Below are positions 1 to 64,000 of a stretch of 64,000 bases of DNA, in pieces (the first letter of the stretch is position 1; each line of letters begins with the position of its first letter). Origin of the DNA: Artemia franciscana (lineage: Eukaryota > Arthropoda > Branchiopoda > Anostraca > Artemiidae). The stretch lies in assembly GCF_032884065.1 (NCBI RefSeq), contig NW_027062908.1:1-64000 (forward strand), written 5' to 3'. A program made the translations under genes and the position numbers. A model generated the notes under the pieces. That model was given only the letters and a program-made list of their open reading frames with translations, was not told where the DNA came from and ran no database searches.

Positions 1-2000
1 CTATGGGGATATTGAATTTTCTATGAAGAGAGCGCCAGATTTCCAAGCATCATTTAAAAACCGATCAGAAATTGAGTAAAAAAAACGATTTCTTTCAACT
101 AAAAGTAAGGACCAACACTAAAACTTAAAATGAACAAAAATTATTACGTAGATGACGGGTTCACCCCGTAGTCAATAACTCGCTCTTTGCGCTAAAGTTT
201 TTTTAGTACTTTCAAACGAGCTGATTCTTCTAATTAAACGGCTTTCGTGATTCAGGGGTCATTCTCAAATAATTGGAACAAAATTCAAACTTCAGAATTA
301 ATAGCGAGGTATTGACTAGAATATATAAATACTGAATATAAATATAAATAATTTAATACTTGAATATAAATATTTTAAACTTTAATAAAAAGTTCTCAGA
401 ACCGTTATTCGTTAGACAATTATCAAGTATCCAGTTACAACACAAGCCTATTGAAAAGGTTATAACCTGAAAACAGCCAGCTAAATCGAATAAGCAAGGT
501 TGTTCTTTTAATTTTAGATTTTACTAATTATAATGGCGAGAAATCCTAGACATACATAAGCCTAAATAAGCAATTTCATCCTTTTTTTCAAATACACATC
601 TATACGATTTTTTTCCCAAAAGAGCAAATGTTTAGAAATTTCATTTGCCAGGTAGCAGTGTACATAAGAAACAAGGCGTGGTCAAAACATTTATTGAAAC
701 CATAATTTATCTATTTGTAGTTAAGTCAGCAGGTAGATGGGTTATCCCATTAAGCAACAAATGAGCTGTGCAAAATTCTTAGTTTTCTGGAACTTAGAGC
801 ACCGACGCCTCAATTAATTATAGCTGAATATATTGCAGCTCAATTTAAAGTTTCGCGTTCTCCAAGGAGAATCTCACGGCTAAGCTATTACGAATATAAT
901 TCTGGAAAAAGAGTATTCCTCATAGTTAAAATTTACTTAAAATACCAAGGACAGTGGGAATAAAATTTAATCGTCTGAAATGGTTAAGTGGAAACCTATC
1001 CAACCACTGATCTTATAAAATTAGGAAAAAATTCAAAATTGAAATTTTAATTCAACAACAACCTCAGTATGCACGTATTCAAACTTTGTTTAGCAGCGAG
1101 TGCCAGGTTTTAAAATTTGAAAAAGGGAAACGTGGCTGCAAAGCCAGCTACAGATAAGTTAAAATACTTGGAACCAAATTGCTTAAAAGGATTTGGCTTT
1201 CTTTCAATCTTCAGAAATTAAGAAATTGTTAATGTTTGAGTTTCCATGGGCGAAAAGTGTAGTCAAATTTATGACAAACATTGGCCAATTGACCTAAGAT
1301 GGGTCAAGGAATTTTTTTTCCATATTTATGTCATTTTTATTTCAAAGCACATTCTCTCAAAGAGAAACGTGGAAGACAGCATTTGATATTCTGCGGAGTG
1401 ATATGAGCACACGAGTATATAAGTATATGAGCATAACACTTCATGATCACAAAGCACAAAAGCTTTTAAATCGAGATTTCACAGATTAATTGAGAAACTG
1501 TGCAATTAGTATTTGATGCCATACCCCATAAACTGAGTAGCAGGATCGATTAGCTAACTACATCTCCAAGCATCTGATTTGGTTCAAAACACGCTTCAAG
1601 GTTTTCAGTTTTTAAAAACATGTCTTTTCCTTCTGTTGCTCGCAAAAATGGTTAGAAATTTTTTTTTAGAACAATATCGTCCAACAGAGTCTCAAATACC
1701 TTGACAATCTTCCTTCAAGCAGCTCTTACCACTCACAGCCAAATAACTCGGACAGGCAGGTAGAGGACGGTGGAGGAGGTGTTCGGGTCTGGTGACTCAC
1801 GAAAAAACATCAAGTTATTCTAAATATTCCAATTTTACCTATAGTTCACCTATCTTTTTCTATTTTAACCCGCCCCATTCCCTATGATTTCCCAGATTTT
1901 CAAATTTCTAAGAGCCATTTTTCAGCCCCCCCCCCCCCGTAACGAAAATATTAAGAAATTAATGCCTCTTGAATTATAAAAGCCAAGAATTGGTTCTTAC
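1..2000. other. Intron sequence at left edge, with a Rep-A repeat fragment
   Basis: No coding exon was recognised. The next MAP3K4 exon, towards the kinase domain, must lie to the left of the window. Positions about 85-320 match the dispersed repeat called Rep-A here (compare 7780-9058 and 20040-20640): a stretch reading 'aaaagtaaggacc...cactaaaacttaaaa', then 'attattacgta', then 'ctcgctctttgcgctaaagt'. A run of C lies at about 1927-1938. The rest is AT-rich with no visible structure. Confidence 0.6.
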
Positions 2001-2356
2001 TTTAAGCTGATGCAAAGACTCAGCAACTGTAGGATGGGCTGGTTTCGCTTCCTCAATAAGGGAGATTGAATCTCCCATCAGCTTCTGGAAAAACCTCCTC
2101 TTTACTGGTAGGTCCTGTGCAGAGTCGGTAATCATTAACAGACCTTCGCATTGAACCTCTTCAACGTTGAGATGCTCTTTTCGAGATTCAATAACAACAG
2201 CTTCTCCTCTATCTCGTCGCACTTCATGATTTCCTGCATTCAGGACAATAAGGTATCCGTCTTCGTTAGCTGATTCAGTTGAGTTTTGTCCTTCATCCCA
2301 GAAGCAGTCCAAATTCATTAATCGCATGATATATCTGTTGAGCCATCTGACACAGC
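2001..2356 (-). CDS. MAP3K4: MAP3K4/MEKK4 ortholog, internal exon (most C-terminal in window)
   Basis: This exon encodes about 118 residues of the helical N-terminal regulatory part of a MAP3K4-type kinase kinase kinase. It begins after a 'tttcag' acceptor with two bases that complete a Gly codon, and it ends at 'CTTAAA|gtaagaa' in phase 0. The translation runs from an Asp/Glu/Asn-rich stretch into EGLLMITDSAQDLPVKRRFF and ends AESLHQLK. This aligns by eye with the vertebrate MAP3K4 segment that reads DNLLLVVMQSAHLTIQRKAF and ends AKALQQLK. No enzymatic motif lies here; the kinase domain would follow several exons further on, outside the window. The start phase fits the preceding exon at 4815-5088 exactly. 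Orthology is judged from memory of the family, not from a computed alignment. Confidence 0.88.
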
Positions 2357-2479
2357 CTGAAATAAACAAACGAAAAATATACTGTATCTTAGATGGCAAC
2401 GGTAGAATCGTTTTCAGAGTATTGAGCAGCACAGATAGAGAGCGGGAGTTGGAAAACCATTTAGGAGCTGTAGTTATCC

Positions 2480-3715
2480 GTGTGATTTATGATTTTGGTA
2501 ATTTTGTCCCTCGATCTGCAACTGAACATATTTCTTCAAATTTTATATGAGAGGAAATAGATCTGAACAAGGTGGGGGAGGAGTGACAATAAGTTTTTCA
2601 CATCTGAATGATTTATTCATTTTTCATCGCTTAAAAAATCGGCCTTTCAGTAATCAGAGCATTCAGATCTTGCTTTGAAGGGGTTTGAGCTTAGAGAGAA
2701 AAGGAACAAAGGATGAAAATTTTGTCCCTCGATCTGCAACTGAATAAATTTCTTCAAATTCTATATAAGAGGAAATAAACCGGAACAAGGTGGGAGAAGA
2801 GTGACAAATAAGGTTCTCACATCTAAATAATCTATTCACTTTTTATCACTAAGAAAATCGGCCTTCTCAGTAATCAGAGCATTTAAGCTTAGAGAGGAAA
2901 GGAACAAAGGACGAAAATTTTGTCCCTCGATCTGCTACTGAATATATTTCTTCAAATTTTATATGAGAGGAAATAAATCTGAACAAGGTGGGGGAGGAGT
3001 GACAATAAGATTTTCACATCTGAATAATTTATTTATTTTTTACCACCTAAAAGATCGGCCTTCTCAATAATCAGAGCATTTAGATCTTGCTTCGAAGGGG
3101 TTGGAGCTTAGAGAGAAAAAGAACAAAAGATGAAAATTTTGTCCCTCGATCTACAACTGAATACATTCCTTCAAATTTTATATAAGGGAAAATAAATCTG
3201 AACAAGGTGTGGGAGGAGTGACAAATAAGGTTCTCACGTCAGAATAATGTATTAATTTTTTATCACTTAAAAAATTAGCCTTCTATGTAATCAAAGCATT
3301 TAGATCTTGCTTCGAAGAGGTTTGAGCTTAGAGAGGAAAGGATCAAAGGATGAAAATTTTGTCCCCCGATAAGGGGTGACAATAAGGTTTTCATATCTGA
3401 ACAATCTATTCATTTTTTATCATTTAAAAAAATCGGCCTTCTCCGTAATCAGAGCATTTTGATCTTGCTTCGAAGGGTTTGAGCTTAAAGAGGAAAGGAA
3501 CAAAGGATGAAAATTTTGTCCTTCGATCTGCAACTGAATATATTTCTTCAGACTTTATATAAGAGGAAATAAATCTGAACGATGTGGGGGAGGGGTAACA
3601 ATAAGGTTTTCACATCTGAATAATTTATTTATTTTTATCACAAAAAAATCGGTGTTCTCAGTAATCAGAGCATTTAGATCTTGCTTCGAAGGTGTTTTAG
3701 CTTAAAGAAAATTTT
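2480..3715. repeat. Tandem repeat, ~200-220 bp unit, about six copies
   Basis: Diverged copies follow one another. Each contains 'gtccctcgatctgcaactga', 'aaatctgaacaaggtggggg', 'atcggccttctcagtaatca' and 'agatcttgcttcgaaggg'. Copies start near 2507, 2726, 2920, 3141, 3360 and 3519. One copy (about 3360) is shortened. It lies wholly within an intron and has no conserved reading frame. Confidence 0.85.
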
Positions 3716-4475
3716 TGAAACATTGAGTCTTTAAAGAAAATAAACCATGTTAAACTTGAATAAAATTACTTGTAAATTAAATTACTTGTAAAGTAATTTG
3801 AAACGAGAGCTGGGGGTCATCACATCTGTACGAGTATAACGTAATAAATAATGTATAACGCAAAATGACAACTTTATATACGATATATAGCATAATTGCA
3901 GTTATAAGAGAAGTTATAAACCATCACTTGTTTCCAATTTTGATGTCTAACACCATTTTAAATTGTTTTTTCCCCTTTTAACCCCATATTCACCCTTACA
4001 TTCTTTACTTGAATCTTTGACTATAATCATGTCGTATTAATAGTTATTTTGAATTAATTTTAAATTACAGGTATTTATTGTCGTTCCCTTTTAAATTTGT
4101 GTCTTTTTTACACTTTTTACTTTTGCTTCATTATTTTTTTTTTTCCAAGACATGCAATTTCAGCATTGTCGGTGTGTGAAAGCTATTTTATTAACGAAAA
4201 CTATTAAAAACCATAAAAAAGGCCAATACTTAAAAATCATTTCAACAAATAAAACTTTTTGCCTGTGAAAGCTATTTCATAACAAAAAATAATCTTATAT
4301 GAACACTAATAGAAATCTTTGCCGATGTAAAGGTAAAAAGTAGAGAGTTACTACACAGTAGTAACGCCTTATTTAGAATATTACAAGATGTTTTACGTTT
4401 TCTGTATGTAGTTTTTGGTCTTACAGGGGGTAAAAAAGCTACTCCTTCTTGCCCCCTCCCCTTGTGGGTAATCCT
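3716..4475. other. Intron sequence without recognisable features
   Basis: AT-rich sequence between a tandem array and a SINE. No exon, repeat or open frame could be supported. Confidence 0.5.
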
Positions 4476-4789
4476 GTCAGTAAGTAAGTAAGACGGCACT
4501 AGACCCTTAAGGTCCAAACTGACCTTGCTGATCTCCGTTTCGTGGCCTTTCAGCGAGGAAATGCAATTTGGGATTGGGGACCAGCCATCCTGTGTTTTCG
4601 CACACTCTTCTGCTTACCTTCTCCAGTTACCCATTTAGAGCTGGGTCGGCTCTGGCTAAGCTTACAGAGTCACACCACTGACCCACATCCCAAAACAAAC
4701 AACTGGCTACGCTTGGGAACGAGCCCGTGCCCCGTGAACAAAGAATTCTAAAACCAGCGCACCAACCACTTAGCCAGGACGACCTCGGT
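4476..4789 (-). mobile_element. tRNA-derived SINE
   Basis: Read on the minus strand, the element starts with a tRNA-like head. A box A-like motif (TGGCTAAGTGGTTGG) is followed about 50 bases later by a box B-like motif (GGGCTCGTTCCC). An unrelated body follows and the element ends in a short (TTAC)n tail. This is the normal layout of a SINE transcribed by RNA polymerase III. Its 5' end is about 25 bases from the splice donor of the MAP3K4 exon at 4815. The exact ends and the target duplication were not resolved. Confidence 0.65.
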
Positions 4790-4814
4790 ACTCTTGACAT
4801 AACTTCAAGATTAC

Positions 4815-5088
4815 CTGGTACATAGAGACGATATTGAGTAGAAATATTTGTTTCCACTCTGACATGGCCAGTATCAAGCAGTTTTTTAATGACTTCTTTT
4901 GAAGGCCGAGAAAGTTGAAATTCCGACGCTCTCTTTAAGTCTTGCTGCAACTCTCGCACAAAAGACAACATCTGCAATGCACGTTCCTTGGTTGTGAAAA
5001 ATACTTTTTGAACATGTCTAAACATGTCAAGTGCAGCTTGCTTCCCTGACACCTCCTCAAGCTGAACATAATTTCTGCCTTCATTTAA
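4815..5088 (-). CDS. MAP3K4: MAP3K4/MEKK4 ortholog, internal exon
   Basis: This exon encodes about 91 residues that match the central conserved helical block of MAP3K4. It starts after 'tttacag' in phase 0 (LNEGRNYVQLEEVSGKQ...) and ends at 'TATGTACCAG|gtaatc' in phase 1. The stretch TTKERALQMLSFVRELQQDL, then KRASEFQLSRPSKEVIKKLL, parallels the vertebrate segment with EARERASKALGFAKMLRKDL and EIAAEFRLSAPVRDLLDVLK. The end RLYVPG parallels LQMFVPD. An open frame continues past the donor into the SINE at 4476-4789, but that extension is not expected to be coding. This is among the best-conserved parts of the gene in the window. Confidence 0.92.
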
Positions 5089-5409
5089 CTGTAAATATTA
5101 AAAAAAAATTAGTTTTCAAAAACAAATATTCTACTGCAGTATTTTACCTTTTTTGTGTCTATCGTCTTAACTCGTACCTCTTTACTTTTACCTCGTTCTG
5201 CATCTTCTGTGCACCATTTTGGAAGTAGTAAATCCCACAACTTTACGTACATTTGGCAAGTTCAACACTAAATAATGAATTTTCTTGGATTCACTATTAA
5301 CTGAGTTGAACTAATTGCATCTGAGTATAAACGTGAAATACAAAAGTTTGGATGAAAGTAGTCTATACAAGCGTGTATGATATTGATAGTTGCACCAGAA
5401 CGTGCTAGA

Positions 5410-5700
5410 TATGATTGTCGATAACTCTCTTGTTCCCTTTGTCTCTCTTTTAGTTGTTGATTGTTGGTAATTCTCTTGTTCCCTTTGTCTCTCTTTTAGT
5501 TGTTGATTATTGATAATTCTCTTGTTCTCTTTGTCTCTCTTTTAGTTGTTGATTTTTGATAATTCTCTTGTTCCCTGTGTCTCTTTTTTAGTTGTTGATT
5601 GATGAGAATTCTCTTGTTCCCTTTGTCTCTCTTTTAGTTGTTGAAAGTTGATAATTCTCTTGTTTCCTTCGTCTCTCTTTTAGTTGCTTTAGTTGTTTTA
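5410..5700. repeat. Minisatellite, ~47-bp unit, about six copies
   Basis: The unit is 'attctcttgttccctttgtc' followed by 'tctcttttagttgttga'. It is repeated with small changes and lies in an intron. On the plus strand each unit resembles a polypyrimidine-AG acceptor, but the host gene is on the minus strand, so this is probably coincidence. Confidence 0.9.
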
Positions 5701-5849
5701 CATGGGAGTTGTTTTTCAAGGAGAATATTATGTTTTGTGTGGTTGTTTCTTAAGATGCAAACGAAAGAAGTTGTTTTTTATTGTCTTTTTTAGTTATTCT
5801 GCATGCCTTCACAATTAACTGAGTGGAATTGCTTAATTCAGAGTAGACA

Positions 5850-6340
5850 TCTATCTATATATATAAAAATAAGTTGTCTGTGTGTGTGTGGGTCTGTCGG
5901 GTGACGTCATGTTTGTGTGTCGACTGACGTCATGTTTTCGACTGACGAAATTACAGACCGGGACATCGAGACACAAATGACGACCGGGACACCGGCACAT
6001 AGGGAATATAAATGACGACCGGGACACTCAAAGAGAAAGCGACCGGGACACAAGGAATGTTCGATTAGCAATCACCATCAACAAAGCACCGGGACACAAA
6101 TGACGACCGGGACACAATGTTCGATTAGCAATCACCATCAACAAAGCACCGGGACACAAATGACGACCGGGACACAGGGAACATAAATGACGACCAGGAT
6201 ACTCAAAGAGAAATTACAGACAGGGACACCGGAACACAAATGACGACCGGGACAAAAGTGACGACCGGGACACCGGGACACAGGGAATATAAATGACGAC
6301 CGCGGCACTCAAAGAGAAATTAGAGACGGGTTGTGGAGCT
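5850..6340 (+). mobile_element. Helitron fragment with 5' terminus and internal minisatellite
   Basis: The sequence starts TCTATCTATATATATAAAAA and continues 'taagttgtctgtgtgtg'. The same start occurs in reverse at 61287 and fits a Helitron 5' end (TC...). Behind it is an array of short units built on 'cgaccgggacacaaatgacg', including a nearly exact 60-bp tandem duplication (6061-6120 and 6121-6180). That duplication contains 'gcaatcaccatcaacaaagc', a piece of the Helitron helicase gene encoding AITINKA. It is non-autonomous or degenerate, and no 3' hairpin end was seen. Confidence 0.7.
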
Positions 6341-6839
6341 GCCTTTCAAAACTAGTTGTCTCTTTTGTTGTTTTTTATTAATTATTTTGCATGTAGTTAT
6401 ATACAGGTCTAACTGCATTGGATATCTGATAATGTATATTTTTGCGATCGAAGTTGATTAGCGAAAAAAAAATAATTATTCTGTAGTCTTATTCTGTATA
6501 GTTCTCTGTAAACTTATTCTGTATAGGTCTACTATTCTAACAAGTAGGGAGGTCGGGAGAGAAATATTTTGGCAGAGCAAAGTACAAACTCAAATGAAAC
6601 TCAAACCTTGGGCAAGTCAACATTCCAGTGGAGGAACTATAGATCATTTATATTTTCTGCTACTTTTGCTGTTGCCATTCTGGAGTAAGAAATCACACGA
6701 CTTTGTTTACTTCATGCAAATCAAGCCCTAGATGGAAAGTTTCCAGGAATTTACTATCAAAAGAGTTCCCTACACTATAATTTACTCGCCATATTGTCGC
6801 CCTACCCATCAGTTATGAAGTATGAAGGTATGAACTTAA

Positions 6840-7770
6840 GAACAATTTTTTTCTTTTTTAGCACATTTGGAGATAAAAGCGCTTTATTATAAACCAGTTT
6901 TAGCTTGTATACTACTAATTTAAAAAAGTAATGTCAACCTGGTCATTAAATGGGGGTTAAATGTCTACAGCTTCCCCCCCCCCCTCTTTTTCTAAGTATG
7001 TTTAAAGATAAAAGTGTTTTACCATAAATTTTCTTGTAGTTCATGCAACATTAAAGCGAAAAAGATTTTAAACCTATTAATTCTATGTTGATAAAATTCC
7101 TAAAACTCCAAGCGATTTTCTTAGTCTCTTTTAGCATATTTAGAGATAAGAGCGTTTTAGTATAAGCTTTTTTAGTTTATTTACCAGTAAATTAAAAAAA
7201 ATAATAATAATTTCAACCTGGTAATTGGATGCAGGTTAAATATCTACAACTTAGACTATTTTTTTATATCTTTTAGCACATTAGGAGATAACAGCGTTTT
7301 ATTATGAATACTTTTTAGCTTATATGCTACTAAACTGAAAAAATATTTTAACCTAATAATTTTACATAGGTTAAATGTAAACAAACAATTTCAGCCTGAT
7401 AACTGGAGATGGATTATTATCTGATAAATATAGATAACTCTGGACAATTTTCTTTTTTTTTCACGTTCGGAGATAAGAGTTTTAGCTTCAATCTATTTTA
7501 GCTTATTAGCTAGCAAATTGAAGAACAACAATTTCAATATGATAAGTGGATGTAGGTGAAATGTCTACAATGTTAAATGATTTTTTTTTTTTAGCACATT
7601 TGGAGATGAAAGCCTTTTATTATAAATCTGTTTTATCTTAAGTACAACAAAATTATAGAACGCTTTCGACCTGTTAATTAAATGTGAGTTAAACGAGAGC
7701 TTTAAACGGTTTTCTTTATCTTTTTGTGACATTTGGAGATACCGACGTTTTATTACGAATTAAATATAAA
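6840..7770. repeat. Degenerate tandem repeat, ~130-180 bp unit, about seven copies
   Basis: Each copy carries 'ttagcacatttggagataa', 'gcgttttattataaa', 'ttttagcttatatactacta' and 'aacctggtaattggatg'. Copies begin near 6855, 6990, 7125, 7268, 7455, 7590 and 7720. They are strongly diverged and lie in an intron. Confidence 0.75.
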
Positions 7771-7779
7771 AAAACAAGG

Positions 7780-9058
7780 TTTTTTTTAACTACAAGTAAG
7801 GAGCGACATCAAAACTTAAAACAAACAGAAATTATTCCGTATATGAAAGGGGTTGTCCCTTCCTCAACGCCTTGCTCTTTATGCTAAAGTTTGACTCTTT
7901 CTCACAACTCTACCTTTTAAAACAATAAAAAGCTTTAGCATAAAGAGCGAAGCGTTGAGGAGGGCCCTTTCATATACGGAATAATTTCTATTTGTTTTAA
8001 ATTTTAGTGTTGCTCCTTACTTGTAGTTAAAAAAAACTTATTTTTTATTTAATTTCTGACCGTTTTTGAAATAATGCATGTCTTGATTTTGGCTCACCAC
8101 ACATGAATAATTAAAACGAAATTTGCATATTATTATTTTTTTTGCTACATGACTTTCTCATTGCTTTGATTGGACAATTTTGATAAAAAAAGGGGTGGGG
8201 GAGGAGGCTTAGTTGCCCTCCAATTTTTGGTTACTTAAAAAGACAACTAGAATTTTTTATTTTTTTATGAACGTTTTTATTTTAATAAATATACGTAACT
8301 TATGAATTAACTTACGTAACAAACTTCTACATTTGTATATTTTTACGACCCCCGTCAATACCTCGCTCTTTACACTAAAGCTTGAATTTGTCCCAATTCT
8401 TTAAGAATGACCCCTGAATCACAAAGGCCGTAGAATAAGTAGTTGAAATTACTAAAAATACTTTAGCGTAAAGGGCGATGTATTGTGGAGGAGACGAACC
8501 CTCTTACATACGTAATAATTTCTGTTCATTTTAGGTTTTAATGCTGCTCCTTACTTCCAGCTCAAAAAAATGTTTTTTCATTTATTTTCTCATTTTTTTT
8601 TAATAATTCTAGAAAATCCTAGGGCCCCTTCATGGAAATTCTTTTCCCTCATGACAAATTCCTCCGTGGAGAGATCCTCCCGCGTAACCCCCTCCCCCAA
8701 ACCAACCCCACCTCTCAACGCAAAAAAATCCCCCTGAAAACGTCTGTACACACCCCAATAACCATTACTATATGTAAACAATTGTCAAAGTTTGTAACTT
8801 CCAGCCCCTCGTCCGGAGACTATGGGAAATTAAGTCGTCTCAAAAGACATAATTATTAGGTTTTTTGACTATGCTGAACAAAATGGCTATCTCAAAATTT
8901 TGATCCGGCGAATTTGGGAAAACATGAGCTTGGGAGGGGACCTAGGTGCCCTCCAATTTTTTGGTCACTTAAAAATGGCACTAGAATTATTAATTTCCGT
9001 TAGAATGAGCCCTCTCGCGACATTCTAGGACCGCTGGGTAGATACGACCACCCCTGGA
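7780..9058. repeat. Rep-A dispersed repeat, with a ~110-bp-arm inverted repeat
   Basis: Positions 7780-7893 and 7932-8040 are inverted copies of each other. Both contain 'aagtaaggagcgaca', 'cagaaattattccgtatatg' and 'ctctttatgctaaag'. Further Rep-A segments follow at about 8290-8580 and 8860-9058, the latter with 'ctatctcaaaattttgatc' and 'tgccctccaattttttggtc'. The same modules recur at 85-320 and 20040-20640. No protein is encoded. It could be a non-autonomous DNA transposon or the noncoding part of a larger element. Confidence 0.65.
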
Positions 9059-9140
9059 AAAAAAAAACAAGAGCTAATAGCTCATATGGCACTTGTGACG
9101 AGGTCGGAAGAGCGAAGACCTCATATGGCATAGGCTATAG
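9059..9140. repeat. Rep-B terminal fragment
   Basis: 'aacaagagctaatagctc' followed by 'atatggcacttgtgacgagg' repeats the ends of the two full Rep-B copies at 17739-19691 and 53912-56379. It directly follows a Rep-A piece. Confidence 0.6.
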
Positions 9141-9349
9141 CGAAATTCTAAGAATCAATAGATTGATTAAAAATTATTTTGGAAGGTCTTTTTTTTCACT
9201 GATTGATCCCACCTTCTCTCCTCTCAGTGGCACCAATAAATCAAAACAAAAACCTTTTTAACATTTACAAAACCTAGATGCCACATACTCTTCAATTTAC
9301 TGCAAAATAGCAGCCGAAGAATGGTCTTCACATTATTTTACTACTACCC

Positions 9350-9525
9350 CTAAACCTCAGGCAAGTCTTAGGGAAAACCAGAGACCTGGCAGGGTAATCA
9401 TCATCACTACAATGATTGTCCAGACTATACATTAGTGGGTTGAAGTCATACGTAACAGGTTTAATTATACGTCCTTCAGCATTAACAACATCTAATTTTT
9501 TATGAGAACAAAATAAGTTACTTCC
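9350..9525 (-). pseudogene. Diverged duplicate of part of the large MAP3K4 exon
   Basis: Read on the minus strand this stretch is open for about 60 codons and encodes KLDVVNAEGRIIKPVTYDF followed by NPLM. The large exon (about 12868-12955) encodes KLNVVNIDGRSIKPLTFDF followed by EPLM. Similarity extends on both sides: LFCSHKK against LFSPKIK, and an acidic tail after the PLM. The copy lies in the next downstream intron, about 3.4 kb away in the same orientation. No convincing splice sites were found around it. It is either an exon-duplication relic or an unused or alternative exon. Confidence 0.7.
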
Positions 9526-9946
9526 AGAGTGAGGGAGTAATTAAGATTTAAAAATAAAACAACTATTTTCCGTTAATTTTAAAATGGTTTACTGAAGTTG
9601 CAACAAAAATATTAATACAGCATAGTTCACGAGAAAGTTTTTGGTTTAGGAATCAAAACACTGAACAATATTTTTCCCCTTGTGTTGTATTCTTTCATTT
9701 AGGAGATCTGCGCTCCTTTTTGTTTTGACAGGTGATAAATGAATTGAACTGAATTGAATAATATTTTGCAATAAAGGAGTTATGAGTGTCAGATATTTGT
9801 AAATAAATTTGTAACTCAGCAGGTATTCGTTTAGTCAAAAACTTAGAATTTATAACTTCAATTGGAGTTAGCCTTAAAAAAGTTTTTAATTTATATAACT
9901 ACCAAACTAGCGAAGATAGGGGTCCTGCCATGGCAAGACCTTACTG

Positions 9947-9948
<2 letters not shown>

Positions 9949-10012
<64 letters not shown>
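9949..10012. repeat. Poly(T) tract, 64 bases
   Basis: An uninterrupted T run. It could be the tail of a minus-strand retroposed sequence or a simple repeat. The neighbouring sequence was not recognised. Confidence 0.9.
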
Positions 10013-10015
<3 letters not shown>

Positions 10016-10199
10016 TGGGAGACTTGGCACAATTTTGTCTTTATCTTACGTCTCCAATCTGATTGGATATATATTAAATCTGACTTATATAAGTCTTTTG
10101 GGGCGTTTGAGGGTGGAAACTCCAGCCTTATTTGTGGCAATAAATCTTCGTTTTATGTTTGGCTTCATTGTTCATTTTAAAACATATAAATGAGAACTC

Positions 10200-10330
10200 A
10201 CTTAACATGGCAAAACAAAAAAGAAACTATTAAAAAACAACGGGCCAAAGCCAGTAGAAGGGAAAAGAAGAGTAGTCAAACGGACATTTAATTTGTATCC
10301 AATAAGGCGTCCTCAGCGCGGAGAGATAAA
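10200..10330 (-). mobile_element. Penelope-like element 3' remnant
   Basis: On the minus strand the piece 'gctgaggacgcctta...ggatac' resembles the untranslated tail of the Penelope-like copies at 14620-16130 and 59730-60440 ('gctgaagacgcctt...atacaggcgaaatat'). The second half of the motif (gaaa) has decayed here. It is a short, old fragment. Confidence 0.4.
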
Positions 10331-11077
10331 GAATTCAAAACTTAAAAAATAAAAAAAAGAATCTAAAATCAAAGAAGAATAAAGAAAAAAAAATGATCAA
10401 ACCAAATATTTACAAGTACTATGACCAAAACCCGGAAGAAAAAGACAATAACAATATAATGTGGCACTTATATGACAAATACAAAATGCTGCTTCTGTGT
10501 AAAGATCTTCTTCTTTGTTTTGTTTATTTTAATTCTTTTTTGTTTGAATATTAATGTCTTCATTCATATTAATTCCTGCTCTTATAGGTTTCCGATTTAA
10601 CTAGTTTTTGCTTGTTCATAAGTTATAAAATCGCTCTTTACTTATCACGGAATAGAACACTTTTTAATTCATTCAACACGGAGTAAATTGTGGTTATCTT
10701 ATGTGATTATTATATTACTTCATTATTTATTATTCATTCATTCACTAGTTATGTCATGAAAAAAAAGCCCTCATATAAAGTAGCTTCTGTTTCCATTCAC
10801 ATTCCCAGCTCCTGAGATAACAGACTGTCTGTAGTTTTAACTATAAAAGGAAAATTTTTCTAAGTGCTAAATTATAAACAACTTCGGCAGTACCTTGCTG
10901 CTGTGAGCAGCATTTTCCATCAATAAATACTATGTACATTCAGTCCAGTTTTTCAAGTCCCTGCAAGAATGGTAAAGAATATCAGACAAGCCCCTAGATT
11001 TGGGATTGCGACGAAATCCCACAAAAAAAAGTGAGACTATATACACCCTCTCTTGATGCTAAAGAGACAAAACTTAC
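10331..11077. other. Intron sequence without recognisable features
   Basis: AT-rich sequence between repeats and the splice donor of the large exon. No exon or named repeat could be supported. Confidence 0.5.
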
Positions 11078-14000
11078 CTCTAAACCTCTATAAAGCAGAG
11101 GTCCGATTGCACGAAGGAGTTCAGACGCCATCTCAGCAAAGGCCACACCAGCATGGACTTCTCCTTTGGGTATATGAACAGCAGTCTGACGGCAGTAGGT
11201 CGTCCACTCGTCCTCAAGTATGTATCTTGAAAAGGCAAAGGATTCTGTTGATTTTGCTTCAGCAGCAACAAGCTGCTTCAAATAGTTCGTGTAGACTTGG
11301 AACGTTTTCTTCAATGCATCATTATAAACGCTCAAATCTTCCATATTCCTTGTCTTCATCATATCATCGCTCTCGAAATTTATGACACTCAATCGCTCCA
11401 AAATAATCAACTTATACTTGATAGAGTAGGTTAATAAGAATTTCGTTTCTTTAATAAGCTCCTTTAAGCTAAGAGCAGAGGGTTTATCAATTACTTGATC
11501 TAAATAGAGATTCATGCAATCAAGCTTTAAAATCAGTGGAATTCTACAAATAAAAATATATTGTGCCTCATAACTAGGTAGATTCATGGCTAAAAACTCT
11601 TCTGATTTTGAACCATAGCGTTGCTCTTCCGGCAATCCTTCACAAGATTTAGGAACTGGCAACAGTGTCTTGTAAGTCACATCAAACATTGCTATATTAA
11701 ACTTATCGATCCATTCAATAAATTTTCTTAGACCTTTTGATTTTAGTTCTTGTTCAACAAATGGATGATAAAGCGTTCTATTATTATCAACAGTATAAAG
11801 ATCTAATTCTTTCGCTTTTTTAAATCCATCCTCCATTGGATATGACAATAATCCGCGTGAAAAACATGAAGGGAGAGATGTAGACGATTCAAACGATTCT
11901 TCATCTGTTTTACTTAGTTGACCAGTCGGTGGATCATTATTTTTCAGACCAATCGACTGGTTCTCGGAGTCTTTGATTATGGGGTCACTTTCGACGTTTA
12001 CGGATTTGGCAGCTGCGAACGATCTTCTTTTCAGTCCGCTCTTGCTACAAACTGATTTTATCTCACATTGTTGTTGCTTATCAAACTTGACACCAACCCC
12101 ATTGCCAGAAGTAAATTCATCATCAATATCCTCACTATCCATGCTTGTAATACTTGACCAACGACTACTTAGCTCGGAGTCGTTAGGGCAAACACTACTA
12201 CCGTCAGTTGTAACTTCCGAAAATAAAGAGCCTTGACGGCGAAACAACCTTCCTTTGTTCTTTAACTCAAATAAATTGGTCTTCATTTCAGAAGCATTAA
12301 AAGGAGCAGAGACACGAGTCATATGATTTGTGCATGGACATCTGCTTGCTTCATCCAATGATTTGGTCATAGAATCATTTTCCTCGGATTCCCTTGTGCT
12401 TGGACGGTACTTGCTCAATGAATCGGCTATTTTGCAGGGTCTTGAAACTTCTGGTAGACTGGGTTTAGATTCTAGTGGAGGCAACTGTTCTAAAGCCGTT
12501 TCAACAGGTAAGGCTCTATCAACAAGGTCTGCTACAGAAAGTGACTGATTGATTTTTGTGCTTGCGGAGGGAAACAGCTTCAAGTTGTCTTCACTTGAAG
12601 ACTTTTCTCTTGAAGCACTTGACGATGCACCGTGTTTTTGAAACTTCAGACAGCAAGAAGTCTCTTTATCAGTCAATTTTATCAATTTTGAATCAGCAGC
12701 GTCAGTAAAATCCATACTCGTAACTTTCTTATGCTTTTCATTTGCACTCTCAGAGCTTTTGACGTTTACACTTCCATCATTCACGCTTTGAACATTATCT
12801 AAAGATTGCTCAGGCGGATCAGTCATTGTGACTATCCTATCATTATCTTCTTGATCATTTTCCGTACTGTCCATAAGTGGTTCGAAGTCAAAAGTAAGCG
12901 GTTTAATTGAACGCCCATCAATATTAACAACATTTAATTTAATTTTTGGTGAGAACAAATCCTTTGGTTCAACATTCATTATGAGTGTATTTGTACTTGT
13001 ATCATAATTAGCAGTGGCATTGATAGATGGGCTGCTTGTCTTCAATGGACCATCTTCTGAAAAAGGAGGGATGTCGGACTGAAAAGGTTCAAGCTTTTTT
13101 GGAATTTGCCACTTCTTCTCATTACTTGGTACGGTGTACACCACCACATAATTATCTTCATCCCAGGGACGATCAGAAGAAAATATTTTTACCTGACTTG
13201 ATTCATCGTCAGAAGGGGTTTCATAATCAGAAGGTAATAGAGGGCTCAAATTGTTTCCAGAAGTACTGCTGTGAATAGCTGGCATATCCATATTGTGTCC
13301 GTTATATTTTTTATTGGTTTCAATTTCTTCCTCAAAATTTTGGCACGAGTCAATATGATATTTTTCAGCAGAATTCGATGAATTTATATCGTCACTACCC
13401 TTTGAAAAAGTTATACTAGATCTTCTGTTTGAACCATTTCCTCTGCTATAGACTGCTTGCATTCGATCTTGTTTTTCAACTGTATCTCGATGATCAAAAT
13501 CCGTTACCTGCATGTTATTACTAATTGACAGGGAAGCATTTGGGTTATTACTATCAAATTTTATATTACTATCCTTTGAAGGAGAAGTGACTACATTTTT
13601 TGAAGAAGGGATGTCAGGAGTTTTTCTCAAATCATTGGCTCCAATGTTGTCTTCTCGATTCGGAGTTTTAGCTATGTCATCTAGTATTCCCACTATGTCA
13701 CAATGATCAACACTAGTATCTCCTGCAAAGCCACTATTTGATATGGAAATATTTCCACTATCACCCTCAAGTTTTCCAGATTCATCCTCATTAGTAGTCA
13801 ATTCAACTTCTTGCTGTGGAAGTTGAGGTATTATAGGGTTGTGACCTTGATTGTTTGTGTCTCGATTTAATGTGTCATCTTTCTGCCCAGTCACGTTAAC
13901 GTCAGTTTCATCATTGAACTTACTAACATGAGCTATTTCGTCATCTTGATGAATACGAGGCTCTCCTATAAAATCGCTAGAGGAAAGTGAAGTATTTCCA

Positions 14001-14330
14001 CTATCACCATCAAATTTACGTGTTCATTCTCTGCTGGAAAAATTACCACCGGGTCTTTTTGATCCCCTCCATCTCCGAAATAAAAACCCCTTACTTCATC
14101 TGAGACTGACGGGGGTCCAGGGGGCAGGCTCTAAGGTTGTTGTCGGTGTGTTAGTACTCCTTTCACTTTGTACTTCCATTAAATTTGACAATATATCATC
14201 CATGACTTGGTCGTTTTTTTCACCATCTGACAATTTCTCTTCAAGAAAAAATCTTACTTTTGAATTGCTCCTTCTATAAATTTTTCCACTTCCTACAACC
14301 TGAATGTCTTCCTTAGTATCATGAAGATGC
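11078..14330 (-). CDS. MAP3K4: MAP3K4/MEKK4 ortholog, giant internal exon with disordered insertion
   Basis: The acceptor is 'tcttttttcag|GCATC' at 14330 and the donor is 'TTAGAG|gtaagttt' at 11078; 3,253 bases in frame with both neighbours. The last 232 codons (11078-11773) are clearly MAP3K4. LYHPFVEQELKSKGLRK parallels IYRPFVDKALKQMGLRK, and LAMNLPSYEAQYIFICR parallels KAMDLPSFEPAFLVLCR. DEWTTYCRQTAVHIPKGEVH parallels the EEW...ITHYIRGGEAQ block. The first ~850 codons are rich in Ser, Asp, Asn and Glu and look unstructured; the vertebrate protein has only about 100 residues in this place. Three weak internal repeats of the form K-[FL]-[DE]-G-D-S-G-N start at 14017, 13774 and 13561. Two compensating frame breaks interrupt 14018-14115. 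Exact function of the insertion is unknown; docking or regulation is only a guess. Confidence 0.85.
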
Positions 14331-14619
14331 CTGAAAAAGATTAAGATTTGATAGAATCACTTTTGTTTTACTATTGCTTAGGGCATGAGAGTACATATGG
14401 TTTATAGTAATTTTCATAAATATATTAAGTAAGGGATTTTATCATACAGCTGTGTGTTAGACTAAATATAAAATTTTCCTCTGTCGTTCTCATTTTATAG
14501 GGTTAGGCTTAAATGGATTTGGGCCCTGGCTACAATAAAAAGTTTACATCATACATTTGCAATGGATAAGAACTATATAACGGGATATAATTTATATGCA
14601 CAATGAAATAGGAACATTA

Positions 14620-16130
14620 TAGCACACAATAAACAACAAAGAGAGATAAAACTCTACAAAAAAAAACCTCAAACGAGACTACGGCCAGTAGAGAGGAAAG
14701 ACTAAAACAACGCCAATATTTCGCCTGTATGGGCGTCAAACTAGGCTCAGCACACGATAAAAAGAAAACTAAACTAAAAACAGATAAAACCACCACCAAT
14801 AATAATAAATACAATTGTCGCTACTGATCCACGTAGGGAAAAGAAGCTATTCGAGTTACTTCAATGAGAACATCAAAGCAACTGAGAAAAAATTATGAAA
14901 ACTGAAACTTAGTTAACAATTCTGTTGCGAAATAATCCTCTTGTAAGCTAATATTGAAGCAACTCTTTTTGGTCTAGTAGGTAATCTTGTCCCCTGGTGA
15001 TTGTGTAAAATTTTAATTCCCTTATTGACTATTGGCTCATTTTTTAAAAGAAAATCATAAATTGGGTCAAGATTTAAATTCCCTGTGTCTCTATTTATTG
15101 AAAGATTAGCAAATGTATGTTTTTTAATTTCCATAGCCTCCCTTGCCCACTGAGAAAACCCTCTATCATTTGAAATAGCTGTAGCCTCATCAAATCGTAT
15201 AAAATGTTCGGGATGAAAGATTGTATGTTCAGCTAGAGCCGAAACAAAAGTTTCAGGAGGCTTTCTTAATTGTAGGGTTTTTTCTATTGAGTTGCGATGC
15301 TCAATAAATCTTTCAGTAAATTGTTGGTACTAGCATAAAATTTTCCACAAGAACAAGGAATTTTATACACTCCACGAACTAAATCTCCCCGGGTTAAATC
15401 CTTTCCAGAATTAAGAAAAGTACCTAAATGGTCTCACTGATAGGAAACAACTATCAATATTATGTTTACATAAAATTTGTTAAAGCATCTTCCCCAAAGT
15501 AGGTACATAAGGCAAAGAAATGAACCTTTTCGGTTTATTTTTAATTTTGTGCACTGTGAAACCCCAATAACCCTATTGTTGTGTTTAATGCGTCAATTTT
15601 TTATTATTTTATCAATGAATTTAATCGGGTAGCTATTACAAAATATAACATCCCTCAAATACAACAAATCAGAATCTAAAAACTCCTGAGAACAAATTCT
15701 GAAAGCTCTATCCACCAGTGCAATCACAACCCCCCGTTTCACTGAAGTAGGATGGCACGAGTGAAAGTTCAAATACCTATCACTGTGTGTAGGCTTTCTA
15801 TATACTGAAAAAAGTAAATGGAGATCAGTTTTAATCAATAAGATATCAAGAAAAGGTAGTTTGTCATTTTCTTCAAACTCCACTGTAAGTTTTACATTTT
15901 TGTAAAAACTATTTAAATGTTTATGGAAAAGGTCTAAAGACTCTAAACCGTGTTTCCAAATGCAAATCACATCATCCATGAAGGGGAGAGCCTAAAATTG
16001 TGTATAGCGGAGGTTTCAATAGATTCCATGAAGAGATTTGCCAACAAAGGGGAGAGAGATGCTCCAACAGCCAAACCAATTATAGACATTTCCTCCTGTA
16101 ATTAATTGCAATAAATCTACATGCCATTTT
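14620..16130 (-). mobile_element. Penelope-like retroelement, 5'-truncated (RT and GIY-YIG remnants)
   Basis: Reading leftwards, the first piece is a reverse-transcriptase palm segment, GLAVGASLSPLLANLFMES. It is followed after a frame break near 15979 by the catalytic-site region MDDVICIWKHG and the thumb-side stretch FLDILL...VYRKPTHSDRYL. These are hallmark Penelope RT motifs. About 15430-14913 encodes a GIY-YIG endonuclease remnant: GVYKIPCSCGKFY, then QQF..RFIEHRNS and HILHNHQGTRL-type C-terminal sequence. A 3' untranslated region follows to about 14620, with a decayed hammerhead-like motif near 14710-14755. Frame breaks make it inactive. A closer relative is at 59730-60440. Confidence 0.88.
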
Positions 16131-17738
16131 TAATGTCTAAAAACGTAACTAATCCTTACTAATTGTAAACTAACTGAATTTTACTAGTTTTACTAATCTT
16201 CAGCTTCATAAATTCGAGATATCAAAAATGCTTCTCAAAGTATATCGATTTTTTTTTTTTTGGGGGGGGGGTGGGTGGGGGGGGGGTGTTGCAAAATAAA
16301 ATAAAAACTAATTTTAATGACCTTTTTTTCTTTTGGATATGTGCAAACATGTACACCAAATATAAATTATTACTATTAACCATCCTTCTTTCCCTCTATC
16401 AGCTTATCCGTTTGGTTTCCCTAGCCTGAAGCATTTCAGATTACTAGTGTAAAAGGAATTATCGGAACAGTTGCTATTGCTATTAATTTTCTTACAGAAA
16501 CAGGGTTCCACTTATAAATTGTTTAAAAGTTACAATTGCACTCGCATAACAGCACTGTACTTGCATGAATACTACCCAATGCACAAACCATTGGATAGGC
16601 TAATGCAAGTAGAAAAGTACTTAATTTGAGGTATGCTTTGTAGTTTACCTCTTTTTACTCTTTTCAACTTAATCATGTAAATTACTTTTCGAGGCATCCA
16701 GCATATACTACAAAAGAGTTCGAATATCAACTCCTCCAATTATTTGCAAGAAGTTAACTAGATTTAAACAAGAGGTTGAGCCAAAGCCATTCAAAGGGGG
16801 GCGACCGGGTGAGCTGCCCCGGTTGCCATGACTAGGGGTGCCGCGGCTTGGGGATTTCCCACTTTGATACAATTTCTCACTTTGATTCGGCTTTTTTTTT
16901 TCTTATGCTTGAGTCAGGAGGGGGCGTTATAATTAATTTTTTCCGGGCGTCACCAACCCGAGGAACGGCTCTGGGTTGACCAGATCCTCATTATTGTCCC
17001 CAAGCATCGACAACGAGTAAAGACCTGCGTTAACGCGAAACCTTTCAATTTACTTTCCAAGACATTGCCTGCTTTCCCCAATTTCAAAGTTATCTCTTAA
17101 TGCCATAAACTTTTTTAGATCATTGCCATGCATCATAGTTAGAAAAATAAACCCCCCTTCATATCTCCTTTATGCTGTAATAAAGTCATAGCAATGTCAA
17201 ATTCAAAGTTAAAAGTACTATTTCTTTACTTCTTGAATAATATTCTTCCTAAATACTATCCGAAATCATTTTACGAGCTCAAGTGTCAGCTGATCGTCAC
17301 AAAGACTGAGGACCCATTAGCGGATCCTCCCAGGGTCTAGCTATCATCGAGAGATGTCAAATATTAATGGTTTGACTGTGAAATTCGACTGAAAAGACAG
17401 TGAAATTTAAAATTCCTTTTGTCAGTGAGCTTGTCAATAAAAGCGGTAACAACCCAGGGAACACCCAGAGCAGTCAAATTGCTCAAATGATAATTCCTTT
17501 CAGGAGCTTTCAGCATTTTCCCAACAGGTAAGATAGAAGATTATTAGAAGCTGCCCTTTCCAGAATTTTAAAAAGAAAGTTCCACTCCATTTAATTGAAA
17601 AAAACCAGATTCACACTATCTGTTTATATAAGCTTCATTAAAACTTAATATCTCTATCTCCAGCACAAGACGCGAGAATTTAGAAGATTTTTACTTGGAT
17701 TTTTGGGAGAGCTGCGCCAAGTTGAAGTTTCTTTTTTT
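16131..17738. other. Intron sequence; G-run, otherwise featureless
   Basis: Positions about 16261-16288 are almost pure G, following a T run. A GC-richer patch at about 16790-16870 is a possible unrecognised repeat. No exon was seen. Confidence 0.5.
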
Positions 17739-19691
17739 TATGGCACTTGGTATTAACCAAGTGACATATAGCAGTCGCCAATTCTGTCGGTCTGTCGGTC
17801 TGTCTGTCGGTCTGTCTGTCGGTCTGTCTGTCGGTCTGTCTGTCGGTCCCGGTTTTGCTACTTTAGGCACTTCCAGGTAAGCTAGGACGATGAAATTTGG
17901 CAAGCGTATCAGGGACCGGACCAGATTAAATTAGAAATAGTCGTTTTCCCGATTTGACCATCTGGGGGGGAGTGGGGGCCCGGTTAATTCGCAAAAAATA
18001 GAAAAAATGAAGTATTTTTAACTTATCAGCGGGTATTTGGATCTTAATGAAATTTGATGTTTGGAATGATATTGTGTCTTAGAGCTCTTATTTTTAATCC
18101 CGACCGGATCTGATGACATTGGGGGGAGTTGGAGGGGGAAAACCTAAAGTCCCGGTTTTGCTACTTTAGGCACTTCCAGGTAAGCTAGGACGATGAAATT
18201 TGGCAAGCGTATCAGGGACCGGACCAGATTAAATTAGAAATAGTCGTTTTCCCGATTTGACCATCTGGGGGGGGGAGAAGGGGCCGGTTAATTCGGAAAA
18301 ATAGAAAAAATGAAGTATTTTTAACTTATGAGCGGGTGATTGGATCTTAATGAAATTTGATGTTTGGAATGATATTGTGTCTCAGAGCTCTTATTTTAAA
18401 TCCCGACTGGGTCTGATGACATTGGGGGGAGTTGGAGGGGGGGAAACCTAAAATCTTGGAAAACACTTAGAGTAGAGGGATCGGGATGAAACTTGATGGG
18501 AAAAATAAGCGCAAGTCCCAGATACATGATTGACATAATCGGAACTTATTTGCTCTCTTTGGGGTAGTTGGGAGGGGGGGAGTAAGTCTTAAAAATTAGA
18601 AAAATGAGGTATTTTCAACTTACGAACGGGTGATCGGATCTCAATGAAATTTGATGTTTAGAAGGATATCGTGTCTTAGAGCTCTTATTTTAAATCCCGA
18701 CCGGATCTGGTGATGGGGGCGGGGAGTTGGGAGGGGGGAAACCTAAAACTTGGAAAACACTTAGAGTGGAGGGATCGGGATGAAACATGGTGGGAAAAAT
18801 AAACACAAGTCCTAGATAGATGATTGACATAAACGGAACGGATCCGCTCTCTTTTGGGTAGTTGGGGGGGGGGGGGGTTAATTCTGAAAAATTAGAAAAA
18901 ATGAGGTATTTTTTAACTTACGAATGGGTGATTGGATCTCCATGAAATTTGATTTTTAGAAGGATATCGTGGCTCAAAGCTCTTATTTTAAATCCTGACC
19001 GGATCTGGTGACATTGGGGGAAGTTTGGGGTGGGGAGACCTAAAATGATGGGAAACCCTTAGATTGGAAGGATTGGGATGAAACTTGGTTGGAAAAATAA
19101 GCAAAAGTCTTGCATACGTAATTTACATAATTGGAACGGATCCGCTCAATTGCGGGGGGGGGGGGGGGGTAATTCTGAAAAATAAGAAAAATAACGTATT
19201 TTTAACTTACGAAGGAGTGATCGGATCTTCATGAAACTTCATATTTAGAAGGACCTCGTAACTCTGATATCTTATTTTAAATCTCAACCGGATCAAACGT
19301 AATTGGGGGGGGGACAGTTGGGGGGACCGGAAATCTTAGAAAATACTTAAAGCGGTGAGATCAGGATGAAACTGGATGGGAAGAATAGAAACCTGTCTAA
19401 GATACGTGACTGACATAACTGGACCGGATCTGCTCTCTTTGGTGGAATTGGGAGGGGGGAGGTAATTTTGAAAATTGAGGTATTTGTAACTTACGAAAGG
19501 GTGACCAGATCTTAATGAAATTTGATATTTAGAAGGATCTTGTGCTATAAAGTTTAACTTTAGGTTCTGACCTTCTCACAAGTGCCAAATGAGCTCTTGG
19601 CTCTTCCGACCTCGTCCAAATGAGCTCTTGGCTCTTCCGACCTCGTACCATATGAGCTCTCGGCTCTTCCGACCTCGTCACAAGTGCCATA
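17739..19691 (+). mobile_element. Rep-B element, full copy with 11-bp terminal inverted repeats
   Basis: The element is bounded by TATGGCACTTG (17739) and its exact inverse CAAGTGCCATA (19681-19691). Just inside the left end are a hairpin (cacttggtattaaccaagtg) and a (gtctgtcg)n microsatellite. The interior is a chain of diverged ~270-280-bp units with 'gatgaaatttg', 'ggatcttaatgaaatttgat' and 'gagctcttattttaaatccc'. The right end has four short repeats of 'gagctcttggctcttccgac'. No protein is encoded. It is probably a non-autonomous DNA element; no target duplication was found. Confidence 0.7.
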
Positions 19692-19839
19692 TGAGCTCTT
19701 AGCTCTTGTTTTAATTCCAATGGGTAATTAAGAAAAAAAAATAAATCACACAGAGAAAAATTTTTCAATCCTTTCATGGATGTAAAGAACCACAATATTT
19801 ACATTTTTAAATATAAATACTGAGAGTGGTCACTGATGG

Positions 19840-20010
19840 TTCTAGGCGTTTACCCCCCCCCCTCATGGCGTTTACCCCCTGGAAAATACCCCCTCCCAGA
19901 AAATACTACCCAAAGGAAAACACCGCCTCGGAAAATACCCCCGTGGAGAATGCCCCCCGCGGAAAATACCCTCTGAAATATAACTCCATGAAAAATAACC
20001 CCCAGAGCCC
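19840..20010. repeat. Minisatellite based on GGAAAATACCCCC
   Basis: A unit of about 20 bases with 'ggaaaataccccc' repeats about eight times with changes. C-runs flank the array. Confidence 0.7.
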
Positions 20011-20039
20011 CCCCCCCTCCGTAGAAACTTACATAAATA

Positions 20040-20640
20040 CAAACCCATCTTGAGGAGGAGGCAACCCCTTTCATATACGTAATAATTTCTATCCGTTTTA
20101 AGGTTTGTGGGTGCTCCTTACTTTCAGTTGAAAAACTTGTTTTTTATTCAATTACTTACCAGTCAGTATTTGTTGATGAGAAACATGCGTAAAAAGTTTT
20201 TTAACAAATACTACTTTTTAACAAAAATACTTTTTTTAAAAAGTACGTTTTTAACAAAAACTATCAGTAAGTAATTTAACAAAAAATTACAAGTTTTTAG
20301 ACTCAAAGTAAAAAGCAACCACAAACCTACAGAAATCATTACGAATATGAAATGGGTTACCTCCTCCTCAAGACTTCGCCCTTTACGCTAAAGTTTTTTT
20401 TTATAAAATTTTAAAACAATGCTTATTATTCTAATTAAACGGCCAGTGTGTTTCAGGAATCGTTCTTAAAGAATTATGACAAAAGTCAAAACTTTAGCGT
20501 AGAGAGCAAGGTCTTGTGGAAGGGGCAACTCCTCTCATGTACTTAATAATTTCTGTTCGTTTTCAGTTCTGATGTTGCTCCTTACTTTCAGGTGAGGAAA
20601 CTTGTTTTTTAAATTTAATTTCTGATAGTTTTTAAGTAAT
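20040..20640. repeat. Rep-A dispersed repeat, two to three modules
   Basis: 'cccctttcatatacgtaata' and 'gctccttactttcag' at about 20065-20130 recur inverted at about 20300-20400 and again in direct orientation at about 20490-20600. This matches the inverted modules at 7780-8040. It is noncoding. Confidence 0.65.
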
Positions 20641-21105
20641 ACCGGAAATTCCGGCTCTATCTCTATGAAAAATTCCGGTACTTGTGTATTATACGCCACT
20701 CATTCAAGTTTACGGCGTATAACACTTAAGAACAAAGCGGTTTCTATGTTAGTTTTTTCGTTACCTTAGAAACAAACCTGGGCTATATATTTCCACATGA
20801 GGGTGGGGGGGGGGGGGTTAAAGTACATTGGGTCTGTATGCACAATGAGTTAGGTACAATTATTCTGCATATTACGAAGTGAGAATTGTTTTCTTACTTC
20901 AAGTTGTCAAAATACTTCTCCACTCCCCATATGTGCAGATATATAGCCCAAATTATTCATTTTCCATCTATTCTGTTACTTGTCTTTGTCTTGTCTCGGA
21001 CTAAACTGGAAAAAGCTAACGAAGAAACTGATTTGTTCTCGAGTTTTACGCAGCGTAAACTTGACTGAATGGCGTATAATACACAAGTACCGAAATTTCT
21101 TCCAC
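20641..21105. repeat. Foldback/MITE-like inverted repeat
   Basis: The segment at about 20680-20730 ('ccggtacttgtgtattatac' then 'gccactcattcaagtttac') recurs inverted at about 21050-21100 ('gtaaacttgactgaatggc' then 'gtataatacacaagtaccg'). The arms are about 45-50 bases and enclose ~320 bp with no coding capacity. Confidence 0.65.
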
Positions 21106-22638
21106 CTACGGAAAAAAACAACAACAAGACTCAAACAAAATTCTCGAATTTGGAAAGCCCTATTTTCAGGGGGCGGGTAAACACCAGTGATTACCCCCCC
21201 CCCCCCCAATCTTACCTCTCTTTGATCAAAATAATTAACTAAATATTTCCCTGTTTCTTTCCTCGGGGAAAACCAGACCATAATAAAAAAAAAGATTAAA
21301 GAATAAAAAACTATTCTTTTGTAAAGGTTTTTTGTTTTGTCAGGTTTTAGTTTTCTGTAATCTAGACTCCACAAGTTTTGGCAAGACCACCCAATCAATT
21401 CTAAAAGTATTGCGACACAAACTGACAAAGCTTATGACGGACAACATACGGTTATCCTTTAAGGTACCGTCTCACCTTAATGAAAGATCAAAGCTTTTCG
21501 CTCTCCACTTCCCGACATATGAGCCTCGTGACGACTATCCAGCGACACATTGATAATGTGTAAATTATTAAATTTACATTAGCTGATCACAGGCTCAGTA
21601 TGACAGACATCAGCTGATCACAGGTAGAGTATGATCGATTAACAGGAGAAACTTGAATATTTCAGCAAGAGATCCTATCCCTAAATTACACAGCATCTCT
21701 TCTATGAAGATGGAACAAATGGATATTAGTAACGACATTAGGGTTATTTTCAAATTATTGGACACTTCTGCTTCCGGAAACAGATTTAGTTTGTTACTGG
21801 AAGAAACAAAGGAATAACAACAACTAGAATTCACTGTTAAACCTCCTTCCTTGGGACTCGAGAACATTGCCTCCTGTACAATAAGTGGGCCACTTCCCAC
21901 TGAGATAAAATTCAAGTTAAGCGGGAGTAGTGGGGGCGGGGGTAGTTTGTCTTAGCAAGAAGACAGTACAGTCACTGATGGAAAGACACTGTGGTCTTTA
22001 CAGTCAATTACCGTACATAATGCACTTGTTTAGACACAAGGGGTACCTGTAAACATCACGAGGGCATCGTTTCTAAATTTCTTTAATAGATAATTTTCGT
22101 TTTTCTTATGATGTCACTTGAGAAACAAAAAGGGTGGTAGTACTTGATTACAAATTGTAGAATAGTTGAAAGAATTTACAGATGTAGGTTGATTATTTAA
22201 TTCAAAAGTCTGACCTCTACTAATAGCTAGTGACTGGTTGTTCCTCAGCCATGCTTGTTTTAGTGTTATCAGGTTTTTGAATAATTTATTTTGGCGTTAT
22301 CGTAAAAGGAAAATTATTACCAATTGCCAAAATATTGATGTAATTTTGTCTGAGAAGTTATTTGACAAGCTGTACAAGGTCTTTATTTTATTTCAAGGCC
22401 TTGCCACAATCTGATCAGGCCCGTTGCATAGTCGTACTTTTCGTTATTTTGTCTTTATTTTATATAAAACTAGTCTTACTCCTACATAACTGCCATAAAG
22501 GGCAAAGCTGTGTAGAAAAATAGTGTAGATGATGATAATGATGAATAGGCATGATTAAAAGGAATTGGCAGGATATGCTAAAATGAAGCAGAATAAGGCC
22601 AGCTGATTATTCACAGTTAATAAAACTGAGGAACTTAC
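21106..22638. other. Intron sequence with open but unrecognised stretches
   Basis: Plus-strand open stretches occur near 21332-21553 and 21630-21820, the latter protein-like in composition. Neither resembles a known family, and neither has a matching partner or splice context. I would not call a gene. Confidence 0.35.
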
Positions 22639-22949
22639 GCTGGTTGATCATTCCCATCTGATTTCGTGTAGTTACCAGGTTCACTAAAGCTTCTCATTAG
22701 CTTAATTGTTGAAATCCTTTCATCAGATTCTTCTTCTTCTAGTGAAAGATTCCACACAGGCCATTGCGGCCATAAAACTTTGCTACTCGTATTATGGAAT
22801 ATTGACCCAACAATATCAATTCTCATTCTTAGCGTCCTTATAGTATTTAACCAAACACAAAGAGATTTGAGACGCCCAATAAAGCGTTCAGATCTGTAAG
22901 TAGGGTAGTTCAAGCCCACTGCTTTGCTTGATGGGTAAAGTAACTCGAT
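22639..22949 (-). CDS. MAP3K4: MAP3K4/MEKK4 ortholog, internal exon
   Basis: This exon encodes about 103 residues. It starts after 'ttttag' in phase 0 with IELLYPSSKAVGLNYPTYRS, which parallels vertebrate IEALYPSLQALQKDYEKYAA. FIGRLKSLCVWLNTIRTL parallels FQDRVQALCLWLNITKDL. The stretch IVGSIF...WPVWNLS parallels the MGTVL...WPVFEIP part. An acidic stretch (EEEESDE) follows. The donor is 'CCAGC|gtaagt', leaving two bases that are completed by the first base of the giant exon. Joined to the preceding exon it reads ...DILDEIEK|IELLYPS..., matching the family without gap. Confidence 0.93.
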
Positions 22950-24239
22950 CTAAAATAAAAAATATTAATCAAGAAAATACTTTTCTGAACTGTTTGGATC
23001 CAAAGAACGAGGTAAAAATTTGTAACCACCCCTACCCTCTTAGTTGTCAGGTATGGAATGTTAGGGAGTGCATCGGCCTCACCCTTCAAACGAATTAATT
23101 TTGCTTCAATTTCATGACGTTTCCTTCTCTCTATTTTGAACTGTTGTTTAACTTGCCACAAAAAGGTAATTATATACACGGCACAGGTGGAGACCCTCAG
23201 ATCAAATTCACGTCCGTTTACCTAAAATATATGGAGAAAAAAAGTAAGAGATCCTCCGTCAACGGTAGAATCCGTGGACCTTGAAAGTAAAGTCAATCCT
23301 TGAACAAATGACATTTTCATTAAAAAAAAAATGGTGGTGTTCTGTTTTAATACTATACAAAATAAATAATAATAAATAATAAAAAAAAACAAATTAAGGG
23401 TATTGCAAAGTGAACTGCATATTGTTCAAGTTATTTAACTGATAATAAATTTCTATGATGATTATTTGGAGGGTGAAAGCTAACAGCGACTTCCGCATTA
23501 AGCAACGTACATGGAAAAAAATATTTATAAATACAAAAGTAAAATTTACTTTATTTTTGTTAGAAAGGCAAAAACAAGTTATCACACTTAAGATTTTAAA
23601 AAAACATATTATCATTGGCTCTTATTGGCTATTATTATCCCACGTTATTGGCTCTTTGTAATATCAGGCAACACAGTAAAACTGGGGTATCTTAACTTCT
23701 AAATGCGTTGCCAAGATATACTCTAAAGTCTCAGCAAAACAACCTCCTCGTAGTTGCCAGACATTGGGTGTTACGGTGTGTGTCAATCTCGCCCCTCCAA
23801 CTAAGTTGAATTTTTGGCGTTTATGAAGTTTAAGATAAAAAGTGCTTTACTCTTTCTCATAAAAACGGGTCAATATTTAAAAAAAAAAATACGTTTTAAC
23901 ATAAACCTTTTCAAACATAAACACTTTAGGAAATGGAAGTACCTTTAACAGGGCCAAATCAAGAAGAAGGGAGGAGGGATTGCTCCACTTAAATTTAGTG
24001 TTTGGGCTAAATAAGCGAAACTACCATGAATGGATTTATAATCTCAATTAGGGCATTTGAAGGTATTTCCAAGGTACTTTTTCAACTGTACTTGGCCTAT
24101 CTCACTTGCACTAAAAATTGAGGCACTTGAAAGATTCTACGAGAAGAGCCCTAATTTTGGAAATGAAAGTCAAAGTTAAATTAAAATTCAGCGCCACATT
24201 GCCAAGGCACACAGCTTCTAAGCAGTTTTGCGACTCCAA
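22950..24239. other. Intron sequence without supported features
   Basis: A minus-strand open stretch at 22970-23179 looks protein-like, but the splice chain bypasses it (see rejected items). A weakly similar stretch occurs near 23730-23830, so it is probably an old repeat. Confidence 0.45.
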
Positions 24240-25170
24240 TCACCTTATTTATGTTTGGTCGGTAAATATCAAATTTCATTAAGGTCCGATCACCCATTCG
24301 TAAGTTAAAAATACCTCATTTTTTTCCTCTCCCTCTAGCCCCCTAGATGGTCGAACCGGGGAAACGACTGTTACCGAGTCAATTTATGCAGGTCCCTGAC
24401 ACGCCTACAATTTTCATCGTCCTAGCACGTCCAGAAGCACCGAACTCGCCAAAGCACAGGAAATCCCCCCCCCACTCCGTTCCAATTATGTCAATCACGT
24501 ATCTAGAACTTGTGCTTATTCTTCCCATCAAGTTTCATCCCGATCTCTCCACTCTAAGCGTTTTCCAAGATTTCCAGTTTCCAAGATTTCTGTTTCCCCC
24601 TCCAGCCCCCTAAGTCCCCGGATCCAATCCGAATTGAAAATGGAGCATCTGAGACATAAGATCTTTCTGTTTGTCAAGTTTCAATAAGATCCGATCACCC
24701 ATTCGTAAGATGAAGATACCACAATTTTTGCGCTTTCCAAGATTTCCGGTTTCCCCCTCCAACTCCCCCCAATGTCACTGGATCTGGTTGGGATTTAAAA
24801 TAAGAGCTCTGATTTTTCTAAACATCAAATTTCATTAAGATATGATTACCCGTTCGTAAGTAACAAATTGCTCATTTTCTAATTTTTCAGAATTCCCCCC
24901 CAACTCCCCCAAAGAGAACGGATTCGGTCCGATTATGTCAGTCACGCATCCTGGACTTTTTGTACTTATTCGTCCCACCAAGTTTCATCCTGATCTATCC
25001 ACTCTAGGTGTTTTCCAAGATTACTGGTCCCTCCCTCCCCCCAACTCCCCCCAATGACACTGGAGCCGATCAGGATTTAAAATAAGACATCTGAGTTGCG
25101 AGGTTCTTCTAAATATGAAATTTCGTTAAGATCTGATCCCTCTTTCGTAAGTTAAAAATACCCAACAACA
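24240..25170 (-). mobile_element. Rep-B element, partial copy
   Basis: Repeated blocks such as 'atcaaatttcattaagatc', 'gatcacccattcgtaag' and 'aaaataagagctctga' match Rep-B in the same orientation as the copy at 53912-56379. Neither terminal inverted repeat is present. Confidence 0.7.
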
Positions 25171-26272
25171 TGGATTGACAATCCTTCCATGATTATGTTT
25201 CAACCAACATGCCTGCCTTTCAGCAAAAAATGGCAGGGAGAGAGGGGTTGTTTGGGAGGGGAAGTGCAGTGTCCCACCTTGAGTTACCAATCATACAGTT
25301 AGCATTGTTTAGGCAATATATCACTGATTATAAAAAAATATTATTTTGACTACTAAAAAACTTTAGAATCTAGTGTCGGCGTACAAAAAAATCACCTTTT
25401 TCCCCTAATACATCACGCATTGTTCTGGAGAAAAACTAAATATTTCAAATTTTGATCCAATTCAAATAAAATTCTAATATTCGTTTTTAATTCGTTCTGG
25501 AGTTGTCTTGATTCTTACTCAAAAACCATGAAAAACCACGTCAACCTGAAAAATATCCTTTTATTTTCAATATGCTCAAAAGTATATAATGTATTTTGAA
25601 ATATTGAATTTATTCACAAGAATTAAGATATGGATTCTCAAAAACTACAATTCCATTTCAAGCAAAACTCCCCTTTCCAATTTCAAATGCTGGACCAGTT
25701 TAGTGTTGATTAATTTAAGCACCATCTAATGGGTGCACAATTTTATTTAGATCAGTTTAATGGTTTATCAAATTTCTTCAATCTAGTCATGTTGAATGTG
25801 TTACAGTATTTTTTAATTATCCATATAATTCATGATGTTCATGGAATTTATACCCCTTAACTTTGTTATTATTATTTTGCCTTTTGTGCTAACATATGTT
25901 TTTTCAGCAAGTATATTTGTTTTATACATTGCAGTGACAAGAAATTTGCTTTAAGCTCGACGAAGGAGGACTTATTAGATGTTTTCCAGAGGAACTGTGT
26001 ACGGATTAGTTCGGGTACGCGCCTGACTGACCGTATTTCAAAAAGTAATCTGTACAAAAAATGTGTTTCTATCCTGCTTTCTAGGGCTATAATGTCAGGC
26101 CGAAGAATTTAAGGGAAATTGCAAATCCTTTGAAGGGCATAAAGAGGGAGGCTCAAATAGATTGGGATGGAGGATGCGCGTGGGTCGCTGTGTTGGTCTC
26201 AGGCTGCTTGGTGCTGCAGTGAGTTGTTAGTAGTAGTAGCATAAATTTATAAATAAGATAAGAAAAACTCAC
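25171..26272. other. Intron sequence without recognisable features
   Basis: AT-rich sequence up to the donor of the next exon. Nothing further could be supported. Confidence 0.5.
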
Positions 26273-26575
26273 CTTTTCAATTTCATCTAATATATCGCAC
26301 ACAATCTTCATGGCTCGACTCTGGTGCATCAAGCAAGACTGACAATAAATAGACAGGCATCCATCACATTGGGGCATAGGCCCAGAAAAATCACTCAATG
26401 GCAGGTCAATTCTTTCATACTTGAAGTTCAAAAGCTTATCAATAATTGGGCTGACTTTCTCCCTTTCGCTTGATAAATATTCATGCTGCTCTGATATAGT
26501 TCGTCCATTATGCCATGCCTGTAGCTCAAGCCAAAGATTGTCTCTGTAGTTTGGATATGTAGAATCTTCACTAAT
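26273..26575 (-). CDS. MAP3K4: MAP3K4/MEKK4 ortholog, internal exon
   Basis: This exon encodes 101 residues in phase 0 at both ends: acceptor 'cttgtag|ATTAGTG', donor 'GAAAAG|gtgagttt'. The core NLWLELQAWHNGRTI matches vertebrate ELIWLELQAWHAGRTI almost residue for residue. SPIIDKLLNFKYE parallels PDIINEILTFKVD, and the end DILDEIEK parallels IMELLEY. A cysteine-rich insert (CDGC...CQSC within GPMPQCDGCLSIYCQSCL) is not something I recall in the vertebrate protein. Its CxxC pairs could bind a metal, but that is a guess. Confidence 0.94.
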
Positions 26576-26635
26576 CTACAAGTTTGAAATACATTAATAC
26601 GAAGAACGACATACAAATTTAAAATACATGCATAT

Positions 26636-28320
<1,685 letters not shown>

Positions 28321-28697
28321 CTGTCGATTATAAACCTTGGTCTCAGACCTATGCTCATTTCCCAATTTGATTAGCAATGAAAAAACGCTGAAAAATTCGT
28401 TCCGATCATTTTTCGCACTGGTCCGTCCTCCGGAAGACCTGGGTTTCCCCCCAATGTCTCGGTAAATCAACTTGTCTGACATAACTAACGACCGTGGACT
28501 TAACTTGTTATCTTGCACGTCACTGTTCAAAGAGCTAGGCCTCATGTCATCATTTTGAATGTCTTGGTCAGGTGTCCCAGTATGTGGACTCGGATACCCA
28601 GAGTCCCCAAAAGCAGGGATCAGGCTCATATCCGATTTTGCTCTTCGTAGATTTCGCAGAGGCACTGAGGAAATACTCGGAGTTGCCATGGTAATAT
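28321..28697 (-). CDS. MAP3K4: MAP3K4/MEKK4 ortholog, N-terminal region exon
   Basis: This exon encodes about 125 residues. The acceptor is 'attacag|ATATTACC' with two bases completing an Asp codon, and the donor is 'CGACAG|gttagt' in phase 0. The first part is a Ser/Pro/Asp-rich linker. The end, NEFFSVFSLLIKLGNEHRSE, parallels vertebrate KFFETLRLLLKLTSVSKKK, the start of the conserved N-terminal helical domain that leads into WLELQAWH of the next exon. A Met codon lies six bases into the exon. It cannot be excluded as an alternative start, but the upstream exon at 40678 fits its phase. Confidence 0.85.
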
Positions 28698-29409
28698 CTG
28701 TAATTTCAAATAAGATATGACTCTGTTTTGTCATATCTGAGCTTTGATAATAAGAAAAATTTGATATGAAAAACAAGCTGGCTGAACACCTTGCCACTGG
28801 ACCATGATTAAATGAGGAGAGAGAATGTAGATTAGTAATTCTGTGGTTTGAGGTGGAATTGAAAATTGAATTCTCCGCAAAATCCGAAACCAGGGAATGC
28901 CCCCAAATCTTAATCCCAAATATAAGCCTTAAAAAAGCTAATTGCGTTGGGTTTGAATTGGTTTTTAAGGGTCTGTTACAACGTGCTTACCTGCTGATAA
29001 TCAATAATATTAGCTTTAAAACTGCTTTAGACATCATTTTCACTAAAAAGAAAAAACACATATAACATCCAGATTTCATGGAAAAAGATTTAATTGTCTT
29101 CAAAAGGGAATTTAAACATCAAATTATTTCTTATCTTACCAGCTAAATTACACCACATTTAGGTACCAAAGATCTCACAACCTTGAATTGATGGAATGAA
29201 AATTTCTTAGCCAGTCTACAATTGAGCCAAAAGTTCAAAGTCACATTTTCTTGTGAAAAAAAACGTAAAATAAAATAGGAGAATCGTTTCCTACTAAGCT
29301 GGACAGGAGAGACAAGAAAATTACGAGCAAACAGTCGTGGGATCAAAGTTGATCCAAACAACCAAACTTAAGTTCTTCCCGAAAAGTAGTGGTTTAATTT
29401 ACATATCAT
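28698..29409. other. Intron sequence without recognisable features
   Basis: Sequence between the exon and the hAT element. Nothing could be supported. Confidence 0.5.
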
Positions 29410-29829
29410 GTCGGTCGCAGGGTTGCCAAAACTTTTTGGGACTAAAGTGTCAAATTCAGCAAAAAAGGAACACTTTTAGTGTCCTCCTAGAAAATTAGCC
29501 AATATACTTTAAAAGTTGACAAAAAAAGGCTTTAAATGGTTTTCTCGCAACTCCAGAGCCGGATTTGCGTTCTTCTTTTTCAAGTAAAAGCAAAGCGGTT
29601 CTTCAAATAAGTAAAGTCCCATTTAAAACCTCAAATCGCCTTATACGCCAAGAAGAAAAAGAATTTAGTACAATTTCTCTGGTTCTCTCGAACCTTCGGT
29701 TGTAATAGTTATTCTTCTTCCGAAAACTCAGTAAAGCCCGACAGTTTTTCGTTTTCGTTGTCTTTGGAAAAAAATTAGAAAGTGCAGTCTTATTTCAGGA
29801 GCTGCAGAAAATTTTGAGTCATTTGTGTT

Positions 29830-32790
29830 GCGTTTGCGGTTTTACAGGAACGTAAAGAAATGTTGGAGTACAACTAAGATGAATGACAAATTGTGTTGTT
29901 TAGTTTATGTGTTTTCAGCCAAAATGTCTACTCTGTACGGCGATAAAACAAAAACGGCGATAAAACCTGTCTTCACTATGAGCCGCCCCAGCCGTCTCGG
30001 CCGAAAAACGCCATAACGAAGACAGGGCTTAAAATATTTGTGCCAGCAGACAGCAGATACGATGTCTGTCACTGCCGACACGGCTTAATTGCCCTCGCTC
30101 CCTCTTTTCCTTCAGTAGCATATCAGATCTTCTACAAAATTTTGTCTACCATTTCCCACAGACTGGGGCTTAATCATTTTAAGCCAGATTGGGCAAAGGT
30201 GGTATTCCTCTATCTCATGGTGGAGGAGTGGCTTTTTTTGTAAGTGTACCCTCCCAAATCGGATTCTTTCATCTCCTGAAATAGAGAACAACTCAAAAAC
30301 TGAAGTTTTATGGCTCTGGACCAGACCCAAAAACCTCCCAAAAGACGTATCTTGCATGATTTTTTGTATTATTTATTACCCTCCTCGTAGTGGATTTAAG
30401 AAGGAGCTGACGGCATATCTGCAATTTTATAATGGCAGAATTTGCCGCAAGTACCCCTTTGCTGCAATTACATTATGTGGTGATTTTAATGAGCTAGACC
30501 AAAAGTGGCTTAGCGCTGCTCTTAGTCTTGATCAGGTTGTCAGGTCGCCTACACGCAGTTATAAAACCCTAGACTTGATTTTTACCAAAATTGAAGATTA
30601 CTATTTTGCCCCAAAAATTGCCCTTCCATTTGGGACAAGTGACCATCTATGAATCTTTTGGACCTCTTTATCATCCTTTCCCCCTAAACCATTGATTAGT
30701 TATTGAAACAGGCCCATTACTGACGAGAAGATTTCCCATTTCAAAGTAAAACTTAACTCCAAATCCTGGGCCAATATCCTATGTCTTACTAATGGTGATG
30801 AAATGACTTCTGAGTTTTCAGCAGAACTTTTCCAGTTATACTGTGACACGTTTCTAGTGAAAAAAGTCAATCGCAAATCCACTTGTAAACCATGGATAGA
30901 TAAAAAAAATGTGTGCCTAATAAATGAATGCGATAGACTCTTTAAGGAAGGATTTTTCCAAGAATCTCGAAAACTTCGAAACATTGTTATTAGTGAAATC
31001 TGTTAGCGAGAAAAGAGCACAGTGCTCACGTGCTCAATAAGTTACTGTATTCTAACCCTAAGAATTTCCACAAATGTATCCAAGATCTCATGGGAAAGGT
31101 CTCTTCTAAGTTTCTCTTGCTGGATAGTAATGGCGACCCTGTGACTGCGGACATCATAAATGATTATTTTGCTTCAACTTGTAAAGCTCACCCGCCACTC
31201 CAAAATACACCGGCCAACAGTGCAGTGAGTGAAATTCCTGTGATTGAAATACATCAGACTCAGCTTAAACTCGAAAATCTTGATACAAATAAGTCAGTGT
31301 ACCCAGGTGATATCCCTACCAAATTGAGTGTGAAATGTGCCCCTTATTTAAGTGTACCTCTAACTGCAATTTTTAACCAATGTTTTGTAGATGGTATTTT
31401 TCCAGTGTGTTTTAAGCGAGCTATTATGTCACCTACACCGAAAAACAAGACCCCAAAAGTTCCCTCCGACTTAGACCAATATCAAAAACCTCTATTTTCT
31501 CTAAAATTTTTGAAAGTTTTATTTACAATTTCCTCTTTGACGATATTCAAGATCAAATTAATCCAAATCAGTTTAGCTTAAGGCCGAATCATATCACCAC
31601 CCATTGTTTATGTTATATACTTGACACTGTTTTCAAACATCTTGAGTTAAGTAGTTCCTACGTTGAGGCTGTTTTTGCTGATATTAGCAAAGCCTTTGAC
31701 AACTTGGATCATCAGACAGTTACTGATAATGCAAGGGCTTTAGGTGTCAGAGATTTTGTTTTACGTATGGTAGCTAGTTTTTTGTCTGATCGTGAGCAAT
31801 GTGTAGTCCTCCCTAACGGAGATTCATCAGGTTTTACCTAGATTTCCTGTAGAGCACCCCAAGGGACTAAATTGAATCCTTTAGTATTTTTAATTGTTTT
31901 TAACAATGTTTTACCAAACTTTGACAACACTTTTAAATTTGCAGAATAATTGACATTAATTAACCTTTGTCAAACCCCTAACACTTTGGGCGTTAAACTT
32001 GAATCACTCATTAACAACTTAAAGAACGACCTTGACAATGTTAAACTCATTCTAAGCACACTGAAAAGCAATTTAATGCTATTCTCCTTTTTAAAAAATG
32101 TACCCCCAATCAATAATTACCTTTGCATTCCAAATTTAAACATGGTTAAGCTGCTTGGATTGCATTTCGACAATGACCTTAAATGAAATCTCACTCTTTT
32201 CACTTATTTAAAACAGGCGGTTTCCTCCTTAAATATTTCTCCCTTCTCAAACGGTTCTCAAATCAATCAAGAACCTTAAAATAATGTATTTTTCTTATAC
32301 AAGACCTTGTCTTGAATGCGCTTGCCCTGTCTGACACCCTGGGTTAACCACATCCCAATGTTCCAAAATTGAAAGCATTCAAAAAAGAGCTATAAAATCT
32401 ATACTGGGGACGTCCTATACTACTTACGATGAAGGTTTGGCTAGACTTGAACTCACTACATTTGAATCACAACGTCACTTCCTTACCATGAACTTTGGGC
32501 ACAAGTGCCTTAGTTCTGACTATCATAGACGTTTTCTTCTCCCCTTCAAAGAATACCCCCTAATCCTTCCTAATGCAAGACTTAGTGCTTGTAGAGCTCC
32601 AAATACCCAACTTGACTTGTGTCCCCAATTGTTGACCATGAGGTACAAAAACTCTTTCGTTCCCTATTTTGTTTCACATTTTAATAATTGATATAACTTT
32701 GTAACTATGTTTATCCCTTAACATTTATTTTACCATTGTATTTGTTCTGACGTGCTTATGCTTTAATGCAGAACTAAACTTTAATGCAGA
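29830..32790 (+). mobile_element. CR1/Jockey-like LINE, decayed, nested in hAT
   Basis: Successive broken frames encode an AP-endonuclease part and then a reverse transcriptase. The endonuclease shows IIYYPPRSG, TLCGDFNELD, VVRSPTRSYKTLDLIFTK and FGTSDHL. The RT shows VFADISKAFDNLDH at about 31650-31700 and APQGTKLNPLVF at about 31855. The catalytic FADD is lost: the frame reads FKFAE and then stops. The C-terminal part ends at 32691. It has many stops and frameshifts and is inactive. The 3' end carries a short direct repeat 'ctttaatgcagaa' near 32760-32790. The left boundary is approximate. Confidence 0.82.
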
Positions 32791-33039
32791 ATTCCTGTAC
32801 AAGAAATCTGTTCAAATCTTCAGCTTTCATTTTTGAAAAAAAAAATGAATTTCTAGTGGTTAACCATTTTGGAGAAAAAAACCTCGGCTACATCAATCTG
32901 ATTTCCGTTATTTGGTTTTCTGATTGGTCAGCAAATAGGTCAGGTTCAGATTCATTCTATATTTTCTCCTCCTTGTCGTCAGCCTTGCAGTACCACCTCG
33001 AAAAGTTGTTAAGTAATATTGGCGAAATCTGAGACCGAT

Positions 33040-34152
33040 CCACCAACGCAGCGCTACGAGTAACCATCTGCTTTACATGCATGAGGAAATCCACAGTTTT
33101 TATTTCCAACCGATTTCGCAAGTTAGTTTTAATGTTTGTTAGTTGAGAAAATTATCTTTCGGCACCAGCACTTGAGTGAGGTAACGCGCACAAGTTCAAC
33201 ATAAAGGTTTATAGTTCAAAGAATTTGGGAGTGCCGTCAGGATTCTTCCCATCTAACAAGAGCTTCCATAACTAAGATGATGAGGAAACTAGCTCTTCAC
33301 CACCAGACTTCAGGCTCATTTCTTCTTTGGAATCTGGCAGGCTCAGGCACTGGTTTTCTAGAGTGTCTCTAGCAGACTCTATCTCGCTCTGACTTTTCTC
33401 CAGGAGTTTGCTAAATCTGATGGTTCTAATGGACTAATCATTTCAACAGTTCCATTCATGGCAACTTTCGGGTCTAAATACTCGAGAGCTTGTAACGTCT
33501 TATCTTTATGATTAACCCACTTTCTCATCTGCTTCACCAGTTTGACGTAGAATCCCAAGCAAGTCAGCCTAAACTGTTCAACAGCTTTCCCTGATGCTCC
33601 TTCTTCATTCACTTAAGCTTCTGTGTTGGGACCACACAACACATCTTTCACATCTTTGTAGCTTCAGGGATCAAGAGGCAACTCAAAAGCATCACTTCTG
33701 TTCAGGATTTCTAGTTTAATGAAGCATCTCATGATCACTTTCAATGTCGATCTGAAGCTTGTTATCAAAGTGTGGATCATTGTGTCCCCAGACTGGAACT
33801 GTACGTTTAATGTATTTACCTTGCCAAGCACAGAAGCCAGAAAGTACAGATATGCCTTAGTTGTAGGCTCTTTCATGTAGGCTTGAATCTTGGATGCCTT
33901 ATCTTTTGAAGCCTTGTCTGTAAAGGGTTCCTTTGACTGTTTCACAAAAAAGGTAACCAGGGGTGACCACACTGCATGTGATTGGGTAGGTACAATTTTG
34001 CCAATTTGCTTATGAAATGGCTTGGAAGCTTGGTTGGTTTCGATAACAGTCTTCTGTTTCTGCTTTAAACAGTCCACCAGGTTACAGAATGTAAAGCAAA
34101 ACATTTTTCGCTGTTGTTCTTGCATCCTTTCATCACTTTGGGCAAAAAGCAC
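33040..34152 (-). pseudogene. hAT transposase remnant
   Basis: Reading leftwards from 34152, about 160 codons are open and contain KASKIQAYMKEPTTKAYLYF and KVNTLNVQFQSGDTMIHTL, typical of the central hAT transposase core. After breaks, 33612-33379 encodes LTCLGFYVKLVKQMRKW...LEYLDPKVA. About 33240-33040 encodes the C-terminal dimerisation block in pieces: ALPHSSAGAER, then FSQL, then IKTNLRNRLE. Several stops interrupt it, so no active transposase is expected. It belongs to the element at 29418-34835. Confidence 0.85.
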
Positions 34153-34989
34153 ATTTTCTTAGTTAGCACTTGGCACACTAGATGTGATGTTCAGTCAATG
34201 ACAGTATTATATGTTTACAGTTACCAGATAATTTTCTTGTGGGTTAGACTGTGCCCATATGGAACAGGTCCACCCTCTCAAATGCATGTGAAACTAAACT
34301 GCATATTTACCAAAAGCTTAATGTCTTAATTCAGGAAATAAACTGAGGTTCACCCTCGTCCAAGAAATGATTAAGCAGCAGCAAATCAGATCAGGATCAG
34401 ATAGTTTGCTACTAACTACTATCCAGGCCGAACTTCTGCATACTCCTGTAGACTACAAGTCATAAAACACCCTAAGCTTTTACTTACCAGCAGCAATATG
34501 CTTGCTTCAGTTTTTTATCAAAAAACTTTTTCTAAACTCTCTTGAACAAGTCACATGTTTCACCAAGTTTGAATTTTTGCGCTTTTGAAAAGAAAAGCCG
34601 TGCGGATACGATAAAAAAAATCTCTAAGACGGAAACGAACCGGAAAAGCACAAATTAAAAGCAGTTGCAGTCAAGAAAAAACTGAAAATAAATACATATG
34701 GTAGTGATTTTGAAAAAATGCCAAAAAGTGTCCTTTTTTTCAAAAAGTGGCCTTTTTTCACCCAATAGTGGCACGGTGTCACCCAGAGTGAAAAAGTGTC
34801 AAAAAAGCACTAAAAGTGTCCCTTTGGCAACCCAGGTCGGTCGACTGGCTTTCAAAAAAATTTTAAAAGAAAGCTGAACTTCAAATATGATTGGTAAAAG
34901 CTGACAAAAGTCAAATAAAAACTATCAAACAAATTTGACTAAAATTGATTGATATTACATGCAAAATTAGTATCACAGAATTGATCACT

Positions 34990-36030
34990 TCGCTTTCATT
35001 TTGCACTAATAGTCTGTTTCAGCTTCACACTCATCTTGGTTCTGCTGGCCCCCAAATACGTTCGTTTAGTTCTCACCTGAACATTATGACAGGCCGGAGA
35101 GCATCACGGCACACATCTTCGATAGGGACATCCTGTTGTTTGACAACCCGACTTGCAGTTGTGCCTGATGATACTAAGAAACCACACTGGTGCATGTTCC
35201 ACGTCTGCTATGACTAATACAAGTTTACCATCTTTAAGGTGTCAACCCAAAGTAGTAGGGTCCAGACTGGACGGATATCCAATGTGAGTGGAAAAATTCC
35301 ATGGCTGACATGAATATTAACAATGACAGTTTGTTGATGAAAACCCCTTGTCATAAGAAAAGAAACGTATCACCCTTTTAACATTATAAAGGCTGAACAG
35401 CGTCTGCTCTCCAGCTTTGAGCATTTCGTCTTTCGACACTAAGTCTTAGTTTAAAACTGAAGCAGATTCGTGAAAACGCTTATCACTGCAAGCGTAATCC
35501 CTACCAGCTTACCGAAATTTTAGATTATTGATGCAGGGCCATAACCAAGGAAGGCAGACAAGAATAAAATGTCAGCTGCAGTGTCACCAAGCCTATGCTT
35601 CAGTATTAGAATACTGAAATAATACACACTAGTCTCAATCTCGACTTAGGCAGTCGGTGTTTTCTTTTGAGTGACAGACCAGCAGAACCACCAATTCAGC
35701 ACCACTACAGATAATCCAAACTTCCGTCGTAGTCGCAATAGAAATGTATGTGTTTACAATAAAAAAAACTCGGCATCACAAGTGGCATTATTAACTCTAA
35801 TTCTCTTCTATTGAAACCGTAGTGCAGGAGGTGAAGACGAACCTCTGCAAATTGGCTTTGTTGGAAAGAAGTTTTTTTCTCCTAGCAGAAAGTTGCACGG
35901 AATATGTGAAGTTGATCTCATGAACAGAAGTTCCTTTTATTTTGTTTTTTTCCATGAGCATAATCTTTGGTCGAAGGTACACAGCCCTATTCGTCAAAGA
36001 CAACATCTACATTTTTGAAATGTTGCCTCA
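34990..36030 (-). pseudogene. Decayed copy of a widespread cysteine-rich invertebrate gene family
   Basis: On the minus strand, broken frames give in order VDVVFDE, STKDYAHGKKQ, DILFLSAFLGYGPAS, then DGKLVLVIADVEHAPVWFL and IIRHNCKSGCQTTGCPYRRC. I recall a multicopy invertebrate family of unnamed proteins with VVFDGY...STKD, AFSGCDTTS and, at the C-terminus, PAP..LL..I.CNC...C....C.C. The order and spacing agree. There are many frame breaks. Whether it is a retrocopy or part of a transposon is not known. Confidence 0.55.
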
Positions 36031-36904
36031 AGTATGTCAGTAATGATTTTCACAGATGACCCCTTAAAATTGCTCTATTTGCCATGACATCATGTACAGC
36101 AGTCATCCTCTATCAGTAACGTGGGGGCGACAAGGACTGGGGCATAGTAGGTCTGAGCCAGAGCACCCTGTATAGATTGAATTTACAAGAAATGCCTTTC
36201 AAAGATTTCTCACAACTCCAAACACAAACAGAAACAACAATTTCTAATGTTTTATGGTTTCTAATGCGTAAAAATAATGCGTATGAATTCTCAGTGTAAC
36301 ATCAATCGCAAAAAAAAGAATGTTTTGGACTCTTGGCTCGATTTCAGCCTGCCTAAGAAGTTTTGGCTTACTAGACTTTGGCAGAAGTTTTGGCCGACGT
36401 CGTAAGGTGAAACACTGTGTATGTAAGATAAGGTGCAAAACAAAATTCAATAGCATTGTTGAAGAAAAGAGTATTTTTGGGCTTTTCCAGAAAATTTGGC
36501 TTTTACGAGTATATTGTTGTTATTTTTTAGTGGGTGGGTGGGAAGGGCGAAACTGAAGTATAAAGCAACTTTAAACCTGATCTCCATTTTTAGCAAGTCA
36601 GCACGTACAGTAAAATGCCTTTAAAATCCCATTCGAAATCAAAGTTTTTTGTTCTATATTTGGGATAACATTCTAGCGTTTATTCTGGCGTTTAAGTGCG
36701 ATTTTGGGGTATTTCCCAGCTTCAGATTTTTACAGAGATTTACAGGGCTTGACCATTTTTTTATGTCACCAATTACCACATAGCCAATTAATTCTTCACG
36801 GTGAATTTTCTTATTTAACTAAAAAAAAAAACATCTTTTTGGAATATCTTGAGCATTAAAAAGCTTTGTCTTTTATTTGAGCTTTAGAATCGATCAGCTC
36901 TTTC

Positions 36905-36906
<2 letters not shown>
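36031..36906. other. Intron sequence without recognisable features
   Basis: No exon, repeat or known protein similarity could be supported. Confidence 0.5.

Positions 36907-36966
<60 letters not shown>
36907..36966. repeat. Poly(A) tract, 60 bases
   Basis: An uninterrupted A run. It may mark the tail of a plus-strand retroposed sequence, but the upstream sequence was not recognised. Confidence 0.9.
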
Positions 36967-36970
<4 letters not shown>

Positions 36971-36974
36971 AATG

Positions 36975-38458
<1,484 letters not shown>

Positions 38459-38461
<3 letters not shown>

Positions 38462-39614
38462 TAAAGCTTGAATCAGCAAAAACAGTGACGACAAAAAAAC
38501 GGAAAATTAACAATTGAATTAAAGTTGAATTTAATTAAATGTGAATTTCAAACTTGAATTCAATTTAAATTGAGTAAATGTAAAGAAGCCAGTCTTTGAA
38601 TTATCTCAAAAATAAAGATTTAAAGGCTGAATCGAAGTACCAAGGGTGCGTTCCATGAGGCTATTATCATTAACTATTAATTAATTATTTGCCATTATAG
38701 TAATATCAAACATGGTGAATAATGACAAATTCAGCCATTTACATGTCCATAATTTTTTAAGGGTTAACACTGTAGTTTTGCTGTGATATCATTTTCGAGG
38801 GCCTTCGGGCTCTTGTTAAAAATTCCGGCAAGCTTGTTTTCTAAATACCTTTTTACCATTAAAACTAAGGAAAATAATAATTACCATTTCCGAATCCGCT
38901 ACGAATGGCAGGTTTTACTCACTAGACTACTTTTTTAGAGACATGCTTTAAAATTTTTGGTTACAATATACTGCCTTTGGGGCTCCATTAAGGGCTCAAA
39001 ATTTAATTTTCCCAAAATCGATTACTGAATTTTGATAGAGCATAAAAAGAGGCATTAAGTTCTGCATTCACTTTCATCGTAGCTAAATTATGCTGAAAAT
39101 TGAAAATTTACCAACGTATAACGGAAAAGATCCCTTATTTCTTCTGTTTTTCCTCAGTTAAGGATAAAACATTTTCTGTTGGTTATTGCTTTTCATACTG
39201 TAGTGCAAGTAATAAGAGGTGGAACAAAGAGGAATTATTTTAAAAGTGATTTTCTTTTTCTAGATGAAAATTTCGGCTTTATATTTAACTCCCGTCATCA
39301 ACAAATCCGAGATAAATATAAAATAAGACTTACAATAAAATCGTGACCATTAAAACTAGTTCATCCTGGACTGGAAAATGAAAGCGAAAAACGGCAATTC
39401 ATTTAGATAAAAACAAGCCAGGAGCTAAACTAAAAGGACTTTTTATAAAAATGTATTGCTCTTAACTATGGTATTGCAATGTAATATGTTAAATCTTGTT
39501 TAGTTCAACACATTATTGAAGTTCACATTAACGGATCTCGTTTTACAAGAATCTGGAGTTACCAACTAGAATTACCAGAACCATGGAGTTTTTGCATGTT
39601 ATTAACTTTGTGCT

Positions 39615-39698
<84 letters not shown>

Positions 39699-40049
39699 GT
39701 GTTATTCGAGAAAAATGACAAAACGATTTACAATTGTTCCTTTCTGCGTTTCTTTCAAATTTCAAAAAAGAACAGCAGACTAATCGGATAATCTAAATTA
39801 TTTTCTTTACTTAATATACATTGATTTTTTTTTATAAATATTAATAAAATGATCATAAATACGTAATTTTTATGGTATAGCATCTAATAAAACTGTTTCA
39901 GTATGGCTATCGACATTCTCTTCTTTTACCATCCCTGTTTTCAAAATATATAACAGAGCAATTAAATTAGTGTCTGAGGTGACAGGCTAGCTCAACATTT
40001 AATTTACATACATATTTCTTTTCCTCTTATTTCAATTTTAAGTAATTTC
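38459..40049. other. Intron sequence; poly(T) at 39619-39693
   Basis: A T run interrupted by a single A occupies 39619-39693. Otherwise the stretch is AT-rich with nothing recognised. Confidence 0.6.
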
Positions 40050-40430
40050 ATGGACTCCTCCCTAACTTCTTCAGACAATTATATCTCTTAAATTCTGAAC
40101 TACGAAAGGAATCTTGTGTTTCTTTTTCTCTCAGAAATGACAGGGATATTTTCATTCAAATAACCAAAACCATAAGATCAGATTTAGATCCAGTTTCATG
40201 TTGTGCCTCCATATGGAATTCCCTACCAGTTAAAATTCAGCTATGTCATTCTTATAGACAATTTAAAAAAGAGCTAACCGACCACTTCTTATGCCTAGAG
40301 AGCTAGTTCTCTCTTTCCTTCGTTTTTCTAAATTTCCTTTTCAATCTAACTTTCCTTTTCAATTTGTTTAATTCCTTTATTTTGATTGACATGGTAGTTT
40401 CTGTTGTTGTTGTTGTTGTTTAAGTATTAT

Positions 40431-40475
<45 letters not shown>

Positions 40476-40630
40476 CTTGCTCTTCTGTTTAAGTTTAGTG
40501 CTATTATTTAATGTTATGCTTAGTCTCCCGTTCTCGCAGGCCAAAGAGCCTTTGTGGAGGTCTAAAGTTTTCTATTTTTTACGTTTCTTTTAAATAAATT
40601 GTTTGTTTTGCTTAAATATAAAATTTCTTT
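40050..40630 (+). mobile_element. Non-LTR retrotransposon 3' end
   Basis: Positions 40057-40305 encode about 80 residues ending CCASIWNSLPVKIQL, then YRQFKKELTDHF and a stop at 40303-40305. This is the usual extreme C-terminus of CR1/Jockey-type ORF2 (W-N-x-L-P...F-K-x-x-L). A 3' untranslated region follows, with (gtt)n, a 40-base T run at about 40434-40475, and 'gcctttgtggaggtctaaag' before an AT-rich end. The 5' part is missing. Confidence 0.7.
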
Positions 40631-40677
40631 AAATTTTTCCTGGTGTTTCAAATGAATAATAATATGAGCATTGTTAC

Positions 40678-40742
40678 CTTGTCCATCTGATCCTCCATCT
40701 CTAATCCGTTTTGTGACCAATCTCGGTGGCAAAAGTTTTGAC
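40678..40742 (-). CDS. MAP3K4: MAP3K4/MEKK4 ortholog, short N-terminal exon (most upstream found)
   Basis: This 65-base exon has acceptor 'ttttcag|GTCAAAAC' and donor 'GGACAAG|gtaacaat'. In the frame set by the next exon it reads SKLLPPRLVTKRIRDGGSDG and is open throughout; the other forward frame starting at the acceptor has a stop. Its donor leaves one base (G) that joins the two bases of the exon at 28321-28697 to make Asp. Basic residues (RLVTKRIR) fit the N-terminal low-complexity part of the protein, but conservation is weak, so the call rests on splice signals and phase. It needs an earlier exon ending with two extra bases, which was not found. Confidence 0.6.
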
Positions 40743-41149
40743 CTGAAAATTAAAAAAGATAAGAAAACTTAGCTAGAGCGGCAAAACTTAGCTACATGCT
40801 TAATTTTCCATGTTAAGTGGTTTAGTTTACACTAAGCTGCTACACTGCTACATCTTGCGCTAAGTGTAAAATTTGACACTTAAGCAATTATTTCAGACTA
40901 GATTAACGTTAAAATCCAAAATACCATCTAAATCACCGTCTAAAATCATAATCACCATCTAAAATCATCGCAATCATCATCAGCAAACAATTCAAAAGTT
41001 AAAAATGTGAAACAGAAATGGATATTAAAGATTTGATCAAGTGTGGGACGCTTTCTAGGAAAAGTTTATTAATTTATTGTCAAAATTGTTTATTCCTCAT
41101 CAAAAGTTTATCGTTGCTGTTAAACTTGCAATAAAGGGGTTCCAGGTTT
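40743..41149. other. Sequence upstream of the last exon found
   Basis: It contains a short tandem of 'aaaatcatcaccatcta'-like units near 40910-40985. No exon or promoter was recognised. Confidence 0.4.
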
Positions 41150-44100
41150 CATGAGAGTTCACCTCTCGTGAAATTGATTTTTCTTCTCGTGAAACTGTTT
41201 ATCTCATGGAACTTGTTGTGTGCTGATTTTCTTTCGTAAAACTTGTTGCATGTAGATTTTTCTCTTCGTGAAAATTTTTCATTGATTTTTCCTCTCGTGA
41301 AACTAATTCTGTTCATGGAACTTGTTGCATGCTCATTTTTGTTCGTAGAACTTGTTGCGTGCTGATTTTTTGTTCATGAAACTTGTTGCATATTGATTTT
41401 TCTCTTCGTGAACCGTGTACATCGATTTTTCTCCTCGTGAATCTGATTTTCTTCGTGGGGCCTCTTGGGTGCTGATTTTTGTTAGTGAAACTCGTTGCAT
41501 GTTGATTTTTCTCTTCGTGATACTTATACATTGATTTTTCTCGTTGTGAACTTGTTGCTTGCATATATTTATTCGTGGAGCCTGTTGCGTCCTGAATTTT
41601 TATTTTTGAAAGTTCTTGCGTGCTGATTTTTTGTTTCTTGAGCATATTACGTTCTGATTTTTTTTTTTTTTTTTGGTTCGTAAAACGTCTTGCATATTTA
41701 TTTTTCTCAGCGTGAAACTTCTACACTGATTTTTCTCCTGGTGAAACTGATTTTGTACATGGAACTTGTTGCGTCCTCAGTTTTTTTTAACTTGTTGTGT
41801 GCTGATTTTCGTTCGTGAAACTTGTTGCATGTTGATTTTTCTCTTCGTGAAACTTGAGCGTGGACTTTTCTCCAAGTGAAACTAATTTTGTTCATGGAAC
41901 TTCTCGCGTGCTGATTTTTGTTCGCGGATCATGTCGCGTGCTGATTTTTGTTCGTGAAAGTTTTTGCATACTGATTTTTTTTTCTTCGTGAACCGTGTAT
42001 ATTGTGTTTCTCCTTGTGAAACTGATGTTGTTCATGGAACCTCTTGGGTGTTGATTTTTGCTAGTGAAACTTGTTGCATGTTGATTTTTCTCTTTGTGAA
42101 ACTTATACATTGATTTCTCTTGTCGTGAAACTGATTTTGTTCATAGAACTAGTTGCTTGTTGATATTTGTTGGCGGAACCTGTTACGTCCTGATTTTTGC
42201 TTTTGAATCAACAAGTTTTGTTCGTGAAACTTGTCAAATGTTGATTATTCTCTTCGTGAAATTTTGTTGATTTTGTTCGTGAAACCTGTTGTGTGCTGAT
42301 TTTTGTTCGTCAAACTTGATGCAAGTTGATTTTCTCTTAGTGAAATTTGTACATTGTTTCTTCTCCTCGCGAAACTGATTTTGTTCATGTAACTTGTTGC
42401 GTGCAGATTTTTTGTTAATGTACTTGTTGCGTGCTGAATTTTTTTTCGTGAAACTTGTTGCATGTTGATTTTTTCTCTTCTTGAGAATTGAAAGTTGATT
42501 TTTTCTCCTCAAGAAACTGATTTTGTTCATGGAACTTCTAGCGTGTTGATTTTGTTCCTGGAGCTGATTTTTTTTTATTCATGAAACTTCTTATATATCA
42601 ATTTTTTTTCATCTTGAAACTTATACACTCGTCAATTTTCTCCTCGTAAAATTGATTTTGTTCATGAAACTTGTTGCGTGCTGGGTTTTCTTTCACGGAA
42701 CTTGTTATGTGCTGATTTTTGTTCGTGAAACATATTGCATGGTGATTTTTCTCTTCGTGAAACTTGTATATTCATCTTTTTCGTCGTGAAACTGACTTGT
42801 TCATGGAACTTGTTGCTTATTGATTATTGTTTGTGGAACCTGTTACGTCCTGATTTTTGTTTGTGAAACTTGTTGCGTGCTGATTTTTGTTCATGGAACT
42901 TGTTGTGAGTCAATTTTCTTCGTGAAATTTTTCGCCTGCTGATTTTTCACTTTGTGTAACTTGTTTATTGATTTATCTCCTCGAGAAACTGATTTTGTTC
43001 ATGGACCTTGTTGCGTGCTGGTTTTGATCGTATAGTTCGTTAAGTGTTCGTGAAATTTGTTACATGTTGATTTTTCTCTTCGTAAAACTTACGCATTAAT
43101 TTTTCTTCTTGTGAAACTGATTTTGCCCATAGAACTTGTTGCGTGCTGATGTTTGTTCGTAAAACATGCTGCAGCATGATTTTTCTCTTCATGAAACTTG
43201 TATATTGATCTTTCTCCACGTGAAACTGATTTGTTCACGGAGCTTTCCGCTTATTGATTTTTGTTCGTGGAACCTGTTGCGTCCTAAATTTTGTTTGTGA
43301 AACTTGTTGCGTGCTGATTTTTTGTTCATGTCACTTGTTCTGAGGCAATTTTCTTCATGAAATTTTTGGCATGTTGATTTTTCCCTTTGTGTAACTTATT
43401 TATTGATTTTTCTCCTCGATAAACTGAGTTTGTTCATGGAACTTGTTGCGTTCTGGATTTGTTCGTAGAATTTGTTGTGTCCGTGAAATTTGTTGCATGT
43501 TGAGTTTCTTCTTCGTGAAACTTATGCATTGATTTTTCTGCTTGTGAAACTGATTTTGCTCGTAAGACTTGTTGCGAGTTGATTTTTTGTTCGTGGAACT
43601 TATTGCATGCTCATTTTTAGTTCCGGTAACTCTTTACATGTTGAATTTTTCTCTTCGTGAGACTTGAAAATGGATTTTTTTTCTCCTTAAGAAACTGATT
43701 TTGTTCAAAAAACTTCGTGCGTGTTGATTTTTGTATCTGGAACGTTTTTCGTGCTGATTTTTTTATTCGTGAAACTTCTTGCATTTTCGGTTTTCTCGTC
43801 GTGAAACATACACTTTGATTTTTTTTCTCCTCATGAAACTGTTTTTCTCATGGAACTTGTTGCATGCTGATTTTTGTTCGTGGAATTTGTACATTGATTC
43901 TTCTCCTCGTGAAACGACTTTTGTTCATAGGACTTGTTGCGTTTTGATTTTTTGTTCAAAGAACTTGTTGTGTGTTGACTTTTTGTTCGTAAAACTTGTT
44001 CCATATTGGTTTTATCTATGTGTGAAAACTGTGTATTGATTTTTCTCCTCAAGAAACTGATCTTGTTCACGGAACTTTTTGCGTGATGATTTTCGTTCCT

Positions 44101-46225
44101 GGAATATATAGCGTGCTGATTTTTTTTCTGTTCGTGAAACTTATTGCATATTCATTTTTCTCCTCGTGAAACTTGTTGCGTACTGGTTTTTGTTCACGGA
44201 ACTTGTTGTGTGATGATTTTTGTTCTTGAAACTTGTTGAATCTGGATTTTTCTCTTCGTAAAACTTCTACACTGATTATTCTCCACGCGAAACTGGTTTT
44301 GCTCATAGAACTTTTTGCGTCCTGATTTTTGTTGGCGGAATTTGTTGCGTGCGGATTTTTGTTCGTGGAACTATTTGTATAATGATTTTTCTCTTCGTGA
44401 TACTTTAAATTGATTTTTCCTCACGTGAAACTCAGTTGTTCATGGAACTTGATGCAAGCTGATTTTTGTTCGTGAAACTTGTGCGTGCAAACTTTTTAGT
44501 TCTTGAAACTTGTTACATATTGATGTTTCTCTTCAGAAACCGTGTACATTGATTTTTTGAAACTTCTTGACTATTCATTTTTTCATCGTAAAACTTATAC
44601 ATCGATTTTTCTCCTCGTGAAACTATTTTTCTCATTGAACTAATAAAGTGCTGATTTTTGTTCTTGGAACTTGTTGTGTACTTGTTGCTTGCAGACTCTT
44701 GTTCTCGGAACCTGTTGTGTGCAGATTTTTGTTCTTGAAACTTGTTGCATTTTGATTTTTCCCTCCGTAAAACTTATACATTGATTTTTTTCTCCTCGTG
44801 AAACTAATTTTGTTCATGAAAATTACTGCGGTTTTGATTATTGTTCGTGGAACCTGTTGCGTGCCAATTTTTGTTCGTGAATCATGTTGCATGTTCATTT
44901 TTCTCTTCGTGAAATTTGTAAATTGAGTTTTTCTTCTCGTGAAACTGCTTTTGCTCATGGAACTTGTTGGGAGTTGACTGATCAGGGAACTTGTTGCGTG
45001 CTGATCTTTGTTTTCGAGACTTTTTGCATGTGGAATTATTTCTTCGTGAAACTTGTACACTGATTTTTTTTCCCCCGTGAAACCAATTTTTTTCATGGAA
45101 CTTAAGGTGTGCTGATTTTTGTTCGTGAAACTTGTTTCGTTCTGATTTTTTCGCGAAACGTGTTGCATGTTGGCTTTTCTCTTCGTGAAACTCGTATAGT
45201 TATTTTTTCTCCTCGTGAAACTGATTTTGTTCATGGAGCTTGTAAAGTGCTGAATGTTGTTCATGTAACTTGTTGTGTGCTGATTTTGTTCGTGGAGCTT
45301 GTTGCGTACTTATCTTTGTTCGTGAAACTTGTATATTGATTTTTCGCATCGAGAAACTTTTTTGTCCATCGAGCTTATAGCGCGTGGATTTTGCTCGTGG
45401 AGTGTGTCGCGTGCTGATTATTGTTCGTAAAAACTTGACGCCGTGTTGATTTTTCTTTTCATGAAACTTGTACATTGACTTTCCTCCGCGTGAAACTGAT
45501 TTTGTTCATAGCACTTGTTGCGTGTTGTGATTTTTCTTGGTGGAAAATATTGCATGCTGATTATTGTTCGTGAAACTTGTAGCATGTTGATTTTTCTCTT
45601 CGTGAAACTCGTATAATGATTTTTCTCCTCGTGAAGCTGATTTTGTTCATGAAAGTTGTTGCGTGTTGATTTTTTGTTCTTGGAACTGGATGCGTGCTGA
45701 TTTTCGTTCGTGAAACGGGTTGCCTGTTAACTTTTTCTTTTCGTGAAAGTTGTATATTTATTTTTTCTCCCAGTTAAACTGATTTTACTCATGAAACTTA
45801 TTAAGTGTTTTGTTCGTGGAACTTGCTGCGTGCTAATTTTTGTTCGCGAAACCTGTTGCATATTGATTTTTCTCTTCGTGGAACTGATTTTGCTCAAAAA
45901 ACTTGTTGCGTGTTGATTTTTTTTTCATAGAACTTTCTACATGCTGATTTTTATTTAGTGCAACGTATTACAAGTTGGTTTTTACTTTTTGTGAAAGTTG
46001 TGCATTGATTTTTCTCCAGAGGAAACTGATTACGTTCATGAAACTTGTTACGTGCTGATTTATGTTCGCGAAACTTGTTGAATATTGATTTTTCTCTTAA
46101 TGAAACTTGTATGTTTATTTTCCTCCTCGTTAAACTGATTTATGTTCATGATTTATGTTCGTACAGCTTCTACATTGGTTTTTATCCTCGTGAAACTGAT
46201 TTTTTTTTTCATGGAGCTTGTAAAA
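41150..46225 (+). repeat. Satellite array, arm 1 (~30-bp monomers, ~140-bp higher-order unit)
   Basis: The array is built of related monomers starting 'tgattttt'. The forms are 'tgatttttgttcgtgaaact' + 'tgttgcatgt', 'tgatttttctcttcgtgaaa' + 'cttgtacat', the short 'tgatttttctcctcgtgaaac', and 'tgattttgttcatggaactt' + 'gttgcgtgc'. They recur in roughly this order, giving a higher-order period near 140 bases. Copies differ by 10-20 per cent by eye. Open frames exist only because the unit rarely contains stops on one strand; they are not genes. Confidence 0.93.
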
Positions 46226-46237
46226 GGATGGTTTGGG

Positions 46238-48640
46238 TCCGGGGGAACAAAATCAGTCTCGCGAGGACAAAAATCAATGTACTAGTTTAACAAAGAAAAA
46301 ATCAAAATGTAACAAGTTTCACAAAAAAAACCACAACGCAACAAGTTCCATGAACAAAATCTGCATGCAACAGGTTTCATAACAAGAATCAGTTTCACAA
46401 GAAGAAAAATCGATGTACCAATTTCACTAAAAGAAAAGTCAACATGCTACATATTCACGAACAAAAATCAGCACGCAGCAGATACCACGAACAAAATCGG
46501 CATGTAACAGGTTTCATGAACAAAATCAGTTTCACGAGGGGAAAAATCAATGTACAATTTTCAGAAAAGAAAAATCAACATGCAACACGTTCCACGACCA
46601 GAATTCAGCAGGCAACAAAATCAGAACGCAACAAGTTCCATAAACAAAATCAGTTTCACAAGGAAAAAAACAATTTAGGAGTTTCATGAAGAGAAAAATC
46701 AACAAGCAACAAGTTTCACGAACAAAAATCAGCACACAACAAGCTCCGCGAACAAAATCAGCAAAAAACAAGTTCCATGAGCAAAATCAGTTTCAAGACG
46801 AGAAAAAATCAATGTACAAGTTTCAGGAAGAGAAAAATCAACGTGCAACAAGTTTCAAGAACAAAAATCAGCACAAGATCAGTTCCACGATCAAAAATAA
46901 GCCCGCAACAAGTTCCAAGAACAAAGTCTGTTTAATGAAAAATTAAGAAAAATTAATGTACAAGTTTCAAGAAGAGAAAAGCCAATATGCGAAAAGTTTC
47001 GCGAACAAAAAGCGGCACGAAAGAAGTTCCACAAACAAAAATCAGCACGTAAGGAGTTCCATGAACGAAATCGGTCTCACGAGTAGAAAAATCAATGTAC
47101 CAGTTTCACGAAAAAAAAAATCAACATGCAAGAAGTTTCGTGAAAAAAAAACGTACGCAACAAGTTCCATGAACAACATCAACACGAAACAAGTTCAATG
47201 AACAAAACGAGTTTCATCAGGAGAACGAATGTAACATGCAAAATGAGCATGCAACATGTTTCACGAACAAAATCAACAAGCGACGGGTTCCACGAACAAA
47301 AGTCAGAATGCAACAAGTTCAATGAACAAAATCAGTTTCATGAAGAGAGAAAATCAATTTTAAAATTTTACGAACGGAAAAATCAATATGCAGCAAGTTT
47401 CAAGAACAAAAATCAGCACGCAACAGGTTCCACGAACGAAAATCAACAAGCAACAAGTTCCATGAACAAAATCAATTTCACGAGGATAAAAAATCAATAT
47501 ATAACTTTCATGAAGAGAAACATCAACATGCAACAAGTTTTACGAACAAATTCAGCACACAACAAGTTCCACGAACAAAAATTAGCACACAAGAGGCTCC
47601 AGGAACAAAATCAGCTTAACGAGGAAAAAATCAATGTAAAAGTTTCACAAAGAGAAAATCAATATACAAAAAGTTCCATGAACAAAAATCAGTTTCACAA
47701 GGAGAAAAATCAATGTACAAGTTTCACGAAGAGAAAAATCAAAATAAAACAAGTTCCGAGAAATAAAATTAGCACACAACAAGTTTTATGAGCAAAATCA
47801 GTTTCACGAGGATTAAAATCAATATACCAGTTTCACAAAGAGAAAAGTCAAAATCCAACAAGCTTCACGTACAAAAACTCAGCATAAAAGAAGTTCTATG
47901 GACAAAAATCAGCACGAAACAGGTTTCATAAACAAAATCAGTTTCACGAGCATAAAAAGCAATGTATAAGTTTCACGATGAGAAAAATCAATAGGTAAGA
48001 GGTTTTAAGAATAAAAAAAATCAACACGCAAGAAGTCCCATGAACAAAATCAGTTTCATGAGGAGACAAATCAACGTACAAGTTTCACGACGAGAAAAGA
48101 TCAACATGCAACAAGTTTCACGAACAAAAAATCAGCACTCAACAAGTTCCATAAAGAAAAATCAACACGCAACAAGATCCAAGAACAAAATTACCTTCAC
48201 GAGAAGAAAATTTAACGTATAAGTTTCACGAGGAGAAAAATCAACATGCAACAAGTTTCACAAACAAAAAACAAACAAAAGGACAAAAATCAGCGCGCAA
48301 CAGCTTCCAAGAACAAAATCAGTTTCACGAAGAGAAAAATCAATGTACAAGTTTCACAAAGAGAAAAATCAATATACAACAAGTTCTACGAACAAAAATC
48401 AGCACGCAACAAGTCCCACGAACAGAATTAGCACGCAACAAGTTCCATGAACAAAATCAGTTTAACAAGTTTCATAAAAACATTCAGCACACAATAAGTT
48501 CCATGACCAAAAATTCAACACACTACATCAGTCAGATGTAGAAATCAAGTTTCACAATGAGAAAAATCAATGTACAAGTTTCACGAAGAGAAAAATCAAC
48601 ATACAAGAAATTTCACGAACAAAAATCTGCACACTACAAG
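46238..48640 (-). repeat. Satellite array, arm 2, inverted relative to arm 1
   Basis: The same monomers appear as their reverse complement, for example 'gcacgcaacaagttccatga', 'acaaaatcagtttcacgagg' and 'agaaaaatcaacatgcaaca'. The orientation switches once, across a 12-20-base spacer near 46219-46239 containing 'ggatggtttgggtccgg'. Together with arm 1 this makes an imperfect inverted repeat of up to 2.4 kb per paired arm. Confidence 0.93.
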
Positions 48641-48649
48641 GTCAAAGAA

Positions 48650-50815
48650 AAATCATTTTTAGTCATTTTTTAGTTTATAAGCTTATTTTGAGGGGAAAAT
48701 GTTGAAAAAAGCTTAGGTTTGATAATGTGCGCCAGAAGGGTGTCATCAGGAGCGGTACTTTGTGTCACAATTACCTCAAATTCAAGGAGTCGTTAGATGA
48801 AACGTTAATGGGAATTTCTTCGTCAAGTTTAAACGATCGTTTCTTGTGTAAACGAGTACTTTTTCAGGGAAATGCTCGAAAGAATCTCATATGTGTAATA
48901 ATACTTGCTAGAGGGTATTTTTTGTCAACCACTGAGTGTCATGGGCTGGGAATTCTCATAGAACATCGCAATCTAGCAGTGGAATGGCAAGTTGCCGCTA
49001 TTCAAATAAAAAACAACGGTCATTCTTAGTTTATAAAATTATTTTGAGGGAACAAAGTTGAAAAAACCAAAGTTGAAAAGGTGTGGCAATGTGCATGAGA
49101 AGGGTGTAATCGCAGGCTGGTTCCCTGTGCCACGCTAACCTCAATTGCTAGGAGTCAGGAGTCAATTGCTAGTAACTCAATTGCTAGGAGCTAACCTCAT
49201 TGCTAGTGTGTATGAATATAGAAAGTTGACGTTTTACAGATAACGTTATCTGTAAAACACTAATAATTAATAATTAATTATTAACGAAATAATAAATTAT
49301 AAAAAATATAATTTTTTATTTTTTTCAATAACAGTAAACCAATTAAGGACACTTCTTACACCGTAAAAATAGATAAATTTTTGTTGCTTAATTCTTTTTG
49401 TTTAATTTGGCATCACTTCTGCACAATGTGCTCAGTCCAAAGATTGGCTCTCATTTTGATTCTGTAAAAGATGCTTCATGATTATTTGTATAGAAGTTCA
49501 AAGTGAAGCCATCTTGATAGTATTACGACCTGGTTCAACCCCCCCCCAAAAAAAAAAAATAAAAAATCAGAGTCGTACAAAAGTAACAAAAAGGCATGAA
49601 TGAGAAAAGCCATTCCTTTTATATCTATGTGGCACTTAAAGATGGTTGAACTGCATAAAAAGCCAGTAGAAATGAACAATATCTTTTAATTGAGTCATAA
49701 AATATATCTTTACGATGGTGGGGGCTGGGAGCATGGGAGGGGAAGCATACAGGGAAAGTGATTGTAAGCCTCCAGCGAAGGGTATTTAACCATAATTATT
49801 GTAGTACCCGATTAGAATTGATGAAAAGTGCATGAGCAATAGCTTTTAAATGAGCCATTTCTCATCTGTCTACGATGTTGTGTGGCACACTATGTCCCAT
49901 CTTTTCCAGCTGAAACATGGCGCCAAAAGTGCCATTTTAGTGCCATATGTAACTTTCAGAAGAAACGCTAATGGGGATTTTTTATAAGTTTAAACGATCG
50001 ATTCTAGTGTAAATGAATATTTTTGCAAGAAAATGCAAAAAAATATCGTATTGTGATTATACATGCTAAAGAGTGTCTTTTGTCAGCCATTGAGTGTTAG
50101 GGGCTTGAAAATGAAATGAAACATCGCAATCTAAAAATAAAATGGCAGGTTTCCGCTGTTCAAATAAAAAACAATGTCCATTTTTTAGTTTATAAATTTA
50201 TTTTGAGGGTAAAAGCTTAAAAAACCATAGGTGTGATAATGTGCGCCAGAAGGGTCTCATCGGAAGTCATATATTGTACCACCCTGACCTCAATTGCTAG
50301 GAGCCATCAGAAGAAACACTAGTGGGGATTTTTTCATTGAGCTAAACGATCGATTCTTGCGTAAATGAATGTTTTTGCAGGAAAATGCCCGAAACATGTC
50401 ATAAATCTGATAGTGCTTGCTAAAGGGTGTAGTTTATAAGCCATTGAGTGTCACGGGCTTGGAATTGCCATAGTACATCGCAATCTAGCAATGAAAGGGC
50501 AACTTTCTGCTGTTAAAATAAAAATATGGTCATTTTTTAGTCTAAATTTAATTTGAGGGTAAAAGCTAGAAAAAACCCTTAGCTGTGATAATGTGCACCA
50601 GAAGGATGTCATCGGGAGTGACACAATGTGCCACGCTGACCTCAGTTGCCTGGAGTCATCAGAAGAAAAACTAATGGAGATTTTTCATTAATTTTAAACG
50701 ATCTAATTTCTTGTGTAGACGAATATTTTTGCATAAAAATGCTTGAAAAATGTCATATATGTAATAGTACTTGCTAGAGGGTGGGTCAGCCATTGAGTTT
50801 CACAGGCTGGGAATT
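48650..50815. repeat. Degenerate tandem repeat, ~350-365-bp unit
   Basis: Units begin near 48650, 49018, 50176 and 50527, with a part unit at about 49920-50175. Each contains 'agtttataaattattttgag', 'gataatgtgcgccagaaggg', 'taaacgatcgattcttgtgt' and 'gaacatcgcaatctagca'. An unrelated AT-rich stretch at about 49210-49900 separates the copies. No conserved frame is shared by the copies. Confidence 0.8.
49231..49258. repeat. Perfect 28-base palindrome
   Basis: 'gttttacagataac' is followed immediately by its exact reverse complement. It lies in the spacer of the ~350-bp repeat array. No function is evident. Confidence 0.85.
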
Positions 50816-51589
50816 GAGAGAAAATAATACAAAGAAAAAATGAACAAAGTATAGAATTAAGTCACATGTCTTGTGCCGCCGTTTTCCTATATTTTGAGCA
50901 AACTTGGATCATTCTCTAAGAAAGCATCTCTAAAAATTCTTTAATAAGGAATATTTTCCTATGTTTTGGAAAAGTTTATATCAGTCTCTAAGAAAACATT
51001 TCTAGATATTCTCATAGAAGGACCCTTCAAAATGCTAGGATGATATCGCTGAGAAGTGAAGAAGCGCTTTGTCGGAGTTTATAATACCCTTCCAAAGCAT
51101 TATTTAGCAAGCAGGTACACTTGAAATATAACCAAACTCTAGTAATCGGTTTTCCTCTCTGCATCTCAATTATTGCAGTCATAGGAAACACGTAATCAAT
51201 AGCTTAATCATTGTCGTAAGCGGGACATGGGAACTCTCCACGTGTGGCATTGGTTATTTCGTAGAATCTATTTCCTGAATCATAATATTAGAAATAGATT
51301 GCTGATCCAACTGTCTAGGGCACAGTTTCATTGGACGGAAATGGCCGTTTCGAATCCTAATGTGGACAAAAATTATTAGATTCCCTGAGAAAAATATCTT
51401 GAAAGAAAAAACCTTTTAAGAGAAATCTCTTTAAGTACTATATAAGAACCCACGTGTATATTGTCATTACATATCACCCATGTGTTTGTCCTCCACAGTT
51501 ACAAGGGAGGACTCCCCATGGGGCCTGAAGAAACATTTCACGTGTGAATGCGTCATTCTTATCATAAGTAAACATTTCATATTATGTGA
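50816..51589. other. Unique sequence without recognisable features
   Basis: No exon or repeat could be supported. Confidence 0.45.
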
Positions 51590-51815
51590 TGTCAAAAAAA
51601 ATCTTGAAACATCTTGGAAAAAGTCTTGAAATTACTTGAAACGTCTTGAAACAAACACCTTAAAGAAAAATGTCTTAAAAGCGTCCTGAAAAGTCCTGAA
51701 ATATCTTGAAAAAGTCTTGAATAATATATCCTAAAAAAAAGGCTTGAACTGTCTTGAAAACCCGCCCTGAAAAAAAAACGTCTTAAGAAACGTCTTGAAA
51801 AACGTCTTGACAGTG
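51590..51815. repeat. Minisatellite based on GTCTTGAAA
   Basis: Short units of 10-16 bases around 'gtcttgaaa' or 'cgtcttgaaa' repeat about 16 times with varying A-rich spacers. Confidence 0.85.
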
Positions 51816-52375
51816 AAATTGGATGCTAGGGGCCCCGTCGAAATTGACTACTAGGACCCCCGTTGGAATTGACTGCTAAAACCTATAGGGCCCCTGGTTG
51901 ATGATTTCTAGGGCCTCATTTGGCTAAGTTAAGGGCCCAACAAAATTGGATGCTAAGGCCCCCTTTGGATTGGATGCTAGAGCACCCGGTGGTTATGTCA
52001 TAGCCTCCGTTGGAATTGCCTGCTAGGGCCCCTAGGGCTCCCGGTTGAAATGGTTGCTAGAGCCCCCCGGTGGTCGGGTCGGGTTAGCGCCACCGATGAA
52101 ATTAGATACTAGGGCCAAATTGGGACTGGATGCTAGAGCCCCAGTAGTTACGTTTGCTAAGGCACCCGGTGGTTAGGTTAGGGCCCCGTTGGGATTAGAC
52201 TGCTAAGGCCCCCTAGGGCCCTTGCTTGAAATGGTTGCTAGACCCCCCGATGGTTAGGTCTGGTTAGGGCCCCCGTGAGATTGGATGCTAGGGCCCCGTC
52301 GGATAAGTTAGGGGCTACTACTGAAATTGTATGCTAAAGTCCCCCAACGGAATTGACAGCTAGGATCCGGCGTCT
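51816..52375. repeat. GC-rich minisatellite based on TTGGATGCTAGGGCCCC
   Basis: Units of about 28-32 bases with 'ttggatgctagggcccc', 'gttggaattgactgcta' or 'cggtggttaggttagggccc' repeat about 18 times. It is clearly GC-richer than its surroundings. Confidence 0.85.
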
Positions 52376-53030
52376 TGAAGGTTCCCCAATAGCGGGTCCT
52401 GAAGGTTTTCCCTGGCCCTCGTTTGTTATTTAAAAAAAAAACTATCATGTAACAATCTTAGAAATCTAGATTTGGTGGGCCCCCTGAAGGTCTTTAATCA
52501 TTACAACCAAGGAAATCCAGGAGAAAAGAAGCCCTGAAGGTTTTTAAAAGGAAATCATGATTTAGTGGGGGGCCTGAAGGTTTTACTGGCCCTCGTAGGT
52601 TTTTTTAAGGAAAATATTGTGTAACAATCTTAGAAATCCTGATTTGGTAGGGCTCCTCGTAGGTTTTTATACATAACACCCAAGGAATCCTGATATAGCG
52701 TAGGTTTTTTTTTTTTTTTAAAGAAACTATTAGGTAAAACCCAAGAAAATCCTGATTTAACGGGGTCCCAGAAGGTTTTCTAAAGAACCATAGAAATCCT
52801 GGAGTAAAGAAGCCCTGAAGGTTTTTTCTTAGCCCTCGTATGTTTTTAAATATAACACCCAAGGAAATCCTGATTTAGCGTAGGTTTTTTTAAAGAAACT
52901 ATTATGTAAAACCCAAGGAAATCCTGATTTAGCGGGCCCAATGAAGGTTACTTAAAGAACAACCTTAAAAATCCTGGATTAACAGCCCCTGAAGGTTTTT
53001 TAAAGAACAATCTCAGAAATCCTTGAGTAG
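52376..53030. repeat. Minisatellite based on CCTGAAGGTTTTT ... GAAATCCTGATTTAG
   Basis: Units of about 50-65 bases combine 'ccctgaaggttttt', 'aaagaacaatcttagaaat' and 'cctgatttagcggg'. About eleven copies are present, several partial. Confidence 0.85.
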
Positions 53031-53229
53031 TCAAGCAAGATTGCGTCATCCTTAACTCAAATAACGTAACAGACACCTGGATCTCTTAGAAAATATTCCC
53101 TATGACGAAACATGCACCTGCGTCTTGAGGGGTCGCCATTCAGCTCAAATCGTTAATGGAAGAAAGGAGTAGTGGGTATGGGTGTTATCAAAACCAGTGA
53201 GGGGATACTGCTAACCCGCTCCCGATGTT

Positions 53230-53860
53230 GGGCATCCAGGCGGTCAAATGTCGAACTTTTCCGGCGAACCAATAATCTTCCTAGTCTTCCAAACTTTTTT
53301 CAACTGCAAAAAAAAAGAAAACAGCCCCGGCCTTGGCTATTCTACCTTTAATGCTTTCTCCTTATCGGCCACATTTACTAATAATTTTATCCGGGTAAAC
53401 AAAGCTATCTACTTGATAGATCTTCTTGTTATCCAAAATTCCCTTTTTACCTTCATTTCTTCCCAGTCTCAGTGACTTGGTCTAATTAACATTTGTTTTC
53501 AAACCTATTCTCGCACCCTGAACTCCCAAAACCTCCAAAACATCATTCATTTTGTTAACGTTTTCATCTAGGATACGCAAACCATCAGCATAATATAAGT
53601 CTAGAAGGGTTTTACTTTACGATCTGATTCAATGCTATTCCCTAGACTTTGCAGTGTTGTTTAGGACAAAGTCCACCAAAATGATTTATATAAATTGGGA
53701 CAGAACGTAACCTGGTTTAACTCATGATTCAATACGAAACCAGCTACTAGCCTCATTTCCTACCTTAACCTTGGCAAGGTTGTTCTCGTACGCACAGCAC
53801 TAATCGCTTTAATTTACTTATCTTGTATCAAACAGTCCGTGGTAATGAACTGTAGTAAGG
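53230..53860 (-). mobile_element. RTE/endonuclease-RT type LINE remnant
   Basis: On the minus strand, broken frames spell VRT..TLPRLR (compare V..ENNLAKVKVG), NSIESDRK, then LYYADGLRILDENVNKMNDV, then VLGVQGARIGLKTNVN, and finally QLKKVWKTRKI. This is the RT palm, with the catalytic YADD changed to YADG, followed by the usual downstream blocks. Its 5' part is cut off at the Rep-B element starting near 53885. Multiple stops make it inactive. Confidence 0.75.
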
Positions 53861-53911
53861 AGCAACCCGGCTCAATAGTAACCGAAACTCTAAACAAGAG
53901 CTAAGAGCTCA

Positions 53912-56379
53912 TATGGCACTTGTAACGAGGCGAGAAGAGCTAAGAGCCAAGAGCTCATATGGTATGAGCTCTAACAAAATTCTATGAATCAATAGATTGA
54001 TTTAAAAAGGAAAATAAGAGGCTTAATGCCGGTCAGGATTTAAAATAAGAGCTCTGAGTCAAGATGTCCTTCTAAATATCAAAATTCATTAAGATCCGAT
54101 CACCCACTCGTAAGTTATAAATACCTAATTTTTTCTAATTTTTCCTCTCCCTTTAGCCCCCCAGATGGTCGAATCTGGGAAAACGACTTAATCAAGTCAA
54201 ATTGTGCAGCTCCCTGACACGCCTACCAATTTTCATCGTCCTAGCACGTCCAGAAGCACCAAATTCGCCAAATCACTGAACCCCTCCCCCAACTCCCCCA
54301 AAGAGAGCGAATCCAGTACGATTCTGTCAATCATGTATCAAGGACATTTGTTTATTCTATCCACCAAGCTTCACCCCGATTCCTCCACTCCAAGTATTTT
54401 TCCAAGATTTCCCCCTCCAACTCCCCCCAATGTCAAAATATCTGGTCGGGATTTGAAATAAGAGCTCTGAGACATAAAATCCTTCTAAAAATCAAATTTC
54501 ATTAACATCCGATCATCTATTCGTAAGATAAAAATACCAAAATTTTCACGTTTTCCAAAAATTTCGGTTTCCCCCTCTAACTCCCCCCAATGTCACAGGA
54601 TCTGGTCGGAATTTAAAATTAGAACTTTAAAGCACAAGATCCTTCTAAATATCAAATTTCATTAAGATCTGGTACCCCTTTCGTAAGTTACAAATACCTC
54701 AATTTTCAAAATCACCCCCCCCCCCAATTCCACCAAAGAGAGCAGATCCGGTCCGGTTATGTCATTCATGTATCTTAAACAGGTTTCTATTCTTCCCATC
54801 CAGTTTTATCCTAATCTCACCGCTTTAAGTATTCTCTAGGATTTCCGGTCCCCCCAACTGCCCCCCCCCCAATTACGCTTGATACGGTTAAGATTTAAAA
54901 TAAGAGATCTGAGTTACAAGGTCCTTCTAAATATGAAGTTTCATGAAGATCCGATCACTCCTTCGTAAGTTAAAAATACGTCATTTTTTCTTATTTTTCA
55001 GAATTCATCCCCCCCCCAATAGAGCGGATCCGTTCCAATTATGTAAATCACGTATGTAAGACTTCTGATTATTTTTCCCACCAGGTTTCATCCCGATCCC
55101 TCCAATCTAAGCGTTTTCCATGATTTTAGGTTCCCCCACTCCAAACATCCCCCAATGTCACCAGATCCGGTCAGGATTTAAAATAATTGCTTTGAGACAC
55201 GATATCCTTCTAAATATCAAATTTCATTGAGATCCGATCACCCGTTCGTAAGTTAAAAATACCTCATTTTTTCTAATTTTTCAGAATTAACCCCTCCCCC
55301 AACTACCCCAAAGAGAGCGGATCCGTCCCGTTTATGTCAATCATGTATCCAGAACTTGTGCTTATTTTTCCCACCAAGTTCCATCCCGATCCCTCCACTC
55401 TAAGTGTTTTCCAAGTTTTAGGTTTCCCCCTCCCAACTCCCCCCAATGTCATCAGATCCGGTCAGGTTTAAAATAAGAGCTCTGAGCCACGATATCCTTC
55501 AAAATATCAAATTTCATTGAGATCCGATCACTCGTTCGTAAGTTGAAAATACCTCATTTTTTCTAATTTTTCAGAAATACCCCCCCCCCCCAACTACCCC
55601 AAAGAGAGCGGATCCGTTCCGTTTATGTCAATCATGTATCTAGGAGTTGTGTTTATTTTTCCCACCAAGTTTCATCCCGATCCCTCCACTCTAAGTGTTT
55701 TCCAAGTTTTAGGTTTCCCCCTCCCAACTCCCCCCCCCCCATTTTCCCCAGATCCGGTCAAGCTTTAAAATAAGAGCTCTAAGACACGATATCCTTCTAA
55801 ACATCAAATTTCATTGAGATCAGATCACCCGCTCGTAAGTTAAAAATACCTCATTTTTCCTAATTTTTCAGAATTACCCCCCCCCCCCCAACTACCCCAA
55901 AGAGAGCGGATCCGTTCCGATTATGCCAACCATGTATCTGGGACTTGTGCTTATTTTTCCCATCAAGTTTCATCCGATCCCTCCACTCTAAGTGTTTTCC
56001 AGGATTTTAGGTTTCCCCCCTCCAACTCCCCCCAATGTCATCAGATCCTGTCGGGACTTAAAATAAGAGCTCTGAGACACAATATCATTCCAAACATCAA
56101 ATTTCATTAAGATGCCATCACCCGCTCATAAGTTAAAAATACTTCATTTTTTCTATTTCTTACGAATTAACCGGGCCCCCACTCCCCCACAAATGGTCAA
56201 ATTGGGAAAACGACTATTTCTAATTTAAGCTGGTCATGTCCCTGATACGCCTGCCAAATTTCATCGTCTTAGCTTACCTGGAAGTGCCTAAAGTAGCAAA
56301 ACCGGGACCGACAGACCGACAGACAGACCGACAGAATTGGCGATTGCTATATGTCACTTGGTTAATACCAAGTGCCATA
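53912..56379 (-). mobile_element. Rep-B element, full copy, opposite orientation to 17739-19691
   Basis: The element is bounded by TATGGCACTTG (53912-53922) and CAAGTGCCATA (56369-56379). The interior holds about eight diverged ~270-bp units, and a (gacagacc)n stretch and hairpin lie at the right end. At 2,468 bp it is about 500 bp longer than the other full copy, which probably reflects a different number of internal units. Noncoding. Confidence 0.75.
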
Positions 56380-56399
56380 AAAACACAACATGAGCTCTA

Positions 56400-57185
56400 T
56401 GATTCAAAGCCATCTGTTAATATATGAATTAAAATCAAGCTGATGGACTGTGATACAAAAGTCAAGAACCATGGCTAATTGGAACAGATAGCCAACACAG
56501 ATAGTCTGATTGAGAGGCAAAACTAGCATAAGCCTTTGTCAGAATTGCATAGAAATGATGTCATTTAACTTGTTGATAGAGTCTATCATCAATCCATCCT
56601 AGGGCAGAACTAAGGAAGATGGCCATGAAATAAAAATAATTCAAATGGTCTATGAGTTTCCGTGAGCCATTTGAAGGCATGGTTTCAATATTCAGTTTGA
56701 CTCCCAGAATCTCCCCCCAACTTTGACTTCACCACATTTGTATTTTTCTTCTTTTCTTTTTCCTGTCCATAAACTACTTCATTTTTCTCGTTTGGAGAAA
56801 ACCAGGCGTCATCCGTTAATTTTTGAATTAAAATCAAGCTGGTGGACTGTGATGAAACAGTCAAGAACCATAGCTAATTGGAAAGAAAGCCAAACCAGTT
56901 AGTCTGAGTGAGAGGCAAAGCTAGCATGAGTCGTTTTCAGAATTGTATAAAAATGATGTCATTATACTTGTTGATAGATAGTCTATCATCCATCCATCCT
57001 AGGGCAGAATTAAGGAAGATGGCCATGGAGTGAAGGTAATTCAAAGGGTCTAGGAAGTTCTGTGAGTCATTTGAAGTCATGGTTTCAACATCCAGTTTGA
57101 ACCCCAGAATCTCCACTCAACTTTGACTTCGCACATTTATATTTTTCTTTCTTTTTTTCCTGGCCTTATACTGGCCATAAACTGC
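56400..57185. repeat. Direct duplication, two ~375-bp copies
   Basis: The sequence from 'catctgttaatatatgaatt' (about 56409) to 'cctgtccataaact' recurs from 'catccgttaatttttgaatt' (about 56813) to 'ctggccataaact'. Identity is about 85 per cent by eye. Noncoding. Confidence 0.85.
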
Positions 57186-57189
57186 CTGA

Positions 57190-57480
57190 AATTTAAAATT
57201 TTGCTTATGGCTGTGATACAGATAACTTCGGAGAACACACTGCCTTTCCATGACGAAAGCATAACAGTTCAAAATAGTGATGAAACCCTTTAATCGACAG
57301 TGAATAGATATAAAAATTTGCAACTGGATATTTTGAGCACATATACAGTGTTCATCACCAGCAGTAAAACTGATGATTTTACTGCTGATGATGGTGTTCG
57401 AAATATCCAGTTAAAAATTTTAAATCTATTCACTGTCAATTAAAAGGTTTCATCCCTATTTTGAACTGTTCTACTTTTGA
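57190..57480. mobile_element. Foldback element, older copy
   Basis: The two arms (about 57225-57350 and 57365-57470) are imperfect inverted copies containing 'cagttcaaaatag', 'gacagtgaata' and 'cagcagtaaaac'. It is related to the better-preserved foldback at 57917-58190 and shares the same extra left flank ('gataacttcg', 'cactgcctttccatgacgaa'). Confidence 0.75.
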
Positions 57481-57689
57481 AACTATGATACTTTGAAGAA
57501 AATAACACATTGGGGTGTGTGGTGCCATGTTTACCGTGAGTATGTGTAAGCAAAACCAACAGTCAAATTTGATAAAAAATTTCGTTCGTAACCAAATCTT
57601 ATAACACTTTCGTCAGTAAAATCAACAAATACCATCCTTCTGATACCCAAAGCTACACCTTCTTCAGCTGTTTGGTAACGTATAATGTA

Positions 57690-57916
57690 TCTGTCACCTA
57701 CGCATATTAGTTACGCGCCATTGTAGTTGTGTCCCTGTGTCCCACCTGTGAATATAGATAGATATATATATATATATATATATAAATAGATTGTCAGGTT
57801 TACCGACTCTTGAACATGCAACATATAATTGTCAATGGGAAAAACAATCCGTATTCAGATCTATACCTCATTATTCTAATGATTGCCCTTGAGCTTTGTT
57901 GATGGTGATTGCTAAA
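57690..57916 (-). mobile_element. Helitron helicase C-terminus fragment
   Basis: On the minus strand it encodes AITINKAQGQSLE, GIDLNTDCFSH and QLYVACSRVGKPDN with stops. These are helicase motifs V and VI of Helitrons, also seen at 61640-62479. A short (TA)n and the tail 'gaatatagatagatatata' follow. Confidence 0.8.
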
Positions 57917-58190
57917 CAACGTAGATAACTTCGAAGACCACACTGCCTTTCCATGACGAAAGTAAAACAGTTCAAAATAGGGATGATACCTTTTTATTGA
58001 CAGTGAAATATAAAATTATTTAACTGGATATTTCGAACACATATACAGTGTTCATCATCAGCAGTAAAACTAAAAGTTTTAGTTTTACTGCTGATGATGA
58101 ACACTGTATATGTCTTCGAAATATCCAGTTAAATAATTTTATATTTCACTGTCAATAAAAAGGTATCATCCCTATTTTGAACTGTTTTAC
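57917..58190. mobile_element. Foldback element with hammerhead-like core
   Basis: Arms of about 115 bases (57961-58075 and 58077-58190) are nearly perfect inverted copies. The element interrupts a Helitron helicase piece; ATTGCTAA on both sides (about 57909-57916 and 58191-58198) is a candidate 8-bp target duplication. Each arm, read outward from the centre, has CTGATGA. In the left arm's complement it is followed by a stem GAACAC/GTGTTC and then GAAA. This resembles the conserved core of a hammerhead ribozyme, with one extra base. Noncoding. Confidence 0.7.
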
Positions 58191-58857
58191 ATTGCTAATC
58201 AACCATTCCCTGTGTCCTCATCGTCATTTATATATCCCCCTGTGCCCCCCGACGTCCCCGTTGTAGTTGTGTCCCTGTGTCCCAGTCGTCATTTATAGTC
58301 GACAAACATGACGTCAGTCGACACACAAACATGACGTCAGTCGACACACATGTCCCAGTCGTCATTTGTGTCCCGGTGTCCCAGTCTGTAATTTCTCTTT
58401 GAGTGTCCCGGTCGTCATTTATATTCCCTGTGTCCCGGTCTGTATATACATTCGTTTTTGAATTGGTATATGATGAAATAAATTTTTTGTTTTTTCCCTT
58501 TTTTTCTTTTTAGTTTTTTTTTTGGTTTTTACCTATTTTTTAGCTTTTTAGTTTTTTTTTCTTTTTTCTTTTTAGTTTTTTTTGTAGTTTTTACCTTTTT
58601 TATTTTTTTTATTTTTATTTTTTTAGTTCTCTTTTTCTCCTTTATTTTTCAGTTTTTTATTAGTTTTTAGAATTTTTTTTCTTTTTAGTTTTTTGCTGTT
58701 TTTACCCTTTTTTAGTTTTTTTTTTTTTTTTTTTTTGTTTTTTTACCTTTTTTAGTTTTTTTTTTTTGTTTTTTAGCTTTTTTAGTTATTTTAGTAGTTT
58801 TTACCTGGTTTTTAGTTTTTTTTTTCTTTTTTAGTTTTTTTCTTCTTTTGTATTAAT

Positions 58858-58937
58858 GCTAAAGCCAAGGTTCGAACCTGGAACCTCTCGGACCTAGAAC
58901 CTGGAACATAAGGCTTTACCAACTCAGCTACTTCGGC
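58858..58937 (-). ncRNA. tRNA-like sequence (not a confident tRNA gene)
   Basis: It has box A TAGCTGAGTTGG and box B GGTTCGAACC. The T arm pairs (CCAGG with CTTGG) and the ends GCCGAAG/CTTTAGC pair at six of seven positions. The anticodon arm does not fold normally and the middle contains a duplicated 'aggttc'. It is embedded in Helitron sequence. Confidence 0.45.
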
Positions 58938-59289
58938 TTGAATACATTTACCTTTTTTAGTTTTTTCTTTATTTTTATTTTTTTCAGTTTTATTTTTCTC
59001 CTTTATTTGTCAGTTTTTTTTCCTTTTTTTTAGTTTTTTTTTCTTTTGCAGTTTTTAGTTTTTTTAGTTTTTTAATAGTTTCTAGTTTTTTTTTCTTTTT
59101 AGTTTTTTTGTAGTTTTTACCTTTTTTTAGTTTTTTTTAGTTTTTTTTTTACTTTTTTAGTTTTTAGTTTTTTACCCTTTTTTTATTTTTTTTTTAGTTT
59201 TTTAGCTTTTTAAGTTTTTTTTTAGTATTTTCTTTTTAGTTTTTTTGTAGTTTTTATCTTTTTTAGTTTTTTTCTTCTTTTGTATTAAT

Positions 59290-59364
59290 GCTAAAGCCAA
59301 GGTTCGAACCTGGAACCTCTCGCACCTAGAACCTGGAACATAACGCTTTACCAACTGAGCTACT
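59290..59364 (-). ncRNA. tRNA-like sequence, second copy, split by a SINE
   Basis: It is the same module as 58858-58937 with a few changes. Its 5' end continues at 59516-59534 beyond the inserted SINE. Box A lies at the insertion point and box B is intact. Confidence 0.45.
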
Positions 59365-59515
59365 GTATTTGTATTTGTATCGGATTAACGACGCTTCTTG
59401 ACTACTAAGGTCCCTGCGTCGGTCCTGTAGTGCATTCCTGCAGCATGGTTCGATCTCTGGGTCCCGTTTTACCACGCTAAGGTCAAACCCACTGCGCCAA
59501 CACAGGTAGTTATAT
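59365..59515 (-). mobile_element. tRNA-derived SINE with exact 12-bp target duplication
   Basis: AACTGAGCTACT is found on both sides (59353-59364 and 59516-59527). On the minus strand the element has box A-like TGGCGCAGTGGG, box B-like 'agatcgaacc', the body 'gtagtcaagaagcgtcgtta', and an (ATACAA)n tail next to the duplication. It is 151 bp long, unrelated to the SINE at 4476-4789. Confidence 0.82.
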
Positions 59516-59631
59516 AACTGAGCTACTTCGGCTTGAATACATTCGTTTTTGAATTGGTATGTGATGAAATAATTCAGATGTCATATGCGGACAGTGACGT
59601 CACTCGACACACAGACAACTTATTTATGTGT

Positions 59632-59632
<1 letters not shown>

Positions 59633-59725
<93 letters not shown>
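59633..59725. repeat. (TA)n microsatellite
   Basis: About 93 bases of TA, adjoining the 3' end of the Penelope-like fragment. Confidence 0.97.
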
Positions 59726-59729
<4 letters not shown>

Positions 59730-60445
59730 AATCAAGAGAGATAAAACTCTAAAAATGAAAACTTCAAACGAGACGACGGCCAGTAGAATTAAAAGACTAA
59801 AACAACGCGGATATTTCGCCTGTATAAAACAAGGCGTCTTCAGCACAAGATAGAAAATTAAAAGAAAACTAATCTAAAAACAAATAAAAACCACCACCAA
59901 ATATAATAAATACAATTGTCGCTACTTATCCACGTAGGGAAAAGCAGCTATGCGAGTTACTTCAATGAGAATCAAAGAGCAACTGAGGAAAATTTATGAA
60001 AATTGAAACTTAGTTAATTATTCTGTTGCGAAATAATCCTTTTGTAAGCTAACATTGAAGCAACTCTTTTTGGTCTAGTGGGTAATCTTGTCCCCTGGTG
60101 ATTGTGTAAAATTTTAATTCCCCCATCGACTATTGGTTCATTTTTTAAAAGAATATCATAAATTGGGTCAATATTTAAATTCCCTGTGTCTCTATTTATT
60201 GAAATATTAGCAAATATATGTTTTTCAATTTCTATAGCCTCCCTCGCCCACTGAGAAAAACCTCTATCATTAGAAATAGCTGTAGCCTCATCAAATTGTA
60301 TAAAATGTTCAGGATAAAAGAATGTGTGTTCAGCTAGAGCCGAAACAAAAGTTTCAGGAGGGTTTCTTAGTTGTAGGGTTTTTTCTATTGAGTAGCGATG
60401 CTCAATAAATCTTTCAGTAAATTGTTGGTGAGTTCTACCAATATA
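59730..60445 (-). mobile_element. Penelope-like element, 3' fragment with GIY-YIG endonuclease
   Basis: About 60445-60000 encodes [20 protein letters not shown], then IEKTLQLRNPPETFVSALAE, and ends ILHNHQGTRLPTRP...RIISQQNN and a stop, in one open frame. This is the C-terminal part of a GIY-YIG endonuclease, with the conserved Arg in RFIEHR. The 3' untranslated part has 'gctgaagacgcctt', 'acaggcgaaatat' and 'ccgcg' (59800-59845), a hammerhead-like core (CTGAAGA, stem GCCT/AGGC, GAAA). (TA)n lies on both sides, so it seems to have inserted into a TA tract. Confidence 0.85.
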
Positions 60446-60450
60446 AAACT

Positions 60451-60630
<180 letters not shown>

Positions 60631-60849
60631 TTGCCTGGGTAGAGAATTTAAAGTGCCGAAACCCTATAGGCAAATGTGTATTCTCCTGATGAGCCCTTGT
60701 GTTGGGTTGTTGCCCCTGAATTATTTGTCTTTATTGTTTTTATTCTTTGGTAAATAACGACTTATACTTATTGACGACACGACTGCCTGTCCATGGATTA
60801 TTCTTTATGGTTGATTGTGTATGGCTATGCTGTTTGACCTATGTGATTG

Positions 60850-61287
60850 TATGGATAAGTAGGGTTAAGGCCTCATTCAAGTGTAATCATCGCTATCATT
60901 TTCAGTTTTGATATGTTTTGACTCTCGCTGTCCAGGTGGATCTTCATCTAACTGCGCGGTTTTGCGTTCTTTAGCCTCAAGCCTGTTTCCTTGATGTTCT
61001 TTTGATTCCTCGGCACGCTTTCTTTTCTGACTTTCTCTATCAGCAGCAAGTTTTTTGGCATAGACTCTTTGAGCATCTTCATCGGCTTTTGCCATTGTAA
61101 GTTCATCAGTCATTTTAAACTTAAACATTAATAGATTTCTACGTGAACATATATGTCTTAAATATCTTTAATGACGTCACCGTCATAGCAAAAATGACGA
61201 CAACTAACTTCATGACGCCAGTCGACACAGAAACATGACGTCACCTGATCCACAGACAGACAACTTATTTTTATATATATAGATAGA
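60850..61287 (-). mobile_element. Helitron 5' end and N-terminal gene segment
   Basis: On the minus strand the element starts at 61287 with TCTATCTATATATATAAAAA, the same 5' end as at 5850. After a ~160-base leader an 83-codon frame (61128-60880) starts MFKFKMTDELTMAKADEDAQ. It contains LAADRESQKRKRAEESKEHQ, the charged repeat found at the N-terminus of this Helitron's protein (compare 63602-64000), and then stops. The Rep and helicase domains are missing. Confidence 0.75.
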
Positions 61288-61352
61288 CTAGCTGTTGGGG
61301 TGGCGCTTCGCGCCACCCCAACACCTAGTTGGTGGGGCGCTTCGCGCCCCCC
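61288..61352 (-). mobile_element. Helitron 3' end with duplicated hairpin-CTAG terminator
   Basis: On the minus strand there is a hairpin (ggggcgc/gcgcccc, about 61335-61352), CTAG (61325-61328), a second hairpin with 12-base arms (61295-61321) and CTAG (61288-61291). A GC-rich hairpin before CTRR is the defining 3' end of Helitrons. The next base starts the 5' end of another Helitron. Confidence 0.85.
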
Positions 61353-61639
61353 CAAGCCCCCCCGCGCGCGTAAGTCGTTACGCGCCATATTAGTTATGCG
61401 CCATTGTAGTTGTGTCCCTGTGTCCCACCTGTGAATATAGATAGATTTATATATGTGTTTCAAACTACGTAAAAATTGCGAATATACAACATTCTTGGCT
61501 TTCCCATTGTCTGTGCATATACAAAGCCGTATGTACTAATAATGACGTCATATGCAAACGCTCTTTTTACAAACAAACAAACATGCATCCACACAACTCG
61601 TTTTTATATAGATAGATAGATAGATAGATACAATACAAA

Positions 61640-62479
61640 TTAACTGCGTAAAACTTGCGAATATACAACATTCTTCGCTGTCCAATTGTCGCTGCATATA
61701 AATACATTGTCAGGTTTACCGACCCTCGAACATGCAACGTACAATTGTCCATGGGAAAAACAATCAGTATTAAGATCTATACCACATTTTTCTAATGATT
61801 GACCTTGAGCTTTGTTAATGGTGATTGCAAATACTAATCGAATTGGGAATTGCAATCTTTTAGATTGAAAAAGCAGATCCGTTGGAATCATGGGAATGCG
61901 AGTAATAAGAACAGCCTCACCCTCATAAGGCCCTGTCAAGATTGTGGCCTCTATTAGGTTTTCCATTGTTTTTTTTACGGCAAGTCGCGTGCCATTGCAA
62001 AGCTTTGGTGGGTTGATATTTCTTAAAAGTATTATTGGTACGCCTATTTTTAGTTGTAGCACGTGTGGTGGAAACCCTGAAGGATCTATGGAATTTAAAA
62101 ATTCAGATGGGTAATTAACCGCTTCATTTGGTTCCAAAACTGTGTCGACTGACTTGTAAAGGACTGCCTGGTCTCGAATCTTGGTCAAAACAATATTGTT
62201 GATTTCGTGGACGTCTATATTTTTGGGTGCGAGAGTCTCTCTTTCACTTAGCCATTTATTATTTTTATAATTTTTTAGAATATTTGGAAATACTTTTTCA
62301 ATCAATTCATTTTTGGATGTCACTAAATTACAGAAATCAGCAGGTAGTTGTATACGTCCTGAAATTGAGTCTACTGTTTGACCAGAGTCATCGTTTTGCA
62401 ATCGGACACGCATATTTGTAGTTAATTTTAATATTTTTACGTGTGCCCATAAATTAGAATTTTTTAGGCAAGCATTCAT
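61640..62479 (-). mobile_element. Helitron helicase, C-terminal part (copy 1)
   Basis: An open frame of 279 codons encodes the C-terminal third of a Pif1-like helicase of the Helitron Rep-Hel protein. It starts at NACLKNSNLW, with KLTTNMRVRL in the region between motifs, then LKIGVPIILLRNINPPKLCN, motif V AITINKAQGQSLEKCG and motif VI GQLYVACSRVGKPDN. The end falls at a stop just after SRVGKPDNVFICSDNW. No Rep (HUH) domain and no Walker A are present here. A short stretch just before NACLK, ending ADEM, is the family's normal sequence. About 30 codons present in copy 2 (after QTF) are missing. Confidence 0.9.
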
Positions 62480-62689
62480 TTCGTCTGCAGGAGTTAAACT
62501 ACGTAAAAATTGCGAATATACAACATTCTTGGCTTTCCCATTGTCTCTGCATATACAAAGCCGTATGTGCTAATAATGACATCATATGCAAACGCTCTTT
62601 TTACAAACAAACAAACATGCATACACACAACTCGTTTTTATATAGATAGATAGATAGATAGATACAATACAAATTGTATCTATTGTGAA

Positions 62690-63454
62690 AAACAATCAGT
62701 ATTAAGATCTATACCACATTTTTCTAATGATTGACCTTGAGCTTTGTTAATGGTGATTGCAAATGCTAATCGAATTGGGAATTGCAATCTTTTAAATTGA
62801 AAAGGCAGATCCGTTGGAATCATGGGAATGCGAGGAATAAGAACAGCCTCACCCTCAAAAGGCCCTGTCAAGATTGTGGCCTCTATTAGGTTTTCCATTG
62901 TTTTTTTTTACGGCAAGTCGAGTGCCATTGCAAAGCTTTGGTGGGTTTATATTTCTTAAAAGTATTATTGGTACGCCTATTTTTAGTTGTAGCACGTGTG
63001 GTGGAAACCCTGAAAGATCTATGGAATTTAAAAATTCAGATGGATAATTAACCGCTTCATTTGGTTCCAAAACTGTGTCGACTGACTTGTAAAGGACTGC
63101 CTGGTCTCGAATCTTGGTCAAAACAATATTGTTGATTTCGTGGACGTCTATATTTTTGGGTGCGAGAATCGCTCTTTCACTTAGCCATTTATTATTTTTA
63201 TAATTTTTTAGAATATTCGGAAATACTTTTTCAATCAATTCATTTTTGGACGTCACTAAATTACAGAAATCAGCAGGTAGTTGTATACGTTCTGAAATTA
63301 AGTCTACTGGGAGCTTTCCGTTTCCAATTGTCAGCAATTGATCTGAAAATGTTTGACCAGAGTCATCGTTTTGCAATCGGACACGCATATTTGTAGTTAA
63401 TTTTAATATTTTTACGTGTGCCCATAAATTAGAATTTTTCAGGCAAGCATTCAT
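62690..63454 (-). mobile_element. Helitron helicase, C-terminal part (copy 2)
   Basis: It is nearly identical to copy 1, about 975 bases away in the same orientation. It is broken by a single-base change in an A-run near 62903-62908 (NNGKPNRGH... in one frame, MENLIEA in the other). It ends within GIDLNTDCFS, before motif VI, where it joins 'caatagatacaatttgtatt' and a (TAGA)n stretch. It carries the segment SDQLLTIGNGKLPVDLI that copy 1 lacks. Confidence 0.88.
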
Positions 63455-64000
63455 TCGTCTTCAATGGCTCTGGTGGTGCAGCCAATAGAGGAAGTTTAAC
63501 TTTTCCTGAGGTGCAACACATTCCCATTGTTTCACCATTGAATTTCAAGGCCTTGCAATAGGGACAAATTTTAGACATTGTCCCGATTTGAAAACATCTA
63601 CTCAAGCTATAATCATCGACTGGGTTGTACCTGAATGCCAGGCGATAACTTTCAGGTTGCTCTGATTCCTCGGCACGCTTTCTTTTCTTACTTTCTCTAT
63701 CAGCAGCAAGCCTGATTTCTTGCTGTTCTTGTGATTCCTCGGCACGCTTTCTTTTCTTACTTTCTCTATCAGCAGCAAGCCTGATTTCTTGCTGTTCCTG
63801 TAATTCCTCGGCACGCCTTCTTTTTTCACTTTCTCTTTTAGCAGCAAGTCTGCTTCCGCGTTGCTCTGGTAGTTCCTCGGCACGCTTTCTGTTCTTTTTT
63901 TCTCTATCAGCCTCAAGCCTGTTTCCTTGCTGTTCTTTTGATTCCTCGGCACGCTTTCTGTTCTTTCTTTCTCTACCAGCCTCAAGCCTGTTTCCTTGCT
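63455..64000 (-). mobile_element. Helitron N-terminal charged repeats and zinc finger, fused to helicase end
   Basis: On the minus strand, from the right edge, about five 23-24-residue repeats of the form RLAADRESKKRKRAEESQEQ are encoded. They are followed by ESYRLAFRYNPVDDYSLS and MSKICPYCKALKFNGETMGM, then CCTSGKVKLP. The last is the CxxC...CC zinc-finger motif near the start of Helitron Rep-Hel proteins. Directly after it comes NACLKNSNLW of the helicase end, in another frame, so most of Rep and helicase is deleted. The element continues beyond 64000. Confidence 0.85.

What the first reader, a model, noticed from the sequence alone, without database searches (positions are those of the whole stretch)
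41150..48640. 7.5-kb satellite inverted on itself
About 5.1 kb of ~30-bp monomers, arranged as a ~140-bp higher-order unit, switches once to the reverse complement for about 2.4 kb, with only a 12-20-base unique spacer near 46219-46239. Transcription through it would give a kilobase-long double-stranded RNA hairpin, a possible siRNA source. It lies upstream of the last MAP3K4 exon found.
Basis: partly seen in the sequence, partly recalled or inferred. Interest (0 to 1): 0.7.

Follow-up and report, generated by a model that had tools for sequence, protein, structure and literature searches.

The report
Old satellite repeat, inverted once midway
A 7.5-kb stretch of short repeated DNA near an animal MAP3K4 gene really does flip to the opposite strand part-way along, but it looks like an old, decaying repeat array that was inverted rather than a working RNA-hairpin gene.

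Summary
A satellite-type array runs from 41,165 to 48,645: monomers of about 30 bp in a 139-bp five-part unit, on the + strand to about 46,235 (5.07 kb) and on the - strand from 46,245 (2.40 kb), with one switch between the arms. Both arms share one consensus (one indel apart). Units differ from it by about 14%, nearly star-like, and do not group by arm. The right arm is not a mirror copy of the adjoining left arm. The likeliest origin is an inversion or head-to-head joining in an array that has since decayed without visible constraint. An RNA of it could fold into a long, interrupted hairpin, but pairing shows no sign of being maintained, and transcription could not be tested. Near the array I found no terminal inverted repeats, target-site duplication or Helentron end features, so membership in foldback or Helentron elements is not shown. 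MAP3K4 coding lies on the - strand (Pfam-supported exons 4.6-26.6 kb, one more by eye to 29.0 kb), so the array is 12-15 kb upstream. The host genome could not be searched (ten requests answered as busy), so copy number and species are unknown.

The parts
41165..46235 (+). Left arm of the satellite: 185 monomer segments (counted to 46,248), ABCDE units of about 139 bp
   Evidence: segmentation
46224..46247 (.). Spacer at the orientation switch; partly a degraded D monomer, G-rich; no match in the flanks or arms above shuffled controls
46245..48645 (-). Right arm: 90 monomer segments (counted to 48,655) of the same ABCDE unit in reverse complement
42699..43594 (+). Later local tandem duplication (period 434 bp, about 3 units) inside the left arm
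   Evidence: TRF, 85% matches; shared-variant pairs L11/L14 and L10/L13
48641..50817 (+). Different 352-bp tandem array that abuts the right end of the satellite (48,641-49,157 and 49,956-50,817, interrupted by about 0.8 kb)
4627..28986 (-). MAP3K4 (MEKK4) coding frames, most 3' to most 5' found; the 28.3-28.9 kb piece is assigned by eye and recall only
   Evidence: Pfam MEKK4_N matches in 4627-5097, 10994-14023, 22635-22949, 26153-26575; 28285-28986 had no Pfam match

Best explanation
An old satellite-type array with one internal inversion. A 30-bp monomer was built into a 139-bp five-part unit, which spread into a once uniform array of about 54 unit lengths (shown: shared consensus, conserved ABCDE order). 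Part of the array came to lie in reverse complement, by inversion of a block reaching its right edge or by head-to-head joining while it grew (inferred). The units have since diverged almost independently by about 14%, apart from a few local duplications in the left arm (shown). No selected function is needed. Its effect is structural: it can form a hairpin or cruciform, and would make imperfect double-stranded RNA if transcribed (computed capacity; use not shown).
For: One switch between the arms and no misoriented monomers within them. Arm consensuses differ by one indel. In 47 units compared (31 left, 16 right), within-arm minus between-arm identity is -0.008, permutation p 0.96. Divergence is 14.6% left and 13.3% right. 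Shared variation is scarce: 7 of 1,081 unit pairs exceed a cut-off expected to pass 0.54; 6 of the 7 are left-left, two of them in the 434-bp duplication, and one is left-right. The right arm anchored at the junction scores no better than elsewhere on the left arm (851.5; mean 847, sd 37), while simulated mirror copies with 5-27% substitutions stand 5 to 8 sd above other registers. C>T/G>A asymmetry differs between the arms in monomer orientation (permutation p 0.0095, the lowest of 6 tests), as decay after the inversion under a strand-biased process would give.
Against: The trace that a simple inversion may leave, right-flank DNA at the junction, was sought and not found. The asymmetry result does not survive correction for 6 tests (about 0.057). 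A star-like pattern cannot by itself date the switch. Unit-level diagonals at the junction register ranked second and third of all, 1.9 and 1.7 sd above the mean, a weak hint of mirror copying. Both arms stop inside the same monomer type (D) at the junction if a weak 11-base E match is ignored, which a fold-back event would also give (chance about 1 in 5). Read-level proof of the junction is missing.
Confidence: 0.62

Rival explanations
1. A foldback-type DNA transposon (FB, TU, Tetris-like) whose long terminal inverted repeats consist of short tandem subrepeats, moved by a transposase encoded elsewhere.
For: The geometry is that of foldback elements: inverted arms of tandem repeats with a small middle. 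Tetris in D. virilis has arms with ~220-bp tandem repeats (PMC4079207, abstract and sections 10 and 17). The 31-bp subrepeats of Drosophila FB are recalled, from no call.
Against: Inverted matches between the left flank and two right-flank stretches do not exceed 8 shuffles. No target-site duplication at the edges: the longest word shared by the two edge regions is 7 bp, 60 and 27 bp away from the edges. Arms are very unequal (5.07 and 2.40 kb). No second copy could be looked for (genome search did not complete).
Confidence: 0.13
2. The array is the central tandem module of a non-autonomous Helentron (HINE) element, possibly with the neighbouring 352-bp array as a second module.
For: HINE elements in oyster carry satellite-like central arrays, sometimes two in a row (PMC7492417, abstract and section 7). 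Two elements with HINE-like left ends (hairpin CACTTGGT-ATTA-ACCAAGTG plus a GTCK-type microsatellite) lie in this window, their ends at 17.7 and 56.4 kb. A 352-bp array abuts the right edge.
Against: No exact 8-bp-stem hairpin in 40,400-41,200 and no GTCN microsatellite among the TRF rows next to the left edge. No paired ends by inverted matching. Hairpins of this kind are common in the window (3,958 by the same count, many nested or in AT runs), so this is a modest test. The section I read describes no array that changes orientation; the switch would still need its own event.
Confidence: 0.1
3. A hairpin-RNA locus: the array is transcribed and diced into siRNAs that act on other satellite copies or on genes.
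For: Fold energy doubles because of the inversion (-1979 against -956 kcal/mol for 4,816 bases, + strand). 94 distinct 21-mers are exactly complementary between the arms, none in the one control pair of equal size. Tandem hpRNA loci such as hp-CG4068 are known in Drosophila (PMC10317233, passages).
Against: Arms are no more alike than units within an arm, and sequence alignment shows no mirror register. No array 21-mer occurs elsewhere in the window. No transcript or small-RNA data are on hand.
Confidence: 0.06
4. Assembly error: two separate arrays, or a folded chimeric read, joined at 46.2 kb.
For: Inverted repeats are a classic misassembly point (general knowledge), and no reads are at hand.
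Against: A folded read (missed adapter) would give nearly identical mirror arms; here units of the two arms are about 76% identical and there is no mirror register. The window holds no N bases.
Confidence: 0.09

Closest known systems
Dispersed satellite DNA arrays of invertebrates (for example mollusc satDNAs, PMC5139131, passages seen; oyster satellitome, PMC8268682, search listing only)
   Same: kb-sized tandem array among transposon remains, with abrupt edges
   Different: this one reverses orientation once and has a five-part unit of 30-bp monomers; three short words of its sequence were found only in 13 papers whose titles concern unrelated subjects (listing only)
Foldback transposons (FB, TU, Tetris)
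   Same: inverted arms made of tandem subrepeats with a short middle
   Different: no flanking domains or target-site duplication found, very unequal arms, no second copy seen
Helentron non-autonomous elements (Cg_HINE, pearl family)
   Same: satellite-like arrays; two HINE-like elements lie in this window
   Different: the hairpin and microsatellite ends were not found next to this array
Drosophila hpRNA loci such as hp-CG4068
   Same: inverted and tandem sequence able to give long hairpin RNA
   Different: hp-CG4068 is a row of 20 (D. melanogaster) or 9 (D. simulans) hairpins with Dicer-2-dependent siRNAs (passages); here one large imperfect inverted array with no expression evidence

Membership tests
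Satellite-type tandem array | Many head-to-tail copies of one unit sharing a consensus | tested here: met
   185 and 90 monomer segments, ABCDE order, 86-87% to consensus
Satellite-type tandem array | High copy number in the genome or heterochromatin | not testable with these tools
   The genome search of the own genome did not complete (10 attempts)
Foldback transposon | Inverted arms containing tandem subrepeats | tested here: met
Foldback transposon | Terminal inverted flanking domains outside the subrepeats | tested here: not met
   inverted matches between 40,401-41,164 and 48,641-49,400 or 50,801-51,600 do not exceed 8 shuffles; BLAST of 38,500-41,400 against the window lists no match in the right flank among the 60 best rows
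Foldback transposon | Target-site duplication of 8-10 bp at the ends | tested here: not met
   longest word shared by 41,081-41,175 and 48,601-48,720 is 7 bp, not at the edges
Helentron HINE element | subTIR plus IR hairpin and tetranucleotide microsatellite before the array | tested here: not met
   no exact 8-bp-stem hairpin in 40,400-41,200, no such microsatellite among TRF rows there; ends further off or with mismatched stems not tested
Helentron HINE element | 3' subTIR and palindrome within about 60 bp after the array | tested here: not met
   first such hairpin after the array is at 49,231-49,258, 586 bp on and beyond part of the 352-bp repeats
hpRNA / siRNA locus | Long complementary arms in one potential transcript | tested here: met
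hpRNA / siRNA locus | Primary transcript and Dicer-dependent 21-22-nt RNAs | not testable with these tools
   no RNA data on hand
hpRNA / siRNA locus | Pairing maintained between the arms | tested here: not met
   between-arm identity 0.759 lies between the within-arm values 0.745 and 0.774; no mirror register by alignment

The most novel reading that the evidence does not exclude
The array upstream of MAP3K4 is read through by a transcript (perhaps a long 5' intron of MAP3K4 itself) and its two orientations form a long imperfect duplex that feeds Dicer or RNA editing. A single inversion would thus have turned a passive satellite into a small-RNA source acting on all other copies of that satellite.
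Probability: 0.06. Interest if true: 0.6.

Novelty: new member of a known kind. Interest (0 to 1): 0.25.

Why it matters
As found, it is a clear case of a satellite that switches strand once and has decayed without arm-specific homogenisation, useful for studying how satellites invert and age near genes. It would matter more if small RNAs came from it, because one inversion would then explain how a genome gains a siRNA source against its own repeats.

Tried and rejected
Recent palindromic duplication: rejected. The right arm anchored at the junction aligns no better than at other places on the left arm (z about 0.1, junction-anchored 856.5 against mean 861.5 and sd 35; among 16 tiles the mirror place is best in 1). 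The unit-level diagonals at the junction register (offsets 15 and 14) ranked second and third, 1.9 and 1.7 sd above the mean; this is the hint the other way.

Simple inversion with carried flank: not confirmed. The spacer matches no flank and no arm above the best of 100 shuffles, in 8 of 8 comparisons.

CpG decay: in the right arm CpG C>T is 1.7 times and G>A 2.0 times the non-CpG rate; in the left arm 1.0 and 0.9 times. I draw no conclusion.

Coding in the arms: two of the twelve listed frames of 100 aa or more in the arms (128 and 225 aa) were scanned and have no Pfam match at 0.001; the other ten were not scanned. I read the frames as a by-product of a purine-rich strand poor in stops (inference).

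Related sequences: no exact match to two monomer patterns in viral contigs or to one of them in genome contigs, nor to the HINE-like hairpin in viral contigs. These collections are not of animals, so this says little. The whole-window island listing merged everything into one row per strand and is not used; the BLAST replaces it (best match outside the array E 0.34).

Papers: the sequence-word search listed 13 papers, titles unrelated, none opened. In the rows shown by the other searches (15 of 29; 35: 12 of 97; 36: 1 of 1; 40: 4 of 4; 42: 10 of 43; 46: 0; 47: 1 of 1; 52: 6 of 6) no title or abstract start describes this array; unlisted rows were not seen. Passages of PMC7004042 on orientation did not bear on inverted arrays.

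Full report
What is there. The window holds a satellite-type array from 41,165 to 48,645. Its unit is 139 bp, made of five related pieces: A (32 bp), B (30), C (17, a monomer lacking about 13 bases), D (30) and E (30). Wrap-around alignment with jumps between monomers finds 185 segments on the + strand (41,165-46,248, score 3205) and 90 on the - strand (46,245-48,655, score 1629); two control stretches give at most 18. Complete ABCDE runs number 22 in the left arm and 11 in the right. Neither arm holds a misoriented stretch: without jumps, reverse scores are 10 and 9 against 2507 and 1404, and seven diagnostic words fall on one strand only in each arm. So the orientation changes once between the arms. 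Just outside the left edge an 11-base piece (41,147-41,157) reads as a reversed monomer (10 of 11 bases, by eye in the sequence). No other copy was found in the window (best outside match E 0.34).

How the arms relate. I aligned the 47 units that begin with A-B and have at least four pieces (31 left, 16 right; other runs were left out). The arm consensuses differ by one indel. Mean identity is 0.745 left-left, 0.774 right-right and 0.759 left-right; within minus between is -0.008, permutation p 0.96. Units differ from the consensus by 14.6% (left) and 13.3% (right). Shared variants are few: 7 of 1,081 pairs exceed a cut-off expected to pass 0.54; 6 are left-left, two of these in the 434-bp local duplication that TRF reports, and one is left-right. 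This is an array that was once uniform and has since decayed with little homogenisation.

Is it a palindrome? If the right arm had been copied from the adjoining left arm after units had diverged, the junction register should stand out. It does not: 851.5 against a mean of 847 and sd 37 over the registers tried, while simulated mirror copies with 5-27% substitutions score 5 to 8 sd above other registers. Tiles of 280 bp agree: the mirror place is best in 1 of 16. At unit level the junction diagonals rank second and third, 1.9 and 1.7 sd above the mean, a weak hint the other way. Both arms end inside a D monomer at the junction if a weak 11-base E match is ignored, a coincidence of about 1 in 5. 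Copying while the array was still uniform would leave little trace and is not excluded.

Origin and time. A plain inversion could carry some right-flank DNA to the junction; the spacer matches no flank above shuffles. So either the breakpoints lay within the array and at its edge, or the array grew head-to-head. In monomer orientation C>T and G>A rates differ between the arms (left 0.114 and 0.123, right 0.168 and 0.099; permutation p 0.0095, the lowest of 6 tests, about 0.057 after correction). In genome orientation both arms then show more G>A than C>T on the + strand, slightly in the left arm and clearly in the right, as would happen if most decay came after the switch under one strand-biased process, for example transcription in the MAP3K4 direction. 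This is suggestive only.

Surroundings. MAP3K4 is real: Pfam MEKK4_N matches in order on the - strand in frames at 26.2-26.6 kb (profile 211-254), 22.6-22.9 kb (314-385), 11.0-14.0 kb (422-712) and 4.6-5.1 kb (732-808). A piece at 28.3-28.9 kb looks like the N-terminus by eye and recall only; it has no Pfam match. The array is thus 12-15 kb 5' of the last recognisable exon, in a 5' intron or upstream. To its right a different, 352-bp tandem array begins at 48,641 without a gap. Two elements with left-end features like those described for oyster HINE Helentrons (PMC7492417 section 7) lie in opposite orientation at 17.7-19.7 and about 54.0-56.4 kb, and PIF1-like helicase pieces at 61.6-63.5 kb. 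This points to an invertebrate with Helitron-type elements, perhaps a mollusc (inference); the species was not determined.

RNA capacity. For 43,830-48,645 (4,816 bases) the predicted fold is -1979 (+) and -2072 (-) kcal/mol; on the + strand, with the right arm flipped to head-to-tail, it is -956, and the longest unbroken helix falls from 27 to 11 pairs (the flipped control was folded on one strand only). In all, 94 distinct 21-mers have exact complements in the other arm, covering 803 left and 611 right bases; the one control pair of equal size has none. So a transcript would form a long but interrupted duplex. Against a maintained role: between-arm identity is no higher than within-arm identity, alignment shows no mirror register, and no array 21-mer occurs elsewhere in the window. 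Expression could not be tested.

Membership. Foldback elements share the geometry, but outer inverted domains and a target-site duplication were tested and not found, so I do not file it there. HINE end features were sought next to the array and not found; this is a modest test, since ends further off were not tried. hpRNA loci require transcripts and small RNAs, not testable here. It is filed as a satellite-type array with an internal inversion. Copy number across the genome remains open, because ten identical requests to search the own genome were answered as busy.

Verdict. Observation confirmed; ordinary but clean; interest 0.25. The bold reading, a small-RNA source made by one inversion, is not excluded (0.06).

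Noticed in passing
17744-19700 and about 53950-56374: Two HINE-like (Helentron) elements in opposite orientation, 76-93% alike over the listed stretches, each with the hairpin CACTTGGT-ATTA-ACCAAGTG or its reverse complement (17744-17763; 56355-56374), a GTCK-type microsatellite and ~293-bp central repeats; 35-38 kb apart.
   Followed up: partly
24263-25165: Further fragments related to the same ~293-bp repeats.
   Followed up: no
48641-50817: 352-bp tandem array abutting the satellite, split by an about 0.8-kb insertion (about 49158-49955) between what align as contiguous repeat bases.
   Followed up: partly
49231-49258: Perfect 28-bp palindrome within that insertion.
   Followed up: no
41147-41173: Small near-perfect hairpin at the left edge of the satellite, one side reading as a reversed monomer piece (by eye).
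   Followed up: no
61640-63460, - strand: Two near-duplicate PIF1-like helicase reading frames, probably Helitron/Helentron remains.
   Followed up: no
31416-31841, + strand: Reverse transcriptase remnant (RVT_1) between MAP3K4 and the satellite.
   Followed up: no
37272-38023: Sequence at 37272-37336 repeated at 37959-38023 with (AT)n tracts before each, 687 bp apart.
   Followed up: no
58857-58937, - strand: Rfam tRNA match (35.9 bits) beside T-rich repeats, not found by ARAGORN; perhaps a SINE.
   Followed up: no
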